A DNA stretch of 64,000 nucleotides, taken from positions 868,001 to 932,000 of the forward strand of contig NZ_LGTQ01000005.1 of the NCBI RefSeq assembly GCF_001306455.1. The letters run 5' to 3'. The notes below the pieces were generated by a model that saw only the letters and a list, made by a program, of their open reading frames with translations, searched no databases and was not told the origin of the DNA. This DNA is from Jiulongibacter sediminis. GTDB taxonomy: Bacteria; Bacteroidota; Bacteroidia; Cytophagales; Spirosomataceae. The position numbers were made by a program, and so were the translations under genes. Positions 1 to 64,000 of this stretch are shown here, piece after piece (position 1 is the first letter of the stretch; the number at the start of each line of letters is the position of its first letter).

Positions 1-317
1 GTGGCAATATTCATCCCCACATATCCGGCAAAGGCTGAAACCACAGCACCAATAACAAAGGCAACCCCTATGAGCCAGTGTGAATTTTCTACCAATGTGC
101 CAGACCAGGCCAAAAGAAGTGCTACCACCACACCGAAAATTCCCAGAACACGCCACTCGGCTTTAAGAAAGGCCAAAGCACCGTCGGCGATGGCATTTGC
201 AATGTCTTGCATTGTTTCGTTACCTGCATCTTGCTTGCTCACCCAGCTTGCTTTCACGATCATGAAAATCAAACCGATGGCACCCAGAGCTGGAACTAAA
301 TAAAATAGTGAATCCAT
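1..317 (-). CDS. hppA: Membrane-bound ion-pumping pyrophosphatase, N-terminal part
   Basis: The reverse strand from the ATG at 317 reads a hydrophobic protein that begins MDSLFYLVPALGAIGLIF and continues with KASWVSKQDAGNETMQDIA. This is the typical start of K+-stimulated membrane pyrophosphatases, which hydrolyse pyrophosphate and pump H+ or Na+. Visible are a first membrane helix, the soluble segment with the conserved GNETMQDIA-like stretch, and two more helices. The gene runs off the left edge, so the catalytic residues and the residues that set ion specificity are not visible. The open frame on the opposite strand over the same bases is a shadow. A canonical promoter lies just upstream. 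The family is confident; H+ versus Na+ specificity cannot be told. Confidence 0.9.
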   Translation of the reverse strand, partial: MDSLFYLVPALGAIGLIFMIVKASWVSKQDAGNETMQDIANAIADGALAFLKAEWRVLGIFGVVVALLLAWSGTLVENSHWLIGVAFVIGAVVSAFAGYVGMNIA

Positions 318-371
318 ACAATTAGGTTTATGAAAGGTTTTGTGTTATTAATTGGTTCTTAAAAAGTTCCG

Positions 372-402
372 CAAATTTAGGGTTTCAGGCACAGAAAACA
401 AA
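372..402 (-). promoter_or_regulatory. Bacteroidota-type promoter of hppA
   Basis: On the minus strand TTTG (399-402) is followed after exactly 19 bases by TAAATTTG (372-379). This matches the TTTG-N19-TAnnTTTG promoter known for Bacteroidota. It lies 54 bases before the pyrophosphatase ATG and in the gap after the protease stop, so it fits hppA. Confidence 0.7.
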
Positions 403-423
403 CCCACAAAAAGAAGAGGAGAA

Positions 424-3294
424 TTAGTTGGCACAGTCGCCGATTTCCGCACTAAAAATCGCCGTGTTTGATGCTTCAAAACCGGGCTGAAGAAGAATAG
501 ACGAAGGGGCTACATATTTGGTTTTTACTCCAGCTTCCAATAATTGAGAGGATTCAATTTTCTGACCATAGAAATCCTGAACCAGATTGACAGGTACAAT
601 TCCACCCAGAGTTAAATTCGTATTATTCTCAATGAAGTCAAATGGTATATTACTCAATGGAGCACAATCCCAACTCTGATTGCAAGTGGCTGTTAAAGCC
701 AACGGCGTATTCTGGCCTTCGAGAATAAAACCTGTTCCACTTTCTCCATTACTCCAGGATATAGTACCATTACAACCCATCCCAAAAACTACAAAACTAT
801 TGGATTCACAAAGGCTTACCGGAGAAGTCATTGGGCCTTCATCAGAAACCTGATAAGAAAAAGACTGACCGGATGAATTGATACCAAAGAGCGTATAAAT
901 ATTATTGTCTACAGAATAATCGAGACTCTGTGCATTCATAATCTCAACGGCCTGAGCAATCGTGATATCAAGTGTTTCCAGCGAATAAGCGAAAATCTCA
1001 GGAATAGGCCGTACTCTGACTTTAGTTTTCACCGGTTCGCTTGGACACATACCATCGCATTGTGCACGAGCCCAGTAAGTGGTTTCTCCAACCTGATTAT
1101 TGACCACGCTTAGCGTTTGACCGTTGTGAATTGCCGCGGTAGATTCAGGACTTTCGTACCATTTTACGGCTGTAGGTAATAAAGGTTCATTTGTTTTCAC
1201 AATCACCTCAAAACCGGATACACAAAGAGGGTCGATCAAGTAATTATCGTTTGCAATTAATGTCCATGTTCCTTGTGCAATTCTGTTCTGTAGCTGCCCT
1301 AAATCTCCAGCGGCCTTAAAATTACCCGAGACCGGATCTGATCCATCAGTTACAGGAGCACCATTTGTCGTAAAAACTGTGGTAACTACCCCGGAAGTAA
1401 CTGTTCCGAAGGCATAGGTTCCTTCATTGAGCAATGGAATTGAAATACCTTCAGGCGAAAGGATGGAGAAGGAAACTTCATCATTCCAAGGCCGGGAACC
1501 TAAGTCCGGGCTTCCACAATAATTTACATCTCCCCCATCTAATTTCTGCCAGGTTATTGAAATACTGACAGAATCTATTAAACCACCCATGCCACTTACT
1601 TCAACTGTAGGGTAAGGATTACTTTTAGCATAGCCATCAAAACCCACTACAGGGCCATTATAAGTAAAAGTTTGTGGTCCGTAGGCATCACGACCAGCAG
1701 GTGTGGCGACTAATTCAGTATTCACCAGATCACAATAACTGACATCTAAAGCCGTCAACTCCGGTATTGGAGTTAAAGTCTTGTTGTAAATCAATTGAAT
1801 GGGGTCAGAATTGATAGAACAAGTCCCCAATGTCCTTTTTAAAATCCAGGAACCTTCGTCTTTCCCAAAATAAGCGGAATTGGTACTTTTCAATTGTTCA
1901 TCAACAAACCACTCGAAAGTCTCAGCTCCAATGGGATTAATACTCAACAACACCGAATCACCCTCGCAGAAAAAATTGATCGGCGAAAACACCGGTTCCT
2001 CTGCAAAAAGGTCAACATCTTTACAACTGACAGCCTTGAGAAGATTTATTCTACCTGAACCTAACTGGCCTAGATAATTTGGGTTTTGAGCATCAATATT
2101 ATCAGCTGTTTTCTTCAAAATGTACTCAACACTATCTGGTGAAAGGCTCGGGAAACAAGAAAGCAGATACCCCGCACAAGAAGCCACAAGCGGAGTAGCC
2201 ATTGAGGTACCACTAAAGGATGCGTAGTTATTTGTAGGTACTGTACTGAGAATAAACCGACCCGGTGCAGAAATGTCCACCCCTGTGCCATAGCTTGAGA
2301 AATAACTTCTTTGGTCGGTAGAATCAAGAGCAGCCACAGAAATTACATGATTATAGGAAGCTGGATATTGGGGCTCATCAGAGTCTTCGTTTCCTGCCGC
2401 TGCTATCACAAGGATACCGTTATTGTAGGCGTCGTCAATCACATCCTGCTCCAATTGAGAAAAGCCCGGACCTCCCCAAGACAAACTTATAATATTCGCA
2501 TTATTGGCTGTAGCCCAGGCAATACCGTCAAAACCATTATAAATAAAGTTAGGGTCTGAACTATTTGGCGTAGCTTTTATGGGCATCACCTTTACTTTAT
2601 TATTACCCGCTGATGCAATTCCGGTTACATTATTATTGACAGCCGAAACGATTCCGGCAACATGCGTTCCGTGCGAGAAGGAATTATTTGGTGGGTTGGG
2701 GTCATTATCATTATCAGCAACGTCTCTGCCTGCTACCATATTGAGAGCAAGGTCAGGGTGTGTAACCTGAATGGCATTATCGACCACGGCCACAACCACA
2801 TCAGCCTGCCCCGGGTTTACATCCCAGGCCTCGCTTGCCTTAATTTTTTTCAGGTGCCAGAGATCATTATATAGGGTGTCATTTGGCACGGCGATGATCT
2901 TTCTGATTCTAACCCTTTCGGCGTATTCAATATCCGGATCTGCCTTTAATTCCTTAACTACTTTGTCAATGTCTTTCCCGTTCTCAAGCTTCAAACGATA
3001 AACATTTTGTAGTCCCACATTTTTCGAGCTGTAAAACGGTTGCTTAGCCTCTTTGACCTTGTTTTGGGCAACTTCCACTTTGCGTTGCAATCCCGGTATT
3101 TCCCGGTTTAAATTTACTGCGGGTGAGTTCTTTTTCTCTCCTTTTTTACCCTTTTGGACTTTAAGCTTTACATAAATTTCTCCTTCGACAAATTCATCGT
3201 TAATTTGCTGTGCCCAAAGCATAGAACTGCCGGGCATTAAACCTAACAGAACAACTATTAAAAAGCTATTCGCTATCAATCGCATAGGCGACAA
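424..3294 (-). CDS. Secreted subtilisin-like serine protease (S8) with C-terminal P-domain-like region
   Basis: 956 residues with a signal peptide at about 1-29 (ends LWAQ). A propeptide-like segment, lysine-rich at 45-56, runs to about 140. The S8 catalytic domain spans about 145-420 with the full triad: D172 (VVDNAIQ), H208 (SHGTHVAG) and S364 (SGTSMATP), plus oxyanion N302. After it comes an Ig-like stretch, then a region at about 570-710 that resembles the proprotein convertase P domain. The C-terminal part is disulphide-capable and ends in a segment like the repeats found on bacteroidete secreted proteins. Likely role: extracellular or surface proteolysis. The next ATG three codons downstream is an equally possible start. 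Its substrate is unknown. It reads away from the gene at 3404, with the two promoters sharing about 110 bases. Confidence 0.9.
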   Translation of the reverse strand: MSPMRLIANSFLIVVLLGLMPGSSMLWAQQINDEFVEGEIYVKLKVQKGKKGEKKNSPAVNLNREIPGLQRKVEVAQNKVKEAKQPFYSSKNVGLQNVYRLKLENGKDIDKVVKELKADPDIEYAERVRIRKIIAVPNDTLYNDLWHLKKIKASEAWDVNPGQADVVVAVVDNAIQVTHPDLALNMVAGRDVADNDNDPNPPNNSFSHGTHVAGIVSAVNNNVTGIASAGNNKVKVMPIKATPNSSDPNFIYNGFDGIAWATANNANIISLSWGGPGFSQLEQDVIDDAYNNGILVIAAAGNEDSDEPQYPASYNHVISVAALDSTDQRSYFSSYGTGVDISAPGRFILSTVPTNNYASFSGTSMATPLVASCAGYLLSCFPSLSPDSVEYILKKTADNIDAQNPNYLGQLGSGRINLLKAVSCKDVDLFAEEPVFSPINFFCEGDSVLLSINPIGAETFEWFVDEQLKSTNSAYFGKDEGSWILKRTLGTCSINSDPIQLIYNKTLTPIPELTALDVSYCDLVNTELVATPAGRDAYGPQTFTYNGPVVGFDGYAKSNPYPTVEVSGMGGLIDSVSISITWQKLDGGDVNYCGSPDLGSRPWNDEVSFSILSPEGISIPLLNEGTYAFGTVTSGVVTTVFTTNGAPVTDGSDPVSGNFKAAGDLGQLQNRIAQGTWTLIANDNYLIDPLCVSGFEVIVKTNEPLLPTAVKWYESPESTAAIHNGQTLSVVNNQVGETTYWARAQCDGMCPSEPVKTKVRVRPIPEIFAYSLETLDITIAQAVEIMNAQSLDYSVDNNIYTLFGINSSGQSFSYQVSDEGPMTSPVSLCESNSFVVFGMGCNGTISWSNGESGTGFILEGQNTPLALTATCNQSWDCAPLSNIPFDFIENNTNLTLGGIVPVNLVQDFYGQKIESSQLLEAGVKTKYVAPSSILLQPGFEASNTAIFSAEIGDCAN

Positions 3295-3403
3295 AGTTAT
3301 GAAACCGACATGTTATAAAAAATCGTTTCTTTTTAAGCGGAAATGATTTTGAATAACATTAATGGTCGCATGTGACGATTGAGAAAAACAGTAAACTTAA
3401 CAC

Positions 3404-5872
3404 ATGAAAAAAGTCACCCTGAGCACTTTATTTTTTCTTTGCTGGACAGCCTCCTTTTCTCAATACAAACCTCACGGAACCGGGGACCTTTTGCAAGGTC
3501 TTGAAAAGCTCAAAGTTGTGGGTTCTGCAATGTACATTGCCGCCCACCCTGACGACGAGAACACCCTGATGATTACATGGCTGGCTAATGAAAAGAAAGT
3601 CCGAACTGCCTACATCGCCATGACAAGAGGTGATGGCGGTCAAAATCTTCTGGGAACAGAAAAAAATGAATTTGCCGGGTTACTTCGTACCAATGAACTT
3701 TTAGGAGCAAGAAGTATCGATGGAGGTGAACAATATTTTACCCGGGCTAATGACTTCGGGTATTGTAAATCGACGGAAGAAGCTTTAGCCACATGGAATG
3801 AGGAAAAGGTATTCTCTGATTTGGTTTACCGTATCAGAAAATTCAAACCCGACGTGATGATCACACGTTTTCCGCCGGATGAGAGAGCTGGCCATGGACA
3901 TCACTCCGCATCTTCCTTACTGGCTGAAAAAGCATTTGATGCTGCCGCGGATCCTACGATTTTCCCTGAGCAAGTGGCTGAAACCGGCACCTGGCAAGCC
4001 AAAAGACTGGTTTGGAATTTTTACAACCGAGGCTTTACCAATACTCCCCCTGATGATGACAGCGAGTTTATAACTGTTGATATCGGAGGATACAACCCTT
4101 ACTTGGGTGCCTCTTACGGGGAAATCGGTTCATCAGCCAGAAGTATGCATAAAAGCCAGGGGTTTGGAGCCCGTCTTTTCAGAGGGGAACGAATGGAAGT
4201 ATTAAGACATACCAAAGGCGAACCGGCTAAAGAAGGGCTTTTTGACGGAATTAATACCACCTGGAGCAGAATCAAAGGTGGGGAAATTGTTGAGACCTAT
4301 ATCAACGATATCATCCGTGAATTTGACGCCACTATGCCCGAAAACTCTGTTTTAGCCCTTTTGCAATTGAGAAAATTCCTCGAAAGCCTACCTTCCGAGA
4401 CTTTGGTTGAAAACAAGAAAAAAGAATTGGATGAGCTTATTCCTGACTTTGCTGGTATACACGTTGAGGTGATAGCCGATGATTTTGCTTACACCCCGGG
4501 AGATAGCCTTAAAGCCTCTGTTGAGATAACAAATCGGGGTACATTGAGTGCCTCGGTTAAAGAAGTAAACCTAGAAAATCCTTCTTTCCGCTTAAATGAA
4601 AAAGCTGAATTGGAAACTAATAAAAGTGTCAGCCTGCCGGTGGCCGTTTTATTGCCGACAGATTTTGATATTACTCAACCATACTGGCTCAAAGAAAAAC
4701 ACCCACTGGGATATTATACTCTCAGCGATGAGTCTTTGAGAAACCTACCTCATTCGCCTGATCCGGTAGTGGCCAAGGTGACATTTGACATTGAGGGACA
4801 AACCTTTACACAGCATTTTGATATCAAATACAAATATGTTGAGCCTAGTTTCGGAGAAATATACCGTCCGCTGGAAATAAGGCCTGAAATCACAGTAACA
4901 TCTAACCTGAATTCCCTGGTTTTCAGCAGCATGACCCCTCAGGAGATTCTTGTAACAGCAAAAGCCGGTTCTGACAAGGTAAATGGTCGTGTTAGTCTAA
5001 AAGTACCCGAAGGCTGGACCTATTTCCCTAATTTTCAAAATGTTAGTCTTGAGAAAAAGTACGATGAGCAAATCCTGAGTTTTAATATTGTTCCTTCAAA
5101 AGAGGGTTCTAAAGGTATTATCACGATTGAAGCTGAAGTTGATGGAAAAACTTATGACAGATCATTGCATTCTATCCAATATCAACATGTTCCTGAAATA
5201 ACTACTTTCCCAATGGCCGATATTTCCGCTTTGAAACTTGACCTCAAAAAGAAAGGCAAAAAAGTAGGTTATATCATGGGAGCTGGCGACGAAGTACCTA
5301 CGGCTTTGGAGCAGATGGGCTATCAGGTGACTCTGCTTTCTGAAGATGATCTTAATAAATCGTTAAAAGGTTTCGATGCCATCTTGATAGGTGTTAGAGC
5401 CTACAACACGAAAGATTGGCTCCATTTCTATCACGATAAGCTCATGAAGTTTATTGAGGAAGGCGGAAATCTTATTTGTCAGTATCAGACCAGAGGTCGC
5501 TGGGCTGATTGGCAAAACAGCATTGCTCCTTACCCGCTTGAAATAGGACGCGACAGAGTTAGCCAGGAAGATGCAGAAGTACGATTTATTGACCCTGCGA
5601 GCCCAATTCTGAACAAACCTAACAAAATCACCAGTGAGGATTTTGAAGGATGGGTTCAGGAACGCGGGCTATATTTCGCTGAAAAATGGGGAGAACAGTT
5701 TAAGCCTGTTTTTGGCATGAATGACACAGGCGAAGATGAAAAACTGGGAAGCTTACTTTATGCTCCGTACGGCAAAGGAAATTACATTTTCACTGGTCTT
5801 TCTTTCTTTAGAGAATTACCAGCCGGTGTACCGGGAGCCTACAGACTAATGGCAAATTTGATTTCATTATAG
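3404..5872 (+). CDS. Exported PIG-L (LmbE-like) deacetylase-family protein with C-terminal amidotransferase-like domain
   Basis: 822 residues with a signal peptide at 1-19. The PIG-L domain (about 35-290) shows the metal motif HPDDE at 48-52 and a second histidine cluster HGHH at 164-167, the usual zinc ligands of this deacetylase family. The middle (about 350-600) looks like beta-sandwich domains. The last 200 residues (KVGYIMGAGDEVPTALEQMG onward) look like a ThuA/glutamine-amidotransferase-like Rossmann domain of the kind fused to this family in Bacteroidota. It probably removes acetyl groups from sugars or glycoconjugates in the periplasm, but the substrate is unknown. The stop is only 4 bases before the next gene, so the two are likely cotranscribed. 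Confidence 0.8.
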   Translation: MKKVTLSTLFFLCWTASFSQYKPHGTGDLLQGLEKLKVVGSAMYIAAHPDDENTLMITWLANEKKVRTAYIAMTRGDGGQNLLGTEKNEFAGLLRTNELLGARSIDGGEQYFTRANDFGYCKSTEEALATWNEEKVFSDLVYRIRKFKPDVMITRFPPDERAGHGHHSASSLLAEKAFDAAADPTIFPEQVAETGTWQAKRLVWNFYNRGFTNTPPDDDSEFITVDIGGYNPYLGASYGEIGSSARSMHKSQGFGARLFRGERMEVLRHTKGEPAKEGLFDGINTTWSRIKGGEIVETYINDIIREFDATMPENSVLALLQLRKFLESLPSETLVENKKKELDELIPDFAGIHVEVIADDFAYTPGDSLKASVEITNRGTLSASVKEVNLENPSFRLNEKAELETNKSVSLPVAVLLPTDFDITQPYWLKEKHPLGYYTLSDESLRNLPHSPDPVVAKVTFDIEGQTFTQHFDIKYKYVEPSFGEIYRPLEIRPEITVTSNLNSLVFSSMTPQEILVTAKAGSDKVNGRVSLKVPEGWTYFPNFQNVSLEKKYDEQILSFNIVPSKEGSKGIITIEAEVDGKTYDRSLHSIQYQHVPEITTFPMADISALKLDLKKKGKKVGYIMGAGDEVPTALEQMGYQVTLLSEDDLNKSLKGFDAILIGVRAYNTKDWLHFYHDKLMKFIEEGGNLICQYQTRGRWADWQNSIAPYPLEIGRDRVSQEDAEVRFIDPASPILNKPNKITSEDFEGWVQERGLYFAEKWGEQFKPVFGMNDTGEDEKLGSLLYAPYGKGNYIFTGLSFFRELPAGVPGAYRLMANLISL

Positions 5873-5876
5873 AAAA

Positions 5877-6833
5877 ATGAACTGGGCCAAATCCATTTCG
5901 GGGTATGAGATAGCTTTTGTGCTTGTTTTTCTCATCCTATATATTTGGTACCTCTGGAATGTACAGCGGGCGACAACATCGATTGGTAGGGCCTCAAGGC
6001 TCCGCTTTCTTAAGCTATTTTTAAGAGTCACTTATTTCGGCCTTTTTATAACCGCTCTGCTTGGACCAAGTTTTGGGAACGTGGAAACTGAGACTAAAAG
6101 CACGGCCAAAGACATTATTTTGGCGATTGACCTTTCAAAATCAATGGATGCCACGGATGTAAGCCCTAGCAGGTTGGATATGGTTAAACTCGGGCTGAAT
6201 CAATTCATTGACGGACTTTCAGGTAACCGTTTTGGCTTGTTGGTTTTTAGTTCCGAAGCATACTGGCTGGTGCCTTTGACCTATGATCATGGTCTTGTTA
6301 AAGATTATATCAATAATCTCAGACCGGGTATTATGCCCGATCAGGGTACGAATTTGACGGCTGCACTAGAAAAAATAAGCCAGAAATTTGAAAGCAATAA
6401 AGACGAAGACCGATCAAAAGTGGCCATTCTGATCACAGATGGGGAAGACTTTGGTTATGTTAATTCGTCGCTGAAAGATAGTTTGAAGAAATACCAGGGA
6501 AATATCTTCTATCTCGGTGTAGGTACCGAAACGGGGGGATTATTAACCCGGAATGGTGAAATAATTACGGACGAAAGCGGGGTACAGGCACTTTCAAAGC
6601 TAAACAAGTCGAATCTACAAGAAATGGCAGCCTCTGTAACACAGGTTTTCTTTTTGGACAATGAGAGCAAGCCTTTCCCTGAAATTTCGCAACGTATCAG
6701 CAGTATTGGTCAACAGGTTATTGACGTGAGAAAAATTCTTGTTTTGAATAACAAATACACCAACTTCCTGCTAATCGCCTTAGTTTTGGCAGCTCTGGAT
6801 GCTTTGGTTAAAATAAAACAATTCGAAATCTGA
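5877..6833 (+). CDS. VWA-domain membrane protein, BatA/BatB-like
   Basis: 318 residues. Two N-terminal membrane helices (about 10-27 and 47-63), a von Willebrand factor A domain (about 78-270) and a C-terminal helix (about 295-312). The MIDAS metal site is intact: D85-x-S87-x-S89, T158 and D188. This is the layout of BatA/BatB proteins, linked to aerotolerance and envelope stress in Bacteroidota. The usual moxR and DUF58 partners are not adjacent. The following TPR gene starts directly after the stop, as batC follows batB. Family membership is clear, but the molecular role is unknown. Confidence 0.8.
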   Translation: MNWAKSISGYEIAFVLVFLILYIWYLWNVQRATTSIGRASRLRFLKLFLRVTYFGLFITALLGPSFGNVETETKSTAKDIILAIDLSKSMDATDVSPSRLDMVKLGLNQFIDGLSGNRFGLLVFSSEAYWLVPLTYDHGLVKDYINNLRPGIMPDQGTNLTAALEKISQKFESNKDEDRSKVAILITDGEDFGYVNSSLKDSLKKYQGNIFYLGVGTETGGLLTRNGEIITDESGVQALSKLNKSNLQEMAASVTQVFFLDNESKPFPEISQRISSIGQQVIDVRKILVLNNKYTNFLLIALVLAALDALVKIKQFEI

Positions 6834-7493
6834 TTGCTTCCCTTTATTCTCTATATCATCCGCTTTTTTATTGCAATGCAATGGCCGGCAGACCAGAGTG
6901 AAAAGTCCAACTGGAATGCTGCCATATTGGAATTGATAGAGCAGAATGACTGTAAAACAGCCATAGAAAGGTTTAAGTCAGACAGTACCATTCGGATTTT
7001 TCCTGAAACACGATTGAAAATCAGCCACTGCCTTTTAGAAGAAAACGAAAATGAGCTTTTTGAGCAGCAAATAACAAGACTAAAAAGATTTCAAAACCCT
7101 CAAATAGTTTCTCTGGCTATGAATCAGGAAAGTCTCTATCTAGCAAAAGAAGGAGACACACTCAAAGCAATAAACACGCTCAAAAGGGCTATTGAGATTG
7201 AAAACAATAATACCTTTGCAAAACATAATTTTGAGTTTCTCTCAAAAGTGTATAAGAATTCGCAGTCTTCTCCACCTCCATCGGGTTCCAGTCCTCAAAA
7301 CAGACCGGAAAACACCGGAGGTACAATTGATAACCAAAAGCAAGGAGACAACGAACTTCAAAATTCAAACCCTCCGGAGATTGATCTGGCTCAGGCCATG
7401 CAGTTGCTTGACGCTATGAGAGCTGGTGAATTTGAAAATATTTTGCAGCTGAAGGCCGCAAAAACAGATAGTGTAGATTACGGAAAATGGTAA
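6834..7493 (+). CDS. BatC-like TPR protein
   Basis: 219 residues, starting with TTG directly after the previous stop. An alternative ATG lies at 6876. The TTG start is preferred because it gives a hydrophobic N-terminus (LPFILYIIRFFIA) that could be a membrane anchor or signal. The middle has one or two tetratricopeptide-like helical hairpins (TLKAINTLKRAIEIENNNT at about 106-124). A proline- and asparagine-rich linker follows, then a short C-terminal helix (MQLLDAMRAGEFENILQ). Position behind a BatB-like gene and the TPR content suggest a BatC-like scaffold. Sequence similarity alone would not settle this. Confidence 0.65.
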   Translation: MLPFILYIIRFFIAMQWPADQSEKSNWNAAILELIEQNDCKTAIERFKSDSTIRIFPETRLKISHCLLEENENELFEQQITRLKRFQNPQIVSLAMNQESLYLAKEGDTLKAINTLKRAIEIENNNTFAKHNFEFLSKVYKNSQSSPPPSGSSPQNRPENTGGTIDNQKQGDNELQNSNPPEIDLAQAMQLLDAMRAGEFENILQLKAAKTDSVDYGKW

Positions 7494-7497
7494 ATAA

Positions 7498-8442
7498 ATG
7501 AACGTACTAAAAGATTCAGAATTTGTTTTTAAAGGCCAGCAGGGCCATTATAAAGGTAAAGTAAGAGATGTTTTTGATTTCGGTGAGGAACTACTCATGA
7601 TCGCGTCTGACCGCATATCTGCTTTCGATGTTATTTTGCCCGAGGCCATTCCTTGTAAAGGGCAGGTTTTAAATCAAATAGCAGAAAAATTTCTAAAGGC
7701 TACTGAAGATATTGTTCCTAACTGGCTACTGGCAGTGCCGGATCCAAACGCTTCCTATGGTCATAAATGTGAGACTTTCCCGGTGGAAATGGTGGTGAGA
7801 GGTTATTTAGCCGGTCATGCGTGGAGAACCTATCGCGATGGTGGTCGGGAGCTTTGCGGTGTCAGTTTACCAGAAGGTTTAAAAGAAAATGATAAACTGC
7901 CTCAGCCTATCATCACTCCAACGACCAAAGCTAAAGAAGGCCATGATGAAGATATCTCAAGAGAAGAAATTATCGCAAAAGGACTTGTGGAAAGGGGAAA
8001 ATACGAAGAACTGGAGCGACTTACGCTGGCTCTTTTTCAAAGAGGAACTGAAATAGCGGCTAAACAAGGGTTGATTCTGGTAGACACTAAATACGAATTC
8101 GGGGAGAAGGATAGACAAATTATGTTAATCGATGAAATTCATACGCCCGATTCCTCAAGATACTTCTACCAAGATGTTTACGCTGAAAATCAGCAGAAAA
8201 ATTTACCTCAGAAGCAATTGTCAAAAGAATTTGTAAGAGAATGGCTTATTGAGAATGGATTTCAGGGAAAAGACGGTCAAAAAGTACCGGAAATGACTCC
8301 TGAAAAATGTGAAGAAATTAGTCAGAGATATATTGAGCTCTATGAAAAAGTAACCGGAGAGGCCTTTGTTCCGGCAAATAATACGGATATTTACGCCAGA
8401 ATAAAGGAAAACGTTGATCGTTTTCTGGAAAGGAAATCATAA
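7498..8442 (+). CDS. purC: Phosphoribosylaminoimidazole-succinocarboxamide synthase
   Basis: 314 residues. SAICAR synthetase of purine biosynthesis joins CAIR and aspartate using ATP in the cytoplasm. Recognisable motifs include [10 protein letters not shown] near the N-terminus, [13 protein letters not shown], the substrate loop [16 protein letters not shown], and LVDTKYEFG with [13 protein letters not shown] in the second half. The length fits the longer form found in Bacteroidota and eukaryotes. The ATG lies 4 bases after the TPR gene stop and the aminotransferase follows 6 bases later, so it sits in a run of closely packed genes that are not related in function. Confidence 0.95.
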
Positions 8443-8448
8443 CAGGAA

Positions 8449-9678
8449 ATGAATTATCTGAAAAGCGAACGCCTGAACAGGCTGTCATACGCTATACGAG
8501 GACCGATCTTTGACAAAGCTCAACAACTCGAAGCTCAAGGTCATAAAATCATCAATCTCAACATTGGTAATCCGGCTCCTTTCGGCTTTGATGTACCCGA
8601 TGAAATCATGGAAGACATGATTCTCAATCTTAGAAATGCACAAGGTTATTGCCATCATTTGGGAATTTTTTCGGCTCGCAAAGCCATAATGCATTACACA
8701 CAACAAGTAGGTATTAAGGATGTCAGAATTGAAGATATCTTTATCGGTAATGGCGTCAGCGAGTTGATCGTCATGACCATGCAGGCTCTTCTGAACCCGG
8801 GCGATGAAATCCTTATTCCTTCTCCAGATTATCCTTTGTGGACGACAGCAGTTGGTCTTTCAGGTGGAACACCGGTTCATTATATCTGTGACGAAGAGTC
8901 TGACTGGAATCCGGATGTAAATGATATTGCCAGGAAGATCACCTCAAGAACAAAGGGAATTGTACTAATCAATCCAAACAATCCAACAGGGGCTGTTTAT
9001 GAGAAAGATGTTCTGGAACAAATTGTTAAGCTCGCAGCTGACAATAACCTGATGGTCTTCTCAGATGAAATTTATGACAAAATTTTATATGATGGGCACA
9101 AGCATACACCTACGGCTTCTTTAAGGGAAGATGTCTTTTTTATGACTTTTGGAGGACTCTCAAAAAACTATCGTGCAACAGGTTTCAGAGGGGGCTGGGT
9201 GATTGCCAGCGGAGCCAAAGAAAAGGCTAAAAGTTACCTTGAAGGACTAAACCTTCTGGCCAGCATGCGTTTGTGTGCCAATGTACCTACCCAGTACGCT
9301 ATTCAAACGGCTCTTGGTGGTTACCAGAGTATTGATGATTTAGTTGGTGAAGAAGGTCGGTTAAGAAAACAGCGTGATCTTGTGCATTACAAATTGACCG
9401 ATATTCCAGGGATTACATGCGTCAAGCCAAAAGGCTCCATGTATGTATTCCCGAAAATTGATTTAAAGAAATTCAATATTGAAAGTGATGAGCAATTCAC
9501 TTTAGATTTACTCACCGAACATCACGTTCTGGTAGTACCGGGTTCCGGTTTCAATACTTTCGACAAATCTCACTTCCGTGTTGTATTCCTTCCAAATGCC
9601 GATACACTCAATAAGGCGATAGGAGAAATTGAAAATATGCTGGAGGAACGCAGACTTCCTGTTCCAGCTTTGGTTTAA
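8449..9678 (+). CDS. Class I/II aminotransferase, AlaA-like (glutamate-pyruvate)
   Basis: 409 residues of a fold-type I PLP enzyme. The PLP lysine is K239 in GGLSKNYRATGFRGGW. The conserved NPNNPTG is at 175-181 and the SDEIYD segment with the PLP aspartate at 205-210. The N-terminus (SERLNRLSYAIRGPIFDKA) closely matches the AlaA/YfbQ group, which moves amino groups between glutamate and alanine. AlaA is the best guess; other amino acid specificities in the same subfamily are possible. It is packed between purC and a DUF456 gene with gaps of 6 and 3 bases. Confidence 0.88.
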   Translation: MNYLKSERLNRLSYAIRGPIFDKAQQLEAQGHKIINLNIGNPAPFGFDVPDEIMEDMILNLRNAQGYCHHLGIFSARKAIMHYTQQVGIKDVRIEDIFIGNGVSELIVMTMQALLNPGDEILIPSPDYPLWTTAVGLSGGTPVHYICDEESDWNPDVNDIARKITSRTKGIVLINPNNPTGAVYEKDVLEQIVKLAADNNLMVFSDEIYDKILYDGHKHTPTASLREDVFFMTFGGLSKNYRATGFRGGWVIASGAKEKAKSYLEGLNLLASMRLCANVPTQYAIQTALGGYQSIDDLVGEEGRLRKQRDLVHYKLTDIPGITCVKPKGSMYVFPKIDLKKFNIESDEQFTLDLLTEHHVLVVPGSGFNTFDKSHFRVVFLPNADTLNKAIGEIENMLEERRLPVPALV

Positions 9679-9681
9679 GAA

Positions 9682-10149
9682 ATGGATATAGCCCTGCTTG
9701 TCATATCAATCATTTGCCTGATTATAGGACTGGCAGGCTCTGTTTTACCTCTACCCGGCCCTCCATTGAGCTTTGCCGGAATTATCGCCCTGCACTACTC
9801 TAAATATGCTGATTTCAGCCAAGACCTTCTTTTCGGCCTTGGAGCGGCTACCGTTATCATTACCCTCCTTGATTATTATGTTCCTATCTGGGGCACCAAG
9901 AAATTCGGTGGTACCAAAGCCGGCATGCGAGGCTCCACGGCCGGTTTAATCATCGGTATGTTCTTCGGTCCCTTCGGCATCTTTATCGGGGCATTTCTGG
10001 GTGCTTTGTTGGGCGAATACCTCATGGGCGATAAGCAAAATGCCTTAAAGGCCGCCATCGGTAGCTTTGCAGGCTTTGCGGCGGGAATTGCCATGAAGCT
10101 GGTGCTTTGCGGGGTGATGATTTTTTATGCGGTGGACGCTATTTGGTAA
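9682..10149 (+). CDS. DUF456 family membrane protein
   Basis: 155 residues, almost wholly hydrophobic, with about four to five membrane helices and many small residues. The features are typical of DUF456: the proline-rich GSVLPLPGPPLSFAG segment near the N-terminus, the WGTKKFGGTKAGMRGSTAG loop and a GIFIGAFLGALLGE helix. The function of the family is unknown. It follows the aminotransferase by 3 bases and ends the run of plus-strand genes that began at 3404. After it a 112-base gap with no terminator-like hairpin leads to the TetR gene. Confidence 0.85.
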   Translation: MDIALLVISIICLIIGLAGSVLPLPGPPLSFAGIIALHYSKYADFSQDLLFGLGAATVIITLLDYYVPIWGTKKFGGTKAGMRGSTAGLIIGMFFGPFGIFIGAFLGALLGEYLMGDKQNALKAAIGSFAGFAAGIAMKLVLCGVMIFYAVDAIW

Positions 10150-10261
10150 GAGACTACCCGCACCTCTTGACTTAGTACATTTGAGGTACAAATTGTAGTA
10201 CTCTTTTATACAAATCATTATCAAATTTGCTCTTACAAAGGCCTGGATTTAACCTTTAGCT

Positions 10262-10885
10262 ATGAATACAAAAGAGAAAATAGTTTCTAAAAGCCTCTTT
10301 CTATTTAATAAATTCGGTTTCATCAACGTACGTTTGCAGCATATCGCTGACGAGTCTGAGATGAGTGTGGGTAACCTGGCCTATCACTTTAAAAATAAAG
10401 ATGCCATTATGGAGCATCTGTTATCTCAGATCCAAAAAAAGCAAAATGAACTACTGGCAGAGCTTCGAATAGTCCCGATATTTGAAAACATCAACGAACA
10501 TCTTAAAAGTACATATACGATTCAGAGAGAATACTCCTTCTTTTACACCGACACCTTGGAGATTCTTCGTTCATACCCCTTGCTCAAGCCCATATACAGG
10601 AACCATGCTTTTTGGTTTAGGGAACAGATCAGATTAATGATTACTTTCAACGTCGCCAGAGGAGCATTTAAAACGCTATCCCATGATATGGATGCAAAAA
10701 TGCTATCAGATAGCTACTGGAAACAGCTTGAATTAAGTTTTTATAAGGCCCGTCTTCTTGGCCTTATGGATTATAGTGAAGCAGATTTTGTTAAAGAAGC
10801 CTGGTTTGTTCTAATTCCACATTTTACAGATGTTGGCGAAAAAGAATATTTCCAATTGCTCCGGAAAGGTAATTTAAATTGGTGA
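10262..10885 (+). CDS. TetR-family regulator 1 of the hydrogenase region
   Basis: 207 residues. The N-terminal TetR helix-turn-helix (about 4-50) contains LQHIADESEMSVGNLAYHFKNK. The rest is an all-helical ligand domain with no recognisable family. The recognition helix segment SVGNLAYHFK is identical to that of the second TetR protein at 11314, so both may read the same operator. No copy of the inverted repeat seen elsewhere in this island lies in front of this gene. The ligand is unknown. Its position beside a hydrogenase operon suggests control of hydrogenase expression, which is inference. Confidence 0.85.
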   Translation: MNTKEKIVSKSLFLFNKFGFINVRLQHIADESEMSVGNLAYHFKNKDAIMEHLLSQIQKKQNELLAELRIVPIFENINEHLKSTYTIQREYSFFYTDTLEILRSYPLLKPIYRNHAFWFREQIRLMITFNVARGAFKTLSHDMDAKMLSDSYWKQLELSFYKARLLGLMDYSEADFVKEAWFVLIPHFTDVGEKEYFQLLRKGNLNW

Positions 10886-10896
10886 CTACTTGATGT

Positions 10897-10914
10897 TTAG
10901 AAATATTTTTCTAA
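10897..10914. promoter_or_regulatory. Operator copy 1, TTAGAAA-N4-TTTCTAA
   Basis: Perfect 7-base inverted repeat (TTAGAAA, TATT, TTTCTAA) between the first TetR gene and the small gene at 10948. It matches three other copies in the island (11958, 11982, 17033). A TetR-family dimer is the obvious candidate binder. A weak promoter-like TAATTTTTG overlaps its right end. Confidence 0.75.
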
Positions 10915-10947
10915 TTTTTGTTTCTTAAATTATGAACAAAACTTCTT

Positions 10948-11307
10948 GTGCGGCCTTCTTTTCATATCGATCCTAAGTTGTACGACGAACTCCTCGAAAG
11001 TCTGAATGAAATGCACTTTACTGAAAGCAGAGGTAACATCACAGATTTTAATATTTACTTTGACGACTTGTGGCTTTCTGATACTGCTGTTGTCGAAAAT
11101 TTAAGTCTGGTACAAGGGATGTGGGATATCCAGTTGCTTTTTGCTTTGTCAAATAATCCGCTTCGATTTATTAAAAGATCAATTGTAAGCTCCCCAGATA
11201 AAAAACGAGCGACACTCACGGCCAGCCTTATGAGACGACTGGCGGCCAAAGATCAAAGGGGAACCCTTTGCATCAGAATTGAAGATTTGAACCTGTCTGA
11301 AAACTAG
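10948..11307 (+). CDS. Hypothetical protein between two TetR genes
   Basis: 119 residues, family not recognised. It starts with GTG at 10948; the in-frame upstream stop at 10933 leaves no ATG. The sequence is polar and mixed alpha/beta in look, with no signal peptide, membrane helix or cysteine motif. It contains NITDFNIYFDDLWLSDTAVV near the middle and a basic stretch (SPDKKRATLTASLMRRLAAK) near the end. It lies 6 bases before the second TetR gene, so they are probably cotranscribed from a promoter controlled by the inverted repeat at 10897. It could be a partner or modulator of the regulator. A reading error that hid a longer start is possible. Confidence 0.6.
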   Translation: MRPSFHIDPKLYDELLESLNEMHFTESRGNITDFNIYFDDLWLSDTAVVENLSLVQGMWDIQLLFALSNNPLRFIKRSIVSSPDKKRATLTASLMRRLAAKDQRGTLCIRIEDLNLSEN

Positions 11308-11313
11308 TTTTAC

Positions 11314-11931
11314 ATGCAGAAAACCAAAGACAAAATTATTCTGGCCTCGCTCAAACTTTTCAATGAGCACGGCTTAGCCAATGTAAGGCTGCAACAAATC
11401 GCAGATCATATCGGAATCAGTGTTGGTAATTTAGCCTATCATTTTAAAACTAAGGAGCAGATTGTTTTAACAGTCTATGAAGAGATGTTTTCAAAATATG
11501 AGCACATTCTTCAAAATTACCTTAAGAATCCTCATTTGCTTGATTTTGACCTTCAGGTTTCACAATTCTTTGAGTTTTTTAATGATTACAGATTTTACAT
11601 CGCTGATTTATTTACTAACGAACACCCTTTTCCTGAAGTACAGGAGAAATGGCAGGTACTAATTAATAAGCTGTGTATTCAGATCCGTAAACGTTTAGAT
11701 TTTCATGTTAAAAAAGGTGATCTGATTGCGGCAGAACCGAAGGTCTACGATAATCTTTCACAAACGCTGCTCATGCAAATCTTGTTTTGGATACCTCAGC
11801 AGGAAATCATGAAGAAGGTAGTTACCGCTTCCCGATATAAGGAAACCCTTTGGAATAATATTCAGCCTTATCTTACTACACAAGGAAAAGGCGAATTCTC
11901 TAAAATCAGCTTTCCTGAGATCTACGATTAA
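11314..11931 (+). CDS. TetR-family regulator 2 of the hydrogenase region
   Basis: 205 residues. The N-terminal TetR helix-turn-helix (about 1-50) has LQQIADHIGISVGNLAYHFKTK, sharing its recognition helix with TetR 1. The ligand domains of the two proteins are only loosely similar. Its gene is flanked by operator copies, one upstream at 10897 and two downstream at 11958-11999 in front of the hydrogenase small subunit. Autoregulation together with control of the hydrogenase is the simplest reading. The signal sensed cannot be told from sequence. Confidence 0.87.
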   Translation: MQKTKDKIILASLKLFNEHGLANVRLQQIADHIGISVGNLAYHFKTKEQIVLTVYEEMFSKYEHILQNYLKNPHLLDFDLQVSQFFEFFNDYRFYIADLFTNEHPFPEVQEKWQVLINKLCIQIRKRLDFHVKKGDLIAAEPKVYDNLSQTLLMQILFWIPQQEIMKKVVTASRYKETLWNNIQPYLTTQGKGEFSKISFPEIYD

Positions 11932-11957
11932 TCAGAAGCAGGTCTATCTGAAAATAT

Positions 11958-11999
11958 TTAGAATATTTTTTCTAATTTTTTTTAGAAAATAATTTCTAA
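11958..11999. promoter_or_regulatory. Tandem operators (copies 2 and 3) before hupS
   Basis: Two copies of the island's inverted repeat lie 24 bases apart. Copy 2 at 11958-11975 reads TTAGAAT-ATTT-TTTCTAA, with one mismatch. Copy 3 at 11982-11999 reads TTAGAAA-ATAA-TTTCTAA and is perfect. Copy 3 covers the -33 region of the predicted hupS promoter, so a bound TetR dimer should block it. Confidence 0.8.
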
Positions 12000-12014
12000 T
12001 CAACCATATTGGGT

Positions 12015-12022
12015 TATATTTG
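12015..12022 (+). promoter_or_regulatory. Predicted -7 element of the hupS promoter
   Basis: TATATTTG matches the Bacteroidota -7 consensus TAnnTTTG. It is 42 bases before the hupS ATG. No good TTTG stands at -33; that place is taken by operator copy 3. The promoter may therefore be weak or activator-dependent. Confidence 0.55.
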
Positions 12023-12064
12023 TTCTAAGAAGAATACAATCATAACTCTTAAACCCAGATTCAG

Positions 12065-13048
12065 ATGGCAAATGTCCTATGGTTACAAGGTGGTGCCTGT
12101 AGTGGAAACACCATGTCATTCCTAAATGCTGAGGAGCCCACAGTGGTCGACTTGGTTACAGATTTCGGTGTTAACATTCTATGGCACCCTTCGATTGGTC
12201 TTGAAATAGGCCATCAGGTCTCAGACTTACTTCATGATATCGTCTCAGGAAAAGTCACCTGTGATATTCTTGTTTATGAAGGGAGTATCATAGAGGGACC
12301 GAATGGAACAGGAACAATGAACTATTTCGCCGAGAGACCAATGAAAGACTGGATAAAAGAGCTTTCAGCAGTTTGTGGTTATGTGGTGGCTATTGGTGAT
12401 TGTGCTACCTGGGGCGGTATTCCTGCTGTAGAGCCTAACCCTTCGGAGTCTACCGGAATGCAGTTCCTGAAAAAGAAAAAAGGCGGTTTTTTAGGAGCTG
12501 ATTATGTTTCAAAAGGAGGCCTGCCGGTCATAAATATTCCTGGATGCCCGGCACACCCTGATTGGATTACTCAAATTCTTGTTGCCATTGCCACAGGTAG
12601 AATCGGTGATGTTAAAATTGATGAATACCACAGACCCAGCACATTCTTTACTGACTTCGTTCAAACAGGTTGTACGAATGTTGTGAACTTTGCAAATAAG
12701 ATTGACGGTGGCTTTGGTAAACGGGGAAATGGCTGTTTATTCTATGAAGTAGGTTGCAGAGGGCCTATGACCAGAGCGAGCTGTAACAGAATTCTCTGGA
12801 ACAGACAGAGCAGTAAAACAAGAGCTAATCACCCTTGTTTAGGTTGTACTGAACCTGGTTTCCCTCATCATGACCTTCAAAAGGGAAGCGTGTTTAAAAC
12901 ACTAAAATATCTCGGTTTCTTACCTCAGGATGTACCTGCCGGACAATCAAAGCTTGGTTATTATCTGAGGGCTGGTTTTGAAAAAACCATGCATACGGCC
13001 GAGGTAGCTTTGGGTGTTGAAAAATCTCACTCTGATAGTTCTATTTAA
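12065..13048 (+). CDS. hupS: Group 2a [NiFe] hydrogenase small subunit
   Basis: 327 residues, the iron-sulphur subunit that carries electrons away from the NiFe site. There is no Tat signal, so the enzyme is cytoplasmic, as in group 2a. The start NVLWLQGGACSGNTMSFLNA is nearly that of cyanobacterial HupS. Candidate cluster ligands are C12, C113 (GDCATWGG) and C161 (IPGCPAHPDW) for the proximal cluster, and C203, C224, C231, C240, C258 and C261 for the others. The second cysteine of the usual CxxC is N15, and the usual distal histidine position is Q200, both as I recall for group 2a. Known members (cyanobacterial HupSL, mycobacterial Huc) oxidise H2, Huc at atmospheric levels. High affinity here is inference. 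Confidence 0.95.
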   Translation: MANVLWLQGGACSGNTMSFLNAEEPTVVDLVTDFGVNILWHPSIGLEIGHQVSDLLHDIVSGKVTCDILVYEGSIIEGPNGTGTMNYFAERPMKDWIKELSAVCGYVVAIGDCATWGGIPAVEPNPSESTGMQFLKKKKGGFLGADYVSKGGLPVINIPGCPAHPDWITQILVAIATGRIGDVKIDEYHRPSTFFTDFVQTGCTNVVNFANKIDGGFGKRGNGCLFYEVGCRGPMTRASCNRILWNRQSSKTRANHPCLGCTEPGFPHHDLQKGSVFKTLKYLGFLPQDVPAGQSKLGYYLRAGFEKTMHTAEVALGVEKSHSDSSI

Positions 13049-13065
13049 TCATACTTAACCTAATC

Positions 13066-13082
13066 TCAGGGTTCTGCCCTGA
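13066..13082 (+). other. Small hairpin between hupS and hupL
   Basis: TCAGGG-TTCTG-CCCTGA, a 6-base perfect stem in the 50-base gap between the two structural genes, without a T-run. A hairpin in this gap has been described for cyanobacterial hupSL. It could stabilise the message or adjust subunit ratio. That is inference. Confidence 0.5.
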
Positions 13083-13098
13083 AAGACATCTTAATAAA

Positions 13099-14688
13099 AT
13101 GGCAATTTCAAAAGAATTAAATATATCTCCGGTCGGTCGTGTGGAAGGTGACCTTGACGTCAAAGTTTACATGGAAGACGGTGTAGTGACCCGTGCTCAT
13201 ACTCAGGCAGCCATGTTTCGCGGTTTTGAAAGAATTATGGCCGGTAAAGATCCTCAATCAGGCCTGATTGTGACTCCCCGTATTTGTGGAATTTGTGGTG
13301 GTTCACACTTATACAGTGCGTCTTCGGCTTTAGATACGGCCTGGGGTACCACGCTAACACCCAACGCCCTTCTCTTAAGAGCCTTGGGACAGGCCACAGA
13401 AACTATTCAGAGTATTCCAAGATGGTTTTATGCCATTTTTGCGACTGATTTGGCCAACAAAAAGTTTGCGAACAAACCCTTGTACTCAGAGGTAGTGAAA
13501 AGATGGGCGGCTTATGTCGGCACCTCATTTCAGTCAGGTGTGACAGCCTCGGCTCTGCCTGTTCAGGTATATGCCTTATTTGGTGGTCAATGGCCACATT
13601 CCAGTTATATGGTGCCTGGTGGGGTTATGTGTGCTCCTACACTTAAGGACATTACCAGAGCTCACTCCATTATGAATCAATTCAGAAAGGACTGGCTTGA
13701 GACTACTTTTCTGGGATGTAGCATTGAAAGATACCTGGAAATAAAGTCCTGGGATCAATTAATGGCCTGGGTCGAAGAAAATGAAAGTCATAGAAATTCT
13801 GACCTGGGACTCTTTTTAAGAGCCGGACAGGAGTTTGGCTTACATAAGTTCGGACAGGGAGTTGGTAAATTCCTGGCCTACGGAACATACATACACAAAG
13901 ATTTATGGAATAAGCCAAAAATTGAAACCCGAAATCATGCCGTAATTTCTCCGTCTGGTTTCTGGGATGGAAGTTTCCATGAGTTTAATCACATGAACAT
14001 TCAGGAGCATGTGAAACACTCCTGGTACGATGATGTACCGGCCGCACACCCATGGGATGAACCATTACCAAGCCCTCTTCCCTCTCAGAATTTGATTGAT
14101 ACCAACTTTAACGAAAAATATAGTTGGTCTAAAGCTCCAAGATACGCCAACAGCCCGGCAGAAGTAGGTCCATTAGCCAGAGTTATCATGGCGGGGAATC
14201 CGGCTAATGCCGCCCACCAATATCAGGACCCTCTTTTCCTTGACGTTATGGATAAGTTTGGTCCAAGCGTGTTTACCCGCAGTTTGGCTCGATTACATGA
14301 AGCTGCCAGATTGTATGTGAATATCAATGACTGGCTAAGCCAGATTGATCTTAATGGTGAGTTTTATATCAAACCTGAAGAGAGAGATGGCAAAGGCTTC
14401 GGCTGTACGGAGGCAGCTCGCGGAGCTCTTGCTCACTGGATCGAAATTAAGAATGGTGTTATTGAAAACTATCAGGTTATGGCCCCTACCACCTGGAATG
14501 TAGGGCCAAACGATGAGGCCGGCAATCCGGGACCTATTGAGGCGGCTCTGGAAGGTACCGAAATTGAGGATCCGCATGATCCTGTAGAGGTAGGTTTGGT
14601 CGCTCGTTCTTTTGACTCCTGCCTGGTTTGTACCGTGCACGCCCATGACGGCAAAGACGGTAAAGAACTTACAAAGTTTAAACTTTAA
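13099..14688 (+). CDS. hupL: Group 2a [NiFe] hydrogenase large subunit
   Basis: 529 residues, the catalytic subunit that holds the NiFe(CN)2CO site. The nickel-binding motifs are intact: L1 R61-I-C63-G-I-C66-G-G-S-H70 and L2 D506-S-C508-L-V-C511-T-V-H514. The form DSCLVCTVH, rather than DPCxxCxxH, fits group 2a. Maturation should cut after H514 and release a 15-residue tail (AHDGKDGKELTKFKL), the job of the protease encoded next. It pairs with HupS encoded 50 bases upstream. A terminator-like hairpin follows the gene and may raise the amount of hupSL message over downstream genes. Confidence 0.95.
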   Translation: MAISKELNISPVGRVEGDLDVKVYMEDGVVTRAHTQAAMFRGFERIMAGKDPQSGLIVTPRICGICGGSHLYSASSALDTAWGTTLTPNALLLRALGQATETIQSIPRWFYAIFATDLANKKFANKPLYSEVVKRWAAYVGTSFQSGVTASALPVQVYALFGGQWPHSSYMVPGGVMCAPTLKDITRAHSIMNQFRKDWLETTFLGCSIERYLEIKSWDQLMAWVEENESHRNSDLGLFLRAGQEFGLHKFGQGVGKFLAYGTYIHKDLWNKPKIETRNHAVISPSGFWDGSFHEFNHMNIQEHVKHSWYDDVPAAHPWDEPLPSPLPSQNLIDTNFNEKYSWSKAPRYANSPAEVGPLARVIMAGNPANAAHQYQDPLFLDVMDKFGPSVFTRSLARLHEAARLYVNINDWLSQIDLNGEFYIKPEERDGKGFGCTEAARGALAHWIEIKNGVIENYQVMAPTTWNVGPNDEAGNPGPIEAALEGTEIEDPHDPVEVGLVARSFDSCLVCTVHAHDGKDGKELTKFKL

Positions 14689-14709
14689 GACTGAGCTTCT
14701 GTCGTGTTT

Positions 14710-14757
14710 AAAGGTTGAAAGGTTTTTGGTACATTACTGGAGCTTTTCAACCTTTTT
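14710..14757 (+). terminator. Intrinsic terminator or attenuator after hupL
   Basis: Perfect 11-base stem: AAAGGTTGAAA at 14710-14720 and TTTCAACCTTT at 14745-14755, with a 24-base loop, followed by TTTTTAATTTT. It lies inside the gene cluster, 15 bases before the maturation protease ATG. No clear second promoter is seen between it and that gene, so partial read-through is likely. Confidence 0.7.
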
Positions 14758-14772
14758 AATTTTGACCAAAAC

Positions 14773-15249
14773 ATGAGTAAAACAGCAATAATGGGTTTTG
14801 GTAACCCCTGTAGAAGTGATGATGGTATAGGCTGCTATGTTATTGACCGGCTTACCCAGGAAATATCAGACGAACGGGTGACTTTTTTTGATATGGGTAC
14901 CTCGGCCTTTGAAGTACTTTTCAATCTAAAAAACCACAATAAAATTATCATTGTAGATGCTGTAATAAACAGCGGTGAGAAACCCGGAACGATCTACAAA
15001 TTACCAGCTTCTGAAATAAATGCTTCGATTCAGGATGACCCTATGGTTTTTCTCCACAGTTTAAAATGGGATCAGGCACTTTCCTATGCAAAAAAAATCC
15101 TACAAGATGCTTACCCTGAAGATATTGTGGTCTATCTCATCTCTGTAGACAATACACGTCTTGAAATTGAACTATCTGCGGAAGTCAAAGAGGCAGGCGA
15201 AAAAGTTATTAAACTAATTAAGGAGGAGTTATTGCAAACCATCGAATGA
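14773..15249 (+). CDS. hupW: Hydrogenase maturation protease (M52 family)
   Basis: 158 residues. The endopeptidase trims the C-terminus of HupL once nickel is in place. The family start motif GFGNPCRSDDGIG is at 8-20. The predicted nickel-sensing residues are D16, D62 (IIIVDAV) and H95 (FLHSLKW), matching the E/D, D and H of HybD/HycI. The gene follows hupL and its hairpin, and its stop overlaps the next start (ATGA). Named hupW by analogy with the cyanobacterial HupL-specific protease. Pairing with the HupL here rests on the neighbourhood. Confidence 0.92.
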   Translation: MSKTAIMGFGNPCRSDDGIGCYVIDRLTQEISDERVTFFDMGTSAFEVLFNLKNHNKIIIVDAVINSGEKPGTIYKLPASEINASIQDDPMVFLHSLKWDQALSYAKKILQDAYPEDIVVYLISVDNTRLEIELSAEVKEAGEKVIKLIKEELLQTIE

Positions 15250-15554
15250 TTCAGCTCAAATCAGGACATCTTATTTTTGATCATAAACTTATCAAAGACG
15301 TTTTCTCTGAAGAAGACCAGGTCAATCATGTCTATTATCCTGAAAGAAAAAGCTTTCTGATTGCCCCGGCATCAAAAACTTTCTTCAAGAAAATGCATGA
15401 AACCAAATGGTCAAATCTGAAACTAAAAAATCTCCAAGGTGACAAATCTCTGTTTATAAGAGATTTAATCATAGATCATGAGATCAATGACGAGGATCGC
15501 GGTCTGACCTATGATTTAAAAAAAACAGGTTTCATTGAAATAGAACTTTATTAA
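15246..15554 (+). CDS. Hypothetical 102-residue protein of the hydrogenase operon
   Basis: 102 residues, family not recognised. It overlaps the protease gene by ATGA and the TPR gene starts one base after its stop, so it is almost surely translated as part of the operon. It has no signal peptide, no cysteines and no membrane helix. The fold looks alpha/beta, with a segment RKSFLIAPASKTFFKKMHE and an acidic middle (DLIIDHEINDEDRG). Its place between the maturation protease and a TPR protein suggests a role in assembly or in holding the enzyme, which is inference only. Confidence 0.75.
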   Translation: MIQLKSGHLIFDHKLIKDVFSEEDQVNHVYYPERKSFLIAPASKTFFKKMHETKWSNLKLKNLQGDKSLFIRDLIIDHEINDEDRGLTYDLKKTGFIEIELY

Positions 15555-17036
15555 ATGAAGAAAATATCAATTTCAGCTCCGGCACAATTGCACGAGCGTC
15601 TTAACTCATACATTAAGACTGAAGACCGACTTAACGAGGTCGTTGAACTAACAACCCTGCAGGGAAACCTCCTTATTGAGAATGAAAAAATTCTGGTACA
15701 ACCTGTCTGGACAAATGACGTCCCCCCTTTTCTATTCAATCAGGATATTGATCTAGACCAAAACAATTTTCTCTCTCTTGTTTTTACAAGACTTCAAAAC
15801 TTCAAAAAAGCCTATCAATATGCTCAGAATTCAGTCGGGCTTTTGAAACAGATTGATATTCTAAACAGGCTTCAGCATGGCATTGGCATCAATCCGGACG
15901 AAGTCGAAGGTCAAAAACCTGAATATATTGCATTCCATAATCATGCGGTTATATCACATTACGGCGAAACCCCTTTTTTCATCAATGCTTATCAGGTTAT
16001 AAACCAGTATCAAAAAGCGATGGACGCGGCTCCAAATGAGCTTTTACGAGCTTTCACTGGAAAGTATTTAGCCGAATTTCTTCTTGACTCCGGCGAAAAT
16101 GTAAAAGCTCATCATCTGGTCAAAGAGTTAAGAGAGATAGAGTTACCTGAGAATGCAGAAATGGAATTCCTTAACCTGGAATGTGGTATTCTACTCAATA
16201 AACTAACAGTACCATACGATGAAATTTTACTTAAGGAACTTGAAAACAAGCTCGCCCAAACCATACAATACTTTGAAAGCAGTGGTGACCAGATTCAGTT
16301 AGCCCTCAGGCTTGTTGATGCTTCTTATATCAGTAATATATCTGAAAACTTTAGTGAGTCTCTCGGTTATATCAATAAGGCCATTTCTACTTTTGAGAAT
16401 GAAGACGTTCCTGAATTGACAGCAAATGCTCAATATCGAAAAGGGGTACTGCTTTACACCTGGGCTCAAAATGGTAATCCACAGTTTTATAAGCCGGCAA
16501 TGGAAGCCTATCAGGAAGCCCTCAAGATTTTCACGGAAACCAGCACACCCGAGGTTTATAATGAAATACAACATCACCTTGGTGTAATATACTCTGAGAT
16601 TCCGTCCGATGTTAAAAAAAAGAGTATTTGGGCTGCTGTATCAATTAGTTCATTTAATCAGTCCCTTAGCTTTTTTACTCCTCAAACACACCCGTACGAG
16701 TACGCCATGATCTGTAACAGCTACGGTAATGCTTTCACAAAATACCCTGAGGCTGTTCAATCTGATAATTTTAAAAAAGCTTTGGAATACTATCGGAAAG
16801 CTCTGGCTATCAGAACTGCCGAAGAATATCCTACTGAAAGGGCTCTCACTCTCATGAACTTTCTCGAAGCTTCCTGGTATGTCGGAAATGAAAACGAGGA
16901 CGACGAGAGAATTTTATTTGAAGAAATGACCCATTACGCTAAAGAAATAAAACAATTGACCAGTGAAGAGAGACTTCTTGCTGACGCAGAAAGACATCTT
17001 TCAAAAATAGAAACTCTGGCCGAAAATATGTTTTAG
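15555..17036 (+). CDS. TPR-repeat protein of the hydrogenase operon
   Basis: 493 residues with no signal peptide or membrane helix. From about residue 235 to 440 there are tetratricopeptide-type hairpins, for example ESLGYINKAISTFENED, PAMEAYQEALKIFTETSTP and KALEYYRKALAIRTAEEYP. The N-terminal 100 residues are beta-rich and not recognised. TPR proteins occur, as I recall, in group 2a hydrogenase clusters of other phyla, so it is probably an assembly or interaction scaffold. Its stop codon lies inside operator copy 4, which marks the boundary of the first transcription unit and the start of the hyp unit. Confidence 0.85.
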   Translation: MKKISISAPAQLHERLNSYIKTEDRLNEVVELTTLQGNLLIENEKILVQPVWTNDVPPFLFNQDIDLDQNNFLSLVFTRLQNFKKAYQYAQNSVGLLKQIDILNRLQHGIGINPDEVEGQKPEYIAFHNHAVISHYGETPFFINAYQVINQYQKAMDAAPNELLRAFTGKYLAEFLLDSGENVKAHHLVKELREIELPENAEMEFLNLECGILLNKLTVPYDEILLKELENKLAQTIQYFESSGDQIQLALRLVDASYISNISENFSESLGYINKAISTFENEDVPELTANAQYRKGVLLYTWAQNGNPQFYKPAMEAYQEALKIFTETSTPEVYNEIQHHLGVIYSEIPSDVKKKSIWAAVSISSFNQSLSFFTPQTHPYEYAMICNSYGNAFTKYPEAVQSDNFKKALEYYRKALAIRTAEEYPTERALTLMNFLEASWYVGNENEDDERILFEEMTHYAKEIKQLTSEERLLADAERHLSKIETLAENMF

Positions 17037-17050
17037 AAAATTATTTCTAA
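17033..17050. promoter_or_regulatory. Operator copy 4 before hypA
   Basis: Perfect TTAGAAA-ATTA-TTTCTAA, extended to a 22-base near-palindrome at 17031-17052. It overlaps the TPR stop codon and sits just upstream of the predicted hypA -7 element. It ties the hyp operon to the same control as hupSL. Confidence 0.8.
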
Positions 17051-17060
17051 AACGACGTTT

Positions 17061-17068
17061 TAAGTTTG
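17061..17068 (+). promoter_or_regulatory. Predicted -7 element of the hypA promoter
   Basis: TAAGTTTG fits TAnnTTTG, 46 bases before the hypA ATG and 10 bases after operator copy 4. No TTTG lies at -33, where the operator is. The pattern parallels the hupS promoter. Confidence 0.5.
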
Positions 17069-17114
17069 TTCCGCTTGAAAATAGCCCTACTTTTAGGTTA
17101 ACAGATTTAATTGA

Positions 17115-17456
17115 ATGCACGAGATTTCGCTGGTCAGAAACATTTTCAATACTCTTGAAGCTGAATTTCCTGATGACTTCGACAGAATAAAAACAATTCA
17201 CCTGAAAGCTGGTATTTTATCCAATGTGCAGCCTATTTTAATGCAAAATGCTTTTGAAGCTGTTTTGGAAGACCAGCCTAAGTACCGTCACACCTCTCTT
17301 GAAGTGAATGTGGTGCCTGTAAAGATTTACTGTGATGATTGCCATAAAGAGACGGAAGTAATTCAGTATAAGTTTGTTTGTTCCTGCGGAAAACCCAGTA
17401 GAAATGTCATTCAGGGTGACGAGTTATTGATTTCAAAAGTAGATTTTACAGAATAA
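17115..17456 (+). CDS. hypA: Hydrogenase nickel-insertion chaperone HypA
   Basis: 113 residues. HypA brings nickel to the large subunit together with HypB. The nickel site M1-H2-E3 is present. The structural zinc site has C73-x-x-C76 and C89-x-C91. The second pair is CxC, where most HypA proteins have CxxC, so one residue is missing in this knuckle. The gene starts the hyp unit behind its own predicted promoter and operator. HypB follows after 6 bases. Cytoplasmic. Confidence 0.93.
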   Translation: MHEISLVRNIFNTLEAEFPDDFDRIKTIHLKAGILSNVQPILMQNAFEAVLEDQPKYRHTSLEVNVVPVKIYCDDCHKETEVIQYKFVCSCGKPSRNVIQGDELLISKVDFTE

Positions 17457-17462
17457 AAAGAT

Positions 17463-18170
17463 ATGGGAGTTAAAGCAAAATCAAACCAGATGCCCACGGG
17501 CTCAGTACAGTGTGATAATACCACAATGCATTTGCTGAAGGCTAATGACTTTGTCGCCAAGGCTATTAAAGATAAATTAGGTAACACACTTGTCATTAAT
17601 GTCTGCTCCTCACCGGGCAGTGGCAAAACAACGCTGATGCAGGAGACCGGCAAAATATTAAAAGATAAGCTGAAAATGGCTGTGCTGGTCGGGGACTGTG
17701 AAACAGAACGCGATGCTGTACGCATCAGAGAAGCCGGAATAGAAAGCCTTCAAATAGTAACCGGAGGTATGTGCCACATTGAGGCTCAAATGGTCTATCA
17801 GGCTCTGGATTATATTGATATTAAAGGTCTTGACCTATTATTCATTGAAAATGTAGGCAACCTGGTTTGTCCTGCAGCTTTTGACCTTGGTGAAGATTTT
17901 CGTGTCACATTACTGGCCTGTACCGAAGGCGATGATAAACCCAAAAAATACCCAAGAATGTTTTTGACAAGTGAGTTAATGCTTGTTTCTAAATCAGACA
18001 TCCTCCAATATTTACCTTTCTCGGTAGAAGCTGTAACTCAGGACGCCCGAGACATTAACCCCGATATTGAAGTCATTACAATCTCCAGTCTGAACGGCGA
18101 AGGAATACAGGAATGGTGCGATTGGCTACTCGCTAAAGTTGAAGAGAAGAAAGCCGTGGCAGTGGCATAA
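17463..18170 (+). CDS. hypB: Hydrogenase nickel-incorporation GTPase HypB
   Basis: 235 residues of a SIMIBI-class GTPase that drives nickel delivery to HupL. The P-loop SSPGSGKTT is at 49-57. The dimer-interface metal site is conserved as C104-H105 with C136. The N-terminus has neither the CxxCGC motif of E. coli HypB nor a histidine-rich nickel-storage stretch, so nickel storage is not expected here. The stop codon directly abuts the hypF start. Cytoplasmic. Confidence 0.94.
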   Translation: MGVKAKSNQMPTGSVQCDNTTMHLLKANDFVAKAIKDKLGNTLVINVCSSPGSGKTTLMQETGKILKDKLKMAVLVGDCETERDAVRIREAGIESLQIVTGGMCHIEAQMVYQALDYIDIKGLDLLFIENVGNLVCPAAFDLGEDFRVTLLACTEGDDKPKKYPRMFLTSELMLVSKSDILQYLPFSVEAVTQDARDINPDIEVITISSLNGEGIQEWCDWLLAKVEEKKAVAVA

Positions 18171-20465
18171 ATGATTTCTTATCCACCTGAAATATTGACC
18201 AAAAATTGTACCGCATATGAACTCAACATCAGCGGAATGGTACAGGGCGTGGGCTTCAGGCCTTTTGTCTACAAATTGGCCTATGAGTGGGGGCTAACTG
18301 GCTACGTGAAAAACACGACCGAAGGAGTCTGCATCTATTTACAAACAGATCCGATAACCATTGACACGTTTATTGAGCAAATCAGGTTTCATTTTGGTGA
18401 ACATATTTTTATCAGAGAGTTGGCAGTCACTAAGGTGAAGAACTTAAACCTAAACGACTTTTCAATTCATCATGACCTGAAATTGGCCCCTGCAAAAGTT
18501 TCTATTACCCCTGACTTAGCCACCTGTGAAGACTGCCTGCAAGAGTTATTTGACTCACAAAACAGAAGAAGCAATTACGGATATAATTCCTGTACACTAT
18601 GCGGTCCAAGATACTCCATTTTAAACAGCCTTCCTTTTGATAGAGAAAACACCATGATGGCCGATTTTGGTCTCTGCCCTTCTTGTCAACAGGAATATGA
18701 AAACAGTAGAGACCGACGATTTTTTGCTCAAACCATTTCTTGTTCTGAATGCGGGATTAGGCATCAATTATTTGATCAGCACGACCAGGAAATAAATCTA
18801 ACACAATCTGAAATCATCGGTTTTGCGGCAAAGAGAATTTCTGAAGGCAAAATTCTTTGTATTAAAGCAATCGGTGGTTTTCATTTGGTAGCCGACGCCA
18901 CCAACCATAAGGCTATAAAAGAGCTAAGAGAAAGAAAAAACAGGCCATCCAGGCCCTTTGCTGTGATGTTTCGCAATTCAAGCCAAGTGCGGGAATATAC
19001 CGAAGCTAGCCTTGCCGAACTTGAGGAATTGCAATCAGAAAAAGCCCCTATAGTCATTGTGAAACAAAAAAGCGGCACCAATCTCGCGAATGCAGTTGGG
19101 CCGGGTATAAATTCAGTCGGGGCTTTTCTGGCGTATAATCCTTTCTATCATTTACTACTTGACCAGTTGGCTCATCCGGTGGTCGCCACCAGTGCAAACT
19201 TGAGTGGAGAGCCTATTATCTATAAAAACGACAAGGCACAAGAAGACCTTAGAGGCATATATGATTATTTAGTGACTAATAATCGTCCAATTTCTATACC
19301 TCAGGACGACTCTGTTATAAGATTAAGTCCAAGACACAATAAGAAAATCATTCTAAGAAGAAGCCGGGGCTTCAGATTAGATGAAACCAGCCTTAAATTG
19401 AAAAAACCGGTGCTCTGTATGGGCTCAGATCTGAAATCCACTTTTACGCTGCAGACTGGCCATCAAACCTTTATCTCTCAATATTTAGGTGACCTTGAGA
19501 GCTTTCAAAGCCAAGAGAATTTTAATTTGGTTCTGACTCAATTCAGGAAACTTTTTATTCGTGACGGGCAGATTAAAAGTGTCTTAACTGATGCCCATCC
19601 TTTGTTTTACAGTAGCAGTTTGGGTAAAAGAATTGCGGATGATGAGCACCTGTCAATTATTCCAATTCAACATCATATAGCTCATTTTGCTGCCGTTTTT
19701 GGAGAACATTCTTCGTCATCTAGCCAACGCTCATTAGGTGTTGTGTGGGATGGTACAGGATACGGTGATGATGGGCAAATCTGGGGAGGTGAGTTTTTTC
19801 TATCTGATGGATCAAGTCTGAAGAGGGTTGCCCATTTGGAATATTTCAGAGTCATCTCCGGCAACAGGATGTCAAAAGAAACCAGACTTTCAGCATTATC
19901 GCTTACGGAGAGTAATGAGTTAAAGCCAAAATTTACAGAAAGGGAATGGAACAACTACAGAAAACTGAAGGCCGCCTCTCAAACTTGTACTAGCTCAATG
20001 GGCCGTGTTTTTGATGCTATCGCATCAATAATTGGCCTTACAGACCACCAAACATTTGAAGGAGAAGCTGCCATGCTTCTGGAGCAAAAGGCCCAGTCCT
20101 ATTTTGATGTCAATGGTTATGCACCTTTACCCTACTACACTTTTGAAAAAGATGAAAAAATCGACGTCTATTCCATGGTAGAATCAATTTTTAAGGATCT
20201 GAACCTGGATATAAATCCGGAAGAAATTGCCGCCAGATTTCATGAAACTTTGGTTAAAATCATTGAAAAAATGGCCCAAAAGTATCATTCAGATGATATT
20301 TACTTCAGCGGAGGAGTTTTCCAAAATGCTCTTCTTGTTGACCTCATCATTGAAAGGTTATCAGGTTCGTACTCCCTTTATTTTCACGAAAAACTTTCTC
20401 CGAATGACGAGAACATCTCATTTGGACAGTTATCATACTTTAAAAACTTCAACCCATGTGTTTAG
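18171..20465 (+). CDS. hypF: Carbamoyltransferase HypF
   Basis: 764 residues. HypF makes the thiocarboxamide on HypE from carbamoyl phosphate, the source of the cyanide ligands. All domains are present in the usual order: acylphosphatase with GMVQGVGFRP at 22-31; two zinc fingers with cysteine pairs 119/122, 141/144, 169/172 and 191/194; a YrdC-like domain (about 205-385); and a Kae1-like domain with HHIAHFAAV, VWDGTGYGDDGQIWGGEFF and SGGVFQNA. Its last 10 bases overlap the start of hypC. Full length. Confidence 0.95.
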   Translation: MISYPPEILTKNCTAYELNISGMVQGVGFRPFVYKLAYEWGLTGYVKNTTEGVCIYLQTDPITIDTFIEQIRFHFGEHIFIRELAVTKVKNLNLNDFSIHHDLKLAPAKVSITPDLATCEDCLQELFDSQNRRSNYGYNSCTLCGPRYSILNSLPFDRENTMMADFGLCPSCQQEYENSRDRRFFAQTISCSECGIRHQLFDQHDQEINLTQSEIIGFAAKRISEGKILCIKAIGGFHLVADATNHKAIKELRERKNRPSRPFAVMFRNSSQVREYTEASLAELEELQSEKAPIVIVKQKSGTNLANAVGPGINSVGAFLAYNPFYHLLLDQLAHPVVATSANLSGEPIIYKNDKAQEDLRGIYDYLVTNNRPISIPQDDSVIRLSPRHNKKIILRRSRGFRLDETSLKLKKPVLCMGSDLKSTFTLQTGHQTFISQYLGDLESFQSQENFNLVLTQFRKLFIRDGQIKSVLTDAHPLFYSSSLGKRIADDEHLSIIPIQHHIAHFAAVFGEHSSSSSQRSLGVVWDGTGYGDDGQIWGGEFFLSDGSSLKRVAHLEYFRVISGNRMSKETRLSALSLTESNELKPKFTEREWNNYRKLKAASQTCTSSMGRVFDAIASIIGLTDHQTFEGEAAMLLEQKAQSYFDVNGYAPLPYYTFEKDEKIDVYSMVESIFKDLNLDINPEEIAARFHETLVKIIEKMAQKYHSDDIYFSGGVFQNALLVDLIIERLSGSYSLYFHEKLSPNDENISFGQLSYFKNFNPCV

Positions 20466-20743
20466 CAATTCCCGGAAAAATCAAGTCAATAGAACTACAG
20501 TACGATGGTGTGGTAAGAATGGCCAAAGTGCTTTTTGGAGGTATCACTAAAGAGGCCAGTTTGGAAATGCTGCCTGACGCCGAAGTTGGTGATTATGTTC
20601 TGGTACATGTTGGTGTAGCCATCTCAAAAATTGATGAAGAGGAAGCTCAGAAATCATTCAAATACCTCGAAGAAATCGGTGAAATAGATGAACTGGTAGA
20701 ACATAGTCAGATAGATCGGAACGGCGGCCGGTGTCCGCTTTAG
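20456..20743 (+). CDS. hypC: Hydrogenase assembly chaperone HypC
   Basis: 95 residues. Starts MCLAIPGKI with the essential C2, and has the conserved histidine in VLVHVGVAISKIDEEEA. With HypD it carries the Fe(CN)2CO unit to the large subunit. It is slightly longer than the usual 75-85 residues because of a polar tail. It overlaps hypF by 10 bases and precedes hypD. It is the only hypC/hupF-type gene in the island, so it probably serves both general steps and large-subunit escort. Confidence 0.94.
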   Translation: MCLAIPGKIKSIELQYDGVVRMAKVLFGGITKEASLEMLPDAEVGDYVLVHVGVAISKIDEEEAQKSFKYLEEIGEIDELVEHSQIDRNGGRCPL

Positions 20744-20763
20744 AAAAACAAAAATCCGAAGAT

Positions 20764-21867
20764 ATGAAATTTTTAAGCGAATACAGGAATCCTGAAATTG
20801 TACATCAGTATATTGATGAACTTCATAAAATAACCACCAAGGAATGGACTATCATGGAAGTTTGCGGAGGCCAAACCCATAGTCTGGTAAAAAATGGTAT
20901 TCTCAATATTCTACCTGACAAAATAAATATGGTTCATGGGCCGGGTTGTCCGGTTTGTGTAACCCCTCTGAATCTAATTGACAAAGCTGTACACCTTGCA
21001 GAAGACAAAGGAGTCATTCTGTGTTCCTACGGCGATATGATTAGGGTGCCCGGCTCTAAAAAAAGCCTGCTCGAGGCTAAAGCCACCGGGGCTGATATCC
21101 GAATCATGTATTCACCACTTGAAGCCATTAAAATAGCCCGCGAAAACCCAGATAAGGAAGTCGTCTTTTTTGCTGTTGGCTTTGAGACCACTGCTCCGGC
21201 GAATGCTTTATCAATCATTCATGCAGAAAGAGAGGGTCTAACGAACTATTCGGTTCTCGCTTCACATGTGCTGGTACCACCTGCTATTGAAGCAGTTATG
21301 AATGATTCAGATACCCAAATTCAGGGTTTTCTGGCTGCGGGTCATGTGTGTACTATAATGGGTACCGGAGAATATGAACCGCTGGCACAGAAGTATAATA
21401 TTCCAATAGTAGTGACTGGTTTTGAGCCCGTAGATCTACTTCAGGGAATTCTTATGACCGTCCGTCAACTGGAGAATGGCGAAGCCCGTCTGGAAAACCA
21501 ATATGCAAGGGTAGTAAGACCAGAAGGTAATCCGGCCGCCATTGAAATGCTGAATCGGGTTTTCCAAATGGAAGATCGCGAGTGGCGGGGGTTGGGAACT
21601 ATACCCAATAGCGGCTGGAATATCAGAACTGAACTGGAAGCTTATAATGCTGATATTAAGTTCAATGTCAATATTTTAAAAGTACCCGAATGTGCTGATT
21701 GCATTGCCGGACAGGTTTTAAAAGGAATAAAAAAGCCTTTTGAGTGCAGTCAGTTTGGCACAAACTGCACACCCGAAAAACCTCTGGGAGCCCCAATGGT
21801 CTCCTCTGAGGGTGCCTGTGCTGCCTACTATCATTACTCAAACGCCGGAGACGAAGTAAACGCCTGA
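20764..21867 (+). CDS. hypD: Hydrogenase iron-cofactor assembly protein HypD
   Basis: 367 residues from the ATG at 20764, chosen because MKFLSEYRNPE aligns with the usual HypD start. A GTG at 20731 inside hypC is possible but less likely. It is the iron-sulphur scaffold for the Fe(CN)2CO group. The redox and iron-binding cysteines are C34 (MEVCGGQTH) and the pair C62/C65 (GPGCPVCVTP). The C-terminal [4Fe-4S] cysteines lie in CADCIAGQ, FECSQFGTNC and SEGACAAYY. All catalytic motifs are intact. The hypE ATG follows 6 bases after the stop. Confidence 0.94.
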   Translation: MKFLSEYRNPEIVHQYIDELHKITTKEWTIMEVCGGQTHSLVKNGILNILPDKINMVHGPGCPVCVTPLNLIDKAVHLAEDKGVILCSYGDMIRVPGSKKSLLEAKATGADIRIMYSPLEAIKIARENPDKEVVFFAVGFETTAPANALSIIHAEREGLTNYSVLASHVLVPPAIEAVMNDSDTQIQGFLAAGHVCTIMGTGEYEPLAQKYNIPIVVTGFEPVDLLQGILMTVRQLENGEARLENQYARVVRPEGNPAAIEMLNRVFQMEDREWRGLGTIPNSGWNIRTELEAYNADIKFNVNILKVPECADCIAGQVLKGIKKPFECSQFGTNCTPEKPLGAPMVSSEGACAAYYHYSNAGDEVNA

Positions 21868-21873
21868 AAATAA

Positions 21874-22914
21874 ATGATTGCACTAGACTGCCCAATGCCT
21901 AAACTGGATTTTGACGTCATTACGCTGGGACATGGCTCTGGCGGTGTATTGACCAATAAGCTTCTGAAAAGTGGCGTTTTTGATTTACTCAAAAATCCAT
22001 TGCTGGACACCCACCACGACGGAGCTGTTTTTGAGCTTAATGGCAAAACCGCTTTCAGTACTGACAGCTACGTTATTTCTCCAATCTTTTTCCCGGGGGG
22101 AAACATTGGCGAGCTGGCCATTAACGGTACTGTGAACGATCTGGCTATGTGCGGAGCCCAACCCAAATATCTTTCACTAAGCTTTATTATTGAAGAAGGT
22201 TTAAAAATGACCGAATTCTGGGAGGTCCTGGTCAGTATTAAAAAAGCAGCCGATACAGCCGGAGTTCAGATTGTTACCGGTGATACTAAAGTGGTAGAGA
22301 AAGGAAAAGGTGACAAACTTTTCATCAATACCGCTGGTGTGGGTCAACTAATGTCAAAGGCCAACATTGATATGAACCAAGTCAAACCCGGAGACAAAGT
22401 TATTGTCTCTGACAGTATTGCAAATCACGGAATTGCTGTAATGTCAATCCGGGAAGGTTTGGAATTTGAGACCTCAATCTTAAGCGACACCAGACCTCTT
22501 AATGGTATCGTAGGGAAGCTCATAGAAGAGTTTGGCTATGACATCCATTTACTGAGAGATGCCACAAGGGGCGGAGTGGCCTCAGTCCTGAATGAAATTG
22601 CTCAGGATGCTCAGGTCGGCATTGAAATTCTTCAAAAACATACTCCTGTAGACCCCGAAGTGGAGGGAGCATGTGAAATGTTAGGGCTGGATCCGCTTTA
22701 TGTTGCCAATGAAGGAGTATTTATGATTATAGCTGATGCACAGATAGCTGATGACATTGTACAAATGCTCCGCACTTTTGAGGGGTCAAAAAAGGCTACA
22801 ATTCTTGGTGAGATTGTCGAAGGGCATAAGCGACAGGTTATATTGCAAAGTGCAATTGGCGGTAAAAGAGTATTAAATATGCTGGTGGGCGAGCAGCTTC
22901 CCCGCATCTGCTAA
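21874..22914 (+). CDS. hypE: Carbamoyl dehydratase HypE
   Basis: 346 residues. HypE dehydrates the thiocarboxamide on its C-terminal cysteine to a thiocyanate that becomes the cyanide ligand. It has the PurM-like fold with LGHGSGGVLTNKLL near the start and the C-terminal tail PRIC, whose last residue is the acceptor cysteine. The stop shares one base with the start of the NHL gene (TAATG), so translation is coupled. The ATG is followed by about ten residues before the family start; a later start is not needed. Confidence 0.95.
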   Translation: MIALDCPMPKLDFDVITLGHGSGGVLTNKLLKSGVFDLLKNPLLDTHHDGAVFELNGKTAFSTDSYVISPIFFPGGNIGELAINGTVNDLAMCGAQPKYLSLSFIIEEGLKMTEFWEVLVSIKKAADTAGVQIVTGDTKVVEKGKGDKLFINTAGVGQLMSKANIDMNQVKPGDKVIVSDSIANHGIAVMSIREGLEFETSILSDTRPLNGIVGKLIEEFGYDIHLLRDATRGGVASVLNEIAQDAQVGIEILQKHTPVDPEVEGACEMLGLDPLYVANEGVFMIIADAQIADDIVQMLRTFEGSKKATILGEIVEGHKRQVILQSAIGGKRVLNMLVGEQLPRIC

Positions 22915-24092
22915 TGATAGATTTAAACATAGATATTAATCTCAAAGACCTATACCCCAGGCCTTTAAATATGCCTGAGGTGCCTCCTACTTTTTATAAG
23001 TCACTAGCCGGAGCGGATCCTCTCGTAAGCCAATATCAGATTTTTAAGGGCTCCAAACATTCTCCTTTCCTGGCTCCGAGGGGAGTTCTTCTTGACAAAA
23101 ACTTACTTGCAGTCTCCGATACAGGGCAAAACAGGGTTTTCATCTGGAAGAAAGTCCCTAAAGAGGAATTTGCCGAACCTGATATAGTTTTAGGTCAAAC
23201 TAATAGTGATAGCACAGGTAGAAATTCAGGATTATCCGTTACAGCCTGCACATTGCATTATCCATCTGGAATTTGGTCAGATGGTGAAAAGCTCATTGTA
23301 GCAGATGCCTGGAATCACCGGGTACTGATTTGGCATAGATTTCCTGAAATAAATGGACAGCCCGCTGATGTAGTTCTGGGCCAGCCCGGCTTTGAAACCA
23401 ATGAGCCTAATGTTCATGGAATCGGTAGCCTTCCATCATCTCAATCTCTAAACTGGCCCTACGGAGTTTTTGTAAAAGACAACCAGCTCTTCATCGCCGA
23501 TACAGGTAACCGTAGAATTCTCTATTTTAAGAGCATTCCTGAGAATAATTATGCCAAGGCTGACGGAGTTATTGGCAAAAAAGACTTTGAAACCCGTGAT
23601 TATGAAAATAATGAACCTATTTGGCCCTATTCTTTACACATTAACGATCAGGGTAATTTGTCCGTAGCGGATACCCAGTTTTATCGTAATCTGATCTGGA
23701 AAAAATGGGAAGACGCCTTTGAAAAGGAAGCAGACCTCATTATAGGACAAAATGGCTTTAATGATGCAGGTCAAAATCAGTTTCACCTCTTCCCTAAAGA
23801 AAACACCATGAACTGGACCTACACCAGTCATTTTTATAAAAATGGGATATTCATAGCCGACACAGGTAATAGCAGGCTACTGTGGTTTTCAAAACTTCCG
23901 GATAGAAATAATTCCCCGGCTGACAACCTTATAGGCCACGATAATTTTAATACCGGAAGTGAAAATCAAAATACTAAATATGGTACAGAGAGCCAGCTTT
24001 ACTGGCCATTTTCAATCTCATCTTATAAGAATAAATTAGCTATTGCCGATACAGGTAATCATCGTGTGGTTCTGACAGAATTAACCATTTAA
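22914..24092 (+). CDS. NHL-repeat beta-propeller protein of the hydrogenase operon
   Basis: 392 residues with no signal peptide, so probably cytoplasmic. Six NHL-type blades are readable from their signatures: SDTGQNRVFIW, ADAWNHRVLIW, ADTGNRRILYF, ADTQFYRNLIW, ADTGNSRLLWF and ADTGNHRVVL. The repeats are spaced about 55-65 residues apart, as in a six-bladed propeller. No cysteine cluster motif is seen, so it is not an obvious redox protein. Coupling to hypE places it in the hydrogenase operon. NHL proteins are, as I recall, found beside group 2a hydrogenases elsewhere. A role in complex assembly or docking is inference. Confidence 0.88.
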   Translation: MIDLNIDINLKDLYPRPLNMPEVPPTFYKSLAGADPLVSQYQIFKGSKHSPFLAPRGVLLDKNLLAVSDTGQNRVFIWKKVPKEEFAEPDIVLGQTNSDSTGRNSGLSVTACTLHYPSGIWSDGEKLIVADAWNHRVLIWHRFPEINGQPADVVLGQPGFETNEPNVHGIGSLPSSQSLNWPYGVFVKDNQLFIADTGNRRILYFKSIPENNYAKADGVIGKKDFETRDYENNEPIWPYSLHINDQGNLSVADTQFYRNLIWKKWEDAFEKEADLIIGQNGFNDAGQNQFHLFPKENTMNWTYTSHFYKNGIFIADTGNSRLLWFSKLPDRNNSPADNLIGHDNFNTGSENQNTKYGTESQLYWPFSISSYKNKLAIADTGNHRVVLTELTI

Positions 24093-24095
24093 CCT

Positions 24096-24707
24096 ATGAC
24101 TGATTTAACATTTATCGCATTTTCTACCGCTATGGTTGGTTTTTTACATGCCTTTGAGGCGGATCACATAGTGGCCGTGAGTAATCTGGTAACAAGGAGA
24201 TCTTCGACAAAACTGGCCATTAAAGACGGAGCTTTCTGGGGGCTCGGGCACAGCAGCATTATTCTTATAGTCGGTCTTATATTCTTGTTAGGTAAATTCC
24301 TGTTGGATGAAACTCTATTTGGATATTTTGAGGTTATTGTGGGGCTTATGCTCATTATTTTAGGCATAATAAGACTCCGCAAAGTGATTATTGATAACAA
24401 TTCACCAACGCATCATCATGACCATAAGGTAGCGTATGGTGTGGGAGCAGTTCATGGTTTGGCCGGCAGTGGTGCCGTCATCATCGCGGCACTTTCAGAG
24501 ACTAAATCTCCAAATGAGGGCATTATCTATCTTATTCTTTTCGGTATTGGTTCTATTTTGGGAATGATGCTGGCAGCCGGTGTTTTCAGTCTGCCTTTTT
24601 CTACTTTCTTTTTAAAAAACAAGAACATCACAAAAGCTCTTAGCTTGCTCTCCGCCCTTTTATGCATTGGGCTGGGAAGCTTCATCATATACGAGAACCT
24701 TATATGA
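24096..24707 (+). CDS. NicO/UreH-type nickel permease
   Basis: 203 residues with about six membrane helices. The transition-metal signature H-x4-D-H is H18-AFEA-D23-H24 in helix 1, with a second histidine H52 in GLGHSS. A histidine-rich cytoplasmic or periplasmic loop HHHDH lies at 106-110, followed by H120. This pattern belongs to the nickel/cobalt NicO/UreH/SodT group. In this operon it most likely imports nickel for the hydrogenase. Cobalt or export activity cannot be excluded from sequence. The next gene overlaps its stop as ATGA. Confidence 0.85.
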   Translation: MTDLTFIAFSTAMVGFLHAFEADHIVAVSNLVTRRSSTKLAIKDGAFWGLGHSSIILIVGLIFLLGKFLLDETLFGYFEVIVGLMLIILGIIRLRKVIIDNNSPTHHHDHKVAYGVGAVHGLAGSGAVIIAALSETKSPNEGIIYLILFGIGSILGMMLAAGVFSLPFSTFFLKNKNITKALSLLSALLCIGLGSFIIYENLI

Positions 24708-24934
24708 GCGAGTACAATGAGGCAGACTTTGTAGCATATGCCCTAAGTCAAATGGATCTGGAAGTCATCACCAGAAATGGAAAATATTTCAACCTTAAAA
24801 ATGGCTTCGACATAGAGGTTGAGAAAAAAGATCTCTATAGATTATCAAAGGAAGGTTGGGTAATTTCACCTTTTGACGATATTGGTCAACTCATTGAATT
24901 CATCAAAAAAAATGAGGGACATGCAGAAGATTGA
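24704..24934 (+). CDS. Hypothetical 76-residue protein of the hydrogenase operon
   Basis: 76 residues from the ATG at 24704, which overlaps the permease stop (ATGA). A longer reading from 24662 would run inside the permease gene and is rejected. The protein is acidic and polar with no cysteine, signal or membrane helix: ADFVAYALSQMDLEVITRNG, then a lysine-rich middle and IGQLIEFIKKN. Family not recognised. The downstream gene starts inside its last codons, so the three are translated together. Confidence 0.7.
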   Translation: MSEYNEADFVAYALSQMDLEVITRNGKYFNLKNGFDIEVEKKDLYRLSKEGWVISPFDDIGQLIEFIKKNEGHAED

Positions 24935-25478
24935 AGTCAACGTCATCGCTCTAACAGAGAGTGTATCAAAACCTCAACATTATGTTCTGATACTTCAAGA
25001 GCCCAAATCTAAGAAGCGTATTCCTATTATTATTGGGATTCATGAGGCTAAATCTATAGCCATGTTTATGGAGAAACTAACGCCCTCAAGACCACAAACT
25101 CATGATCTTTTTATCTCCTTTTTTGATAAACTTCAATCAAAACTAAAAGAGGTCTTCATACATACACTAGATGATCAAACCTATTATAGTAAGGTTTTCT
25201 TTCATGATACTTACAAGGCCCTCCATGAAATAGATGCAAGACCGTCAGATGCTATTGCAATAGCTATTCGATGCGACTGCCCTATTTTTATCAGTGAGCT
25301 GATTCTCGAAACAACGGGATACCTCATTGACGAAAAAGGTAGAGAGAAAAAAGGCTCTTACGCAGAATACTCTATGCGGGAGCTGGAAGAACTTCTTGAA
25401 AAAGTCATTTTGAAAGAAGATTACGAAAGTGCAATTAGAATTAGAGAGGCTATAGAACGCCGAAAAAAAGCTCAATGA
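24921..25478 (+). CDS. Bifunctional nuclease (BFN/DUF151) domain protein with UVR motif
   Basis: 185 residues from the ATG at 24921, preferred over an ATG at 24912 and an earlier frame start at 24873. The BFN domain (about 1-130) shows LILQEPKSKKRIPIIIGIHEAKSI and ARPSDAIAIAIR, the conserved core of DUF151. The C-terminal 40 residues match a UvrB/UvrC-type interaction motif (EDYESAIRIREAIERRKK). Such proteins are common single genes in Bacteroidota. Here it is the last gene of the hydrogenase operon, overlapping its neighbour by 14 bases. A link to hydrogenase function is not established. Confidence 0.85.
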   Translation: MQKIEVNVIALTESVSKPQHYVLILQEPKSKKRIPIIIGIHEAKSIAMFMEKLTPSRPQTHDLFISFFDKLQSKLKEVFIHTLDDQTYYSKVFFHDTYKALHEIDARPSDAIAIAIRCDCPIFISELILETTGYLIDEKGREKKGSYAEYSMRELEELLEKVILKEDYESAIRIREAIERRKKAQ

Positions 25479-25534
25479 TACTGGGTTAATCTCATGAAAC
25501 AATTCAATCCAGGGACTCCCTGAAAACAAAATTA

Positions 25535-25555
25535 GCTCCAATCATCGATCGGAGC
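25535..25555 (+). terminator. Hairpin 57 bases after the hydrogenase operon
   Basis: Nine-base stem with a three-base loop. On the plus strand no T-run follows, so as an intrinsic terminator it is imperfect. On the minus strand TAATTTTGTTTT follows. It may mark the 3' end of the hydrogenase message. Confidence 0.4.
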
Positions 25556-25671
25556 CAATCCGGCTACTGAGTGAATCTATACTACTTATTTTTATAACCT
25601 AATACGGTCTATATCTTAATTCTTATCTGAAGTTTTCACCGATGAATGCGGTTTTGAAAAGAATTGAACTG

Positions 25672-25718
25672 CCTGCTTGAATTTGTGAAAGCACGTATAA
25701 ACAAATCACAAGCAGGCA
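25672..25718. repeat. Long imperfect inverted repeat
   Basis: GCCTGCTTG at 25672-25680 pairs perfectly with CAAGCAGGC at 25710-25718. Inside, ATTTGT (25682-25687) pairs with ACAAAT (25702-25707) after a small internal bulge. The stem has 15 pairs with a 14-base loop. TTTTTT occurs about 10 bases downstream. Function unknown. Confidence 0.6.
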
Positions 25719-25936
25719 TTGAATGACATTTTTTGGTTGTCGGGTTCAATTTAGGTTTATCAAAAAAGCACGTAAATCCAACGGAAATAACTTAATCAAA
25801 AGGAGGTTTCAAGCTGTTTTTCTCTCGATTTCCCTATGACATTTCAAACATAATTTATTGAATTTATACTTCCAAAGAAAAAGTCTATAAATTTTAAAAT
25901 TTCCATCTTTTCAGTAATTTTTGAAACTTTAGTATC

Positions 25937-25963
25937 AAAAAGAAGGCTCTTTTACAAGCCTTC
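25937..25963 (-). terminator. Intrinsic terminator of pgi
   Basis: On the minus strand GAAGGCT (25957-25963) and AGCCTTC (25942-25948) form a 7-base stem followed by TTTTT, 14 bases after the pgi stop. Confidence 0.85.
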
Positions 25964-25977
25964 CGTAGAAATTCTTC

Positions 25978-27669
<1,692 letters not shown>

Positions 27670-27679
27670 TTAAAAAGAC

Positions 27680-28477
27680 TTACTGACGAAAAGTAATTCT
27701 TTCGAAATCAAAATCATCCTTGAGGAATACATTAAAATCTACGTTAGATTCTATACCCGGCACCTGACCAATTGTACTGTATTGCCAGAAATAAACCTTG
27801 TCTAAATCAAAACCGGCGGGTTCAGGCACGTTATACTGAGAAATCCAGAGTGGATGTTCTTGAAAATACTCTTTCACATAGGTATCGTAGATGTACCTAT
27901 TAGTATAAATTATGGGTTTTACACCGTAATGTTTTTCAATTATGTCGAGCCAAAGACTCACATTTCTAACAATATTTCTTTTTGACGCCCCCCGACCCAA
28001 TACTTCCCAATCCAGGACTGGCACAAAATCTCCCTTCTCTGGCTTCACTGTCAAAATGTAATTCAAAGCCTGTAATTTGGGGTCTGTTTCGGGTCTGAAA
28101 AAGTGATAGGCCCCCCTCTTAATTTCATTATCCTTCAGACCTTTCCAATTCGCTTCAAATCTTTTATCTATCAGGTCTGTACCTTCAGTAGCTTTCAGAA
28201 AACAGAACTTTACGGCCGTATGATGCTGATTATGAGAAGAGACTTTCTCCCAGTCGATATCACCATTATGATGCGAAAGATCAACCCCATGTGTTTGATA
28301 TTGAAGTGGAATTCGAAGATTAGGCTTCTCGGATGAAGGTCTGAGCATACCATCAGTTACCGAAGAAGGGTATGTGGCGAGAAAGAAAGTCAAAACCAAG
28401 GCATAAAGACTGTCAGGCCTAAAAATGAAGTTGAGCGTACGGTCAACCCAGGTGGTATGATTCTTTCTTCTTCTCAC
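27680..28477 (-). CDS. GH25 family lysozyme-like protein, membrane-anchored
   Basis: 265 residues. A membrane helix at about 24-40 after a basic N-terminus suggests anchoring or an uncleaved signal. The GH25 domain (about 62-262) begins GVDLSHHNGDIDW with the catalytic aspartate, has VLDWEV with the second acidic pair, and ends with FWQYS and DFNVF as in the family. It should hydrolyse peptidoglycan between N-acetylmuramic acid and N-acetylglucosamine. Its promoter overlaps the tail of the peroxiredoxin terminator. Confidence 0.9.
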   Translation of the reverse strand: MRRRKNHTTWVDRTLNFIFRPDSLYALVLTFFLATYPSSVTDGMLRPSSEKPNLRIPLQYQTHGVDLSHHNGDIDWEKVSSHNQHHTAVKFCFLKATEGTDLIDKRFEANWKGLKDNEIKRGAYHFFRPETDPKLQALNYILTVKPEKGDFVPVLDWEVLGRGASKRNIVRNVSLWLDIIEKHYGVKPIIYTNRYIYDTYVKEYFQEHPLWISQYNVPEPAGFDLDKVYFWQYSTIGQVPGIESNVDFNVFLKDDFDFERITFRQ

Positions 28478-28491
28478 TCAAAAAATTTGAA

Positions 28492-28523
28492 CAAAAATAG
28501 GTTGAAAATACCGCTTATTCAAA
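28492..28523 (-). promoter_or_regulatory. Bacteroidota-type promoter of the GH25 gene
   Basis: On the minus strand TTTG (28520-28523) is followed after 20 bases by TATTTTTG (28492-28499), 14 bases before the ATG. Its -33 box directly touches the T-run of the upstream terminator. Confidence 0.6.
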
Positions 28524-28555
28524 GAAAAAGGGCTGCCATTTTCATGACAACCCTT
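28524..28555 (-). terminator. Intrinsic terminator of the peroxiredoxin gene
   Basis: On the minus strand AAGGGTTGTCAT, loop GAAA, ATGGCAGCCCTT (two G-T pairs), then TTTC. A 12-base stem with a stable tetraloop, 19 bases after the stop. Confidence 0.85.
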
Positions 28556-28574
28556 ACTTCTATTCCGTTGATAA

Positions 28575-29210
28575 TTACTTGTTTGGCTGAGGTGTATATC
28601 TCAGATATGGCTTTACCTCTTTCACGCCTTTAGGAAATTTCTTAATCGCGTCTTCAGTACTGATCGTTGGTATTACAATAGCATCATCCCCATCTTTCCA
28701 GTCAGCTGGTGTGGCCACCGAGTGATTCGCAGTAAGCTGAAGACTATCAATTACCCGAAGCAACTCTGTAAAATTTCTACCGGTTGAAGCCGGGTAGGTG
28801 AGCATTAATTTGATAGTCTTGTCAGGTCCAATGATAAAAACCGAACGTACTGTTGCTTTGGCAGATGCATTTGGATGAATCATATCATATAATTCAGCGA
28901 CTTTACGATCTTCATCAGCAATAATTGGGAAATTCATGGTAACACCATTCACTTCTTCAATATCCGGGATCCATTTATTGTGAGATTCAAGATCGTCAAC
29001 TGAAACCGCAATGGTTTTTACTCCTCTTTTCTCAAACTCACCTTTTAAAAGAGCTGTTTTACCTAATTCGGTTGTACAAACAGGAGTAAAGTCTGCGGGG
29101 TGAGAAAAAAGCATTCCCCAAGAGTCTCCAAGCCACTCATGAAAATTAATTTTGCCCTGTGTTGTGTCTGCTGTAAAATCCGGTGCAATATCACCTAATC
29201 GTAATGACAT
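28575..29210 (-). CDS. 1-Cys peroxiredoxin (Prx6 family)
   Basis: 211 residues. Reduces peroxides in the cytoplasm. The peroxidatic cysteine is C45 in HPADFTPVCTTE, and no other cysteine is present, so it is a true 1-Cys type. The C-terminal extension (TPADWKDGDDAIVIPTISTEDA) is typical of Prx6. A -7-like TAATTTTG at 29245-29252 (minus strand) lies 34 bases upstream of the start, but without a matching -33 element. A strong terminator follows. Confidence 0.95.
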   Translation of the reverse strand: MSLRLGDIAPDFTADTTQGKINFHEWLGDSWGMLFSHPADFTPVCTTELGKTALLKGEFEKRGVKTIAVSVDDLESHNKWIPDIEEVNGVTMNFPIIADEDRKVAELYDMIHPNASAKATVRSVFIIGPDKTIKLMLTYPASTGRNFTELLRVIDSLQLTANHSVATPADWKDGDDAIVIPTISTEDAIKKFPKGVKEVKPYLRYTPQPNK

Positions 29211-29329
29211 AGTTTTGTTACTTTTTTTGGTTGAAAATAGTTTTCAAAATTACATTTTTTAAGGCAACTATACCTGTGATAATTCTCATATTTTCTAGGC
29301 CAGTTAACCCAATTCATTAATTTTGTTTC

Positions 29330-29968
29330 ATGGAAGATGTGCTCCGTTTAGAAAACCTGAAATTCTCCTATGGGGTTCATAAAACCTTTACTTTTCCTGA
29401 TTTGATTCTAAAACAAAACGAGCAACTTCTGATCCTCGGAAACAGTGGAATTGGCAAGAGTACATTACTTCATTTAATGGCTATGCTCCTCAGGCCTGAA
29501 TCAGGCAAAATCCTTCTAAATGGGAAAGACACAGCAGGCCTTACACAGAAAGAAACCGGACACATCAGAGCTCAGGAGGTAGGCATTGTTTTTCAGCAGC
29601 ATCATTTTGTAAAATCCCTAAATGTTCTAGAAAATTTAACGTTGGCAAACTACTTCTCAAACCAGTCTCAAAATCTGAAAAAGGCGAAAGATTTGTCGCG
29701 AAGCCTTGAAATTGATCACTTATTAAAGCAACCTATTTATGAACTCAGTGGTGGCGAAAAGCAAAGGGTAGGCATAGCCCGGGCCTTAATGAATGACCCC
29801 TCATTAGTCCTTGCTGATGAACCTACCGCAAGCTTGGATGATAAAAACTGTGAGGCCGTATACCACCTTTTAACTGAAAGCTGTAAACGAAACAAATCTG
29901 CACTAGTAATAGTAACGCATGACCAAAGGTTGAAAAGTTTAATTCCAAACCAACTGATCTTAAGCTGA
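29330..29968 (+). CDS. ABC transporter ATP-binding protein, LolD/MacB-like
   Basis: 212 residues. Walker [10 protein letters not shown] at about 38-46, signature LSGGEKQR, Walker [13 protein letters not shown], and the H-loop VTHDQRL. It belongs to the LolD/MacB/FtsE group that powers transport across the cell envelope without translocating a substrate through the membrane. The last base is shared with the permease start, so translation is coupled. The three genes from here to 31616 look like one unit with a possible link to metal handling (see permease). Confidence 0.92.
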
Positions 29969-31149
29969 TGTTCCTCAAAATCGTTTTGAAAAAAATCTGG
30001 CACAAAAAACTAAGTAGTTTGCTGTGCATTGTGCTCATGGGGATCGGTGTGGCGATTATTTCTTTGGTCGCCAACCTTGGTAAACAGCTTGAAAAAAGCT
30101 TTTCTGAAAATATTTCTGGAATCGACATGGTGGTGGGAGCTAAAGGCTCACCTTTGCAATTGATACTTTCTTCCGTTTTTCATATTGATGCCCCTACAGG
30201 CAATATTTCTTTGGAAGAAGCCAATAGGATTGTTCGGTCAAATCCACAGGTCAAAAGCTTCATTCCCCTTTCTTTTGGTGATAACTTTAAAGGGTATCGG
30301 ATCGTTGGGAGTACCCCTGCCCTACTTGAAAAATATCAGGCGGTATTTCAGCAAGGACAGATCTTTGAAGAACCTATGCAGGTGGTTTTAGGAGCCAAAG
30401 TGGCTGAAGATTTAGAGTTGAAACTGGACAATACTTTTCAAAGTGCTCACGGACTCGATGCCGAGGGTGAAACACATGAGCAGAAACCTTACAATGTTTC
30501 AGGCATACTTCAACCTACCGGCTCGGTAATCGACAAATTGATTCTTTGTGATCTTTCAAGTATCTGGAATATTCACATTCATGAAGATGAAGTGCATGAG
30601 GAAGATCGGGAAATCACGGCGGCTTTAGTGAATTTCAGGTCACCAATGGGTCTGATGACCATGCCCAGAATTATTAATGAGAACAGTACAATGCAGGCCG
30701 CCTTACCATCCATTGAGATGAATCGACTGCTTTCTCTTTTTGGCTCCGCCATTGATATTTCAAAATACCTGGCTTACCTCATAGTGGTCATTTCAGGTTT
30801 AAGTGTCTTTATTTCGTTGTACAATTCTTTGAAAGAAGAACAGGAGGAAAAAGCTCTGATGATGACTTTGGGAGCAAGCAGAACAACAGTTTTCGGACTA
30901 CTTTTGACTGAAGGTCTGCTTCTGAGTGCCTTGGGTTATATATTGGGCCTGGTTATCTCAAGACTTGTGATGTGGCTTATCAACCAATTCTTTGCAAAGG
31001 AATATCTCATGAATTTGAACCTTTGGGAAATAAGCACCTATGAAATTTATCTGTTAGCGATGGCGTTAGTTATTGGAATTATCTCGGCTGGCTTGCCTTC
31101 TATAGGGGTTTACCGCATAAATTTGTCGGAAACGCTTGCAAAGCACTAA
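29968..31149 (+). CDS. FtsX-family ABC permease with metal-binding-like loop
   Basis: 393 residues. N-terminal helix (about 14-32), a large periplasmic domain (about 35-265) and three C-terminal helices, the MacB/LolC layout. The periplasmic domain holds H-rich acidic segments, notably [11 protein letters not shown] at 203-213 and [13 protein letters not shown] at about 157-169, as in permeases encoded with zinc-responsive genes of Pseudomonas and Vibrio (Zrg/PA4063-4066 type, from memory). It pairs with the ATPase and with a DUF3299-like protein encoded next. A zinc-linked role is inference. Confidence 0.85.
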
Positions 31150-31166
31150 GTGAATCGCATTAAAAA

Positions 31167-31616
31167 ATGATCAAATACACCAAAATCTTCTTTTTCATTT
31201 TATCCAGCTTGTTGACTTTGAGTGTCTGGGCTGTTGATGAGCCACTCACGATTAGCTGGAAAACCCTTGGCGATGTTAATTTCAATAAGAAATGGAATCC
31301 TTCCGAAGGAATGTTTATTCTGGAGCCCGAGTTTGGCAATTCTGTTAAACAATTGAATGGGAAAATGGTTAAGATTACCGGCTATATGATCCCCATTGAT
31401 ATTGAAACCAACTATTATGTACTCTCCGCTAACCCGTATGCTGCCTGCTTTTTTTGCGGCGGTGCGGGGCCTGAATCTGTCCTGAGTATAAAATTTAAAA
31501 AGGTTACCCGTCGTTTTGATACTGACGAGCGACTCACAATTTCAGGTAAATTAGTGCTTAACAAAGACAACCTGGACGAATTGAATTACATCTTAACCGA
31601 AGCTGAAGTACACTAA
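31167..31616 (+). CDS. Secreted DUF3299-like protein
   Basis: 149 residues with a signal peptide at about 1-22 (ends VWAVDE). The middle carries NGKMVKITGYMIPI and CFFCGGAGPES, close to the DUF3299 pattern of a beta-barrel fold with a two-cysteine loop. Such proteins accompany LolD/FtsX-type transporters in zinc-regulated operons of proteobacteria. It lies 17 bases after the permease and 4 bases before the next gene. Likely periplasmic partner of the transporter. Confidence 0.75.
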   Translation: MIKYTKIFFFILSSLLTLSVWAVDEPLTISWKTLGDVNFNKKWNPSEGMFILEPEFGNSVKQLNGKMVKITGYMIPIDIETNYYVLSANPYAACFFCGGAGPESVLSIKFKKVTRRFDTDERLTISGKLVLNKDNLDELNYILTEAEVH

Positions 31617-31620
31617 CAAT

Positions 31621-32166
31621 ATGAAGAAAACACTGATCATAATGGCTGTTTTAACCGCCATTGCTTTCCAATCAAATGCACAGTACGACAAAAACGTGGC
31701 TATCGGCATCAGAATTGGCGAGCCACTAGGATTGAACATCCGGAAATACTTTCAATATGGCGACAAGGCCTTTGATGTGAATTTCGGGACATACGGTTTT
31801 CTATATGGAACTACCCGAAAATACCGTAAAGGCGAATATCAGAAATCGGGACTGATGTTTCAGGGGCTTTACAGCTGGCATTATGCCATTGGGAAAAATC
31901 AGGCACTGAAGGCCTATTATGGTTTCGGTGGACAGATCAATTACCGTGATTATGCTTCCGAAGGAAATATCATCGGCACCCGCCAGGACGGCGAAAAGCA
32001 TGTATCGCTCGGCCCTGCCGGAAACGCTGGTGTGGAATATGATCTTCCGGGTAATGATGTTGGTATATTCCTCGATGGCGGAGTTTACACCGAGCTGATT
32101 CCTGATCTACTCTTCCTTCACCCGCAGATTAATGCAGGTATAAGGGTTAATTTGGTGAGAAGGTAG
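31621..32166 (+). CDS. Secreted outer-membrane beta-barrel-like protein
   Basis: 181 residues with a signal peptide at 1-20 (ends SNAQ). The rest alternates polar and aromatic residues in strands (GLNIRKYFQYGDKAFDVNFG, GLYSWHYAIGKNQALKAYYG) and closes with GIRVNLVRR, which suggests a small outer-membrane beta barrel. Family not recognised. It follows the DUF3299-like gene by 4 bases and ends before a bidirectional terminator, so it may belong to the transporter unit. Confidence 0.7.
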   Translation: MKKTLIIMAVLTAIAFQSNAQYDKNVAIGIRIGEPLGLNIRKYFQYGDKAFDVNFGTYGFLYGTTRKYRKGEYQKSGLMFQGLYSWHYAIGKNQALKAYYGFGGQINYRDYASEGNIIGTRQDGEKHVSLGPAGNAGVEYDLPGNDVGIFLDGGVYTELIPDLLFLHPQINAGIRVNLVRR

Positions 32167-32187
32167 ATTCCATCAATAGGTGTAAAT

Positions 32188-32215
32188 AAAAAAGGAGCTT
32201 CGAGGCTCCTTTTTT
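32188..32215. terminator. Bidirectional terminator between convergent genes
   Basis: AAAAAAGGAGC, TTCGAG, GCTCCTTTTTT. An 11-base perfect stem with A- and T-runs on both sides serves both the gene ending at 32166 and the minus-strand gene ending at 32247. Confidence 0.92.
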
Positions 32216-32246
32216 ATTAATCCCTTGCTTATCTATCAGCTCCGAG

Positions 32247-33440
32247 TCAATGCTCCCCTAACTCTCGCAAAGCATTCCAAGCCATTAAGCCCATGCCGAT
32301 TTCAATAGCACCTTCGTCAATATCAAAAGTTGGAGTATGCACTCCTGAAATAATGCCTTTTTCTTCGTTTCGGATACCCAAACGGTAAAAACAACTATCG
32401 ATCACCTGTGAGTAGAAGGCAAAGTCTTCTCCAGCCATCCAAAGATCCAAGTCCACCACATTTTCAGCCCCCATAAATTCCGTGGCGTATGAACGCATTT
32501 TACGGGTTAGATCAGGGTTATTCTCCAGATAAGGATAACCATGGCCAATGTACACTTCGCAACTCCCTCCCATGGATTCCGCCATAGTTTTGGCCATTTT
32601 TTCAATGAGTTCAAGTCCTTTTGCTCTCCACTCTTCATTCATATTACGGAAAGTACCATCAATTTTAACCTCATTCGGAATCACGTTTGTGGCTCCCAGA
32701 CCGACTATTTTACCGAAAGTCAACACAGAAGGGTTCGTTGGCTTTCTGTTTCTACTAACAATTTGCTGCAAAGCCACGATGATATGTGAGGCAATCAGAA
32801 TCGGATCAATGCATTGATCAGGAGCTGCTCCATGCCCACCTTTTCCCTTGACTGTCAGGTAAATTTCATCGGTACTGGCCATATACATACCTTCTCTGAA
32901 ACCGATTTTACCTACCGGTAAATTTGGAGCCACATGTTGCCCGATCATCCCGAAGGGTCTCGGGTTTTCAAGCACACCTTCTTTTATCATGAGTGAGGCT
33001 CCCCCGGGTACTTTTTCTTCTCCGGGTTGAAAAACAAGTTTAACCGTTCCTTCAAAATCATCTTTTAATTGAGATAAAATACGAGCTGTACCCAATAAAG
33101 AGGTCGTATGCACATCATGACCACAAGCATGCATTACACCCTCATTTTTTGACTTATAAGGTACTTCGTTGGCTTCCAGAATAGGTAAAGCATCCATATC
33201 CGCACGGAGGCCAATCACTTTTTTATCCGGATTTTTTCCTTTGACCATAGCCACAACCCCGGTACCGGCCACGCCTTCCTGAGGCTCAAGACCCATCTCC
33301 CTGAGTTTTTGAGCTACAAAAGCAGAGGTTTTGTATTCTTCAAAAGATAACTCCGGGTTAGCGTGCAAATGTCTCCGAATGGCCACTGAATCTGCAGAAA
33401 AGTCTTTTGCCAGACCTTTAACCTTCTCTAATAAATCCAT
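32247..33440 (-). CDS. M20 family amidohydrolase (N-acyl amino acid hydrolase type)
   Basis: 397 residues from the ATG at 33440, which has AAGGAA upstream; an ATG six codons earlier (33458) is possible. M20D motifs: RRHLHANPELSFEE, GLRADMDALP, MHACGHDVHTTSLLG, FQPGEEKVPGGA, and WMAGEDFAFYSQ near the end, together supplying the metal ligands. It removes acyl groups from amino acids or similar amides in the cytoplasm. The exact substrate is unknown. Convergent with the gene at 31621. Confidence 0.93.
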   Translation of the reverse strand: MDLLEKVKGLAKDFSADSVAIRRHLHANPELSFEEYKTSAFVAQKLREMGLEPQEGVAGTGVVAMVKGKNPDKKVIGLRADMDALPILEANEVPYKSKNEGVMHACGHDVHTTSLLGTARILSQLKDDFEGTVKLVFQPGEEKVPGGASLMIKEGVLENPRPFGMIGQHVAPNLPVGKIGFREGMYMASTDEIYLTVKGKGGHGAAPDQCIDPILIASHIIVALQQIVSRNRKPTNPSVLTFGKIVGLGATNVIPNEVKIDGTFRNMNEEWRAKGLELIEKMAKTMAESMGGSCEVYIGHGYPYLENNPDLTRKMRSYATEFMGAENVVDLDLWMAGEDFAFYSQVIDSCFYRLGIRNEEKGIISGVHTPTFDIDEGAIEIGMGLMAWNALRELGEH

Positions 33441-33559
33441 ATGATTTCCTTGTTTCACTGCAAATCTAGGCCTTTTCTCTACTTTGTGGAATCTCTCCCC
33501 GCTTTCTTGGCGAAAAAAGGATGCTTTTGCTTTCTTTGCCGAAATTCTAAGGAAATTCT

Positions 33560-35431
33560 ATGATTCTATTCGTGATGGGTGTTTGCGGAAGTGGCAAAAG
33601 CACCATTGGCCAGTCGCTTGCAAAAGAACTCAAATATCCGTTTTTTGATGGCGATGATTTTCATCCGCAGGCTAATATTGACAAAATGAGCAAAGGTCAG
33701 CCTCTAAACGATGATGACAGACAAGGCTGGCTTCAGGCTTTGAATCAAAAGGCTAAAGAGGTTAAAGAAGGTGTTTTTGCTTGCTCAGCCCTGAAAGAAA
33801 GCTATCGCCAAATTCTTTTTGAAGGAATTCCTTGGGGGCAATTGGTTTATTTAAACGGGAGTTTTGAGTTGATAGACACCAGAATGAAAGCCCGGAAAGA
33901 TCACTTTATGCCACCAGGTTTGCTTACTTCTCAATTCCAAACTTTAGAAGAGCCAGAGTATGGTTTGAATATCTCAATTGATCAGGAACCGGAAAAAATC
34001 GTTGAAGAAATTATGGAAAATTTATCACCTGGAAATCAGGAATTCGGTTTGATTGGTTTGGGAGTTATGGGCAAAAGCCTGGCCCGAAATCTGGCAGGCA
34101 AAGGTTTTAAACTCGCCTTATACAATCGTTTTGTGAAAAACTCTGAAGAGCAAGTGGCCGAGAAATTCATTGAGGAGTTTGATGAACTAAACGACTGCAA
34201 AGGTTTTGAGGATTTAGGAGCATTTGTCAATAGCCTTTCAACTCCCCGAAAAATATTTTTAATGGTAAATGCCGGGAAAGTGACCGATTTGGTGATTGAG
34301 GAATTAAAACCATTGCTTGATAAGGGTGATATTATTATTGACGGTGGTAACTCCCATTTTGCTGATACTCAAAGAAGAATGGAGGATTTGAAAGCAAACG
34401 GACTTCATTTTATCGGAACTGGCGTATCAGGGGGTGAAGAAGGGGCTTTAAAAGGCCCTTCAATCATGCCGGGAGGAGACAAAGAAGCTTATCAAAAGAT
34501 AGCCCCTTATCTGGAAGCCATTGCGGCCCGCGATGCTCAGGGAAATGGCTGCTGCACTTACATTGGTAAAGGAGGGTCAGGTCATTTTGTAAAGATGATA
34601 CATAATGGTATTGAATACGCCGAAATGCAGCTTCTGGCCGAGGTTTATGCTCTTTTGAGGTATGTCAACGGCTTATCACCCGAACAGATTTCTGATGAGC
34701 TGCAATCCTGGGAAACTAACGGTTTGAGCAGCTATTTGCTGGAAATCACTCATAAACTATTACTCAAGAAAGAGGGCGAAGCGTACCTGGTTGATTTGAT
34801 TTTAGATAAAGCGGGTAATAAAGGTACGGGAAGCTGGACAACAATCTCAATGGCTGAACTGGGCATACCAGCCACCATGATTTCTTCAGCTCTTTTTGCT
34901 CGATATATTTCATCTTTTAAACAAAAGAGAGAACGGTATCAAAAGCAATTTGATCTTTCAACAACTAAGCAAAGTCAGGTTTCAACAAATGATTTGAGAA
35001 ATGCCTACCAACTCGCTCGATTGGTGAATCATCAGCAAGGTTTTGAACTCATTAATGAAGCCTCAAAACAGTATCAATGGGAACTCAATTTACCCGAGCT
35101 GGCCCGTATCTGGACTAACGGCTGCATCATTCGCTCAGAATTGATGGAAGAACTGATTGGTCGCTTAAAATCTGGAACAGACTTCTTATTAACCTTAGAA
35201 AAAGAAGAATTAGCGATTAAACTCGAAGCATTAAAAGCCATAACCATAGCCGGAATTCAAACCGGAGTGTCTTTGCCAACTCATTTATCAGCAATGGATT
35301 ATCTCAATACCCAACTGTTTGATTACCCAACAGCAAACATCATTCAGGCTCAGCGTGATTTTTTTGGTGCTCACACCTATAAAAGAGTGGATGATCCTGA
35401 GGGGCCGTCGCACCATACGGTTTGGGAGTAG
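33560..35431 (+). CDS. Gluconokinase-6-phosphogluconate dehydrogenase fusion protein
   Basis: 623 residues with two complete enzymes. Residues 1-155 are a GntK-type gluconokinase with P-loop GVCGSGKST at 7-15 and DGDDFHP. Residues 161-623 are a decarboxylating 6-phosphogluconate dehydrogenase with GLIGLGVMG at 163-171, GVSGGEEGA at 288-296 and the catalytic K345 with N349 and E352. Together they would convert gluconate to ribulose 5-phosphate via the pentose phosphate route. The linker is short (SPGNQE). No stop or frame change separates the halves. Alone on its strand, with the minus-strand M20 gene upstream. Confidence 0.93.
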   Translation: MILFVMGVCGSGKSTIGQSLAKELKYPFFDGDDFHPQANIDKMSKGQPLNDDDRQGWLQALNQKAKEVKEGVFACSALKESYRQILFEGIPWGQLVYLNGSFELIDTRMKARKDHFMPPGLLTSQFQTLEEPEYGLNISIDQEPEKIVEEIMENLSPGNQEFGLIGLGVMGKSLARNLAGKGFKLALYNRFVKNSEEQVAEKFIEEFDELNDCKGFEDLGAFVNSLSTPRKIFLMVNAGKVTDLVIEELKPLLDKGDIIIDGGNSHFADTQRRMEDLKANGLHFIGTGVSGGEEGALKGPSIMPGGDKEAYQKIAPYLEAIAARDAQGNGCCTYIGKGGSGHFVKMIHNGIEYAEMQLLAEVYALLRYVNGLSPEQISDELQSWETNGLSSYLLEITHKLLLKKEGEAYLVDLILDKAGNKGTGSWTTISMAELGIPATMISSALFARYISSFKQKRERYQKQFDLSTTKQSQVSTNDLRNAYQLARLVNHQQGFELINEASKQYQWELNLPELARIWTNGCIIRSELMEELIGRLKSGTDFLLTLEKEELAIKLEALKAITIAGIQTGVSLPTHLSAMDYLNTQLFDYPTANIIQAQRDFFGAHTYKRVDDPEGPSHHTVWE

Positions 35432-35443
35432 AATTGGGGAGGG

Positions 35444-35743
35444 TCAATTTCTTGTACTATCCTTCAAGTTTTCAACCAGCTCAGGGTATTTCTTCAAATT
35501 CCGGATATTAATAGAGCTTTTCATTGACTTTACCTTTTGCTCAATTCTGATTGTATGAGAATAATCAATCGCTTCGATTTTAAGAAAAAGTCGCCAGTCA
35601 TTGGCTTGCTTAGAAAAATGTTGCCCTCTATAAAAGCCGTTGTTATGTTTTTCGATTCTATCCTTCAAAGAAAACTGGCAAGCCCCTGTGTAAAACTTCA
35701 TAAGCATGTCAGACCAGAGAATATAACAGCAGATATCACGCAT
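35444..35743 (-). CDS. GIY-YIG domain protein
   Basis: 99 residues. Looks like a short GIY-YIG nuclease-fold protein (UPF0213 type): YIL at 7-9, FYTGACQFSLKDRIEKHNNG at 17-36 with the expected arginine R29. The second motif residue is T-G where YIG is usual. It ends 12 bases from the fusion gene on the other strand. Between its start and the tRNA lies a minus-strand terminator for the tRNA. Role unknown; many such proteins have no proven nuclease activity. Confidence 0.75.
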   Translation of the reverse strand: MRDICCYILWSDMLMKFYTGACQFSLKDRIEKHNNGFYRGQHFSKQANDWRLFLKIEAIDYSHTIRIEQKVKSMKSSINIRNLKKYPELVENLKDSTRN

Positions 35744-35771
35744 AATGTATGTAGATTGTATGCCTTAAATG

Positions 35772-35804
35772 AAAAAGGAGTTACAACTATCGTCGTAACT
35801 CCTT
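35772..35804 (-). terminator. Intrinsic terminator downstream of the tRNA
   Basis: On the minus strand AAGGAGTTAC (35795-35804), loop of 10, GTAACTCCTT (35775-35784), then TTTC. A 10-base perfect stem starting 9 bases after the tRNA 3' end. Confidence 0.88.
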
Positions 35805-35813
35805 GATTTTCAG

Positions 35814-35887
35814 TGGGCCCACCTGGGCTCGAACCAGGGACCACCTGATTATGAGTCAGGTGCTCTAACCAACTGAGCTATAGGCCC
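35814..35887 (-). tRNA. tRNA with anticodon CAU (elongator Met or Ile2)
   Basis: Minus strand, 74 bases. Acceptor arm GGGCCTA pairs with TGGGCCC (one G-T pair), discriminator A, no encoded CCA. D-arm GCTCAGTTGGTTAGAGC, anticodon arm CCTGA-CTCATAA-TCAGG, T-arm CCTGG-TTCGAAC-CCAGG. The anticodon is CAU, so it is elongator methionine or the lysidine-modified isoleucine tRNA. Without identity-element comparison I cannot decide between them. It has a canonical promoter upstream and a terminator downstream. Confidence 0.95.
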
Positions 35888-35903
35888 TGCTTAAAAGCGA
35901 GTG

Positions 35904-35934
35904 CAAAGATAATTGGTTTGTACTTCTTATCAAA
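35904..35934 (-). promoter_or_regulatory. Promoter of the tRNA gene
   Basis: On the minus strand TTTG (35931-35934), 19 bases, TATCTTTG (35904-35911), ending 16 bases before the tRNA 5' end. An exact TTTG-N19-TAnnTTTG match, which also supports the phylum assignment. Confidence 0.8.
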
Positions 35935-36030
35935 TCAAGTTTTGAGAGGATTTTTTGAAACTTTTCCTATGGCTATTAATCATCTTCTAATTAATACTTT
36001 ACTTATTTTTCCAAAGGATTAGATTTCAGT

Positions 36031-37104
36031 TCAAGGAATATAAACCTCCCCTTTGCTTAAAATTCTAGCTGTTCGAATGACTCCAGCCTTGAGTATTTTA
36101 GGTTGCTTATTATTCTCTTCAATCTGTAATTGAACAGTCATTGCTCCGGTAGGGTGTTCTAATTTGAAAAGAGACTCGTTTGAGGAAATCTCAGCTATTT
36201 CATTTGCTACCGTTCCTTGGTAGACACAGGCCGTGGCTACCGAGACAGCGGCCAAAACTCCAATCGCTTCATGAACCCGGTGCGGAATAAACATTCGGGT
36301 ATTGACTATTCCACCATTCAGTGGCGAAGAAATGAGACACATTTTAGGGATGGTCTTGTTTGAAACATCCCCCAGGTTCATAATCCTTCCAGCTTGTAAT
36401 CTGATTGATTCAATTTCAGTTTTCAAATTCTCATTTGTTTCCAGCTCTTCTACTGATTCGTTACCAGAAAGCTTAAAGTCGGAAGCTTTTAGCAAAACAA
36501 CCGGCATTCCGTTATCTATGCACGTAACCTCCTTTCCATCAATTATATCTGTTAATTTCCTGGTAGGAAAAAGCGATCCACAGGATGAACCTTCAATATC
36601 CAGATAATTACAAATAACAGGAGCCGAAGTGCCCGGAACACCATCAACCGCGACGTCACCTTTTTCGGCAAGAATTCCACCCGGAGTTTGAGCAGTAATT
36701 TCGCAAATTGCCCCGGTATTCATCATTTTTACCCGAACCGTAGTCTTTTCCAAACCCGGTTCAATAAGACCTGTTTCCAGAGCAAAATGAGGCACAGCGG
36801 CCAAAATATTTCCACAAGTTTGATTGGTAGAAACCCTACCCTCACCTACCACCACTTGAACAAAAAGGTAATCCAGATCGGCCTTGGGAGATGTGGAAGG
36901 AGTAATGATTGCCACTTTACTGGTTAAACTGGTTGCTCCTCCAAGTCCGTCAATTTGACGGGAATCACCTTCGAGAGTCCCCTCCATCGCTAAAAGAAGA
37001 AACTTATTTCTCTTGTCCTCATCTGCGGGAAGATCAGAAGCATTGAAGTAAAGCCCTTTGGAACTTCCTCCCCTTATCTGCATATATGGAATTTTTCTAG
37101 CCAT
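36031..37104 (-). CDS. galD: 4-oxalomesaconate tautomerase-like protein (PrpF family)
   Basis: 357 residues. The PrpF/GalD family start IPYMQIRGGSSKGLYF is at 5-20, followed by DGLGGATSLTSKVAI and TCGNILAAV with C97. In gallate catabolism GalD interconverts keto and enol 4-oxalomesaconate. The assignment rests on family plus neighbours: it is the last gene of an operon with GalB- and GalC-like enzymes. A methylaconitate isomerase role (PrpF) is the alternative but does not fit the context. Confidence 0.82.
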   Translation of the reverse strand: MARKIPYMQIRGGSSKGLYFNASDLPADEDKRNKFLLLAMEGTLEGDSRQIDGLGGATSLTSKVAIITPSTSPKADLDYLFVQVVVGEGRVSTNQTCGNILAAVPHFALETGLIEPGLEKTTVRVKMMNTGAICEITAQTPGGILAEKGDVAVDGVPGTSAPVICNYLDIEGSSCGSLFPTRKLTDIIDGKEVTCIDNGMPVVLLKASDFKLSGNESVEELETNENLKTEIESIRLQAGRIMNLGDVSNKTIPKMCLISSPLNGGIVNTRMFIPHRVHEAIGVLAAVSVATACVYQGTVANEIAEISSNESLFKLEHPTGAMTVQLQIEENNKQPKILKAGVIRTARILSKGEVYIP

Positions 37105-37152
37105 TTATTTGCGTGATCTGTTCACCGATAAATTTGATTGAGTCAAACTTGT

Positions 37153-37779
37153 TTAATAACCAAATTCTTTGTCCCAGCCATAAATTTGAAGAGAAGTCTC
37201 ACCTTTAAGAATCCTGGCCCTTGTGTTTGCCTCTTTTTCTTCCCGTTTTTTTGAGAATTCAATAGCTTCTTCAACTCTTCCTTTGGGCACAATGACTATG
37301 CCATCGCGATCACCCACCACAATATCACCCGGCTCAATAATTACATCTCCAATTTTTATAGCTTCGTTTAGAACTCCTCGAGGGTCTTTTCCGGTGCCTT
37401 TGATACATAAACCTCTGCAGAAGACCGGGAAACCCAGATTTTCAATTTCATCGGCATCTCTGACACAGGCATTAATAACCAAACCAGCCATGCCTTGTTT
37501 CATGGCTCCTGTGGTTAGTAGATCACCCCAATAGCCGGCATCATAGGCACCTGAACACTCAGCCACAAGAACGGAGCCCCGCGGAGCATAAGCATACGCC
37601 CGGTGAAGATTCACATTGCTGTAGGCAGCACATTCAATAGGATAAGCCGGCCCGCAAATTCGCATAGAAGGATTTAACCCTTTGATTTCATACGGCAAAG
37701 CTCCTGTTTTCCCGAGGGCCTCATGAATGGTAGCCGTTCCAAACTTTGAAAGTGCCAGCAATTGTTCTTTTGTTGTCAT
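37153..37779 (-). CDS. galC: 4-carboxy-4-hydroxy-2-oxoadipate aldolase
   Basis: 208 residues, RraA-like fold of class II HMG/CHA aldolases. Catalytic segment GYWGDLLTTGAMKQG then NACVRDADE with R107 and D108, and a C-terminus ending SLQIYGW as in LigK/GalC/ProA aldolases. It splits 4-carboxy-4-hydroxy-2-oxoadipate into pyruvate and oxaloacetate. It starts 1 base after the hydratase stop, so translation is likely coupled. RraA (RNase E inhibitor) is unlikely given the extra C-terminus and the neighbourhood. Confidence 0.88.
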   Translation of the reverse strand: MTTKEQLLALSKFGTATIHEALGKTGALPYEIKGLNPSMRICGPAYPIECAAYSNVNLHRAYAYAPRGSVLVAECSGAYDAGYWGDLLTTGAMKQGMAGLVINACVRDADEIENLGFPVFCRGLCIKGTGKDPRGVLNEAIKIGDVIIEPGDIVVGDRDGIVIVPKGRVEEAIEFSKKREEKEANTRARILKGETSLQIYGWDKEFGY

Positions 37780-37780
37780 C

Positions 37781-38503
37781 TTAAAAAATGCTATCGGTTA
37801 TTCTTGGAACCATACTTTGAAATGCCTCGGCATATTGAACTTGTTTCTGCCCGGAAATTCGCCTTGCGTGATTTCCACGTCTGCTTCCCAATTCAGTATA
37901 ATAATCCACCAGATACTTCTGAGCACCCATACAATTCATGGCCTCTTTTTTCTTTTCAAAAACAGAACTTACGTCAATAAATGTATCGGGTTTAAACTCA
38001 CAAATTTCAGGCTGGTGAGGCTCAAACGAATACCATGCCGGAGGGTTAATATTTTTAAAAGCACTCGCCACACCTGCTCCACAAGAAAGCAAACGGGCTC
38101 TTTCGGTGGCCTGAAAAGCCAAAGGATGATCAGGATTGAAGGGGTCTTTTGCCGTGTGAGTCAAAATGACTGAAGGTTCAAAATTTCCTATAATTTTGAC
38201 CAACTGAGCTATTCTTTCATCTGAAATGAGCATGGGATAATCTCCCCAGTCCAGAAATTCGATAGGCGTCCCCAAAAAATCAGCTGCTTTTTCTGCCTGA
38301 GCTTTCCTTATAATTTTCACACTTTCTTCACTCCGGTTTGGATCTTCCTTCCACAATTCGCCAGACTCTCCACGTTCACCGTAAGACAAACAAACCACAA
38401 GAGTCTCCGCTCCTTCCTCCACAGATTTGGCCAGAACTCCACCAGCTCTCCAAACAAAGTCTGCACTATGTGCTGAAATCACTAATAACTTCTTCATATC
38501 CAT
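37781..38503 (-). CDS. galB: 4-oxalomesaconate hydratase (PIG-L family)
   Basis: 240 residues. Starts KKLLVISAHSADFVWRAGG, the altered metal motif (AHxxDFVWRAGG) of GalB, the hydratase of the PIG-L fold that acts in gallate breakdown of Pseudomonas. It has DHPLAFQATERAR further on. The enzyme should hydrate 4-oxalomesaconate to 4-carboxy-4-hydroxy-2-oxoadipate. Lies 24 bases behind the dioxygenase and directly in front of the aldolase, in pathway order. Confidence 0.87.
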   Translation of the reverse strand: MDMKKLLVISAHSADFVWRAGGVLAKSVEEGAETLVVCLSYGERGESGELWKEDPNRSEESVKIIRKAQAEKAADFLGTPIEFLDWGDYPMLISDERIAQLVKIIGNFEPSVILTHTAKDPFNPDHPLAFQATERARLLSCGAGVASAFKNINPPAWYSFEPHQPEICEFKPDTFIDVSSVFEKKKEAMNCMGAQKYLVDYYTELGSRRGNHARRISGQKQVQYAEAFQSMVPRITDSIF

Positions 38504-38527
38504 ATCTTTAACTTCTAAGAGTTGTGA

Positions 38528-39484
38528 TTAAAGTAATTCATCTGGCATCGGGGTACCTCGGGTATGAAAACTCTCCACTGTTTTAAGGCCCCAAGCCTGG
38601 CCTTTTGATCGTTCTTCTTTGTTCCAGACGATAGTTTCATAATCAGGATCAAGAATAAGCCTGGCCGTTGGATTCGCAATTTCAACCCGGTTTCCTCCCG
38701 GCTCATACAAATAAAGGAAAAAGGTCTGCTGAATAGCATGTTTGTGAGGACCTGTCTCTATAAAAATATCATTTTCCAAGGCAATATCGGCCGCAATCAA
38801 GACCTCTTCCCTACTGTTAACCGCGTATGTAACATGATGGAAACGACCATTTAAACCAGAGTGATCTTCTGTTACGGCTAAATCGTAAGTCTTGGAGTTC
38901 ACTGATACCCAAACCCCTTTGGGCCCATCTTCAAATTGGATTGTTTCAGTCATTCTACCACCCAGAGTACCGAACTGGAAATCCCGAAAACCAGCCAAAT
39001 CTTTAGCTAAAAGATTTAGATGATCCAAACGCCTTACATTCATCCCTTTGCCAGGAAATTTGCTGGCCGTATTCTTTAAAGCTGACTTCGTTTCTTCGGT
39101 GGCCCTGTACTTATTTGAATCAAAATACAATTCACATAAATGACCATCTGGGTAACGGAATTGATAAGCCTTCCCATAATCACACTCATGGTCTGTCCAG
39201 CCAATTCCAAGTCCCATTTTCTCAATAGCCTCTACCCTACTTTGAAGTGACTCGGCAGAACGTGTTCTCCATGCAAAATGCCCCATTCCGGTATGTTTAT
39301 GAGCCGTCAGCTTGAGTGTATGATGCTCATAGTCGTCATAAGCTCTTAGCCATGCCGAGTCTCCCTCCAGCTTGGTGACATACATACCCAATAATTCAGT
39401 AAAAAACCGGATACTCTGGTCGAGTTTTGGTGTGTACAATTCTACATGGGCAATATGGGCCAGCTCCCAGGTCAGGTTTTTCAT
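38528..39484 (-). CDS. VOC-family extradiol ring-cleavage dioxygenase
   Basis: 318 residues, type I extradiol dioxygenase like catechol 2,3-dioxygenase, with two VOC repeats. Iron ligands are visible as H155 (RRLDHLNLLA), the HH pair at 216-217 (RFHHVTYAV) and E268 (GGNRVEIANP). The acid-base pair is H249 and Y258, spaced exactly as H246 and Y255 of XylE. It is the first gene of an operon followed by GalB-, GalC- and GalD-like enzymes, which implies that the ring substrate is gallate or protocatechuate, usually cleaved by LigAB/GalA-type enzymes of another fold. The substrate is inferred. Confidence 0.88.
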   Translation of the reverse strand: MKNLTWELAHIAHVELYTPKLDQSIRFFTELLGMYVTKLEGDSAWLRAYDDYEHHTLKLTAHKHTGMGHFAWRTRSAESLQSRVEAIEKMGLGIGWTDHECDYGKAYQFRYPDGHLCELYFDSNKYRATEETKSALKNTASKFPGKGMNVRRLDHLNLLAKDLAGFRDFQFGTLGGRMTETIQFEDGPKGVWVSVNSKTYDLAVTEDHSGLNGRFHHVTYAVNSREEVLIAADIALENDIFIETGPHKHAIQQTFFLYLYEPGGNRVEIANPTARLILDPDYETIVWNKEERSKGQAWGLKTVESFHTRGTPMPDELL

Positions 39485-39508
39485 TTTTTCAAATAATCTT
39501 GATTGAGA

Positions 39509-39541
39509 ATTATGATTATGATCACAAATTTGAGATTATGA
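39509..39541. promoter_or_regulatory. Direct repeats ATTATGA in the divergent aromatic promoter region
   Basis: ATTATGA occurs at 39509, 39515 and 39535 in the 113-base gap between the dioxygenase operon and the AraC gene. The last two are 20 bases apart, a usual spacing for AraC half-sites. ATTATGATCA (39515-39524) recurs before the gentisate operon at 46753. Confidence 0.5.
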
Positions 39542-39597
39542 GTCCAGATTCATTGGATACAATTCTTACTTTTGAAGATACTTTTTAAACATCATCT

Positions 39598-40464
39598 TTG
39601 AAAAAGTCGGGAATAGCTCATTATGACGGCCTGTACGGTGACAGTCAGGCCAGAAGTGATTCATCATATCTCTTTCTTGAAGAAATAGTTACAAGAAGCG
39701 AGGAATTTGACTGGTCCATAAAACCTCATATTCACAGCGAATTAGTACAAATATTCATCATTGAAGAAGGTTCTCTTATATTTCAGCACAGTAGCGAATG
39801 GACTAACCTGTCACATCCATGCATTATTCTCATCCCCCCTTCTCAACAGCATGCATTAACCTATAACCCTCCTGTTAATGGTCAGATATTGTCATTTTCA
39901 CGAAACATATTCAATGATATTTTTAAAACATTTCTTGATCCACCTCAAAACATCGAAATAATAAGAGAATTTGAGAAACAGGATTTTAAAAGCCTTCTTG
40001 AAATTCTGGGGAGGATAAGAGAAGAACTTTTTGGGGATCACTATGGCCGTGAAATACTACTGCGGGCACAGCTCTCCCAATTTGTTATTGAAATACTCCG
40101 ATTAAGAAAGACCGAAAATGTTCTCCAAAACGAGGCCAACATAGGTTTACAACATTTTTTACGCTTTCAAAAGCTTCTTGACCAATCAAATTATAATCGA
40201 AATCTAGCTGATTACGCTGATGAGTTATGTATAAGCCAAGTGCATCTCAATAGAATTTGTAAAGCTCATAGTGGTAAAAAGGCCATTGAAATTGTTCAGG
40301 CTAAAATGGTTGATCAAGCCTGCAAATATCTACGGCATACTTCCTACTCAGTTTCTGAAATTGCTTATAAGCTCGGTTTTGAATACCCCAATTATTTTGC
40401 TCGATTCTTCAGAAAACAAACCGGTGTTAACCCATCTGAATTTAGGATGACGAAAGAAAGCTGA
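39598..40464 (+). CDS. AraC-family regulator divergent from the gallate-type operon
   Basis: 288 residues. Starts with TTG at 39598, since an in-frame stop lies at 39586 and no ATG is available. The N-terminal cupin-like sensing domain (about 40-130, IKPHIHSELVQIFIIEEGS) is followed by a C-terminal double helix-turn-helix (about 195-285) with DYADELCISQVHLNRICKAHSG and SYSVSEIAYKLGFEYPNYFARFFRKQTG (near the end). The layout resembles PobR-type regulators of hydroxybenzoate use. Divergent position suggests it activates the dioxygenase operon. Confidence 0.87.
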   Translation: MKKSGIAHYDGLYGDSQARSDSSYLFLEEIVTRSEEFDWSIKPHIHSELVQIFIIEEGSLIFQHSSEWTNLSHPCIILIPPSQQHALTYNPPVNGQILSFSRNIFNDIFKTFLDPPQNIEIIREFEKQDFKSLLEILGRIREELFGDHYGREILLRAQLSQFVIEILRLRKTENVLQNEANIGLQHFLRFQKLLDQSNYNRNLADYADELCISQVHLNRICKAHSGKKAIEIVQAKMVDQACKYLRHTSYSVSEIAYKLGFEYPNYFARFFRKQTGVNPSEFRMTKES

Positions 40465-40486
40465 CAATTATTTGATTTTCGTAAGT
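40465..40486 (+). repeat. 22-base element shared with 62954-62975
   Basis: The 22 bases around TTTGATTTTCGTAAGT match 62954-62975 at 20 positions. Each lies 50-75 bases before a gene start (40561 and 63027). Possibly a shared regulatory site. Chance is not excluded. Confidence 0.4.
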
Positions 40487-40560
40487 TTCTATTTGTCCTG
40501 AGTTCTTCAAAGTTATTGAAACTCCGTTCCTTTGCAGTTAAATTTTAGATCATAACAGTA

Positions 40561-41292
40561 ATGAAACTTCAACCTGCGATTTTCGTCACTCTTTTGCTTT
40601 TTGGATTTAATGGTTTTACTCAAACCGGTGAAAAGGAACCCCTAAAAGCCTCTGCCAACGTTCAGGTAACCAATAATGGAGTATCTCTTTTCCCAAACCT
40701 CTCTTTGGGTAAACCGGCGGCTATTATCAACGTATCACTTGCCAAAAAGGGGATTTCATTTGAACCCGAGCTTCGTTGGGGATTGAACGGTAAACCATGG
40801 TCATACATCTTTTGGATGAGATATCGGTATAATTCGGATAAATTCTCGCTACGACTTGGAGCCCACCCTTCGTATGTCTTTGGAGAACAGACTGTTGAGA
40901 TCAACAATCAGGAAGTGAGCCGATTCATCACAACACGCTATGCAGCGGGGGAGATCTCTCCGGGTTACCGATTCAGCCCTAAAGTCAATGTGAATTTTCA
41001 TTACCTCCACGCTATTGGACTTGATGATTATGGTGTCAAATCCAGTAATTTTTATGCTCTACAGCCACAATTCACGGGTCTGGGAGTGGGTAAAGACTTT
41101 TATTTCAATTTCTTCCCACAGATTTTCTACTTAGAACTGGGCGATAACGCCGGATCCTATGTATCCGAAACATTGACTTTCAATAAAAAAGATTTCCCTA
41201 TCTATCTTTCACATATGATGACGTATAAGTTAAAGTCTGATATTGCCGGAGATGATTTTGTCTGGAGTTTAGGGCTTAATGTTAAATTCTAG
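40561..41292 (+). CDS. Secreted outer-membrane-type protein, paralogue of 51819
   Basis: 243 residues with a signal peptide at 1-20 (ends GFTQ). The body alternates strand-like segments (ANVQVTNNGVSLFPNLSLG, WSYIFWMRYRYNSDKFSLRLG) and ends in a strand with terminal phenylalanine (GLNVKF), typical of an outer-membrane beta barrel. It is clearly related to the protein encoded at 51819-52559: both have VNNNGxSLxPxxSLGKP- and WxxIxWxRYR-type segments. Placed between two AraC genes in the aromatic region. It may be a porin-like uptake channel, but this is inference. Confidence 0.75.
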   Translation: MKLQPAIFVTLLLFGFNGFTQTGEKEPLKASANVQVTNNGVSLFPNLSLGKPAAIINVSLAKKGISFEPELRWGLNGKPWSYIFWMRYRYNSDKFSLRLGAHPSYVFGEQTVEINNQEVSRFITTRYAAGEISPGYRFSPKVNVNFHYLHAIGLDDYGVKSSNFYALQPQFTGLGVGKDFYFNFFPQIFYLELGDNAGSYVSETLTFNKKDFPIYLSHMMTYKLKSDIAGDDFVWSLGLNVKF

Positions 41293-41295
41293 TTC

Positions 41296-42186
41296 ATGGA
41301 AAAGTCAGAATCGCTCGAGGAGTTTTACAAAAGAAGATTTGAATGGATACCTGAAAGCCTTAGTAAAGACATCGGTCATTTTAATGTATTTAAGCTTCCT
41401 CATGCCTCTGACAAGCCTGTACCTTACCGCCGACGTGACTTCTTCAAGATCACTTTTTGCATTGGTCAGAGCCGGGTTCATTACGCCGACCAAGTCTATA
41501 AAATTGAGAAGCAGGCTCTGGTATTTTCCAACCCATTTATTCCGTACAAATGGGAACATCTGGAAGCCGTAGAGGGTGGCTTTTACCTCGTTTTTAATCA
41601 GGATTTCTTTCTTAACTATGGAGATCTCATTAAATACGATGTGTTTCAGCCACACGGCACTCATATTTTTGAATTGAGTGATGAACAGGCCCAAATTGTC
41701 TCAGGAATTTATGAAGATATTCTGCTTGAAATTGAGTCCGATTATGTGCACAAATACGATGTCTTGAAGCATAAAGTATATGAGCTTTTGCATTTTGCCC
41801 TGAAAACAAACCCTTCGGCGAAAATTGAGGAGCAACCCATCAACGCCTCTCAACGCATTCTTTGGTTGTTTCAGGAGCTCTTAGAACGGCAGTTTCCAAT
41901 TGAGGAAAATAACCTATCTGTGAAACTGCGTTCCCCATCAGACTTTGCTTTTAACCTCAACGTCCATGTGAACCACCTTAATAGGGCTGTGAAAGAAATA
42001 GTGGGCAAGACCACTTCTCAGCTTATTGCAGAACGTCTGCTGCAAGAAGCCAAAATCCTCCTCAAACAAAGTACCTGGAACATCTCTGAAATCGCCTTTG
42101 CCCTTGGCTATAACGAAGTAACCCATTTCAATAATTTCTTTAAGAAGCAGACGGGGCTGAGCCCTTCTAAATTTAGAGCTACTTGA
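41296..42186 (+). CDS. AraC-family regulator
   Basis: 296 residues. N-terminal cupin-like domain (RRRDFFKITFCIGQSRVHYADQ at about 45-66) and C-terminal AraC helix-turn-helix pair ending NISEIAFALGYNEVTHFNNFFKKQTGLSPSKFRAT (last 35 residues). Starts 3 bases after the outer-membrane-type gene, so the two may be cotranscribed. The aldo/keto reductase lies downstream, 79 bases on. The ligand is unknown. Confidence 0.87.
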   Translation: MEKSESLEEFYKRRFEWIPESLSKDIGHFNVFKLPHASDKPVPYRRRDFFKITFCIGQSRVHYADQVYKIEKQALVFSNPFIPYKWEHLEAVEGGFYLVFNQDFFLNYGDLIKYDVFQPHGTHIFELSDEQAQIVSGIYEDILLEIESDYVHKYDVLKHKVYELLHFALKTNPSAKIEEQPINASQRILWLFQELLERQFPIEENNLSVKLRSPSDFAFNLNVHVNHLNRAVKEIVGKTTSQLIAERLLQEAKILLKQSTWNISEIAFALGYNEVTHFNNFFKKQTGLSPSKFRAT

Positions 42187-42247
42187 TATGAGTAAGTTGT
42201 GGTTTGAATTCTATTAATGCCCTGATACTAGAATCGGCTAAATTTGA

Positions 42248-43252
<1,005 letters not shown>

Positions 43253-43254
43253 AA

Positions 43255-43677
43255 CTATTCGAACCTAGAATCCAAATCAAGCATTTGATTGTCAACAATT
43301 TGAATTTGAGACGCCTCAGAATGTAAAGGATTGATGATGTAATTATGCTCTTGCGGAAAAATGACGCTCTGCACTTTGGCATAAAGCAATTCATTCTCTT
43401 CCAAAAAGTTGTCGCCGGTAGTTTTATTGTCGTCGCCGAGATAGGATAAAGGAGTTTCGGCCTGCTCAGGAAGTTCAAGGCTAAGTAAGTGATACTCGTT
43501 CATTCTAACCAATTCGATCGGCATGTGAACCAAAAGCTCCAGTAAAGCCAATGATCGGTGGCCGGCGGCGTAGAGCATATATTTCCCTTTTGAATTCCAA
43601 CGCCCACCGTGCAGAAACGCTCCTCTCCCACTCAAATCATTGGCGTATACTTTTTGGCAAATACGATAAACTATCAT
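43255..43677 (-). CDS. RES-domain toxin
   Basis: 140 residues. RES family: YRICQKVYANDLSGRGA, then GGRWNSKG with R26, ALLELLVH with E47, and an aromatic/serine-containing core. RES toxins degrade or modify NAD+ in known cases. The start codon overlaps the antitoxin stop by 4 bases (ATGA at 43674-43677). The size is that of the compact RES toxins. It is convergent with the aldo/keto reductase, the two stop codons being 2 bases apart. Confidence 0.92.
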   Translation of the reverse strand: MIVYRICQKVYANDLSGRGAFLHGGRWNSKGKYMLYAAGHRSLALLELLVHMPIELVRMNEYHLLSLELPEQAETPLSYLGDDNKTTGDNFLEENELLYAKVQSVIFPQEHNYIINPLHSEASQIQIVDNQMLDLDSRFE

Positions 43678-44132
43678 GCGTAAACGCCATGTTCTATTCT
43701 ACCCAGAATATCATAAAGAATATTTAAGCCGAAGCTGGTATCAAGGTATTCAACGGGCTTATTATAGGATAAAGCAGGAAGAGAGCTTTGAAGCCAAATG
43801 CCTAAAGCCTCCTGAGAACCTAAAACCTCAACAGCCTTTTTGGCAAAAGCTGTGAGCTCAAGCAAGCGTTCTGACTTTGATTTATCTAATAACTCATCAT
43901 CACTTTTCCGTTGGATATTTCTGAAACTGCTATGCAAAAAAGTACTGATGGTCTCCTGATTTAAACCCATAAAATCAGCTAAAATCTTGATACTTGATTT
44001 CTCTACACCGTTTCGGCTGTATTCCATAAAAAGCTGGTTACCCTTTGCTTCAGGGTAGCTATTTAAAAGAAGAGCTTTAAATGGCTTGTCGTAAGTATAA
44101 GCTACAGCTGGTTCATTCAAAATATTGCTCAT
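43674..44132 (-). CDS. Xre/MbcA/ParS-type antitoxin of the RES toxin
   Basis: 152 residues. N-terminal Xre-like helix-turn-helix (about 48-70, KILADFMGLNQETISTFLHS) and C-terminal DUF2384 toxin-binding domain (about 97-152, AKKAVEVLGSQEALGIWLQS). Its gene comes first in the operon, with a perfect 12-base inverted repeat just upstream of its start. This is the standard layout of an autoregulated type II module. Confidence 0.9.
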   Translation of the reverse strand: MSNILNEPAVAYTYDKPFKALLLNSYPEAKGNQLFMEYSRNGVEKSSIKILADFMGLNQETISTFLHSSFRNIQRKSDDELLDKSKSERLLELTAFAKKAVEVLGSQEALGIWLQSSLPALSYNKPVEYLDTSFGLNILYDILGRIEHGVYA

Positions 44133-44154
44133 GAGATTCCTTTTTACAATTCAA

Positions 44155-44197
44155 ATATACGACATTTTGTTTAAATACAATCCATAATGTCGTATAT
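44155..44197. promoter_or_regulatory. Inverted-repeat operator of the RES-Xre module
   Basis: ATATACGACATT (44155-44166) and AATGTCGTATAT (44186-44197) form a perfect 12-base inverted repeat with a 19-base spacer. It lies 22-65 bases upstream of the antitoxin start (44132) and is the expected place for antitoxin binding. Confidence 0.82.
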
Positions 44198-44275
44198 CTT
44201 TTTATTAAGTTCCAAAACGCTGGCAAACAATGAATAATTTGGCTACTTGCGGCAGTTTTCAAGTTGAAATCACAA

Positions 44276-45493
44276 ATGCAGAATAATAATCAGGTATTGC
44301 AGGGTAAAAAATCTGTCTTAATTCTCATTCTCGGTGTCTTATCAGCCATCGGTCCTTTTTCCATTGATACCTATTTAGCAGGTTTCCCGAAAATAGCTTC
44401 TGATTTTAAGGTCAGCATTGATTACGTTTCTTACTCACTGTCTAGTTTCTTTATTGGTATCTCAGTTGGTCAAATGCTCTATGGTCCTTTACTGGATCGC
44501 TTCGGACGCAAAACGCCTTTATTGATCGGTTTGGTGGTGTATTTATTGGCTTCTTTGGGCTGTGCGGTAGCCCCTTCTATCGAAATTCTTATTGGTTTAC
44601 GCTTTGTCCAGGCCGTTGGTGGCTGTGTAGGTATGGTGGCTCCAAGAGCCATTGTTCGTGACTTATTTCCTCTTCATGAAAGTGCAAAAGTCTTCTCACT
44701 ACTCATTCTGATTTTAGGTGTTTCCCCAATAATAGCTCCAAGCGTAGGTAGTTTTATGATTTCAGCCCTAGGCTGGCATTCTGTTTTCTTTTTGCAGGCA
44801 GCCATGGGTTTAACACTTTTCCTGTCTGTATTTTTTGTTCTACAGGAAAGCAAAGGGCCCGATGAATCAGTCTCTCTCAAACCGAGACCAATTACCCGAA
44901 CCTTCTGGAAGGTTTTTACCAATACCCAATTCTTTACCTATGCTTTCGCCGGCTCTTTAGTGGCAGCCGGCTTATATGCCTATGTATCAGGATCGCCGCT
45001 GGTATTCATGGAAATACATGGACTTACAGAGCAGCAATATGGCTGGCTTTTCGGCTTTCTGGCTTCCGGCCTGATTTTGAGTAGTCAACTCAATAATCTG
45101 GCCCTGAAATGGTTTACATCCGAACAAATTGTCAAAGTCTCTATTCCATTGCAGGTTTTCTTTGGAATAACACTGGTGGTTTTGAGCCTGTTTGACCTCC
45201 ATAGTATATACAGTATCGTGGCCTTGCTGTTTCTATTTTTCTGCTGCCAGGGCTTCAGTTTCCCGAATTCTTCTGCTCTATCCCTGGTACCTTTTGCCAA
45301 AGAAGCCGGAAGTGCCTCAGCACTGATGGGTGCCCTTCAAATGGGTTTTGGCGCTCTTTCCTCTGCTTTGGTGGGAGTATTTGCCAACGGGACGGAATTG
45401 CCGATGACCGGCATTATTGCCTCCTTCTCGACTTTGGGCCTCTTGGTTTTTGTCATTGGCAGAAGGAAAATTAAAATGACATCTGGTTCATAA
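44276..45493 (+). CDS. Bcr/CflA-type MFS drug efflux transporter
   Basis: 405 residues from the ATG at 44276; a TTG four codons earlier is less likely. Twelve membrane helices. Typical DHA1 features: GPFSIDTYLAGFPKIA in helix 1 and GPLLDRFGRKTPLLIG in the loop between helices 2 and 3. Exports drugs such as bicyclomycin or sulphonamides in other bacteria, driven by proton exchange. Its start lies 78 bases beyond the antitoxin operator and 143 bases from the antitoxin start, and it is divergent from the toxin-antitoxin pair. Confidence 0.9.
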   Translation: MQNNNQVLQGKKSVLILILGVLSAIGPFSIDTYLAGFPKIASDFKVSIDYVSYSLSSFFIGISVGQMLYGPLLDRFGRKTPLLIGLVVYLLASLGCAVAPSIEILIGLRFVQAVGGCVGMVAPRAIVRDLFPLHESAKVFSLLILILGVSPIIAPSVGSFMISALGWHSVFFLQAAMGLTLFLSVFFVLQESKGPDESVSLKPRPITRTFWKVFTNTQFFTYAFAGSLVAAGLYAYVSGSPLVFMEIHGLTEQQYGWLFGFLASGLILSSQLNNLALKWFTSEQIVKVSIPLQVFFGITLVVLSLFDLHSIYSIVALLFLFFCCQGFSFPNSSALSLVPFAKEAGSASALMGALQMGFGALSSALVGVFANGTELPMTGIIASFSTLGLLVFVIGRRKIKMTSGS

Positions 45494-45522
45494 GACGTTC
45501 CTGAATTCTCAAATCTGAGTGA

Positions 45523-45549
45523 GTCGATAACCATTTTCAGGCTATCGAC
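45523..45549. other. Hairpin after the efflux gene
   Basis: GTCGATA (45523-45529) and TATCGAC (45543-45549), a 7-base perfect stem with a 13-base loop, 30 bases after the transporter stop, with no T-run. The 235-base gap also holds the 14-base palindrome TTTTCAATTGAAAA at 45584-45597. Confidence 0.4.
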
Positions 45550-45728
45550 CATTGAAACACTGAAACTGTTGGTTTTTAACCATTTTTCAATTGAAAATAA
45601 TCTCTTAACAAGTGGCTTCTTGTATTTCTTTAGAAAGAACAAGGCTTAGTTTTTTTTTGCAAATTTCACAGACTAGACGAATTGCTTATCTCAATTTGAT
45701 GTTCTGTCCCCGTTAAGGATTTTATCCA

Positions 45729-46733
45729 ATGAAAGACAAGTCAATCATTCCTTTATCTGTACTGGAATTGGCCACCGTGCCGGAAGGAGGTAATCATAAA
45801 ACAGCCATTGAAAATACAGTCTCGGTAGCTCAACATACAGAAAGTTTGGGCTACAAGCGGATCTGGATGGCTGAGCATCATAACATGGAGTATATTGCCA
45901 GTTCTGCCACCTCAGTTTTAATTGGACATGTGGCAGGTCAAACTTCAAAAATAAGAGTAGGCTCAGGCGGAATCATGCTTCCTAATCACAGCCCCCTTGT
46001 TATTGCCGAGCAGTTTGGTACTCTTGAAACCCTTTACCCGGGCCGTATTGATCTTGGTCTGGGCAGAGCACCGGGATCAGATCAGGAAACGGCCTATGCT
46101 CTTCGACGGAAAAACATGAACGCGGCTCAGGATTTCCCAACAGATGTCAGGCAGCTACAGTCTTACTTTAGTGCGGAGAACAAAGACGCCAAAGTCAGGG
46201 CTTTCCCTGCGGAGGGACTTGAAGTTCCGCTCTATATTTTAGGTTCAAGTACGGATAGTGCATATCTGGCCGCAGGTTTAGGCCTTCCATATGCTTTTGC
46301 GGCACATTTTGCTCCTGCTCAACTTTATGAGGCTATTCGCATTTACAAAACACATTTTAAGCCTTCAGCAGTCCTGCAAAATCCTTATATGATCGCTTGT
46401 GTAAATGTGATAGGAGCTGAAAGTGATAAAGAAGCTAATGAATTACAGAACAGTTTGATACGATTGATTATCGGAATCATCACAAATACCCGGAAACCCA
46501 TAGGACCACCCAGAGATTTGCCAGATGTTTATCAGGTTCCTGAGGTGCAGCATATGGTTAACAAAATGCTGGCCTGCACATTTACCGGAAGTGAAAACAC
46601 TTTGAGAAAAAGCCTCTTTAATTTCATTCAGGAATCCTGCGTTGATGAACTCATGGTAGCTTCTCATATTTTTGATATGAAGAAGAAGTTGGCCTCGTTC
46701 TCTATTTTAAAAAATGCACTAACGATTGATTGA
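45729..46733 (+). CDS. LLM-class flavin-dependent oxidoreductase
   Basis: 334 residues, luciferase-like monooxygenase fold. Recognisable segments are [35 protein letters not shown] and [16 protein letters not shown], typical of the MsnO8/YhbW group. It probably uses reduced FMN, which the flavin reductase-like protein encoded at 50192 could supply. The substrate is unknown. Its place beside the gentisate genes makes aromatic hydroxylation possible but unproven. Confidence 0.9.
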
Positions 46734-46745
46734 GTAAGTTAATCA

Positions 46746-46762
46746 TGATCATATTATGATCA
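46746..46762. promoter_or_regulatory. Inverted repeat before the gentisate operon
   Basis: TGATCAT-ATT-ATGATCA, a perfect 7-base inverted repeat, 93 bases before the AAHS transporter start. It contains ATTATGATCA, also found at 39515-39524 in front of the other aromatic operon. Confidence 0.6.
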
Positions 46763-46855
46763 GAAAATACACCTCAATTCCTTCATAAAATCCGCAAAAG
46801 CCTATCTTGCAACTTTAAAAGACCCTACCTATAAACCCTATACCGCTCTACTGAA

Positions 46856-48160
46856 ATGAAAAAAGTGGATATTCAACCGCTGCTGGATAATGCTGTTTTA
46901 AGTTCTTTCCATAAAAAAATACTGTTCTGGACTGCCTTTATCATCGTTTTTGACGGATACGACCTGGTGATCTATGGCTCTGTTTTGCCCGTTTTAATGA
47001 AAGAATGGGACCTCTCCCCTGTTACCGCTGGTTCTCTAGCCAGTTATGCCTTATTCGGGATGATGCTTGGAGCCTTTTTCTTCGGATCATTCGGTAACCG
47101 AATTGGTTCAAAAAAAGCAATTATCCTATGTATACTCATCTTTAGTGTTTTCACTTTTTTGTGTGGCTTCACTAATTCTGTAGAGATGTTTGGAGCTTTC
47201 CGATTTTTAGCTGGCCTTGGAATTGGAGGAGTTATGCCAAATGCTGTTTCGTTAATGGCAGAATACGCTCCAAAAAAGATTCGTAATACACTTATCACTA
47301 CTATGTTTAGCGGTATTGCTATTGGTGGAATACTATCCGTTTTGGTTGGTATGTTTTTGATAGAAGGTTTCGGTTGGCAAGCCGTATTTTTCTTCGGAAT
47401 TATTCCGGTGCTTTTATTGCCTTTTATGATCAGAGATATTCCTGAATCCATGCACTTTTTAAGCAAAAAAGGGCTTCAGGAAAGAATGAAGAGTATTTTA
47501 TCCAAAATTGCCCCGAATCAATCTTTTGAAACAGATTCTGTTTTAGAAATTCATACGGCAGAAACTGAAAAGGCCAACCTGACCGAATTATTTAAAAACA
47601 ACCGCTTGCTCAGCACACTAATGTTTTGGGTGGCTTTCTTTTGCTGTTTGCTTGTGATTTATGGCATAAATTCGTGGTTACCAAAACTTATCATGGCTAA
47701 ACCGGAGTATCAGGATAATCTAAGTTTAAGCCTGACCTTCCTGTTGGTGTTCAATATTGGTGCGGTTGTGGGTGCCATTTTGGGCGGTAGACTCGGTGAC
47801 AAATATGATATCAAAAAAGTAGTCATTGGTTTCTTCGTTCTGGCTGCTTTATCTATTGCTCTTTTGGGTTATACGTCCTCGGCCCTACTCTATATTTTGA
47901 TGTTCATTGCAGGAGCTACTACCTCCGGTAATCAAATCGTCTTAAATACGCTTGTGGCTCAGTACTACCCGCATACCCTGAGAGCAACGGGCTTTGGCTG
48001 GGCTCTCGGAATTGGTAGATTGGGAGCTATTATTGGTCCATCTCTGGTTGGTTTTCTGGTGGCTCTTCAATTGCCTTTTGAGCAAAACTTTTTCGCCTTT
48101 GCGGTGGCTGCCGCCATTGCCGCTGTAGCGATTTTCTTTGTTAATTATAAAAAGGATTGA
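46856..48160 (+). CDS. Aromatic acid:H+ symporter (AAHS family MFS)
   Basis: 434 residues, 12 membrane helices. The AAHS signature FDGYDLVIYGSVLP in helix 1 is at about 33-46, and FGNRIGSKKAI lies in the loop between helices 2 and 3. Similar to PcaK, BenK and GenK importers of hydroxybenzoates. It is followed by gentisate dioxygenase, so gentisate or 3-hydroxybenzoate is the likely cargo. The dioxygenase ATG is 55 bases downstream. Confidence 0.92.
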   Translation: MKKVDIQPLLDNAVLSSFHKKILFWTAFIIVFDGYDLVIYGSVLPVLMKEWDLSPVTAGSLASYALFGMMLGAFFFGSFGNRIGSKKAIILCILIFSVFTFLCGFTNSVEMFGAFRFLAGLGIGGVMPNAVSLMAEYAPKKIRNTLITTMFSGIAIGGILSVLVGMFLIEGFGWQAVFFFGIIPVLLLPFMIRDIPESMHFLSKKGLQERMKSILSKIAPNQSFETDSVLEIHTAETEKANLTELFKNNRLLSTLMFWVAFFCCLLVIYGINSWLPKLIMAKPEYQDNLSLSLTFLLVFNIGAVVGAILGGRLGDKYDIKKVVIGFFVLAALSIALLGYTSSALLYILMFIAGATTSGNQIVLNTLVAQYYPHTLRATGFGWALGIGRLGAIIGPSLVGFLVALQLPFEQNFFAFAVAAAIAAVAIFFVNYKKD

Positions 48161-48215
48161 GCTTCTCCATTTAGCCTTAATCGTTAATTTTAAACCTCCA
48201 TTTAACCCGCGGTCG

Positions 48216-49313
48216 ATGAATCAGACAAATGAGGAAAGAATAAAAAACCTTCTTGAAAACTTCAACAAGGAAAGCTTACAACCATTATGGACCCTGGAGC
48301 ATGATATCATGCCCTTTAAGCCAAAACCGCAATCTGTAGCATGGCTTTGGAAATGGGACAAACTCTATGAGCTAGCTGAAGAAGCCGGAGAAGTTATTAC
48401 TCTGGACCGTGGTGGCGACCGCAGAGCTATTGCTTTGGCAAATCCGGGATTGGGCGGAATGCCATTTGCCACAGAAACGCTTTGGATGGCCGTCCAATGG
48501 TTGAATGGGCATGAAGTGGCTCCCGCTCACCGGCATACACCACAAGCCATTCGGTTTATTGTGGATGGTGCGGGCAGCTACAGTACCGTAGAAGGTGACC
48601 GCGTCTATCTGGAAAAAGGTGATCTGGTACTCAATCCTCCCCTACTTTGGCATGACCATGGAAGTGATTCTGACGAACGAGCCATATGGATAGATGGACT
48701 TGATATTCCTCTGACAAAGTACCTGAACGCCAACTTCTTTGAACCTATGGGAAAGGATGTTCAGGAAGTGGATACCGTTAAGAATTTCTCTGTTCTGAAA
48801 TACGGAGCGGGAACGATGAAACCGGCCTGGGAACGGGAAAAACCAAAATATCCACCCATGAGTACGTTCAAATGGTCAAGGACCGAACAAGCTCTGAATG
48901 ATCTTGCTTCCAGTGGCGACAGCAGTCCGTATGATGATATTGCTCTGGAATATGTCAATCCTCTGACGGGCGACCCGGTAATGAAAACCTTTAGTTGTTG
49001 GATTCAGATGATCCGTCCTGGCGTACATACGAAGGCTCATCGGGAGGTTTGCAGTACGGTCTATTTTGTTTTTGAAGGTAGTGGTTATTCCATCATTGAC
49101 GGCGTAAAATTTGAATGGCAGAAAGGAGATTTATTCATAATCCCGAACTGGAAATGTCACGAACATGTGAATCCAACAGGAGAACGAGCCATACTTTTCA
49201 GTATAAATGACCGACCTACTATGGATTTGCTGGATAAATACCGGGAAGAAGCTTACACCGAAAATGAAGGACATCAAAAAGTCAATGCTACCTTTGACCC
49301 GTCAAAAAAATAA
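48216..49313 (+). CDS. Gentisate 1,2-dioxygenase
   Basis: 365 residues from the ATG at 48216; a longer frame from 48138 would overlap the transporter and is rejected. Bicupin iron enzyme that opens gentisate between C1 and C2 to give maleylpyruvate. The N-terminal cupin has H105-R-H107 (APAHRHTPQAIRF) and a third histidine in WHDHGS (146 or 148). The second cupin keeps only part of the motif (HTKAHREVCSTVYFVF). Length and layout fit GtdA/GDO. The hydrolase follows 27 bases later. Confidence 0.93.
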   Translation: MNQTNEERIKNLLENFNKESLQPLWTLEHDIMPFKPKPQSVAWLWKWDKLYELAEEAGEVITLDRGGDRRAIALANPGLGGMPFATETLWMAVQWLNGHEVAPAHRHTPQAIRFIVDGAGSYSTVEGDRVYLEKGDLVLNPPLLWHDHGSDSDERAIWIDGLDIPLTKYLNANFFEPMGKDVQEVDTVKNFSVLKYGAGTMKPAWEREKPKYPPMSTFKWSRTEQALNDLASSGDSSPYDDIALEYVNPLTGDPVMKTFSCWIQMIRPGVHTKAHREVCSTVYFVFEGSGYSIIDGVKFEWQKGDLFIIPNWKCHEHVNPTGERAILFSINDRPTMDLLDKYREEAYTENEGHQKVNATFDPSKK

Positions 49314-49340
49314 AGAACTCATTATTAAAGAATTACATCT

Positions 49341-50192
49341 ATGAAACTTGCCAATATTCAAGTCAATGGCAAAGCTACTTTGGCCATTCAAAAGGATGGC
49401 TATCTGATTGACACTCAAAAGCTGGGAGGCCCTATCTTCGATTCCATCAAAAGCTATATCCTGGCCTCAGATGATGAAAAGGCTCAGTTGAAAAGCCTGG
49501 TTGAAGCCGTAAAACCTGAAGAGCAAGGTCCTTTTAACTATCTTCCAGCCGTGACATCTCCGGAGAAAATCATTTGTGTAGGTTTAAATTATAAGACTCA
49601 TATTTTGGAGATGAAGCGGGAACTACCTGCCTATCCGGTTATTTTTGCAAAGTACCCCAATGTTCTTGCGGCTCATAATGAAACTATTCCACTTCCGGCA
49701 GTTTCAGATCAAATGGACTACGAAGCAGAGTTAGCTTTTGTGATCGGCAAAAGAGCCAAAAATGTAACACGAGAACAAGCGATGGATTATGTGGCAGGCT
49801 TCACGATTGCTAACGACCTAAGCGTTAGAGATTATCAACGTAGAACCATTCAGTTTTTGCAGGGTAAATCATTTGACAAATGCGGCCCAATGGGACCTGT
49901 CATGGTGACTAGAGATGAGTTCGGCTCCTATGAAAATGAGCGAATGACCTTGAAATTAAACGGTAAAACGATGCAGGATACTCCCCTATCAGACATGGTC
50001 TTCCCGGTTGAAGTGCTGATTGAACAAATCTCTGAAATTATGACCCTGGAGCCGGGTGATGTCATTTTAAGCGGAACGCCGGGTGGTGTGGGAGCAGGAT
50101 TTAACCCACCTATTTATCTCAAAGATGGCGATGAAGTAGAAATAGAGGTAAGCAACCTTGGAGTATTAAAAAACAAATTCAAAAAAGCCTGA
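49341..50192 (+). CDS. Fumarylacetoacetate hydrolase-family enzyme (fumaryl/maleylpyruvate hydrolase)
   Basis: 283 residues. FAH C-terminal fold with metal-site segment MDYEAELAFVIGKRA, GLNYKTH and TIANDLSVRDYQ, and the substrate loop LSGTPGGVGAGF. Placed directly behind gentisate dioxygenase, it should split the ring-opened product to pyruvate and fumarate or maleate. No maleylpyruvate isomerase is encoded nearby, so it may act directly on maleylpyruvate. The stop shares a base with the next start, so translation is coupled. Confidence 0.9.
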   Translation: MKLANIQVNGKATLAIQKDGYLIDTQKLGGPIFDSIKSYILASDDEKAQLKSLVEAVKPEEQGPFNYLPAVTSPEKIICVGLNYKTHILEMKRELPAYPVIFAKYPNVLAAHNETIPLPAVSDQMDYEAELAFVIGKRAKNVTREQAMDYVAGFTIANDLSVRDYQRRTIQFLQGKSFDKCGPMGPVMVTRDEFGSYENERMTLKLNGKTMQDTPLSDMVFPVEVLIEQISEIMTLEPGDVILSGTPGGVGAGFNPPIYLKDGDEVEIEVSNLGVLKNKFKKA

Positions 50193-50821
50193 TGCATATA
50201 TATCCCGAAAACCACGATATAAAAGACACATATAAAATTTTAACCGCAGCTGTAACTCCCCGCCCAATTGGTTGGGTATCTTCTGTCAATGCTGCAGGCG
50301 AGCGAAATTTGGCCCCATTCTCCTTTTTCAATGTGGTTGGTTACGATCCTCCTCATGTGATTTTTTCACCGATTAGTCCCAATGGCAAGAAAAAAGACAC
50401 TTTGGCCAATATTCTGGAAACCGGTGAATTTGTGGTCAATTTGGTCACAGAAGAACTGGCCGAAAAAATGAACAAAACCTCAGCCCCGCTGCCATCGGGT
50501 ATGGACGAGTTTGAGTTTGCTGGCCTGACCCCTGAGGATTCTGTCATAGTGAAGGCTCCAAGAGTGAAAGAAAGCCCTATTCAGTTTGAGTGTGAAATGG
50601 TGCATCATTACTCTTTTGTAGATCGTCAAAATGGCTCTACCGTAATTTTTGGTCGTGTAAAACTGATACATGTTGCCGATGAAATTATGTTGCCTGATTT
50701 CAAGATCAATACAGAGCTTTACAAAACCATAGGAAAAATGGAAGGTGGAATGTACTGCCGTACAAGAGATCAGTTTTTCATCTCCAGGGAGTTCGACCCG
50801 AAAGAGTGGTTGAAGGACTAG
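50192..50821 (+). CDS. Flavin reductase-like / FMN-binding split-barrel protein
   Basis: 209 residues of the FMN-binding split-barrel (flavoredoxin type). Start segment TAAVTPRPIGWVSSVNAAGERNLAPFSFF (about 16-44), then PPHVIFSPISPNGKKKDTLANI and ETGEFVVNLVTEELAE. It may supply reduced FMN or act as a flavin-dependent reductase in the pathway. Overlaps the hydrolase by one base and ends the plus-strand run. Convergent with the HTH gene at 50826. Confidence 0.88.
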   Translation: MHIYPENHDIKDTYKILTAAVTPRPIGWVSSVNAAGERNLAPFSFFNVVGYDPPHVIFSPISPNGKKKDTLANILETGEFVVNLVTEELAEKMNKTSAPLPSGMDEFEFAGLTPEDSVIVKAPRVKESPIQFECEMVHHYSFVDRQNGSTVIFGRVKLIHVADEIMLPDFKINTELYKTIGKMEGGMYCRTRDQFFISREFDPKEWLKD

Positions 50822-50825
50822 ACGC

Positions 50826-51548
50826 TCAATAGTCCTTGTCGTAATTGGTCATATAATTCTCTATATACCATTTGCCGCCTACTTTCTTCCATTGAGCGAA
50901 ATAGGAACCTTCAAATGATTGACCGTTATATCCGGTCCAGGTACCTGTTTCTATAGCTATGGAATCAGTGATTTGCAGCGAAGTAGTTTTGTCCGAAATC
51001 AGACGAAAACCCGAATCATAAACGGATTGATAATAGCTCATTATATCCTCACGCCCCTGAATGGTCTTGGCATCCACCGGCATCAAGGTAGCCGTGTTGA
51101 GATAAATCTCTCCAATTTGTTTCATATCTCCTGAATTAAAAGCAGAGATCATGTCAAAATCGGTTTTTTCTGTTCCCGCCCCGTTTTGCTGATAGATTTT
51201 CGTTTTGTGGTAATCAGAGATCCCTAGAAAAAGAAGACCGGCAGAGCCGAAAAGGATAGAAATGGCAATAATAATTCTCATTTTTTTTGAAGTTAGCATT
51301 GATGATTTAATGAAATCTGAGAATCTGCCTTTCTTACCGACACTATCGGGCTGACTTTCGAATGAATAATCTTCTCCCAAAACCTCAAAAACTTGCTTTA
51401 CCGTGTAAGCTCTTGGTGTTACTTCAGCTCCTTCAATTCGTTGAACAGTCCGTAAACTGAGGTTGCACTTTTCCGAAAGTTCTGTTTGAGTAAGACCCTG
51501 AGCTTGTCGTAAAGCTGAAATTTTCTGACCGAGTTCCGGCTGCTTCAT
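50826..51548 (-). CDS. Membrane-anchored Xre HTH protein with extracytoplasmic NTF2-like domain
   Basis: 240 residues from the ATG at 51548 (an ATG eight codons earlier is possible). Xre helix-turn-helix at about 9-62 (LTQTELSEKCNLSLRTVQRIE at 19-39), a single membrane helix at about 90-110, and a SnoaL/DUF4440-type NTF2-like domain at about 124-240 that would face the periplasm (TDFDMISAFNSGDMKQIGEIY). DNA-binding head and outer sensor domain on one chain suggest one-component transmembrane signalling. Target genes are unknown. Ends 4 bases past the convergent flavin gene stop. Confidence 0.83.
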   Translation of the reverse strand: MKQPELGQKISALRQAQGLTQTELSEKCNLSLRTVQRIEGAEVTPRAYTVKQVFEVLGEDYSFESQPDSVGKKGRFSDFIKSSMLTSKKMRIIIAISILFGSAGLLFLGISDYHKTKIYQQNGAGTEKTDFDMISAFNSGDMKQIGEIYLNTATLMPVDAKTIQGREDIMSYYQSVYDSGFRLISDKTTSLQITDSIAIETGTWTGYNGQSFEGSYFAQWKKVGGKWYIENYMTNYDKDY

Positions 51549-51572
51549 TGGCTGATTTCGATTTCGCTGCAA

Positions 51573-51818
51573 TCCTAACTGCTTAAAAAAATGAAATCAA
51601 ATTTACTCAAAGTATTTCATATGCCAGAGGTCCGTATTTGATACGTCACTTTACGTCAAATCGTCTTTAAAGCCACGAATGGACTAATTTCATTGGTGCT
51701 TCATTTGTGTTTTGGTGACTTATAAAAACCTCAATTCTCCCCCCGCCACTCCAGCGGACTCATTCCCACTTTCTATTTAAAAGGACCGGTCAAATGCTGG
51801 GGATATTTGAAGCCATAG
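51573..51818. other. Intergenic stretch with AraC-gene remnant
   Basis: 246 bases without an intact gene. Its right part (from 51730) is a decayed copy of the 3' end of an AraC gene, listed separately. The left part is AT-rich and probably holds the promoter of the HTH gene on the minus strand. No other structure is seen. Confidence 0.6.
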
Positions 51819-51829
51819 TTATAAATGAT
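51730..51829 (-). pseudogene. Decayed 3' fragment of an AraC-family regulator gene
   Basis: The minus strand reads NYGFKYPQHLTGPFK, a stop, then KVGMSPLEWRG. This matches the end of the AraC protein encoded at 59411 (DLGFKYPQHFTRLFKQKVGMSPLEWRGVN). The DNA matches 59410-59509 at about four of five positions by eye, with the first 79 bases better conserved. An in-frame TAG replaces a glutamine codon and the gene's own stop is lost. It is too short to encode a working regulator. Its end slightly overlaps the 3' end of the gene at 51819. Confidence 0.8.
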
Positions 51830-52559
51830 AGCTCAATCCCACATTCCAGTTAAAAATGGATGCGTTTATAGTTGATTTTAAAGCAATGTTTTGAATGGTA
51901 TTCACCGAAATAGGAAATCCTTCACGGGATATTTGAAGATAACTGTAAAAGTAGCTTCCCTGCTGCGGTGTATCGCCTACTTTCAGATAATAGAATTTTG
52001 GAGACCAGTCGATCCGTTGTTTCCCAAAATTTATCAGGCTGTTAAATGTGCCCTGAATACTTCCCAGATTATAATTGGAAGCTCCAGCCAGTCCTTTAGT
52101 ATACATATAGTACAGGCTTATTTGACTGTTTTGGTTGAGTTGATAAGCTGGTATGATTTCTCCAATAAGAAATCGTGTTGTACCAACCATGTATTGATCA
52201 ATACCATTCAATTGAACCAATTGTTCCTTGAAAACTATGGATGAAAAGGCACCCAATTGCATGGTAAATTTGCCTTGGTCTATCAGTCTATACCTTGACC
52301 AGAGGATAAAATTCCAGGGCTTTTGGTCCTGAAGATTGTACCTGAATTGAGGAATAAAACTCAGCCGTTTCTTTTTCAAACTCAGGTCAACAAGCATGGA
52401 AGGCTTACCCAAAGAAAATGTAGGGATCAGGGAAATGCCGTTATTATTAATATTAACCCAGCCGCTGACAGACATTTTCTCAGTCTTCAAAGAATCATTT
52501 TGGGCGATCGCAGTTAATTGGATAGAAATCAGGAGTATGTGAAAAAAGATCCTTCGCAT
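51819..52559 (-). CDS. Secreted outer-membrane-type protein, paralogue of 40561
   Basis: 246 residues with a signal peptide at 1-19 (ends AIAQ). Beta-barrel-like alternation throughout, ending WNVGLSYHL. Shares with the 40561 protein NNNGISLIPTFSLGKPSMLVDLSL and WNFILWSRYR and has the same length. Located behind an alpha/beta hydrolase whose last base it overlaps, so cotranscribed. Function unknown. Confidence 0.75.
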   Translation of the reverse strand: MRRIFFHILLISIQLTAIAQNDSLKTEKMSVSGWVNINNNGISLIPTFSLGKPSMLVDLSLKKKRLSFIPQFRYNLQDQKPWNFILWSRYRLIDQGKFTMQLGAFSSIVFKEQLVQLNGIDQYMVGTTRFLIGEIIPAYQLNQNSQISLYYMYTKGLAGASNYNLGSIQGTFNSLINFGKQRIDWSPKFYYLKVGDTPQQGSYFYSYLQISREGFPISVNTIQNIALKSTINASIFNWNVGLSYHL

Positions 52560-53428
52560 TACCTTATAAACGGCTTAACCACAGCCCAAACCGCCTCAAA
52601 ATTCTCATGAAAACACACATGACCCGTATTGGGTATGATCGATAATTGGGCATTGGGTATCATTTGATAAGCTGAAATCACTGTCATTAGCGGAGCGTTT
52701 CTATCCAGCTCACCTGAGAGAACCAAAACCGGGCATTGAATGGCATTAAAGAGCTCTTTGCTTGCAGTCATTCCATTATAAAACTCTTGCATAGCATTCC
52801 AGAAATCTTCTAATCGCTCAGGCTCTGGCATGAGTTCATTTTGCTGTTTCCAATAGGCTTTGTCTGACAATAACATTTGGTGGTCAAAGTTGATGGACCT
52901 TAGACCAGGAATCTGCTCACCGGCACCAATAGCTATCATTTTGCTAATTTTTTCAGGGTATTTAGCGGCCAGTTTGTAAGCAGAATAGGCACCATCACTA
53001 AAACCCAACACCATCACTTTTTGCGAAGTTACGGCATTTATCACTGCGGCAATATCATCCGCTTTTTTGTCATAGGTGATCGGAAATTGACCCATTTCTG
53101 ATTTTCCATGTCCGCGTGTTGAAATTGCGATAACCTGATGGTCTTTTCTGAGACTATCAATAAAGGGTGCCATTTCTATAGTTGAACCTAAAATACCACC
53201 ATGAAGAATGACGATAGGACTGCCTTTTCCGTAAACTTCGTAATAGATGTTGGCATCGCCGGCTTGTGCATATTTGCCGGCTGAAGGGTTATTACCGTAA
53301 GGTATTTTATTGACTACACCTTCGGGTTGAAAGGCCCGGCGGAGGGGTGGCTGTGCTGAAATTCCATAATTCCATAGAACGCCAGAAATGGCCATTAGCA
53401 TTACTTTAAAACGTAAAAACTTATTCAT
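52559..53428 (-). CDS. Secreted alpha/beta hydrolase
   Basis: 289 residues with a signal peptide at about 1-25 (ends GISAQ). Alpha/beta-hydrolase fold with oxyanion motif ILHGGILGS (74-82), nucleophile elbow GFSDGAY with S144, and catalytic H270 in NTGHVCFHE. The acid is probably the aspartate of SGELDRNAP. Resembles lactone or ester hydrolases acting outside the cytoplasm. Shares its first base with the stop of the upstream paralogous secreted protein gene, so the minus-strand genes form one unit. Confidence 0.88.
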   Translation of the reverse strand: MNKFLRFKVMLMAISGVLWNYGISAQPPLRRAFQPEGVVNKIPYGNNPSAGKYAQAGDANIYYEVYGKGSPIVILHGGILGSTIEMAPFIDSLRKDHQVIAISTRGHGKSEMGQFPITYDKKADDIAAVINAVTSQKVMVLGFSDGAYSAYKLAAKYPEKISKMIAIGAGEQIPGLRSINFDHQMLLSDKAYWKQQNELMPEPERLEDFWNAMQEFYNGMTASKELFNAIQCPVLVLSGELDRNAPLMTVISAYQMIPNAQLSIIPNTGHVCFHENFEAVWAVVKPFIR

Positions 53429-54096
53429 TACTTTTTTATAACTTTTAAATCTTTAAAATAGCCTTCGGTCCAGTTTCCTACCCAAAGACCAATACTTCCA
53501 GAATTATTATTTCCCCATTTTAAATCGTTGACAACTAATGATGGATAGGTCGAATCATTGACAAAAAATCTAGCTTTTACACCATCAACTTCTATCCGAA
53601 TGGTAATCCATTCATTTAGTCCCATGTCTGCAAAGGATTCATATTTTTCCGGATCACTTTTCCGTAAATAATCAAACCTAAAGTCAGGAAATGCAAAATA
53701 TTGAATACTATGATTACGTTGAATTTGATTTTCAGATCTCCCATTGACCGGACGAATGTAAATACTTTCAAATTTTGAATTATCGTCTTTAATTCTGAAG
53801 GCTAAGCCAATAAACCCTCTTGCCCAAACAGGTGCATCCTCATGTAATTGGCTCAAAACTTTCACTTCAATGCTGCCATCCTTAAAGTTGATATTTTTTA
53901 TTTTTGCAAAGGAGGCAATATCTGTGTCCTTAAATAAAGTATCAAATGCTACTTTTACTACTTCTTCATTTTCGATTGAAGTAAAGGAAATGTTCACTTG
54001 GTTTGCCACCAAGTTTTTTTTATTAAGTTGGATTGTTTGTGCAGAAAGCTGTACTCCTAGTAATAGAAATAGCACATTGATACTATATTTTTTCAT
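53428..54096 (-). CDS. Secreted DUF1080/LamG-like protein, paralogue of 54233
   Basis: 222 residues with a signal peptide at 1-19 (ends QLSAQ). Beta-rich fold with GFIGLAFRIKDDNSKFESIYIRP, NHSIQYFAFPDFRFDYLRK and NEWITIRIEVDG, similar to the 3-keto-disaccharide hydrolase/DUF1080 family of concanavalin-like folds. It is a clear paralogue of the next upstream gene at 54233. Shares its stop with the hydrolase start. Probably binds or cleaves a sugar, but this is not shown. Confidence 0.75.
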   Translation of the reverse strand: MKKYSINVLFLLLGVQLSAQTIQLNKKNLVANQVNISFTSIENEEVVKVAFDTLFKDTDIASFAKIKNINFKDGSIEVKVLSQLHEDAPVWARGFIGLAFRIKDDNSKFESIYIRPVNGRSENQIQRNHSIQYFAFPDFRFDYLRKSDPEKYESFADMGLNEWITIRIEVDGVKARFFVNDSTYPSLVVNDLKWGNNNSGSIGLWVGNWTEGYFKDLKVIKK

Positions 54097-54232
54097 TTGT
54101 ATAAACTTTGTAATTTGTATATATTCAGTATTTTTTGTTCAAATTCAAGCCGATCATAACAATGGGTAGAGGCTTTGTTTATCGCCCGGTTTGCGTCGAA
54201 ATCTTTGTCATGGACATTTCATACCAAGAATT

Positions 54233-54985
54233 TTAAATGTTGTTCATTTGAACAGTAGTCTGTGTTTTCTTGTAGGCTCTCTTGACTACCTTCAAATCTT
54301 TAAAATGGCCGATGGTTCCAATATCCACATAAAGTCCCACATAGCCCTTTTTATTCTTCCCAAGCATTTTATCGACAACAAATGACGAATACTTCATGTC
54401 ATTGATGAACATCTCGGCACTTTCGCCATTGATTTCCAATCGCATGGTAATCCACTCATTAAGAGCTGTAGGAGCTGAGCCTTCATACCGGAACGGAGCA
54501 ATTTTTCGAAGGGTGTCAAATTTATAATCCGGGTATGCAAAATATTGTACCGAATGATTTCTGGATAGCTGATTTTGACTTCTTCCTACTTTTGGCCTCA
54601 CATATATACCCTGAAGTTCTGAATCATCTTCTTTCACATGGAAAAAGAGACCAATAAACCCTGCAATGCCTGAATACGGAGCAGGGACTTTTAACTGACT
54701 GTACATTTTGACTTGAATTGTCCCGTTTTCAAAGTCATCAAGACCCACCAGTCGGGCATAATGTGGTTCATCTACCGAGGCCTCCACATTTGTAGAATCA
54801 AAAGGAATAGCCGTTAAATCCCGCTCAATTCTAAGGACTTTATCACCTTGAAATTTAATCACTTCGCCGGTAACATTATGAAGTTCAAACGTCTGCTTTT
54901 TAAGCTTTAATGTTTTAAACTGGGCAAAGCTCTGACCTGCTGACACCAAAAGTGTCAGAATCAATAGTATTTTTCTCATTAACAA
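54233..54985 (-). CDS. Secreted DUF1080/LamG-like protein, paralogue of 53428
   Basis: 250 residues with a signal peptide at 1-21 (ends SFAQ). Same domain as its neighbour: GFIGLFFHVKEDDSELQGIYVRP, NHSVQYFAYPDYKFDTLRK and NEWITMRLEINGE. A short extra C-terminus (KTQTTVQMNNI) is unique. The two genes are 136 bases apart and probably arose by tandem duplication. Preceded by the DinB terminator, so it has its own promoter or read-through. Confidence 0.75.
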   Translation of the reverse strand: MLMRKILLILTLLVSAGQSFAQFKTLKLKKQTFELHNVTGEVIKFQGDKVLRIERDLTAIPFDSTNVEASVDEPHYARLVGLDDFENGTIQVKMYSQLKVPAPYSGIAGFIGLFFHVKEDDSELQGIYVRPKVGRSQNQLSRNHSVQYFAYPDYKFDTLRKIAPFRYEGSAPTALNEWITMRLEINGESAEMFINDMKYSSFVVDKMLGKNKKGYVGLYVDIGTIGHFKDLKVVKRAYKKTQTTVQMNNI

Positions 54986-54993
54986 TGATTTTT

Positions 54994-55024
54994 AAAAGGC
55001 CACCGGAGATTCCGGTGGCCTTTT
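54994..55024 (-). terminator. Strong terminator after the DinB-like gene
   Basis: AAAAGGCCACCGGA, loop of 3 bases, TCCGGTGGCCTTTT. A 14-base perfect stem, symmetrical in A and T runs, 5 bases after the minus-strand stop at 55030. Confidence 0.93.
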
Positions 55025-55029
55025 ATGTT

Positions 55030-55539
55030 TTAGAATAACTTCTCTTGCGGAGGTGTTGCACCACCCAATCTGATATACACCGTGGTTTGTCCTCTGTGGT
55101 GTGTTTGGTGCTCAAACAGTTTGTTCAGTGCCTCACCACGAGTCATTTCAAAACGACCGAAAAGCGTGATCTTTTCCTCCAACTGAGCAGCGGATAATTT
55201 ACCTGCATTGGCAATTACAAAATCATAACCAGCCATTACGAGTTTAATCACATTTTCTTTTGATTGGTCTTCTGCTTTCTCGTTGGCTCCCATGCCCATC
55301 GGGCTTTCAGCTCCGGTGGCTGCCGCTGTAAAACCGTAATTGGCATCTGTAAGGTGAAGTAACTGCTGAGCAAACGTACGCATCTCAGGGGTTGGTTTCA
55401 GATCATACTTATCGACTGGCATAGTTTCCAGATACTCCAAGGTATAGGCTTTGGCTCTTTCCCAATCTTTGGCGGTTTGAGAATAAACCATTTGAATACT
55501 AAAAACAGTGAGTGCAAATACAGTAAGAATTCTTTTCAT
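55030..55539 (-). CDS. Exported DinB-family protein
   Basis: 169 residues with a signal peptide at about 1-20 (ends VYSQ). DinB four-helix fold with histidines in QLLHLTDANYG and FEHQTHHRGQTTVY, the usual metal triad. Cytoplasmic DinB proteins act as thiol-dependent transferases; this one is exported, as often seen in Bacteroidota, and its role is unknown. It reads into a strong terminator. Confidence 0.85.
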   Translation of the reverse strand: MKRILTVFALTVFSIQMVYSQTAKDWERAKAYTLEYLETMPVDKYDLKPTPEMRTFAQQLLHLTDANYGFTAAATGAESPMGMGANEKAEDQSKENVIKLVMAGYDFVIANAGKLSAAQLEEKITLFGRFEMTRGEALNKLFEHQTHHRGQTTVYIRLGGATPPQEKLF

Positions 55540-55587
55540 TTTTGATATAAGTTATTTGTAATAAAAGCTTTAAACGATAAAGTTTGA

Positions 55588-56244
55588 TTAAACTAAAGAA
55601 AGTGCTTCTTCAGTGTCCACTGTTTTTCCAAGTGGTCCAAATTCATGCAAATCACCAAAAACCTCAATGCGAATGGATTGTGATATATCTCCAACACCAA
55701 CAGGTGAAAAACCGGTATCCTCAATTAGCATTTCAATTTCTCTTTTGATCTTTTCGTCATCTAAAGCATAAAAAAGAACTTGCTTGTCAGGAGTAGAATT
55801 AGCCTTATGTTCTAATGAGGCTGCACCTAAAGTTCCAAGGGCTTTAACCAGCCGAGCTCCCGAGGGTAGGGCATTCGCATTAATAACACCAGCTGATTCA
55901 TTTTCAGGAATGATTTTATCAAAACCACCTTTATCATTTGGAGCAATTGGGTTAGATGGATCCACAATTATTTTCCCCTTTAAAGAGTCAGCATTTTGCT
56001 CAAAAAAGTCGCCAAACGCGGAAAACCAAATAGCTGGAATAATAATATCAGAGTTCTGAATGGCTTCTTCAATAGACAACGGTTTGGCCAGATTGCCTAA
56101 TTCTTTGGCAAACCCTTTACTTTTATTTAAATCTCTGTCCGAGACCATCACTTCTCTTCCATTTTTTACAAGGTTTTGAGCAAGTACTTTACCAATGGTA
56201 CCCAAACCCACAATGGATACTTTTAAGTCAGATTTATTTTTCAT
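55588..56244 (-). CDS. NADPH-dependent F420 reductase-like oxidoreductase
   Basis: 218 residues. Rossmann fold with VSIVGLGTIGKVLAQNLVKNG at the start and VDPSNPIAPND in the middle, as in the F420-dependent NADP oxidoreductase family. Bacteroidota do not normally make F420, so it probably works on NADPH with another substrate. Position upstream of the DinB gene by 48 bases suggests a shared unit. Substrate unknown. Confidence 0.82.
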   Translation of the reverse strand: MKNKSDLKVSIVGLGTIGKVLAQNLVKNGREVMVSDRDLNKSKGFAKELGNLAKPLSIEEAIQNSDIIIPAIWFSAFGDFFEQNADSLKGKIIVDPSNPIAPNDKGGFDKIIPENESAGVINANALPSGARLVKALGTLGAASLEHKANSTPDKQVLFYALDDEKIKREIEMLIEDTGFSPVGVGDISQSIRIEVFGDLHEFGPLGKTVDTEEALSLV

Positions 56245-56322
56245 GATTTTGCATCGTTAAATTTTCAACTATGCAAAATTGGGCAGACTCCGTGACTACG
56301 ACCCTTAAACTATCTTAAGAAA

Positions 56323-56913
56323 TCAGGCCTTGCCGGTTTCTTCCAGCATGATATCTTTCCTGACTTTACTCAAAAACTCAGGTGTTATGCCGAGATAACT
56401 GGCAATTTGAGCATTAGACAGTCGGTCCTTAATTTTTGGGTATTGCTCCAGAAAACTGAGGTATCTGGTTTGGGCGGTGGAGCTGAAATTCTGAACCAGA
56501 TGTCGCTGTAGCTCCACATATTTGTTCTCTACCATGACCTTAAAGACACGATTGAGCTTAGTAATATTCTCGTAGAGATGATAGAGGTCTTTTTGTTCAA
56601 TTTGAATGACCGAGCTGCTTTCAAGTGCCTTAATATTTAGCGTAGAGGGTTTCTCAGAATAAAAGCTTCCAATGTCCGCTATCCATTCGTTTTCGGCCGC
56701 GAACGAGATATTATGTTCCTTCCCTTTTTCGTCTACGGCATACATTCTGAAACAGCCCGAGACCACAAAGGTGTACCCTCGGCAAATGTCCCCCTCCCTT
56801 AGAAGCATCTGTCCTTTTTTGATTGAAGCAGTGGTGCAATACTGTGCGATAAGATCAATTTCTTCCTCTGTGAAAGGAAGCAGATTCAGTAGGTATGATT
56901 TGAGTGCCTGCAC
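56323..56913 (-). CDS. Crp/Fnr-family regulator
   Basis: 196 residues. Cyclic-nucleotide-binding-like domain (about 20-115, KKGQMLLREGDICRGYTFVVSG) and C-terminal helix-turn-helix (about 150-190, RLSNAQIASYLGITPEFLSKVRKDIM). No cysteine cluster for an Fnr-type iron-sulphur sensor. Probably controls the oxidoreductase and DinB genes encoded immediately downstream on the same strand, as such regulators often do in Bacteroidota. Confidence 0.88.
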   Translation of the reverse strand: MQALKSYLLNLLPFTEEEIDLIAQYCTTASIKKGQMLLREGDICRGYTFVVSGCFRMYAVDEKGKEHNISFAAENEWIADIGSFYSEKPSTLNIKALESSSVIQIEQKDLYHLYENITKLNRVFKVMVENKYVELQRHLVQNFSSTAQTRYLSFLEQYPKIKDRLSNAQIASYLGITPEFLSKVRKDIMLEETGKA

Positions 56914-57052
56914 CTTTCAAAGGTAGTTCAATCCTCAGTAATCTGACGGAGAATTTTTCAGTTTACATTTTAGAAGCAAGTGTAGAATATGCTAGTCATA
57001 AGAGCGAATACATTGTAGGGTTCATATTTTGCTTCAGCCGCTAACCGATCAT

Positions 57053-57679
57053 CTAAATTGTATCAATAGATTTCCTGGCGTGATTTTTAATTTCCTGTTC
57101 GGCTCTTTCAGCATTTCCGTCTTCAATCGCTTGAATGATGGCTAAATGCTCTTCCAGCGTTTCCTGAGGTGGTCTCACCAGTCCGAAAACATAAGACTGT
57201 CGTAAGAACTGCCCCATGTTATTCATTCGTATCAGCATCTGATTCTCCGAAAGCTCTACCAGCGTATTATGAAACACTTCATCGGCCTTTCGATAGGCCT
57301 TTTCATTGATATTTTCTTGTTCCAAAAAAACTTGAAATATTTTCTTCAAATCTTTGGCAATGGACTTATGAGCTGTATTTTGTGCCAAGGTTCTGGCTGC
57401 AAGACCATCCAATACTTCTCTGCATAGAAAGGCGTCCAATAAGCTTTTTTTGCTTTGTTCTCTTACGTAGAAACCCCTTCTGGGTTTTGCCTCCACCAGC
57501 ATCTCATCCTGTAACATTTGAAATGCCTTATGCAGCGGCATCCTGCTTAGGCCCAGTCGCTCAGCTAATTTCTCCTGAACCAGCTTTTCTCCGGGTTTCA
57601 GCTTTCCGGTAATAATCTCTTCACGCAGTACTTCGTACGCCTGAAGACTTAGATCTTTATAGGTTATTTTAGCTACCAT
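57053..57679 (-). CDS. GntR-family (FadR/FCD subfamily) regulator
   Basis: 208 residues. N-terminal winged helix (about 8-75, KLVQEKLAERLGLSRMPLHKAFQMLQ) and C-terminal FCD ligand domain (about 85-205). It binds carbohydrate acids or similar in the family. Divergent from the glycoside hydrolase gene at 57769, with a palindromic site TGTATACA between them. Autoregulation and control of the hydrolase are likely. Confidence 0.9.
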   Translation of the reverse strand: MVAKITYKDLSLQAYEVLREEIITGKLKPGEKLVQEKLAERLGLSRMPLHKAFQMLQDEMLVEAKPRRGFYVREQSKKSLLDAFLCREVLDGLAARTLAQNTAHKSIAKDLKKIFQVFLEQENINEKAYRKADEVFHNTLVELSENQMLIRMNNMGQFLRQSYVFGLVRPPQETLEEHLAIIQAIEDGNAERAEQEIKNHARKSIDTI

Positions 57680-57686
57680 AATTGAA

Positions 57687-57700
57687 TACTGTATACAATA
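57687..57700. promoter_or_regulatory. Palindromic GntR-type operator between divergent genes
   Basis: TACTGTATACAATA, with a perfect TGTATACA core flanked by near-symmetric TA. It fits the T-n-GT-n-AC-n-A pattern of FadR-subfamily sites. Lies 8 bases before the GntR start and 69 bases before the hydrolase ATG. Confidence 0.65.
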
Positions 57701-57768
57701 TTACAAATAATAAACTAACTTTGAAAATACTTTTTGACCTGGCAATTGCCTTTACAAACGATCTCATT

Positions 57769-59406
57769 ATGCTTTTTAAAACTTCAAAGTCTGCTCTGTA
57801 TATAGTTTTCATTTTTCTTTTGAGTAACGCAGTTGAGCTCTTTGCACAGTCCTATCAAACGCCTGTCAATAAACCTATTGACATAAAACTTCAATCAAAG
57901 TCTAAGGTTGATAAACCCTTTGAAGTGAGTGTGGGTGCTTTATTCAGCGATTCGAAAGGAATTGTTAGAAAAATCGATGGCTTTTATAATGGTAATGGCG
58001 AATATGTCATTCGTTTTCGGTCGGCGGAGGCGGGTCAATTCTCCTACACAACGTATTCCAGCGATCCAAAAATGGCTGGCATTGAAGGCGTGGTAGAGGT
58101 TAAAAGTCAACAAGAGAATCCTTTAAAGGGACAGATAGTCATTGACAAAAACAATCCGCAAAAACTCGCCTATGAAAACGGAGACCCGTATTTCGCTTTG
58201 GCTTTTGAGTTAGATTGGCTTTTTTCTTTGGACTATAAAAACGAAGTGGGAAAACTCCCGAAATCAAATCAAATCCTTGAGTCGGTTAAAGAAAGCGGCT
58301 TTAATCAGGTGGTGATGAATGTCTATGCCTACAATGTGGGCTGGCCTACGCAAGGCGAGGTGCTGGCGGAATATTCTTTCAAAAAACCTAACTACAGCGT
58401 TTTTGAAGGCACTAATGAGAATCCGGATTTTGATAAGCTCAACATTGACTTCTTTAAGCATCTGGATAAGGTAATGGAACTACTTCAGGAGAAAGGCATC
58501 GTTTCTCATCTCATGATTTATGTCTGGAACAAAAAGGTCAATTGGCCCGATATGTATTCTGAAGCCGATAATCGATTTTTTGACTATGTCATCAAACGCT
58601 ATCAGGCCTATCCGAATCTGATCTGGGACGTCTCCAAAGAAGCACTGGATTACGGTAGATGTGATATTCCGTATATTAATGAGCGAATAGCTAGAATTCG
58701 TAAAAATGATGCTTACAATCACCTGGTTACAGTTCACGACTACGAATATTGCTCCCGTGAACCGCAACGTGTTGATATTATTTCTATTCAAAACTGGCGT
58801 AGCGACCTCTACTCACAGAGCACGGAAGCCTACCATTTATATCCCGACAAACCGGTGATGAATATTGAGCATGGAGGCTATGAAGAAGGACCATTTACCA
58901 ATTTTCCCGGAAATTATACCGATCCAAAAGTATGTCTGGAACGAAACTACCAATGCGTTTTTGCGGGCGTTTATTCAACCTACTACTGGCAAAACACTTC
59001 CTGGGATGTGGTGATCTACGATGCTCTCAATAACGAAAAGTACCCAAAGCCACGATTCGATTATTATAAACCACTACAATCTTTATTTACAGAGATTGAC
59101 TTCAACTCTCTTCAGGCTTATAAGCCTAAACTAACCACCAATAGTCGTCTGGGAAATGACAATATGGCCACCAGCGGTTACGCCCTCACTGATGACAATG
59201 GTTTGTATTTATATTATGTTCCCAAAGAAAATTCCCAGCTAAACGTGGTGGTACCGAAAGAACAGCAAGGAAAATACAAAGCCCGATGGTTTAATATTTT
59301 CACCGGTGAGTTTACTGAAGAAGTGATTTCAGACTATCAGCTATTCAAATCATATCAATCACCCTGGAAAGGGGAATCGGCGGTGCTGATATTGGAGTCG
59401 AGGTAA
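57769..59406 (+). CDS. Secreted DUF5060/DUF4038 glycoside hydrolase-like protein
   Basis: 545 residues from the ATG at 57769, which opens a signal peptide (about 1-28, ends ELFAQ); an earlier in-frame ATG at 57682 overlaps the GntR operator and gives no signal, so it is rejected. N-terminal DUF5060 beta domain (about 32-115), then a TIM-barrel DUF4038 domain with LIWDVSKEALDYG and NIEHGGYE, likely carrying the acid/base residues. Similar proteins include apiosidases and other plant-glycan enzymes. The GntR gene is divergent and presumably senses the released sugar acid. Confidence 0.88.
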   Translation: MLFKTSKSALYIVFIFLLSNAVELFAQSYQTPVNKPIDIKLQSKSKVDKPFEVSVGALFSDSKGIVRKIDGFYNGNGEYVIRFRSAEAGQFSYTTYSSDPKMAGIEGVVEVKSQQENPLKGQIVIDKNNPQKLAYENGDPYFALAFELDWLFSLDYKNEVGKLPKSNQILESVKESGFNQVVMNVYAYNVGWPTQGEVLAEYSFKKPNYSVFEGTNENPDFDKLNIDFFKHLDKVMELLQEKGIVSHLMIYVWNKKVNWPDMYSEADNRFFDYVIKRYQAYPNLIWDVSKEALDYGRCDIPYINERIARIRKNDAYNHLVTVHDYEYCSREPQRVDIISIQNWRSDLYSQSTEAYHLYPDKPVMNIEHGGYEEGPFTNFPGNYTDPKVCLERNYQCVFAGVYSTYYWQNTSWDVVIYDALNNEKYPKPRFDYYKPLQSLFTEIDFNSLQAYKPKLTTNSRLGNDNMATSGYALTDDNGLYLYYVPKENSQLNVVVPKEQQGKYKARWFNIFTGEFTEEVISDYQLFKSYQSPWKGESAVLILESR

Positions 59407-59410
59407 AAGC

Positions 59411-60319
59411 TCAATTCACCCCCCGCCATTCCAGCGGGCTCATGCCCACCTTCTGCTTAAAAAGACGAGTGAAATGCTGGGGATATTTAAAACCCAGATC
59501 GTAGGCGATTTCATTGACTGCTTTGTCTTCAAAGATTTTTTCTTTGGCGATGTCAATAGTCTTGATTTGGATGTACTCTTTAGCTGATTTACCCGTTTCT
59601 TTTTTGATTAAATCTCCGAAATAATTGGCCGATAGATTCAACTGATCTGCAAAATAAGCTACTGAAGGCAAGCCCAAAAGCTGCGGCTTTTCCGACAGAA
59701 AATATTCATTCAGTAGTTCTTCAAAATTGGCCAGTAAACCATGATTCACTTTTTCGCGAGTGATAAACTGCCGGTCGTAATAGCGTTCGCAGTAATTTAA
59801 AAAAAGCTCCAGATTGCTTACAATCAACTTCTTGCTATGTTTATCTACCCCTTGTTTCAGCTCCCGTTCAATTTTAGAGAAGCAATCCAACACCACCTGT
59901 CGTTCGTCCTCCGAAATGTGTAAGGCTTCGTTTGATTTATAATTAAAGAAACTGCATTCCTGAAGAGTTTTCCCAAGGGCCGTTCCATGAACCAGATCAG
60001 GATGAAACACCAAAGCATAACCCATCGGCTGATAAGGCTCAGCAGGCATATCATAATCCGCCACCTGACCCGGAGCAAAGAAAACCAGAGTACCCGCCTG
60101 ATAATCATAATTTTCTCTGCCGTAACGAATATCTCCACACTTCACATCCTTTAAGAAAATCCCGTACATATCGTATTGAAAGCGAACAGTTTCTGCTCCC
60201 TTCCAATCTCTCAAAGGTGCTGTAGACATGTCAATCATCGTAATGAGAGGGTGCAGCGTTTTCTGACCCAAATCAGCATTGTAATGATTGATATTTTCGA
60301 TTTTATAAACGGTTTGCAT
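59411..60319 (-). CDS. AraC-family regulator
   Basis: 302 residues from the ATG at 60319; a longer frame from 60436 would run into the divergent gene and is rejected. Cupin-like N-terminal domain (about 30-120) and C-terminal AraC helix-turn-helix ending AVNEIAYDLGFKYPQHFTRLFKQ and SPLEWRGVN. Its 3' end has a decayed duplicate at 51730. Divergent from an aldo/keto reductase, which it may control. Convergent with the glycoside hydrolase, stops only 4 bases apart. Confidence 0.9.
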   Translation of the reverse strand: MQTVYKIENINHYNADLGQKTLHPLITMIDMSTAPLRDWKGAETVRFQYDMYGIFLKDVKCGDIRYGRENYDYQAGTLVFFAPGQVADYDMPAEPYQPMGYALVFHPDLVHGTALGKTLQECSFFNYKSNEALHISEDERQVVLDCFSKIERELKQGVDKHSKKLIVSNLELFLNYCERYYDRQFITREKVNHGLLANFEELLNEYFLSEKPQLLGLPSVAYFADQLNLSANYFGDLIKKETGKSAKEYIQIKTIDIAKEKIFEDKAVNEIAYDLGFKYPQHFTRLFKQKVGMSPLEWRGVN

Positions 60320-60321
60320 AG

Positions 60322-61329
<1,008 letters not shown>

Positions 61330-61356
61330 ATTTTTAGTAACAAACGATTTAATGAA

Positions 61357-61809
61357 ATGAAAAAAATAGCGGTAACAATTATTTTATTGGCACTGTGCAC
61401 GGTAGGTTCTTTTGCACAAAACTCAAAGTTAGAGGCAGAAGTTCTAAAACTTTCAATGGACAAATGGAATTGGATGGCAGAAAAGAACGTGGATCAGCTG
61501 AAAGAGCTTTTTGACGATAAAGCCAAATTTGTACACATGAGCGGCACCTGGAAAACGCCGGAAGAATTAGAAATTATTGAATCCGGAAGTATTTGGTACA
61601 AAGAAGCCAAGGTTAAAGACACTGCCATAGAGATTTCAGGTAAAACCGCTATTGTCTGGAATCGAATTACTCTGGTGGCTCATGTAAGAGGAAATGATGT
61701 TTCTACTGAGTTTACAGTAACAGAAGTTTATCAAAAACAAAAGAAAAACTGGAAAATGATGGCACTTACTTTTAGTAGTGTAAGAGACACCCATGAGATT
61801 AGAAAATAA
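61357..61809 (+). CDS. Secreted NTF2-like (DUF4440) protein, first of a tandem pair
   Basis: 150 residues with a signal peptide at 1-20 (ends SFAQ). NTF2-like fold with KWNWMAEKNVDQLKELFDDKAKFVHMSG and TEVYQKQKKNWKMMALTFSS. Family of small-ligand-binding or enzymatic folds with many functions. Highly similar in layout to the next gene, from which it is separated by 65 bases. Follows the aldo/keto reductase by 27 bases, so cotranscription is likely. Confidence 0.82.
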   Translation: MKKIAVTIILLALCTVGSFAQNSKLEAEVLKLSMDKWNWMAEKNVDQLKELFDDKAKFVHMSGTWKTPEELEIIESGSIWYKEAKVKDTAIEISGKTAIVWNRITLVAHVRGNDVSTEFTVTEVYQKQKKNWKMMALTFSSVRDTHEIRK

Positions 61810-61874
61810 ATTTAAAAACCACTGAATAAGTCACCTACAAGAAAGTGACTGACATAGGACAAAAAATTACACGA

Positions 61875-62318
61875 ATGAAAAGATTGTTTTTACTTTCCGG
61901 TTTCCTGTTTATCTGTTCATTAACGGCTTTTACTCAAAATACAAAGGAGCAGATCAAACAACTCTCTAAGGACAAATGGCAGTGGATGGCCGACAAAGAT
62001 GTAGAAAAACTAGATGCTCTTTTTTATGAGCAGGCCATGTTTGTACACATGGGTGGCAGCTGGGGAAAAGAGCGTGAGTTAAACATTATCAAATCAGGTT
62101 TTATCCATTACAAAAAGGCCGATATTCATGAGGTTTTAGAACCGATCGAAATTGGCAAGACCGTTATTTTATTGAATCGAATCACTCTTTTGGCCGTTGT
62201 CGGTAGTAATGAAGTCAGTAACCCCTTTATGGTGACTGAGGTTTACGTAAAAGTAGATAATGACTGGAAAATGGGTTCCCATTCATTTTCTCGTCTGATG
62301 ACTCCCGGAGGGAATTAA
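61875..62318 (+). CDS. Secreted NTF2-like (DUF4440) protein, second of a tandem pair
   Basis: 147 residues from the ATG at 61875, which opens a signal peptide (about 1-20, ends AFTQ); an earlier frame start at 61845 is rejected for that reason. Same fold as its neighbour: KWQWMADKDVEKLDALFYEQAMFVHMGG and TEVYVKVDNDWKMGSHSFS. The pair is a tandem duplication. Flavodoxin follows after 11 bases. Confidence 0.82.
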   Translation: MKRLFLLSGFLFICSLTAFTQNTKEQIKQLSKDKWQWMADKDVEKLDALFYEQAMFVHMGGSWGKERELNIIKSGFIHYKKADIHEVLEPIEIGKTVILLNRITLLAVVGSNEVSNPFMVTEVYVKVDNDWKMGSHSFSRLMTPGGN

Positions 62319-62329
62319 TTATTGGTTCT

Positions 62330-62935
62330 ATGAATCGCCAGTCTGTTATTTATTTATTTCTCATTTTTTTGACTGGGTTTTCTTGTACCAAGGCACAGAA
62401 AACAGATGATGGTCAAATACTGATTGTCTATCTGTCAAGAACTCAAAACACAAAGACTTTGGCTGAAATTATCCAGAAAAGAGTGGGTGGAGATTTGGTG
62501 GCTTTGGAATTGGTCAATCCATATCCTGAGAATTATCAAGAGATTGTCAGTCAGGTGAGTGATGAATTGGATAAAGGCTTTTTACCTCCGCTCAAAACCA
62601 AAATAGATATTGATAAATATGATATCGTTTTCATAGGTTTTCCTACCTGGGCTATGCAGTTACCGCCGCCGGTTCAGAGTTTTTTGAGTCAATATCCAAT
62701 GGAGGGCAAAACGTTGATTCCTTTCAATACCAATGCCGGTTATGGACTTGGCAGTACCATTGATACCATAAAGAAACTATGCCCTAAAGCCACCATCATG
62801 AAGGAATTCAGCATGGTGGGTGGAAAAGAAAGAGATGGTATTTTTCTAACCATAGAGGGTAAGAAAAAGACAGAAACAGAGCTAAAAGTAGAAAAATGGT
62901 TTGATTCGATCGAAATATTAGTGGAATCGGAATAA
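62330..62935 (+). CDS. Exported flavodoxin-like protein
   Basis: 201 residues. Hydrophobic start (about 5-20) ending FSCTKAQ, which looks like a signal peptide with a lipoprotein-type cysteine. Flavodoxin domain: FMN phosphate loop YLSRTQNTKTLA (about 35-46), FIGFPTWAMQLPPPVQ and PFNTNAGYGLG. It would act outside the cytoplasm, unlike classical flavodoxins. In this neighbourhood it may carry electrons to or from the aldo/keto or molybdenum enzymes, which is inference. Confidence 0.85.
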   Translation: MNRQSVIYLFLIFLTGFSCTKAQKTDDGQILIVYLSRTQNTKTLAEIIQKRVGGDLVALELVNPYPENYQEIVSQVSDELDKGFLPPLKTKIDIDKYDIVFIGFPTWAMQLPPPVQSFLSQYPMEGKTLIPFNTNAGYGLGSTIDTIKKLCPKATIMKEFSMVGGKERDGIFLTIEGKKKTETELKVEKWFDSIEILVESE

Positions 62936-62953
62936 AAACTGGGCTTAGGAAGC

Positions 62954-62975
62954 CAATTGTTTGATTTTCATAAGT
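62954..62975 (+). repeat. 22-base element shared with 40465-40486
   Basis: Matches the copy at 40465 at 20 of 22 positions (TTTGATTTTCATAAGT core). Lies 51 bases before the molybdenum enzyme start. A possible shared regulatory site. Confidence 0.4.
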
Positions 62976-63026
62976 CTGCGGCACCCGAAATTGTCTAAAT
63001 TAGTATTTGTATAATTCAAAACCAGA

Positions 63027-64000
63027 ATGAAGGAAAAAGCATTAGACAGACGATCATTTTTAAAAGTTGGCTCGCTTGTGGGAGGAGGACTATTGCTCAA
63101 TTTCTCCTGGCTTTCGGCTAAAGCCGTAAAAAATGAGGTAACCGGTCAAAATGAGTTTCTGGAGTTCAATGCCTTTGTCAAAATTACCCCGGATAACGTC
63201 ATTCAGATCATGTCACCAAATCCGGAGGGTGGGCAGAATGTGAAAACTTCCATGCCTATGATCGTGGCAGATGAACTGGATGCGGACTGGTCACAGGTGG
63301 TGGTTCAACAAGCTGATCTGGACACCAAACATTACACCCGTCAGTTTATCGGCGGTTCTCAAGCAATTCGTCAGGGTTGGACTGTATTACGAACTGCCGG
63401 TGCTACTGCGAGACAGATGTTAAAAGAAGCTGCTGCACAAAAATGGCAGGTTCCCGTTTCTGAGGTGACGACTGAAAAAGGTATGCTGATGCATTCCAAA
63501 TCGGGTAAAAAAGCAACATACGGCGAAATGGCTACGGCTGCCTCCGCACTGCCTGTACTTCAAGATGTTAAACTGAAAGACAGGTCAGATTTTCATATCA
63601 TCGGCACTCCTGTAAAAAATGTGGAGGGGAAGAATATTGTTACCGGAAAGCCCCTCTTTGGTATCGACACCATAAAGGAGGGAATGAAAATTGCGATGAT
63701 CGTTCACCCGCCAGCCTTTGGTTTGAAATTGAAATCATACGATGTCGCTTCTGTCAAAAAACTCAAAGGCATTATTGATGTTTTTGATATCAAAGTTTTC
63801 AATGAAGATTATGAACGTACATTCTTTGATACCACCACGTTTAACGAAGTAGTGGCCATTGTGGGAGAAGATACCTGGTCGGTCATGAAAGCAAAAAAAG
63901 CGTTAAAAGTGAGCTGGGAGCCTTTTGAATCGCATTCGTATAATCGAAATATGTTCGGTCGGAAATCCTCGGTTACCGTTCCGGCAGGTCTGGAAAGTAC
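63027..64000 (+). CDS. Tat-exported molybdopterin-dependent aldehyde/isoquinoline oxidoreductase large subunit, partial
   Basis: 324 residues visible before the window ends. A twin-arginine signal DRRSFLKVGSLVGGG at 7-21 marks export folded with cofactor. The next part, FVKITPDNVIQIMSPNPEGGQNVKTSMPMIVADEL (about 49-83) and RQFIGGSQAIRQGW, is typical of the isoquinoline 1-oxidoreductase beta-subunit (IorB) group of xanthine dehydrogenase-like enzymes. Residues about 190-300 form the aldehyde-oxidase-type a/b hammerhead domain (IIGTPVKNVEGKNIVTGKPLFG). The small [2Fe-2S] subunit gene would be expected nearby outside this window. The substrate is unknown. Not in the ORF-length range seen because it is cut by the edge. 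Confidence 0.9.
   Translation, partial: MKEKALDRRSFLKVGSLVGGGLLLNFSWLSAKAVKNEVTGQNEFLEFNAFVKITPDNVIQIMSPNPEGGQNVKTSMPMIVADELDADWSQVVVQQADLDTKHYTRQFIGGSQAIRQGWTVLRTAGATARQMLKEAAAQKWQVPVSEVTTEKGMLMHSKSGKKATYGEMATAASALPVLQDVKLKDRSDFHIIGTPVKNVEGKNIVTGKPLFGIDTIKEGMKIAMIVHPPAFGLKLKSYDVASVKKLKGIIDVFDIKVFNEDYERTFFDTTTFNEVVAIVGEDTWSVMKAKKALKVSWEPFESHSYNRNMFGRKSSVTVPAGLES

Follow-up and report, generated by a model that had tools for sequence, protein, structure and literature searches.

A Huc-like group 2a [NiFe] hydrogenase of Jiulongibacter sediminis with a predicted menaquinone site and no detected HucE or HucM

Introduction

Aerobic uptake of H2, in many cases at atmospheric concentrations, characterises group 2a [NiFe] hydrogenases. 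Huc (HucSLM) of Mycobacterium smegmatis is the only one of solved structure, and its small subunit itself reduces menaquinone at a site on HucS that comprises Tyr301, Lys212 and Tyr229, as described in PMC10017518. Published routes for the electrons of group 2a enzymes differ: HucE was named as the putative acceptor in 2019, whereas direct reduction of menaquinone through the HucM stalk was put forward in 2023. Purified Huc consists of HucS, HucL and HucM and lacks HucE; in M. smegmatis HucE is nonetheless essential for H2 uptake, and even for dye staining. According to PMC2408588, cyanobacterial hupSL with an extended hyp operon is likewise accompanied by TPR and NHL genes, which sit next to hupSL and hyp or between them. 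Nostoc further has a NifU-like gene plus two small membrane proteins, and there the role of the enzyme is linked to nitrogen fixation. The menaquinone-linked formate dehydrogenase ForCE of Bacillus subtilis, as presented in PMC8808070, is soluble and has been proposed to pass electrons to menaquinone with no membrane cytochrome involved. It uses the DUF1641 subunit ForE, and its catalytic subunit is unrelated to hydrogenases of this kind.

A Bacteroidota-associated group 2a clade, with HucL as one radiation, has already been published (Islam et al. 2020, PMC7784904). Where that paper's passages bear on hucE, the gene is called commonly associated in general, with no mention of a lack in Bacteroidota. 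Among the open-licence papers listed by literature searches (20 of 251 for HucE), we found no statement of a lack of HucE or HucM in this phylum; the operon figure of Islam et al. 2020 (Fig. S4) could already display it. Here we analyse a hydrogenase island in a 64,000-nucleotide stretch of the J. sediminis genome (the window), together with 80 related loci.

Results

The ORF list and Pfam and NCBIfam profile searches place all named genes on the plus strand, in the order first described:

10262..10885, +, TetR-type regulator 1, opening the conserved block (TetR_N 28.2 bits; relatives in 46/80 loci)
10948..11307, +, orf119, GTG start, small alpha/beta protein (no Pfam match; relatives in 65/80 loci)
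11314..11931, +, TetR-type regulator 2 (TetR_N 43.1 bits; relatives in 46/80 loci)
12065..13048, +, hupS, small subunit, three iron-sulfur clusters, predicted menaquinone site (top PDB hit the small subunit of Huc, E 1.2e-136)
13099..14688, +, hupL, large subunit, catalytic (top PDB hit the large subunit of Huc, E 1.4e-191)
14773..15249, +, hydrogenase maturation protease, hupW (HycI 68.1 bits; TIGR00072 above cut-off)
15246..15554, +, orf102, small protein with MraZ-like predicted fold (ORF family in 72/81, that is, 80 loci plus the window)
15555..17036, +, TPR protein, group 2a accessory gene (homologous to the TPR gene in 5/5 operons of other phyla)
17115..17456, +, hypA (sequence reading; relatives in 72/80 loci)
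17463..18170, +, hypB (sequence reading; relatives in 62/80 loci)
18171..20465, +, hypF (TIGR00143, 666 bits)
20456..20743, +, hypC (sequence reading; relatives in 63/80 loci)
20731..21867, +, hypD, GTG start (sequence reading; relatives in 64/80 loci)
21874..22914, +, hypE (sequence reading; relatives in 55/80 loci)
22914..24092, +, NHL-repeat protein, group 2a accessory gene (NHL 62.6 bits; homologous to the NHL gene in 5/5 operons of other phyla)
24096..24707, +, nickel permease-like membrane protein, nicO, strongly hydrophobic (NicO 24.7 bits, E 1.7e-5, slightly below the Pfam cut-off of 27.7; relatives in 24/80 loci)
24704..24934, +, orf76, small soluble protein (Pfam and NCBIfam without match; relatives in 15/80 loci)
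24918..25478, +, protein with a bifunctional-nuclease (BFN) domain, final gene (BFN_dom 124.7 bits; relatives in 16/80 loci)

These searches recover the genes claimed by the first-pass annotation (hupS, hupL, the protease, six hyp genes, the permease and five extra genes) and the tight order that it described: six overlaps of 1-17 bp (hupW/orf102 4 bp, hypF/hypC 10, hypC/hypD 13, hypE/NHL 1, nicO/orf76 4, orf76/BFN 17) and a widest intergenic gap within the island of 133 bp. Its start at 12065 requires revision: the genes from there on are present, but the conserved block begins earlier, with TetR-orf119-TetR at 10262. All reading frames are intact, the set of maturation genes is complete, and the gene order is conserved among related loci far beyond chance.

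The closest PDB entries for HupL and HupS are those of M. smegmatis Huc. In a tree of 92 sequences all group 2a enzymes fall together (support 0.649, with only two outgroup sequences), and HupL lies in a Bacteroidota-type group 2a clade of 82 (support 0.986) that, judged from the passages of PMC7784904, is very probably the clade of Islam et al. The large subunit shares 52-58% identity with eight enzymes of group 2a from other phyla vs 34% with the group 2b sensor HoxC, and it is the sole [NiFe] large subunit of the genome. The PDB matches and the tree thus support the proposed group 2a assignment. Also confirmed are the DSCLVCTVH motif of HupL, which is followed by a 15-residue extension, and the lack of a Tat signal on HupS: none is seen in the N-terminal sequence, which starts MANVLW and aligns with mature HucS from its second residue onward. 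The nine cluster-type cysteines common to the Mycobacterium protein and HupS do not vary among 72 compared HupS sequences.

HupS keeps all three positions of the Huc menaquinone site, with Lys212, Tyr227 and Tyr299 corresponding to Huc Lys212, Tyr229 and Tyr301. Across the 80 related loci, in Huc numbering, position 212 is Lys in 79 and Arg in 1, position 229 Tyr in 79 and Phe in 1, and position 301 Tyr in 78 and His in 2; one locus (L086) is altered at two of the three positions and two (L115 and L071) at one each. The 8 group 2a enzymes compared from other phyla all have Lys, Tyr and Tyr, whereas the group 2b sensor HoxB has Lys, Glu and Phe. Past position 285, Tyr301 is, Gly and Pro aside, the only residue conserved at a level of at least 97%. 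Residues of the site may also be kept for purposes besides quinone binding. The genome encodes MenD and two heme-copper oxidases.

Neither HucM nor HucE was detected. For HucM, PF07849 (DUF1641) matches nothing in the genome at E 1, and three homologues used as queries find none at the 80 hup loci. For HucE, the genome yields single-domain matches and no two-domain NifU-Rieske match, and 0/50 genomes of relatives searched contain a two-domain match; a leave-one-out control recovers 5/5 known HucE. The ORF list and tblastn with HucE and HucM homologues reveal no Rieske/NifU or DUF1641 gene in the window, and no cytochrome b gene was seen among its ORFs. The reported absence of a redox-partner gene from the island therefore stands, and for HucE and HucM it extends to the whole genome, including the HucE-like proteins that the first-pass annotation had proposed to seek outside the island. 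We also looked around hupS-TPR for a small membrane anchor that might have been overlooked: 45 short hydrophobic frames occur in 28 of 75 loci examined, but no conserved anchor was found, and among the 40 frames compared by eye no family common to loci was seen except for one identical pair (L065/L067).

The island has in common with Huc both subunits, the iron-sulfur cysteines and the menaquinone-site residues and, when the operon genes are compared with a plasmid copy from M. intracellulare, the protease, TPR and NHL. The island differs from Huc in lacking the DUF1641 stalk HucM and the NifU-Rieske protein HucE, in the C-terminal tail of HupS and in the TetR-orf119-TetR genes at its front. 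The five extra genes are present as claimed, but TPR and NHL are not peculiar to this island: with homologues in 5/5 compared operons from other phyla, they are, on sequence grounds, standard group 2a accessory genes.

Pfam returned nothing for orf119, and Pfam and NCBIfam nothing for orf102 or orf76; PDB sequence searches with orf102, orf76 and the orf119 and orf102 profiles gave chance-level rows only. orf119, which some of the related loci carry within the operon, matches a small mycobacterial huc-operon protein by profile (28.7 bits; best of 2400 shuffles 8.8), and its best structure-search row has Z at most 4.8. The predicted orf102 model (pLDDT 96) aligns with MraZ, of the MraZ/AbrB-type swapped-hairpin proteins, at VIA-align Z 7.5-7.8, values below 8 that may reflect merely a common arrangement (11-14% identity over 89-90 residues at rmsd 2.6-2.8; Z of the next row 3.5); its best Foldseek E is 0.039. 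orf102, TPR and NHL were each considered as the missing redox partner and rejected: orf102 is free of cysteine, and in other phyla TPR and NHL have homologues that adjoin HucE. Nor could a 165-residue Sulfobacillus protein be established as an orf102-orf119 fusion, since its N-terminal half has no orf102 match and the match of its C-terminal half to orf119 is weak (11.1 bits vs 8.8, best of 2400 shuffles).

Discussion

On the basis of these comparisons, we propose that the enzyme is probably a Huc-like [NiFe] uptake hydrogenase of group 2a that resides in the cytoplasm and in which electrons would pass from HupS straight to menaquinone and on to the aerobic chain without HucM and HucE. HupL would oxidise H2, the electrons would run along the three iron-sulfur clusters of HupS, the distal cluster would reduce menaquinone bound on HupS itself, and the menaquinol would supply the aerobic respiratory chain; the Bacteroidota form would thus operate without stalk and without HucE. 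If HupS reduces menaquinone itself, a separate redox-partner gene is unneeded. We infer use of the site, activity at trace H2 and the mode of membrane contact. The electron route had been called open; given that the Huc small subunit reduces menaquinone and that the site is conserved here, this holds only for the delivery of menaquinone. Against the proposal speaks that, with HucM absent and no conserved membrane anchor found, menaquinone would have to reach HupS from the membrane by some other path.

HucE is essential in M. smegmatis, and therefore its loss here requires a substitute or another assembly route. A partner encoded elsewhere, such as a free-standing Nfu, a ferredoxin of the Rieske type or some other soluble carrier, might replace HucE between HupS and the chain, and the genome does hold 2 NifU-domain and 6 Rieske-domain frames. 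We consider this unlikely: the two domains lie in separate frames distant from the island, one NifU gene adjoins an ATPase-like frame matched by the NifH model and looks like housekeeping cluster assembly, and, as HucE is not in purified Huc, the lost dye reduction of the mutant also fits a role in assembly. Because the site is kept while HucE is undetected in this genome and in the 50 genomes of relatives searched, and HucM in this genome and at the 80 loci, it is unlikely that HucE serves as an obligatory electron acceptor. Menaquinone would remain the end acceptor if one or more of orf119, orf102, TPR and NHL formed a new adapter in place of the absent HucM, uniting HupSL and menaquinone. 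The wide conservation of orf119 and orf102 with hupSL speaks for such an adapter, which we nevertheless regard as similarly improbable, since relatives of these proteins adjoin HucM or HucE in other phyla and so are not specific substitutes; moreover, the predicted models of orf102 and orf119 both appear unlike a coiled-coil stalk, and orf119, like the cysteine-free orf102, lacks a widely conserved cysteine.

The two TetR regulators at the front of the block could also point to an H2 sensor or a non-functional relic instead of an uptake enzyme. This is highly improbable in view of the intact frames and complete maturation genes, the distance of HupL from HoxC, the lack of two of the three quinone-site residues in HoxB, and the absence of a histidine kinase among the neighbouring ORFs seen.

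As to the physiological role of the proposed menaquinone-reducing enzyme, the best NifH match in the genome scores 26.8 bits vs a cut-off of 394, so that no nitrogenase was found, which sets J. sediminis apart from the cyanobacteria, and no RuBisCO was found; recycling of nitrogenase H2 and RuBisCO autotrophy are therefore unlikely roles. We found no activity report in the literature for any Bacteroidota group 2a enzyme. A Robiginitalea strain, a member of the Bacteroidota with another type of enzyme (group 1l), did not substantially consume H2. A clade with the quinone site but without HucE and HucM separates the two published ideas on group 2a electrons and supplies organisms for testing them; it also bears on which soil and water Bacteroidota could draw on trace H2 and on how few parts a Huc-like catalyst needs.

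The C-terminal tail of HupS, directly after the quinone-site tyrosine, differs from that of other HucS: the Bacteroidota carry a lineage-specific Tyr-Tyr-x-x-Ala-Gly-x-x-Lys ... Ser-Lys tail, the others a conserved Glu-Asp-x-Phe-Val tail. We tentatively suggest, as a possibility somewhat short of even odds, that a group 2a clade across several Bacteroidota orders dispensed with HucE and HucM and reduces menaquinone on HupS, with the tail making membrane or oligomer contacts. If true, the clade would amount to a natural deletion that shows HucE not to be the electron acceptor, and the Glu-Asp-x-Phe-Val tail would go with HucE, for example as a docking site during cluster insertion.

A Huc-type hydrogenase in a conserved block

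ORF reading and Pfam/NCBIfam matches bear out the gene content of the hydrogenase island described in the first-pass annotation; its start has to be moved, as the conserved block opens at 10262 with TetR1-orf119-TetR2. We count orf119 as part of the system because in other relatives it is placed between the protease/orf102 and TPR genes. The best PDB match of HupL (529 aa) is the large subunit of Huc, the group 2a enzyme of Mycobacterium smegmatis (E 1e-191; next family 1e-61), and that of HupS (327 aa) is the Huc small subunit (E 1e-136; next family 1e-32). The genome (4.47 Mb, 99.92% complete) yielded no [NiFe] large subunit other than HupL.

Although 102 of 395 drawn Bacteroidota genomes gave HupL matches at E 1e-30, only five, the own genome included, reached at least 77% identity over nearly the whole protein; the next matches were partial, at about 42% identity or less. 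In a species-level collection, the best 80 of 407 confirmed loci show 69-87% identity and, by their record titles, stem mostly from Cytophagales, Saprospiraceae, Chitinophagales and Flavobacteriaceae, with a few metagenome bins labelled otherwise. In a FastTree phylogeny of 92 large subunits, a single clade (support 0.986) takes in every one of the 82 Bacteroidota-type sequences; HupL of the window groups there with four Runella sequences (0.693), a group that Emticicia and Lacihabitans join at 0.996. In its catalytic core the enzyme is typical of its family and falls in a clade that has very probably been published already.

Genes of the block in the best 80 of 407 loci (tblastn of window proteins; number of loci out of 80; counts are lower bounds, many loci stopping at contig ends)
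hupS, 80
hupL, 80
hupW (protease), at least 75
TPR, at least 74
hypA, at least 72
orf119, at least 65
hypD, at least 64
hypC, at least 63
hypB, at least 62
orf102, at least 59
hypF, at least 58
hypE, at least 55
NHL, at least 53
TetR1, at least 46
TetR2, at least 46
nicO, at least 24
BFN, at least 16
orf76, at least 15

HucE and HucM are lacking

A plasmid collection yielded 36 matching records, 17 at 52% identity or more and the others at 37% or less. Ten of the 17 were compared (Roseovarius and six further Bradyrhizobium were left out): two from Bacteroidota and eight from other phyla, namely Mycobacterium, Sulfobacillus, Thermus, Sphingopyxis, Bradyrhizobium, Octadecabacter, Mesorhizobium and Novosphingobium. 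All eight other-phyla operons carry a gene for the NifU-Rieske protein HucE after the TPR-position gene and directly before the NHL-position gene; a profile built from five of them, with a leave-one-out control, matches HucE of the other three end to end. The window's TPR and NHL proteins each have a homologous counterpart in all five other-phyla operons compared. A DUF1641 protein lies near hucS in Mycobacterium, where it is the stalk protein HucM (match 7uus_Q, E 2.9e-34), Thermus and Sulfobacillus. In its place, Sphingopyxis and Bradyrhizobium have proteins of about 70 aa with strongly hydrophobic stretches, which recall the two small membrane proteins noted for Nostoc (PMC2408588).

The first-pass annotation had proposed searching the rest of the genome for HucE; there the HucE profile gives single-domain matches only. 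Two NifU-domain and six Rieske-domain hits in the own genome lie in separate frames. Among 50 relatives searched genome-wide, 48 had some match at 1e-10 and none a two-domain HucE; for the other 30, the hup loci alone were covered. In tblastn against the hup loci of the best 80 of 407, no DUF1641 relative appeared and HucE gave only two weak rows of 48 residues (E 0.085 and 0.92); the two Bacteroidota plasmid loci gave neither protein at E 0.01. The own genome shows no DUF1641 match at E 1, and 46 of the 50 relatives likewise have none; the other four have it in frames of 261-363 aa. These are possibly ForE-type subunits, by analogy with the menaquinone-linked formate dehydrogenase whose ForE subunit is DUF1641 (PMC8808070). 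No NifU-, Rieske- or cytochrome-like group appeared among ORF clusters present in at least eight loci (best 80 of 407 plus the window). Group 2a enzymes have been proposed to reach the respiratory chain through HucE or HucM, and both are lacking in the own genome and the relatives searched.

The sole cluster of that size without a window counterpart consists of proteins such as one of 289 aa that has several hydrophobic stretches, found within reach of the hydrogenase genes in eight loci (L118 14555-15415 and seven others). In alphaproteobacterial group 2a operons, two small proteins directly follow hupL (L133 11790-12499, L134 13692-14343); they share a four-cysteine motif ending Cys-(Arg/Lys)-Leu-Trp-Arg-Ile, gave no Pfam match for either L133 protein, and are possibly metal or cluster binders.

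The quinone-site residues are retained

In Huc, menaquinone is held by Tyr301, the Lys212 backbone and Tyr229, according to PMC10017518. HupS of the window has all three residues. In tblastn alignments of the best 80 of 407 loci, the Lys212 position is K in 79 and R in one (L086), Tyr229 is Y in 79 and F in one (L071), and Tyr301 is Y in 78 and H in two (L086, L115). A separate alignment of 74 Bacteroidota-type HupS (71 loci, two plasmids and the window) reads K 74, Y 73 with F 1, and Y 73 with H 1; as it omits nine loci lacking a usable ORF, L086 included, and its L069 sequence has a broken end, the 80-locus count is the better one. The residues are invariant in eight group 2a enzymes of other phyla; the same positions read K, E, F in HoxB of the 2b sensor and D, F, Y in an Ideonella outgroup. 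We regard direct reduction of menaquinone on HupS as the best reading and a probable one.

L086 hupS alone combines two changes (Lys212 to Arg, Tyr301 to His), which could reflect a decaying gene copy, a fault in the assembly or genuine variation.

After Tyr301, the 74 Bacteroidota-type sequences end in Ser-Lys (65), Ser-Ile (5), Thr-Lys (2) or Thr-Ile (1), one (L069) being broken; the other-phyla tails end in FVV or FVP in 8/8, within a Glu-Asp-x-Phe-Val motif. Tail type tracks HucE (8/8) and not DUF1641 (3/8). From these sequences the tail may be linked to HucE, a lead rather than proof because one evolutionary event could account for the association.

Cell context and mobility

The own genome encodes MenD and two heme-copper oxidases over cut-off. 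It gave no NifH match over cut-off and no RuBisCO match; a role in recapturing H2 from nitrogenase, as in cyanobacteria, and autotrophy through RuBisCO are therefore both unlikely. By analogy, mixotrophic use of external H2, reported for other group 2a carriers in PMC7784904 and PMC10305171, would be the natural reading; the latter also describes a Bacteroidota strain with a group 1l enzyme and no substantial H2 consumption.

The island is plasmid-borne in Runella slithyformis (L132, pRUNSL01) and Hymenobacter psoromatis (L135). Because the R. slithyformis plasmid HupL is 81% identical to that of the window, against 85-87% for four other Runella copies, the island may be mobile. Bins labelled Rickettsiales, Alphaproteobacteria, Thalassobius and Gemmatimonadaceae (L073, L123, L124, L125) have hydrogenases inside the Bacteroidota clade, through either wrong binning or transfer.

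Small proteins and a neighbouring gene pair

By ORF clustering (best 80 of 407 loci plus the window), the orf102 family is present in 72/81 and the orf119 family in 66/81. Ten loci have two orf119-type copies (L053, L055, L070, L083, L086, L102, L108, L110, L116, L126), one of about 118 aa and one of about 107 aa at different places in the island, which suggests two subfamilies. The predicted orf102 model (pLDDT 96) resembles MraZ at Z 7.5-7.8, under the tool's safety level, and its profile matches the same-place small operon protein of Bradyrhizobium (18.3 bits) and Sphingopyxis (11.3; best shuffle 5.5). The orf119 model is alpha/beta (pLDDT 84), with no clear match in a structure search; its profile matches a small mycobacterial operon protein (28.7 bits versus 8.8 for the best shuffle). 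Neither looks like a stalk or electron carrier, and our guess is a role in regulation or assembly.

Elsewhere in the window, one adjoining pair was noted:
43255-44132, - strand, two genes of 140 and 152 aa, which we take to resemble a RES-domain toxin and an Xre-type antitoxin
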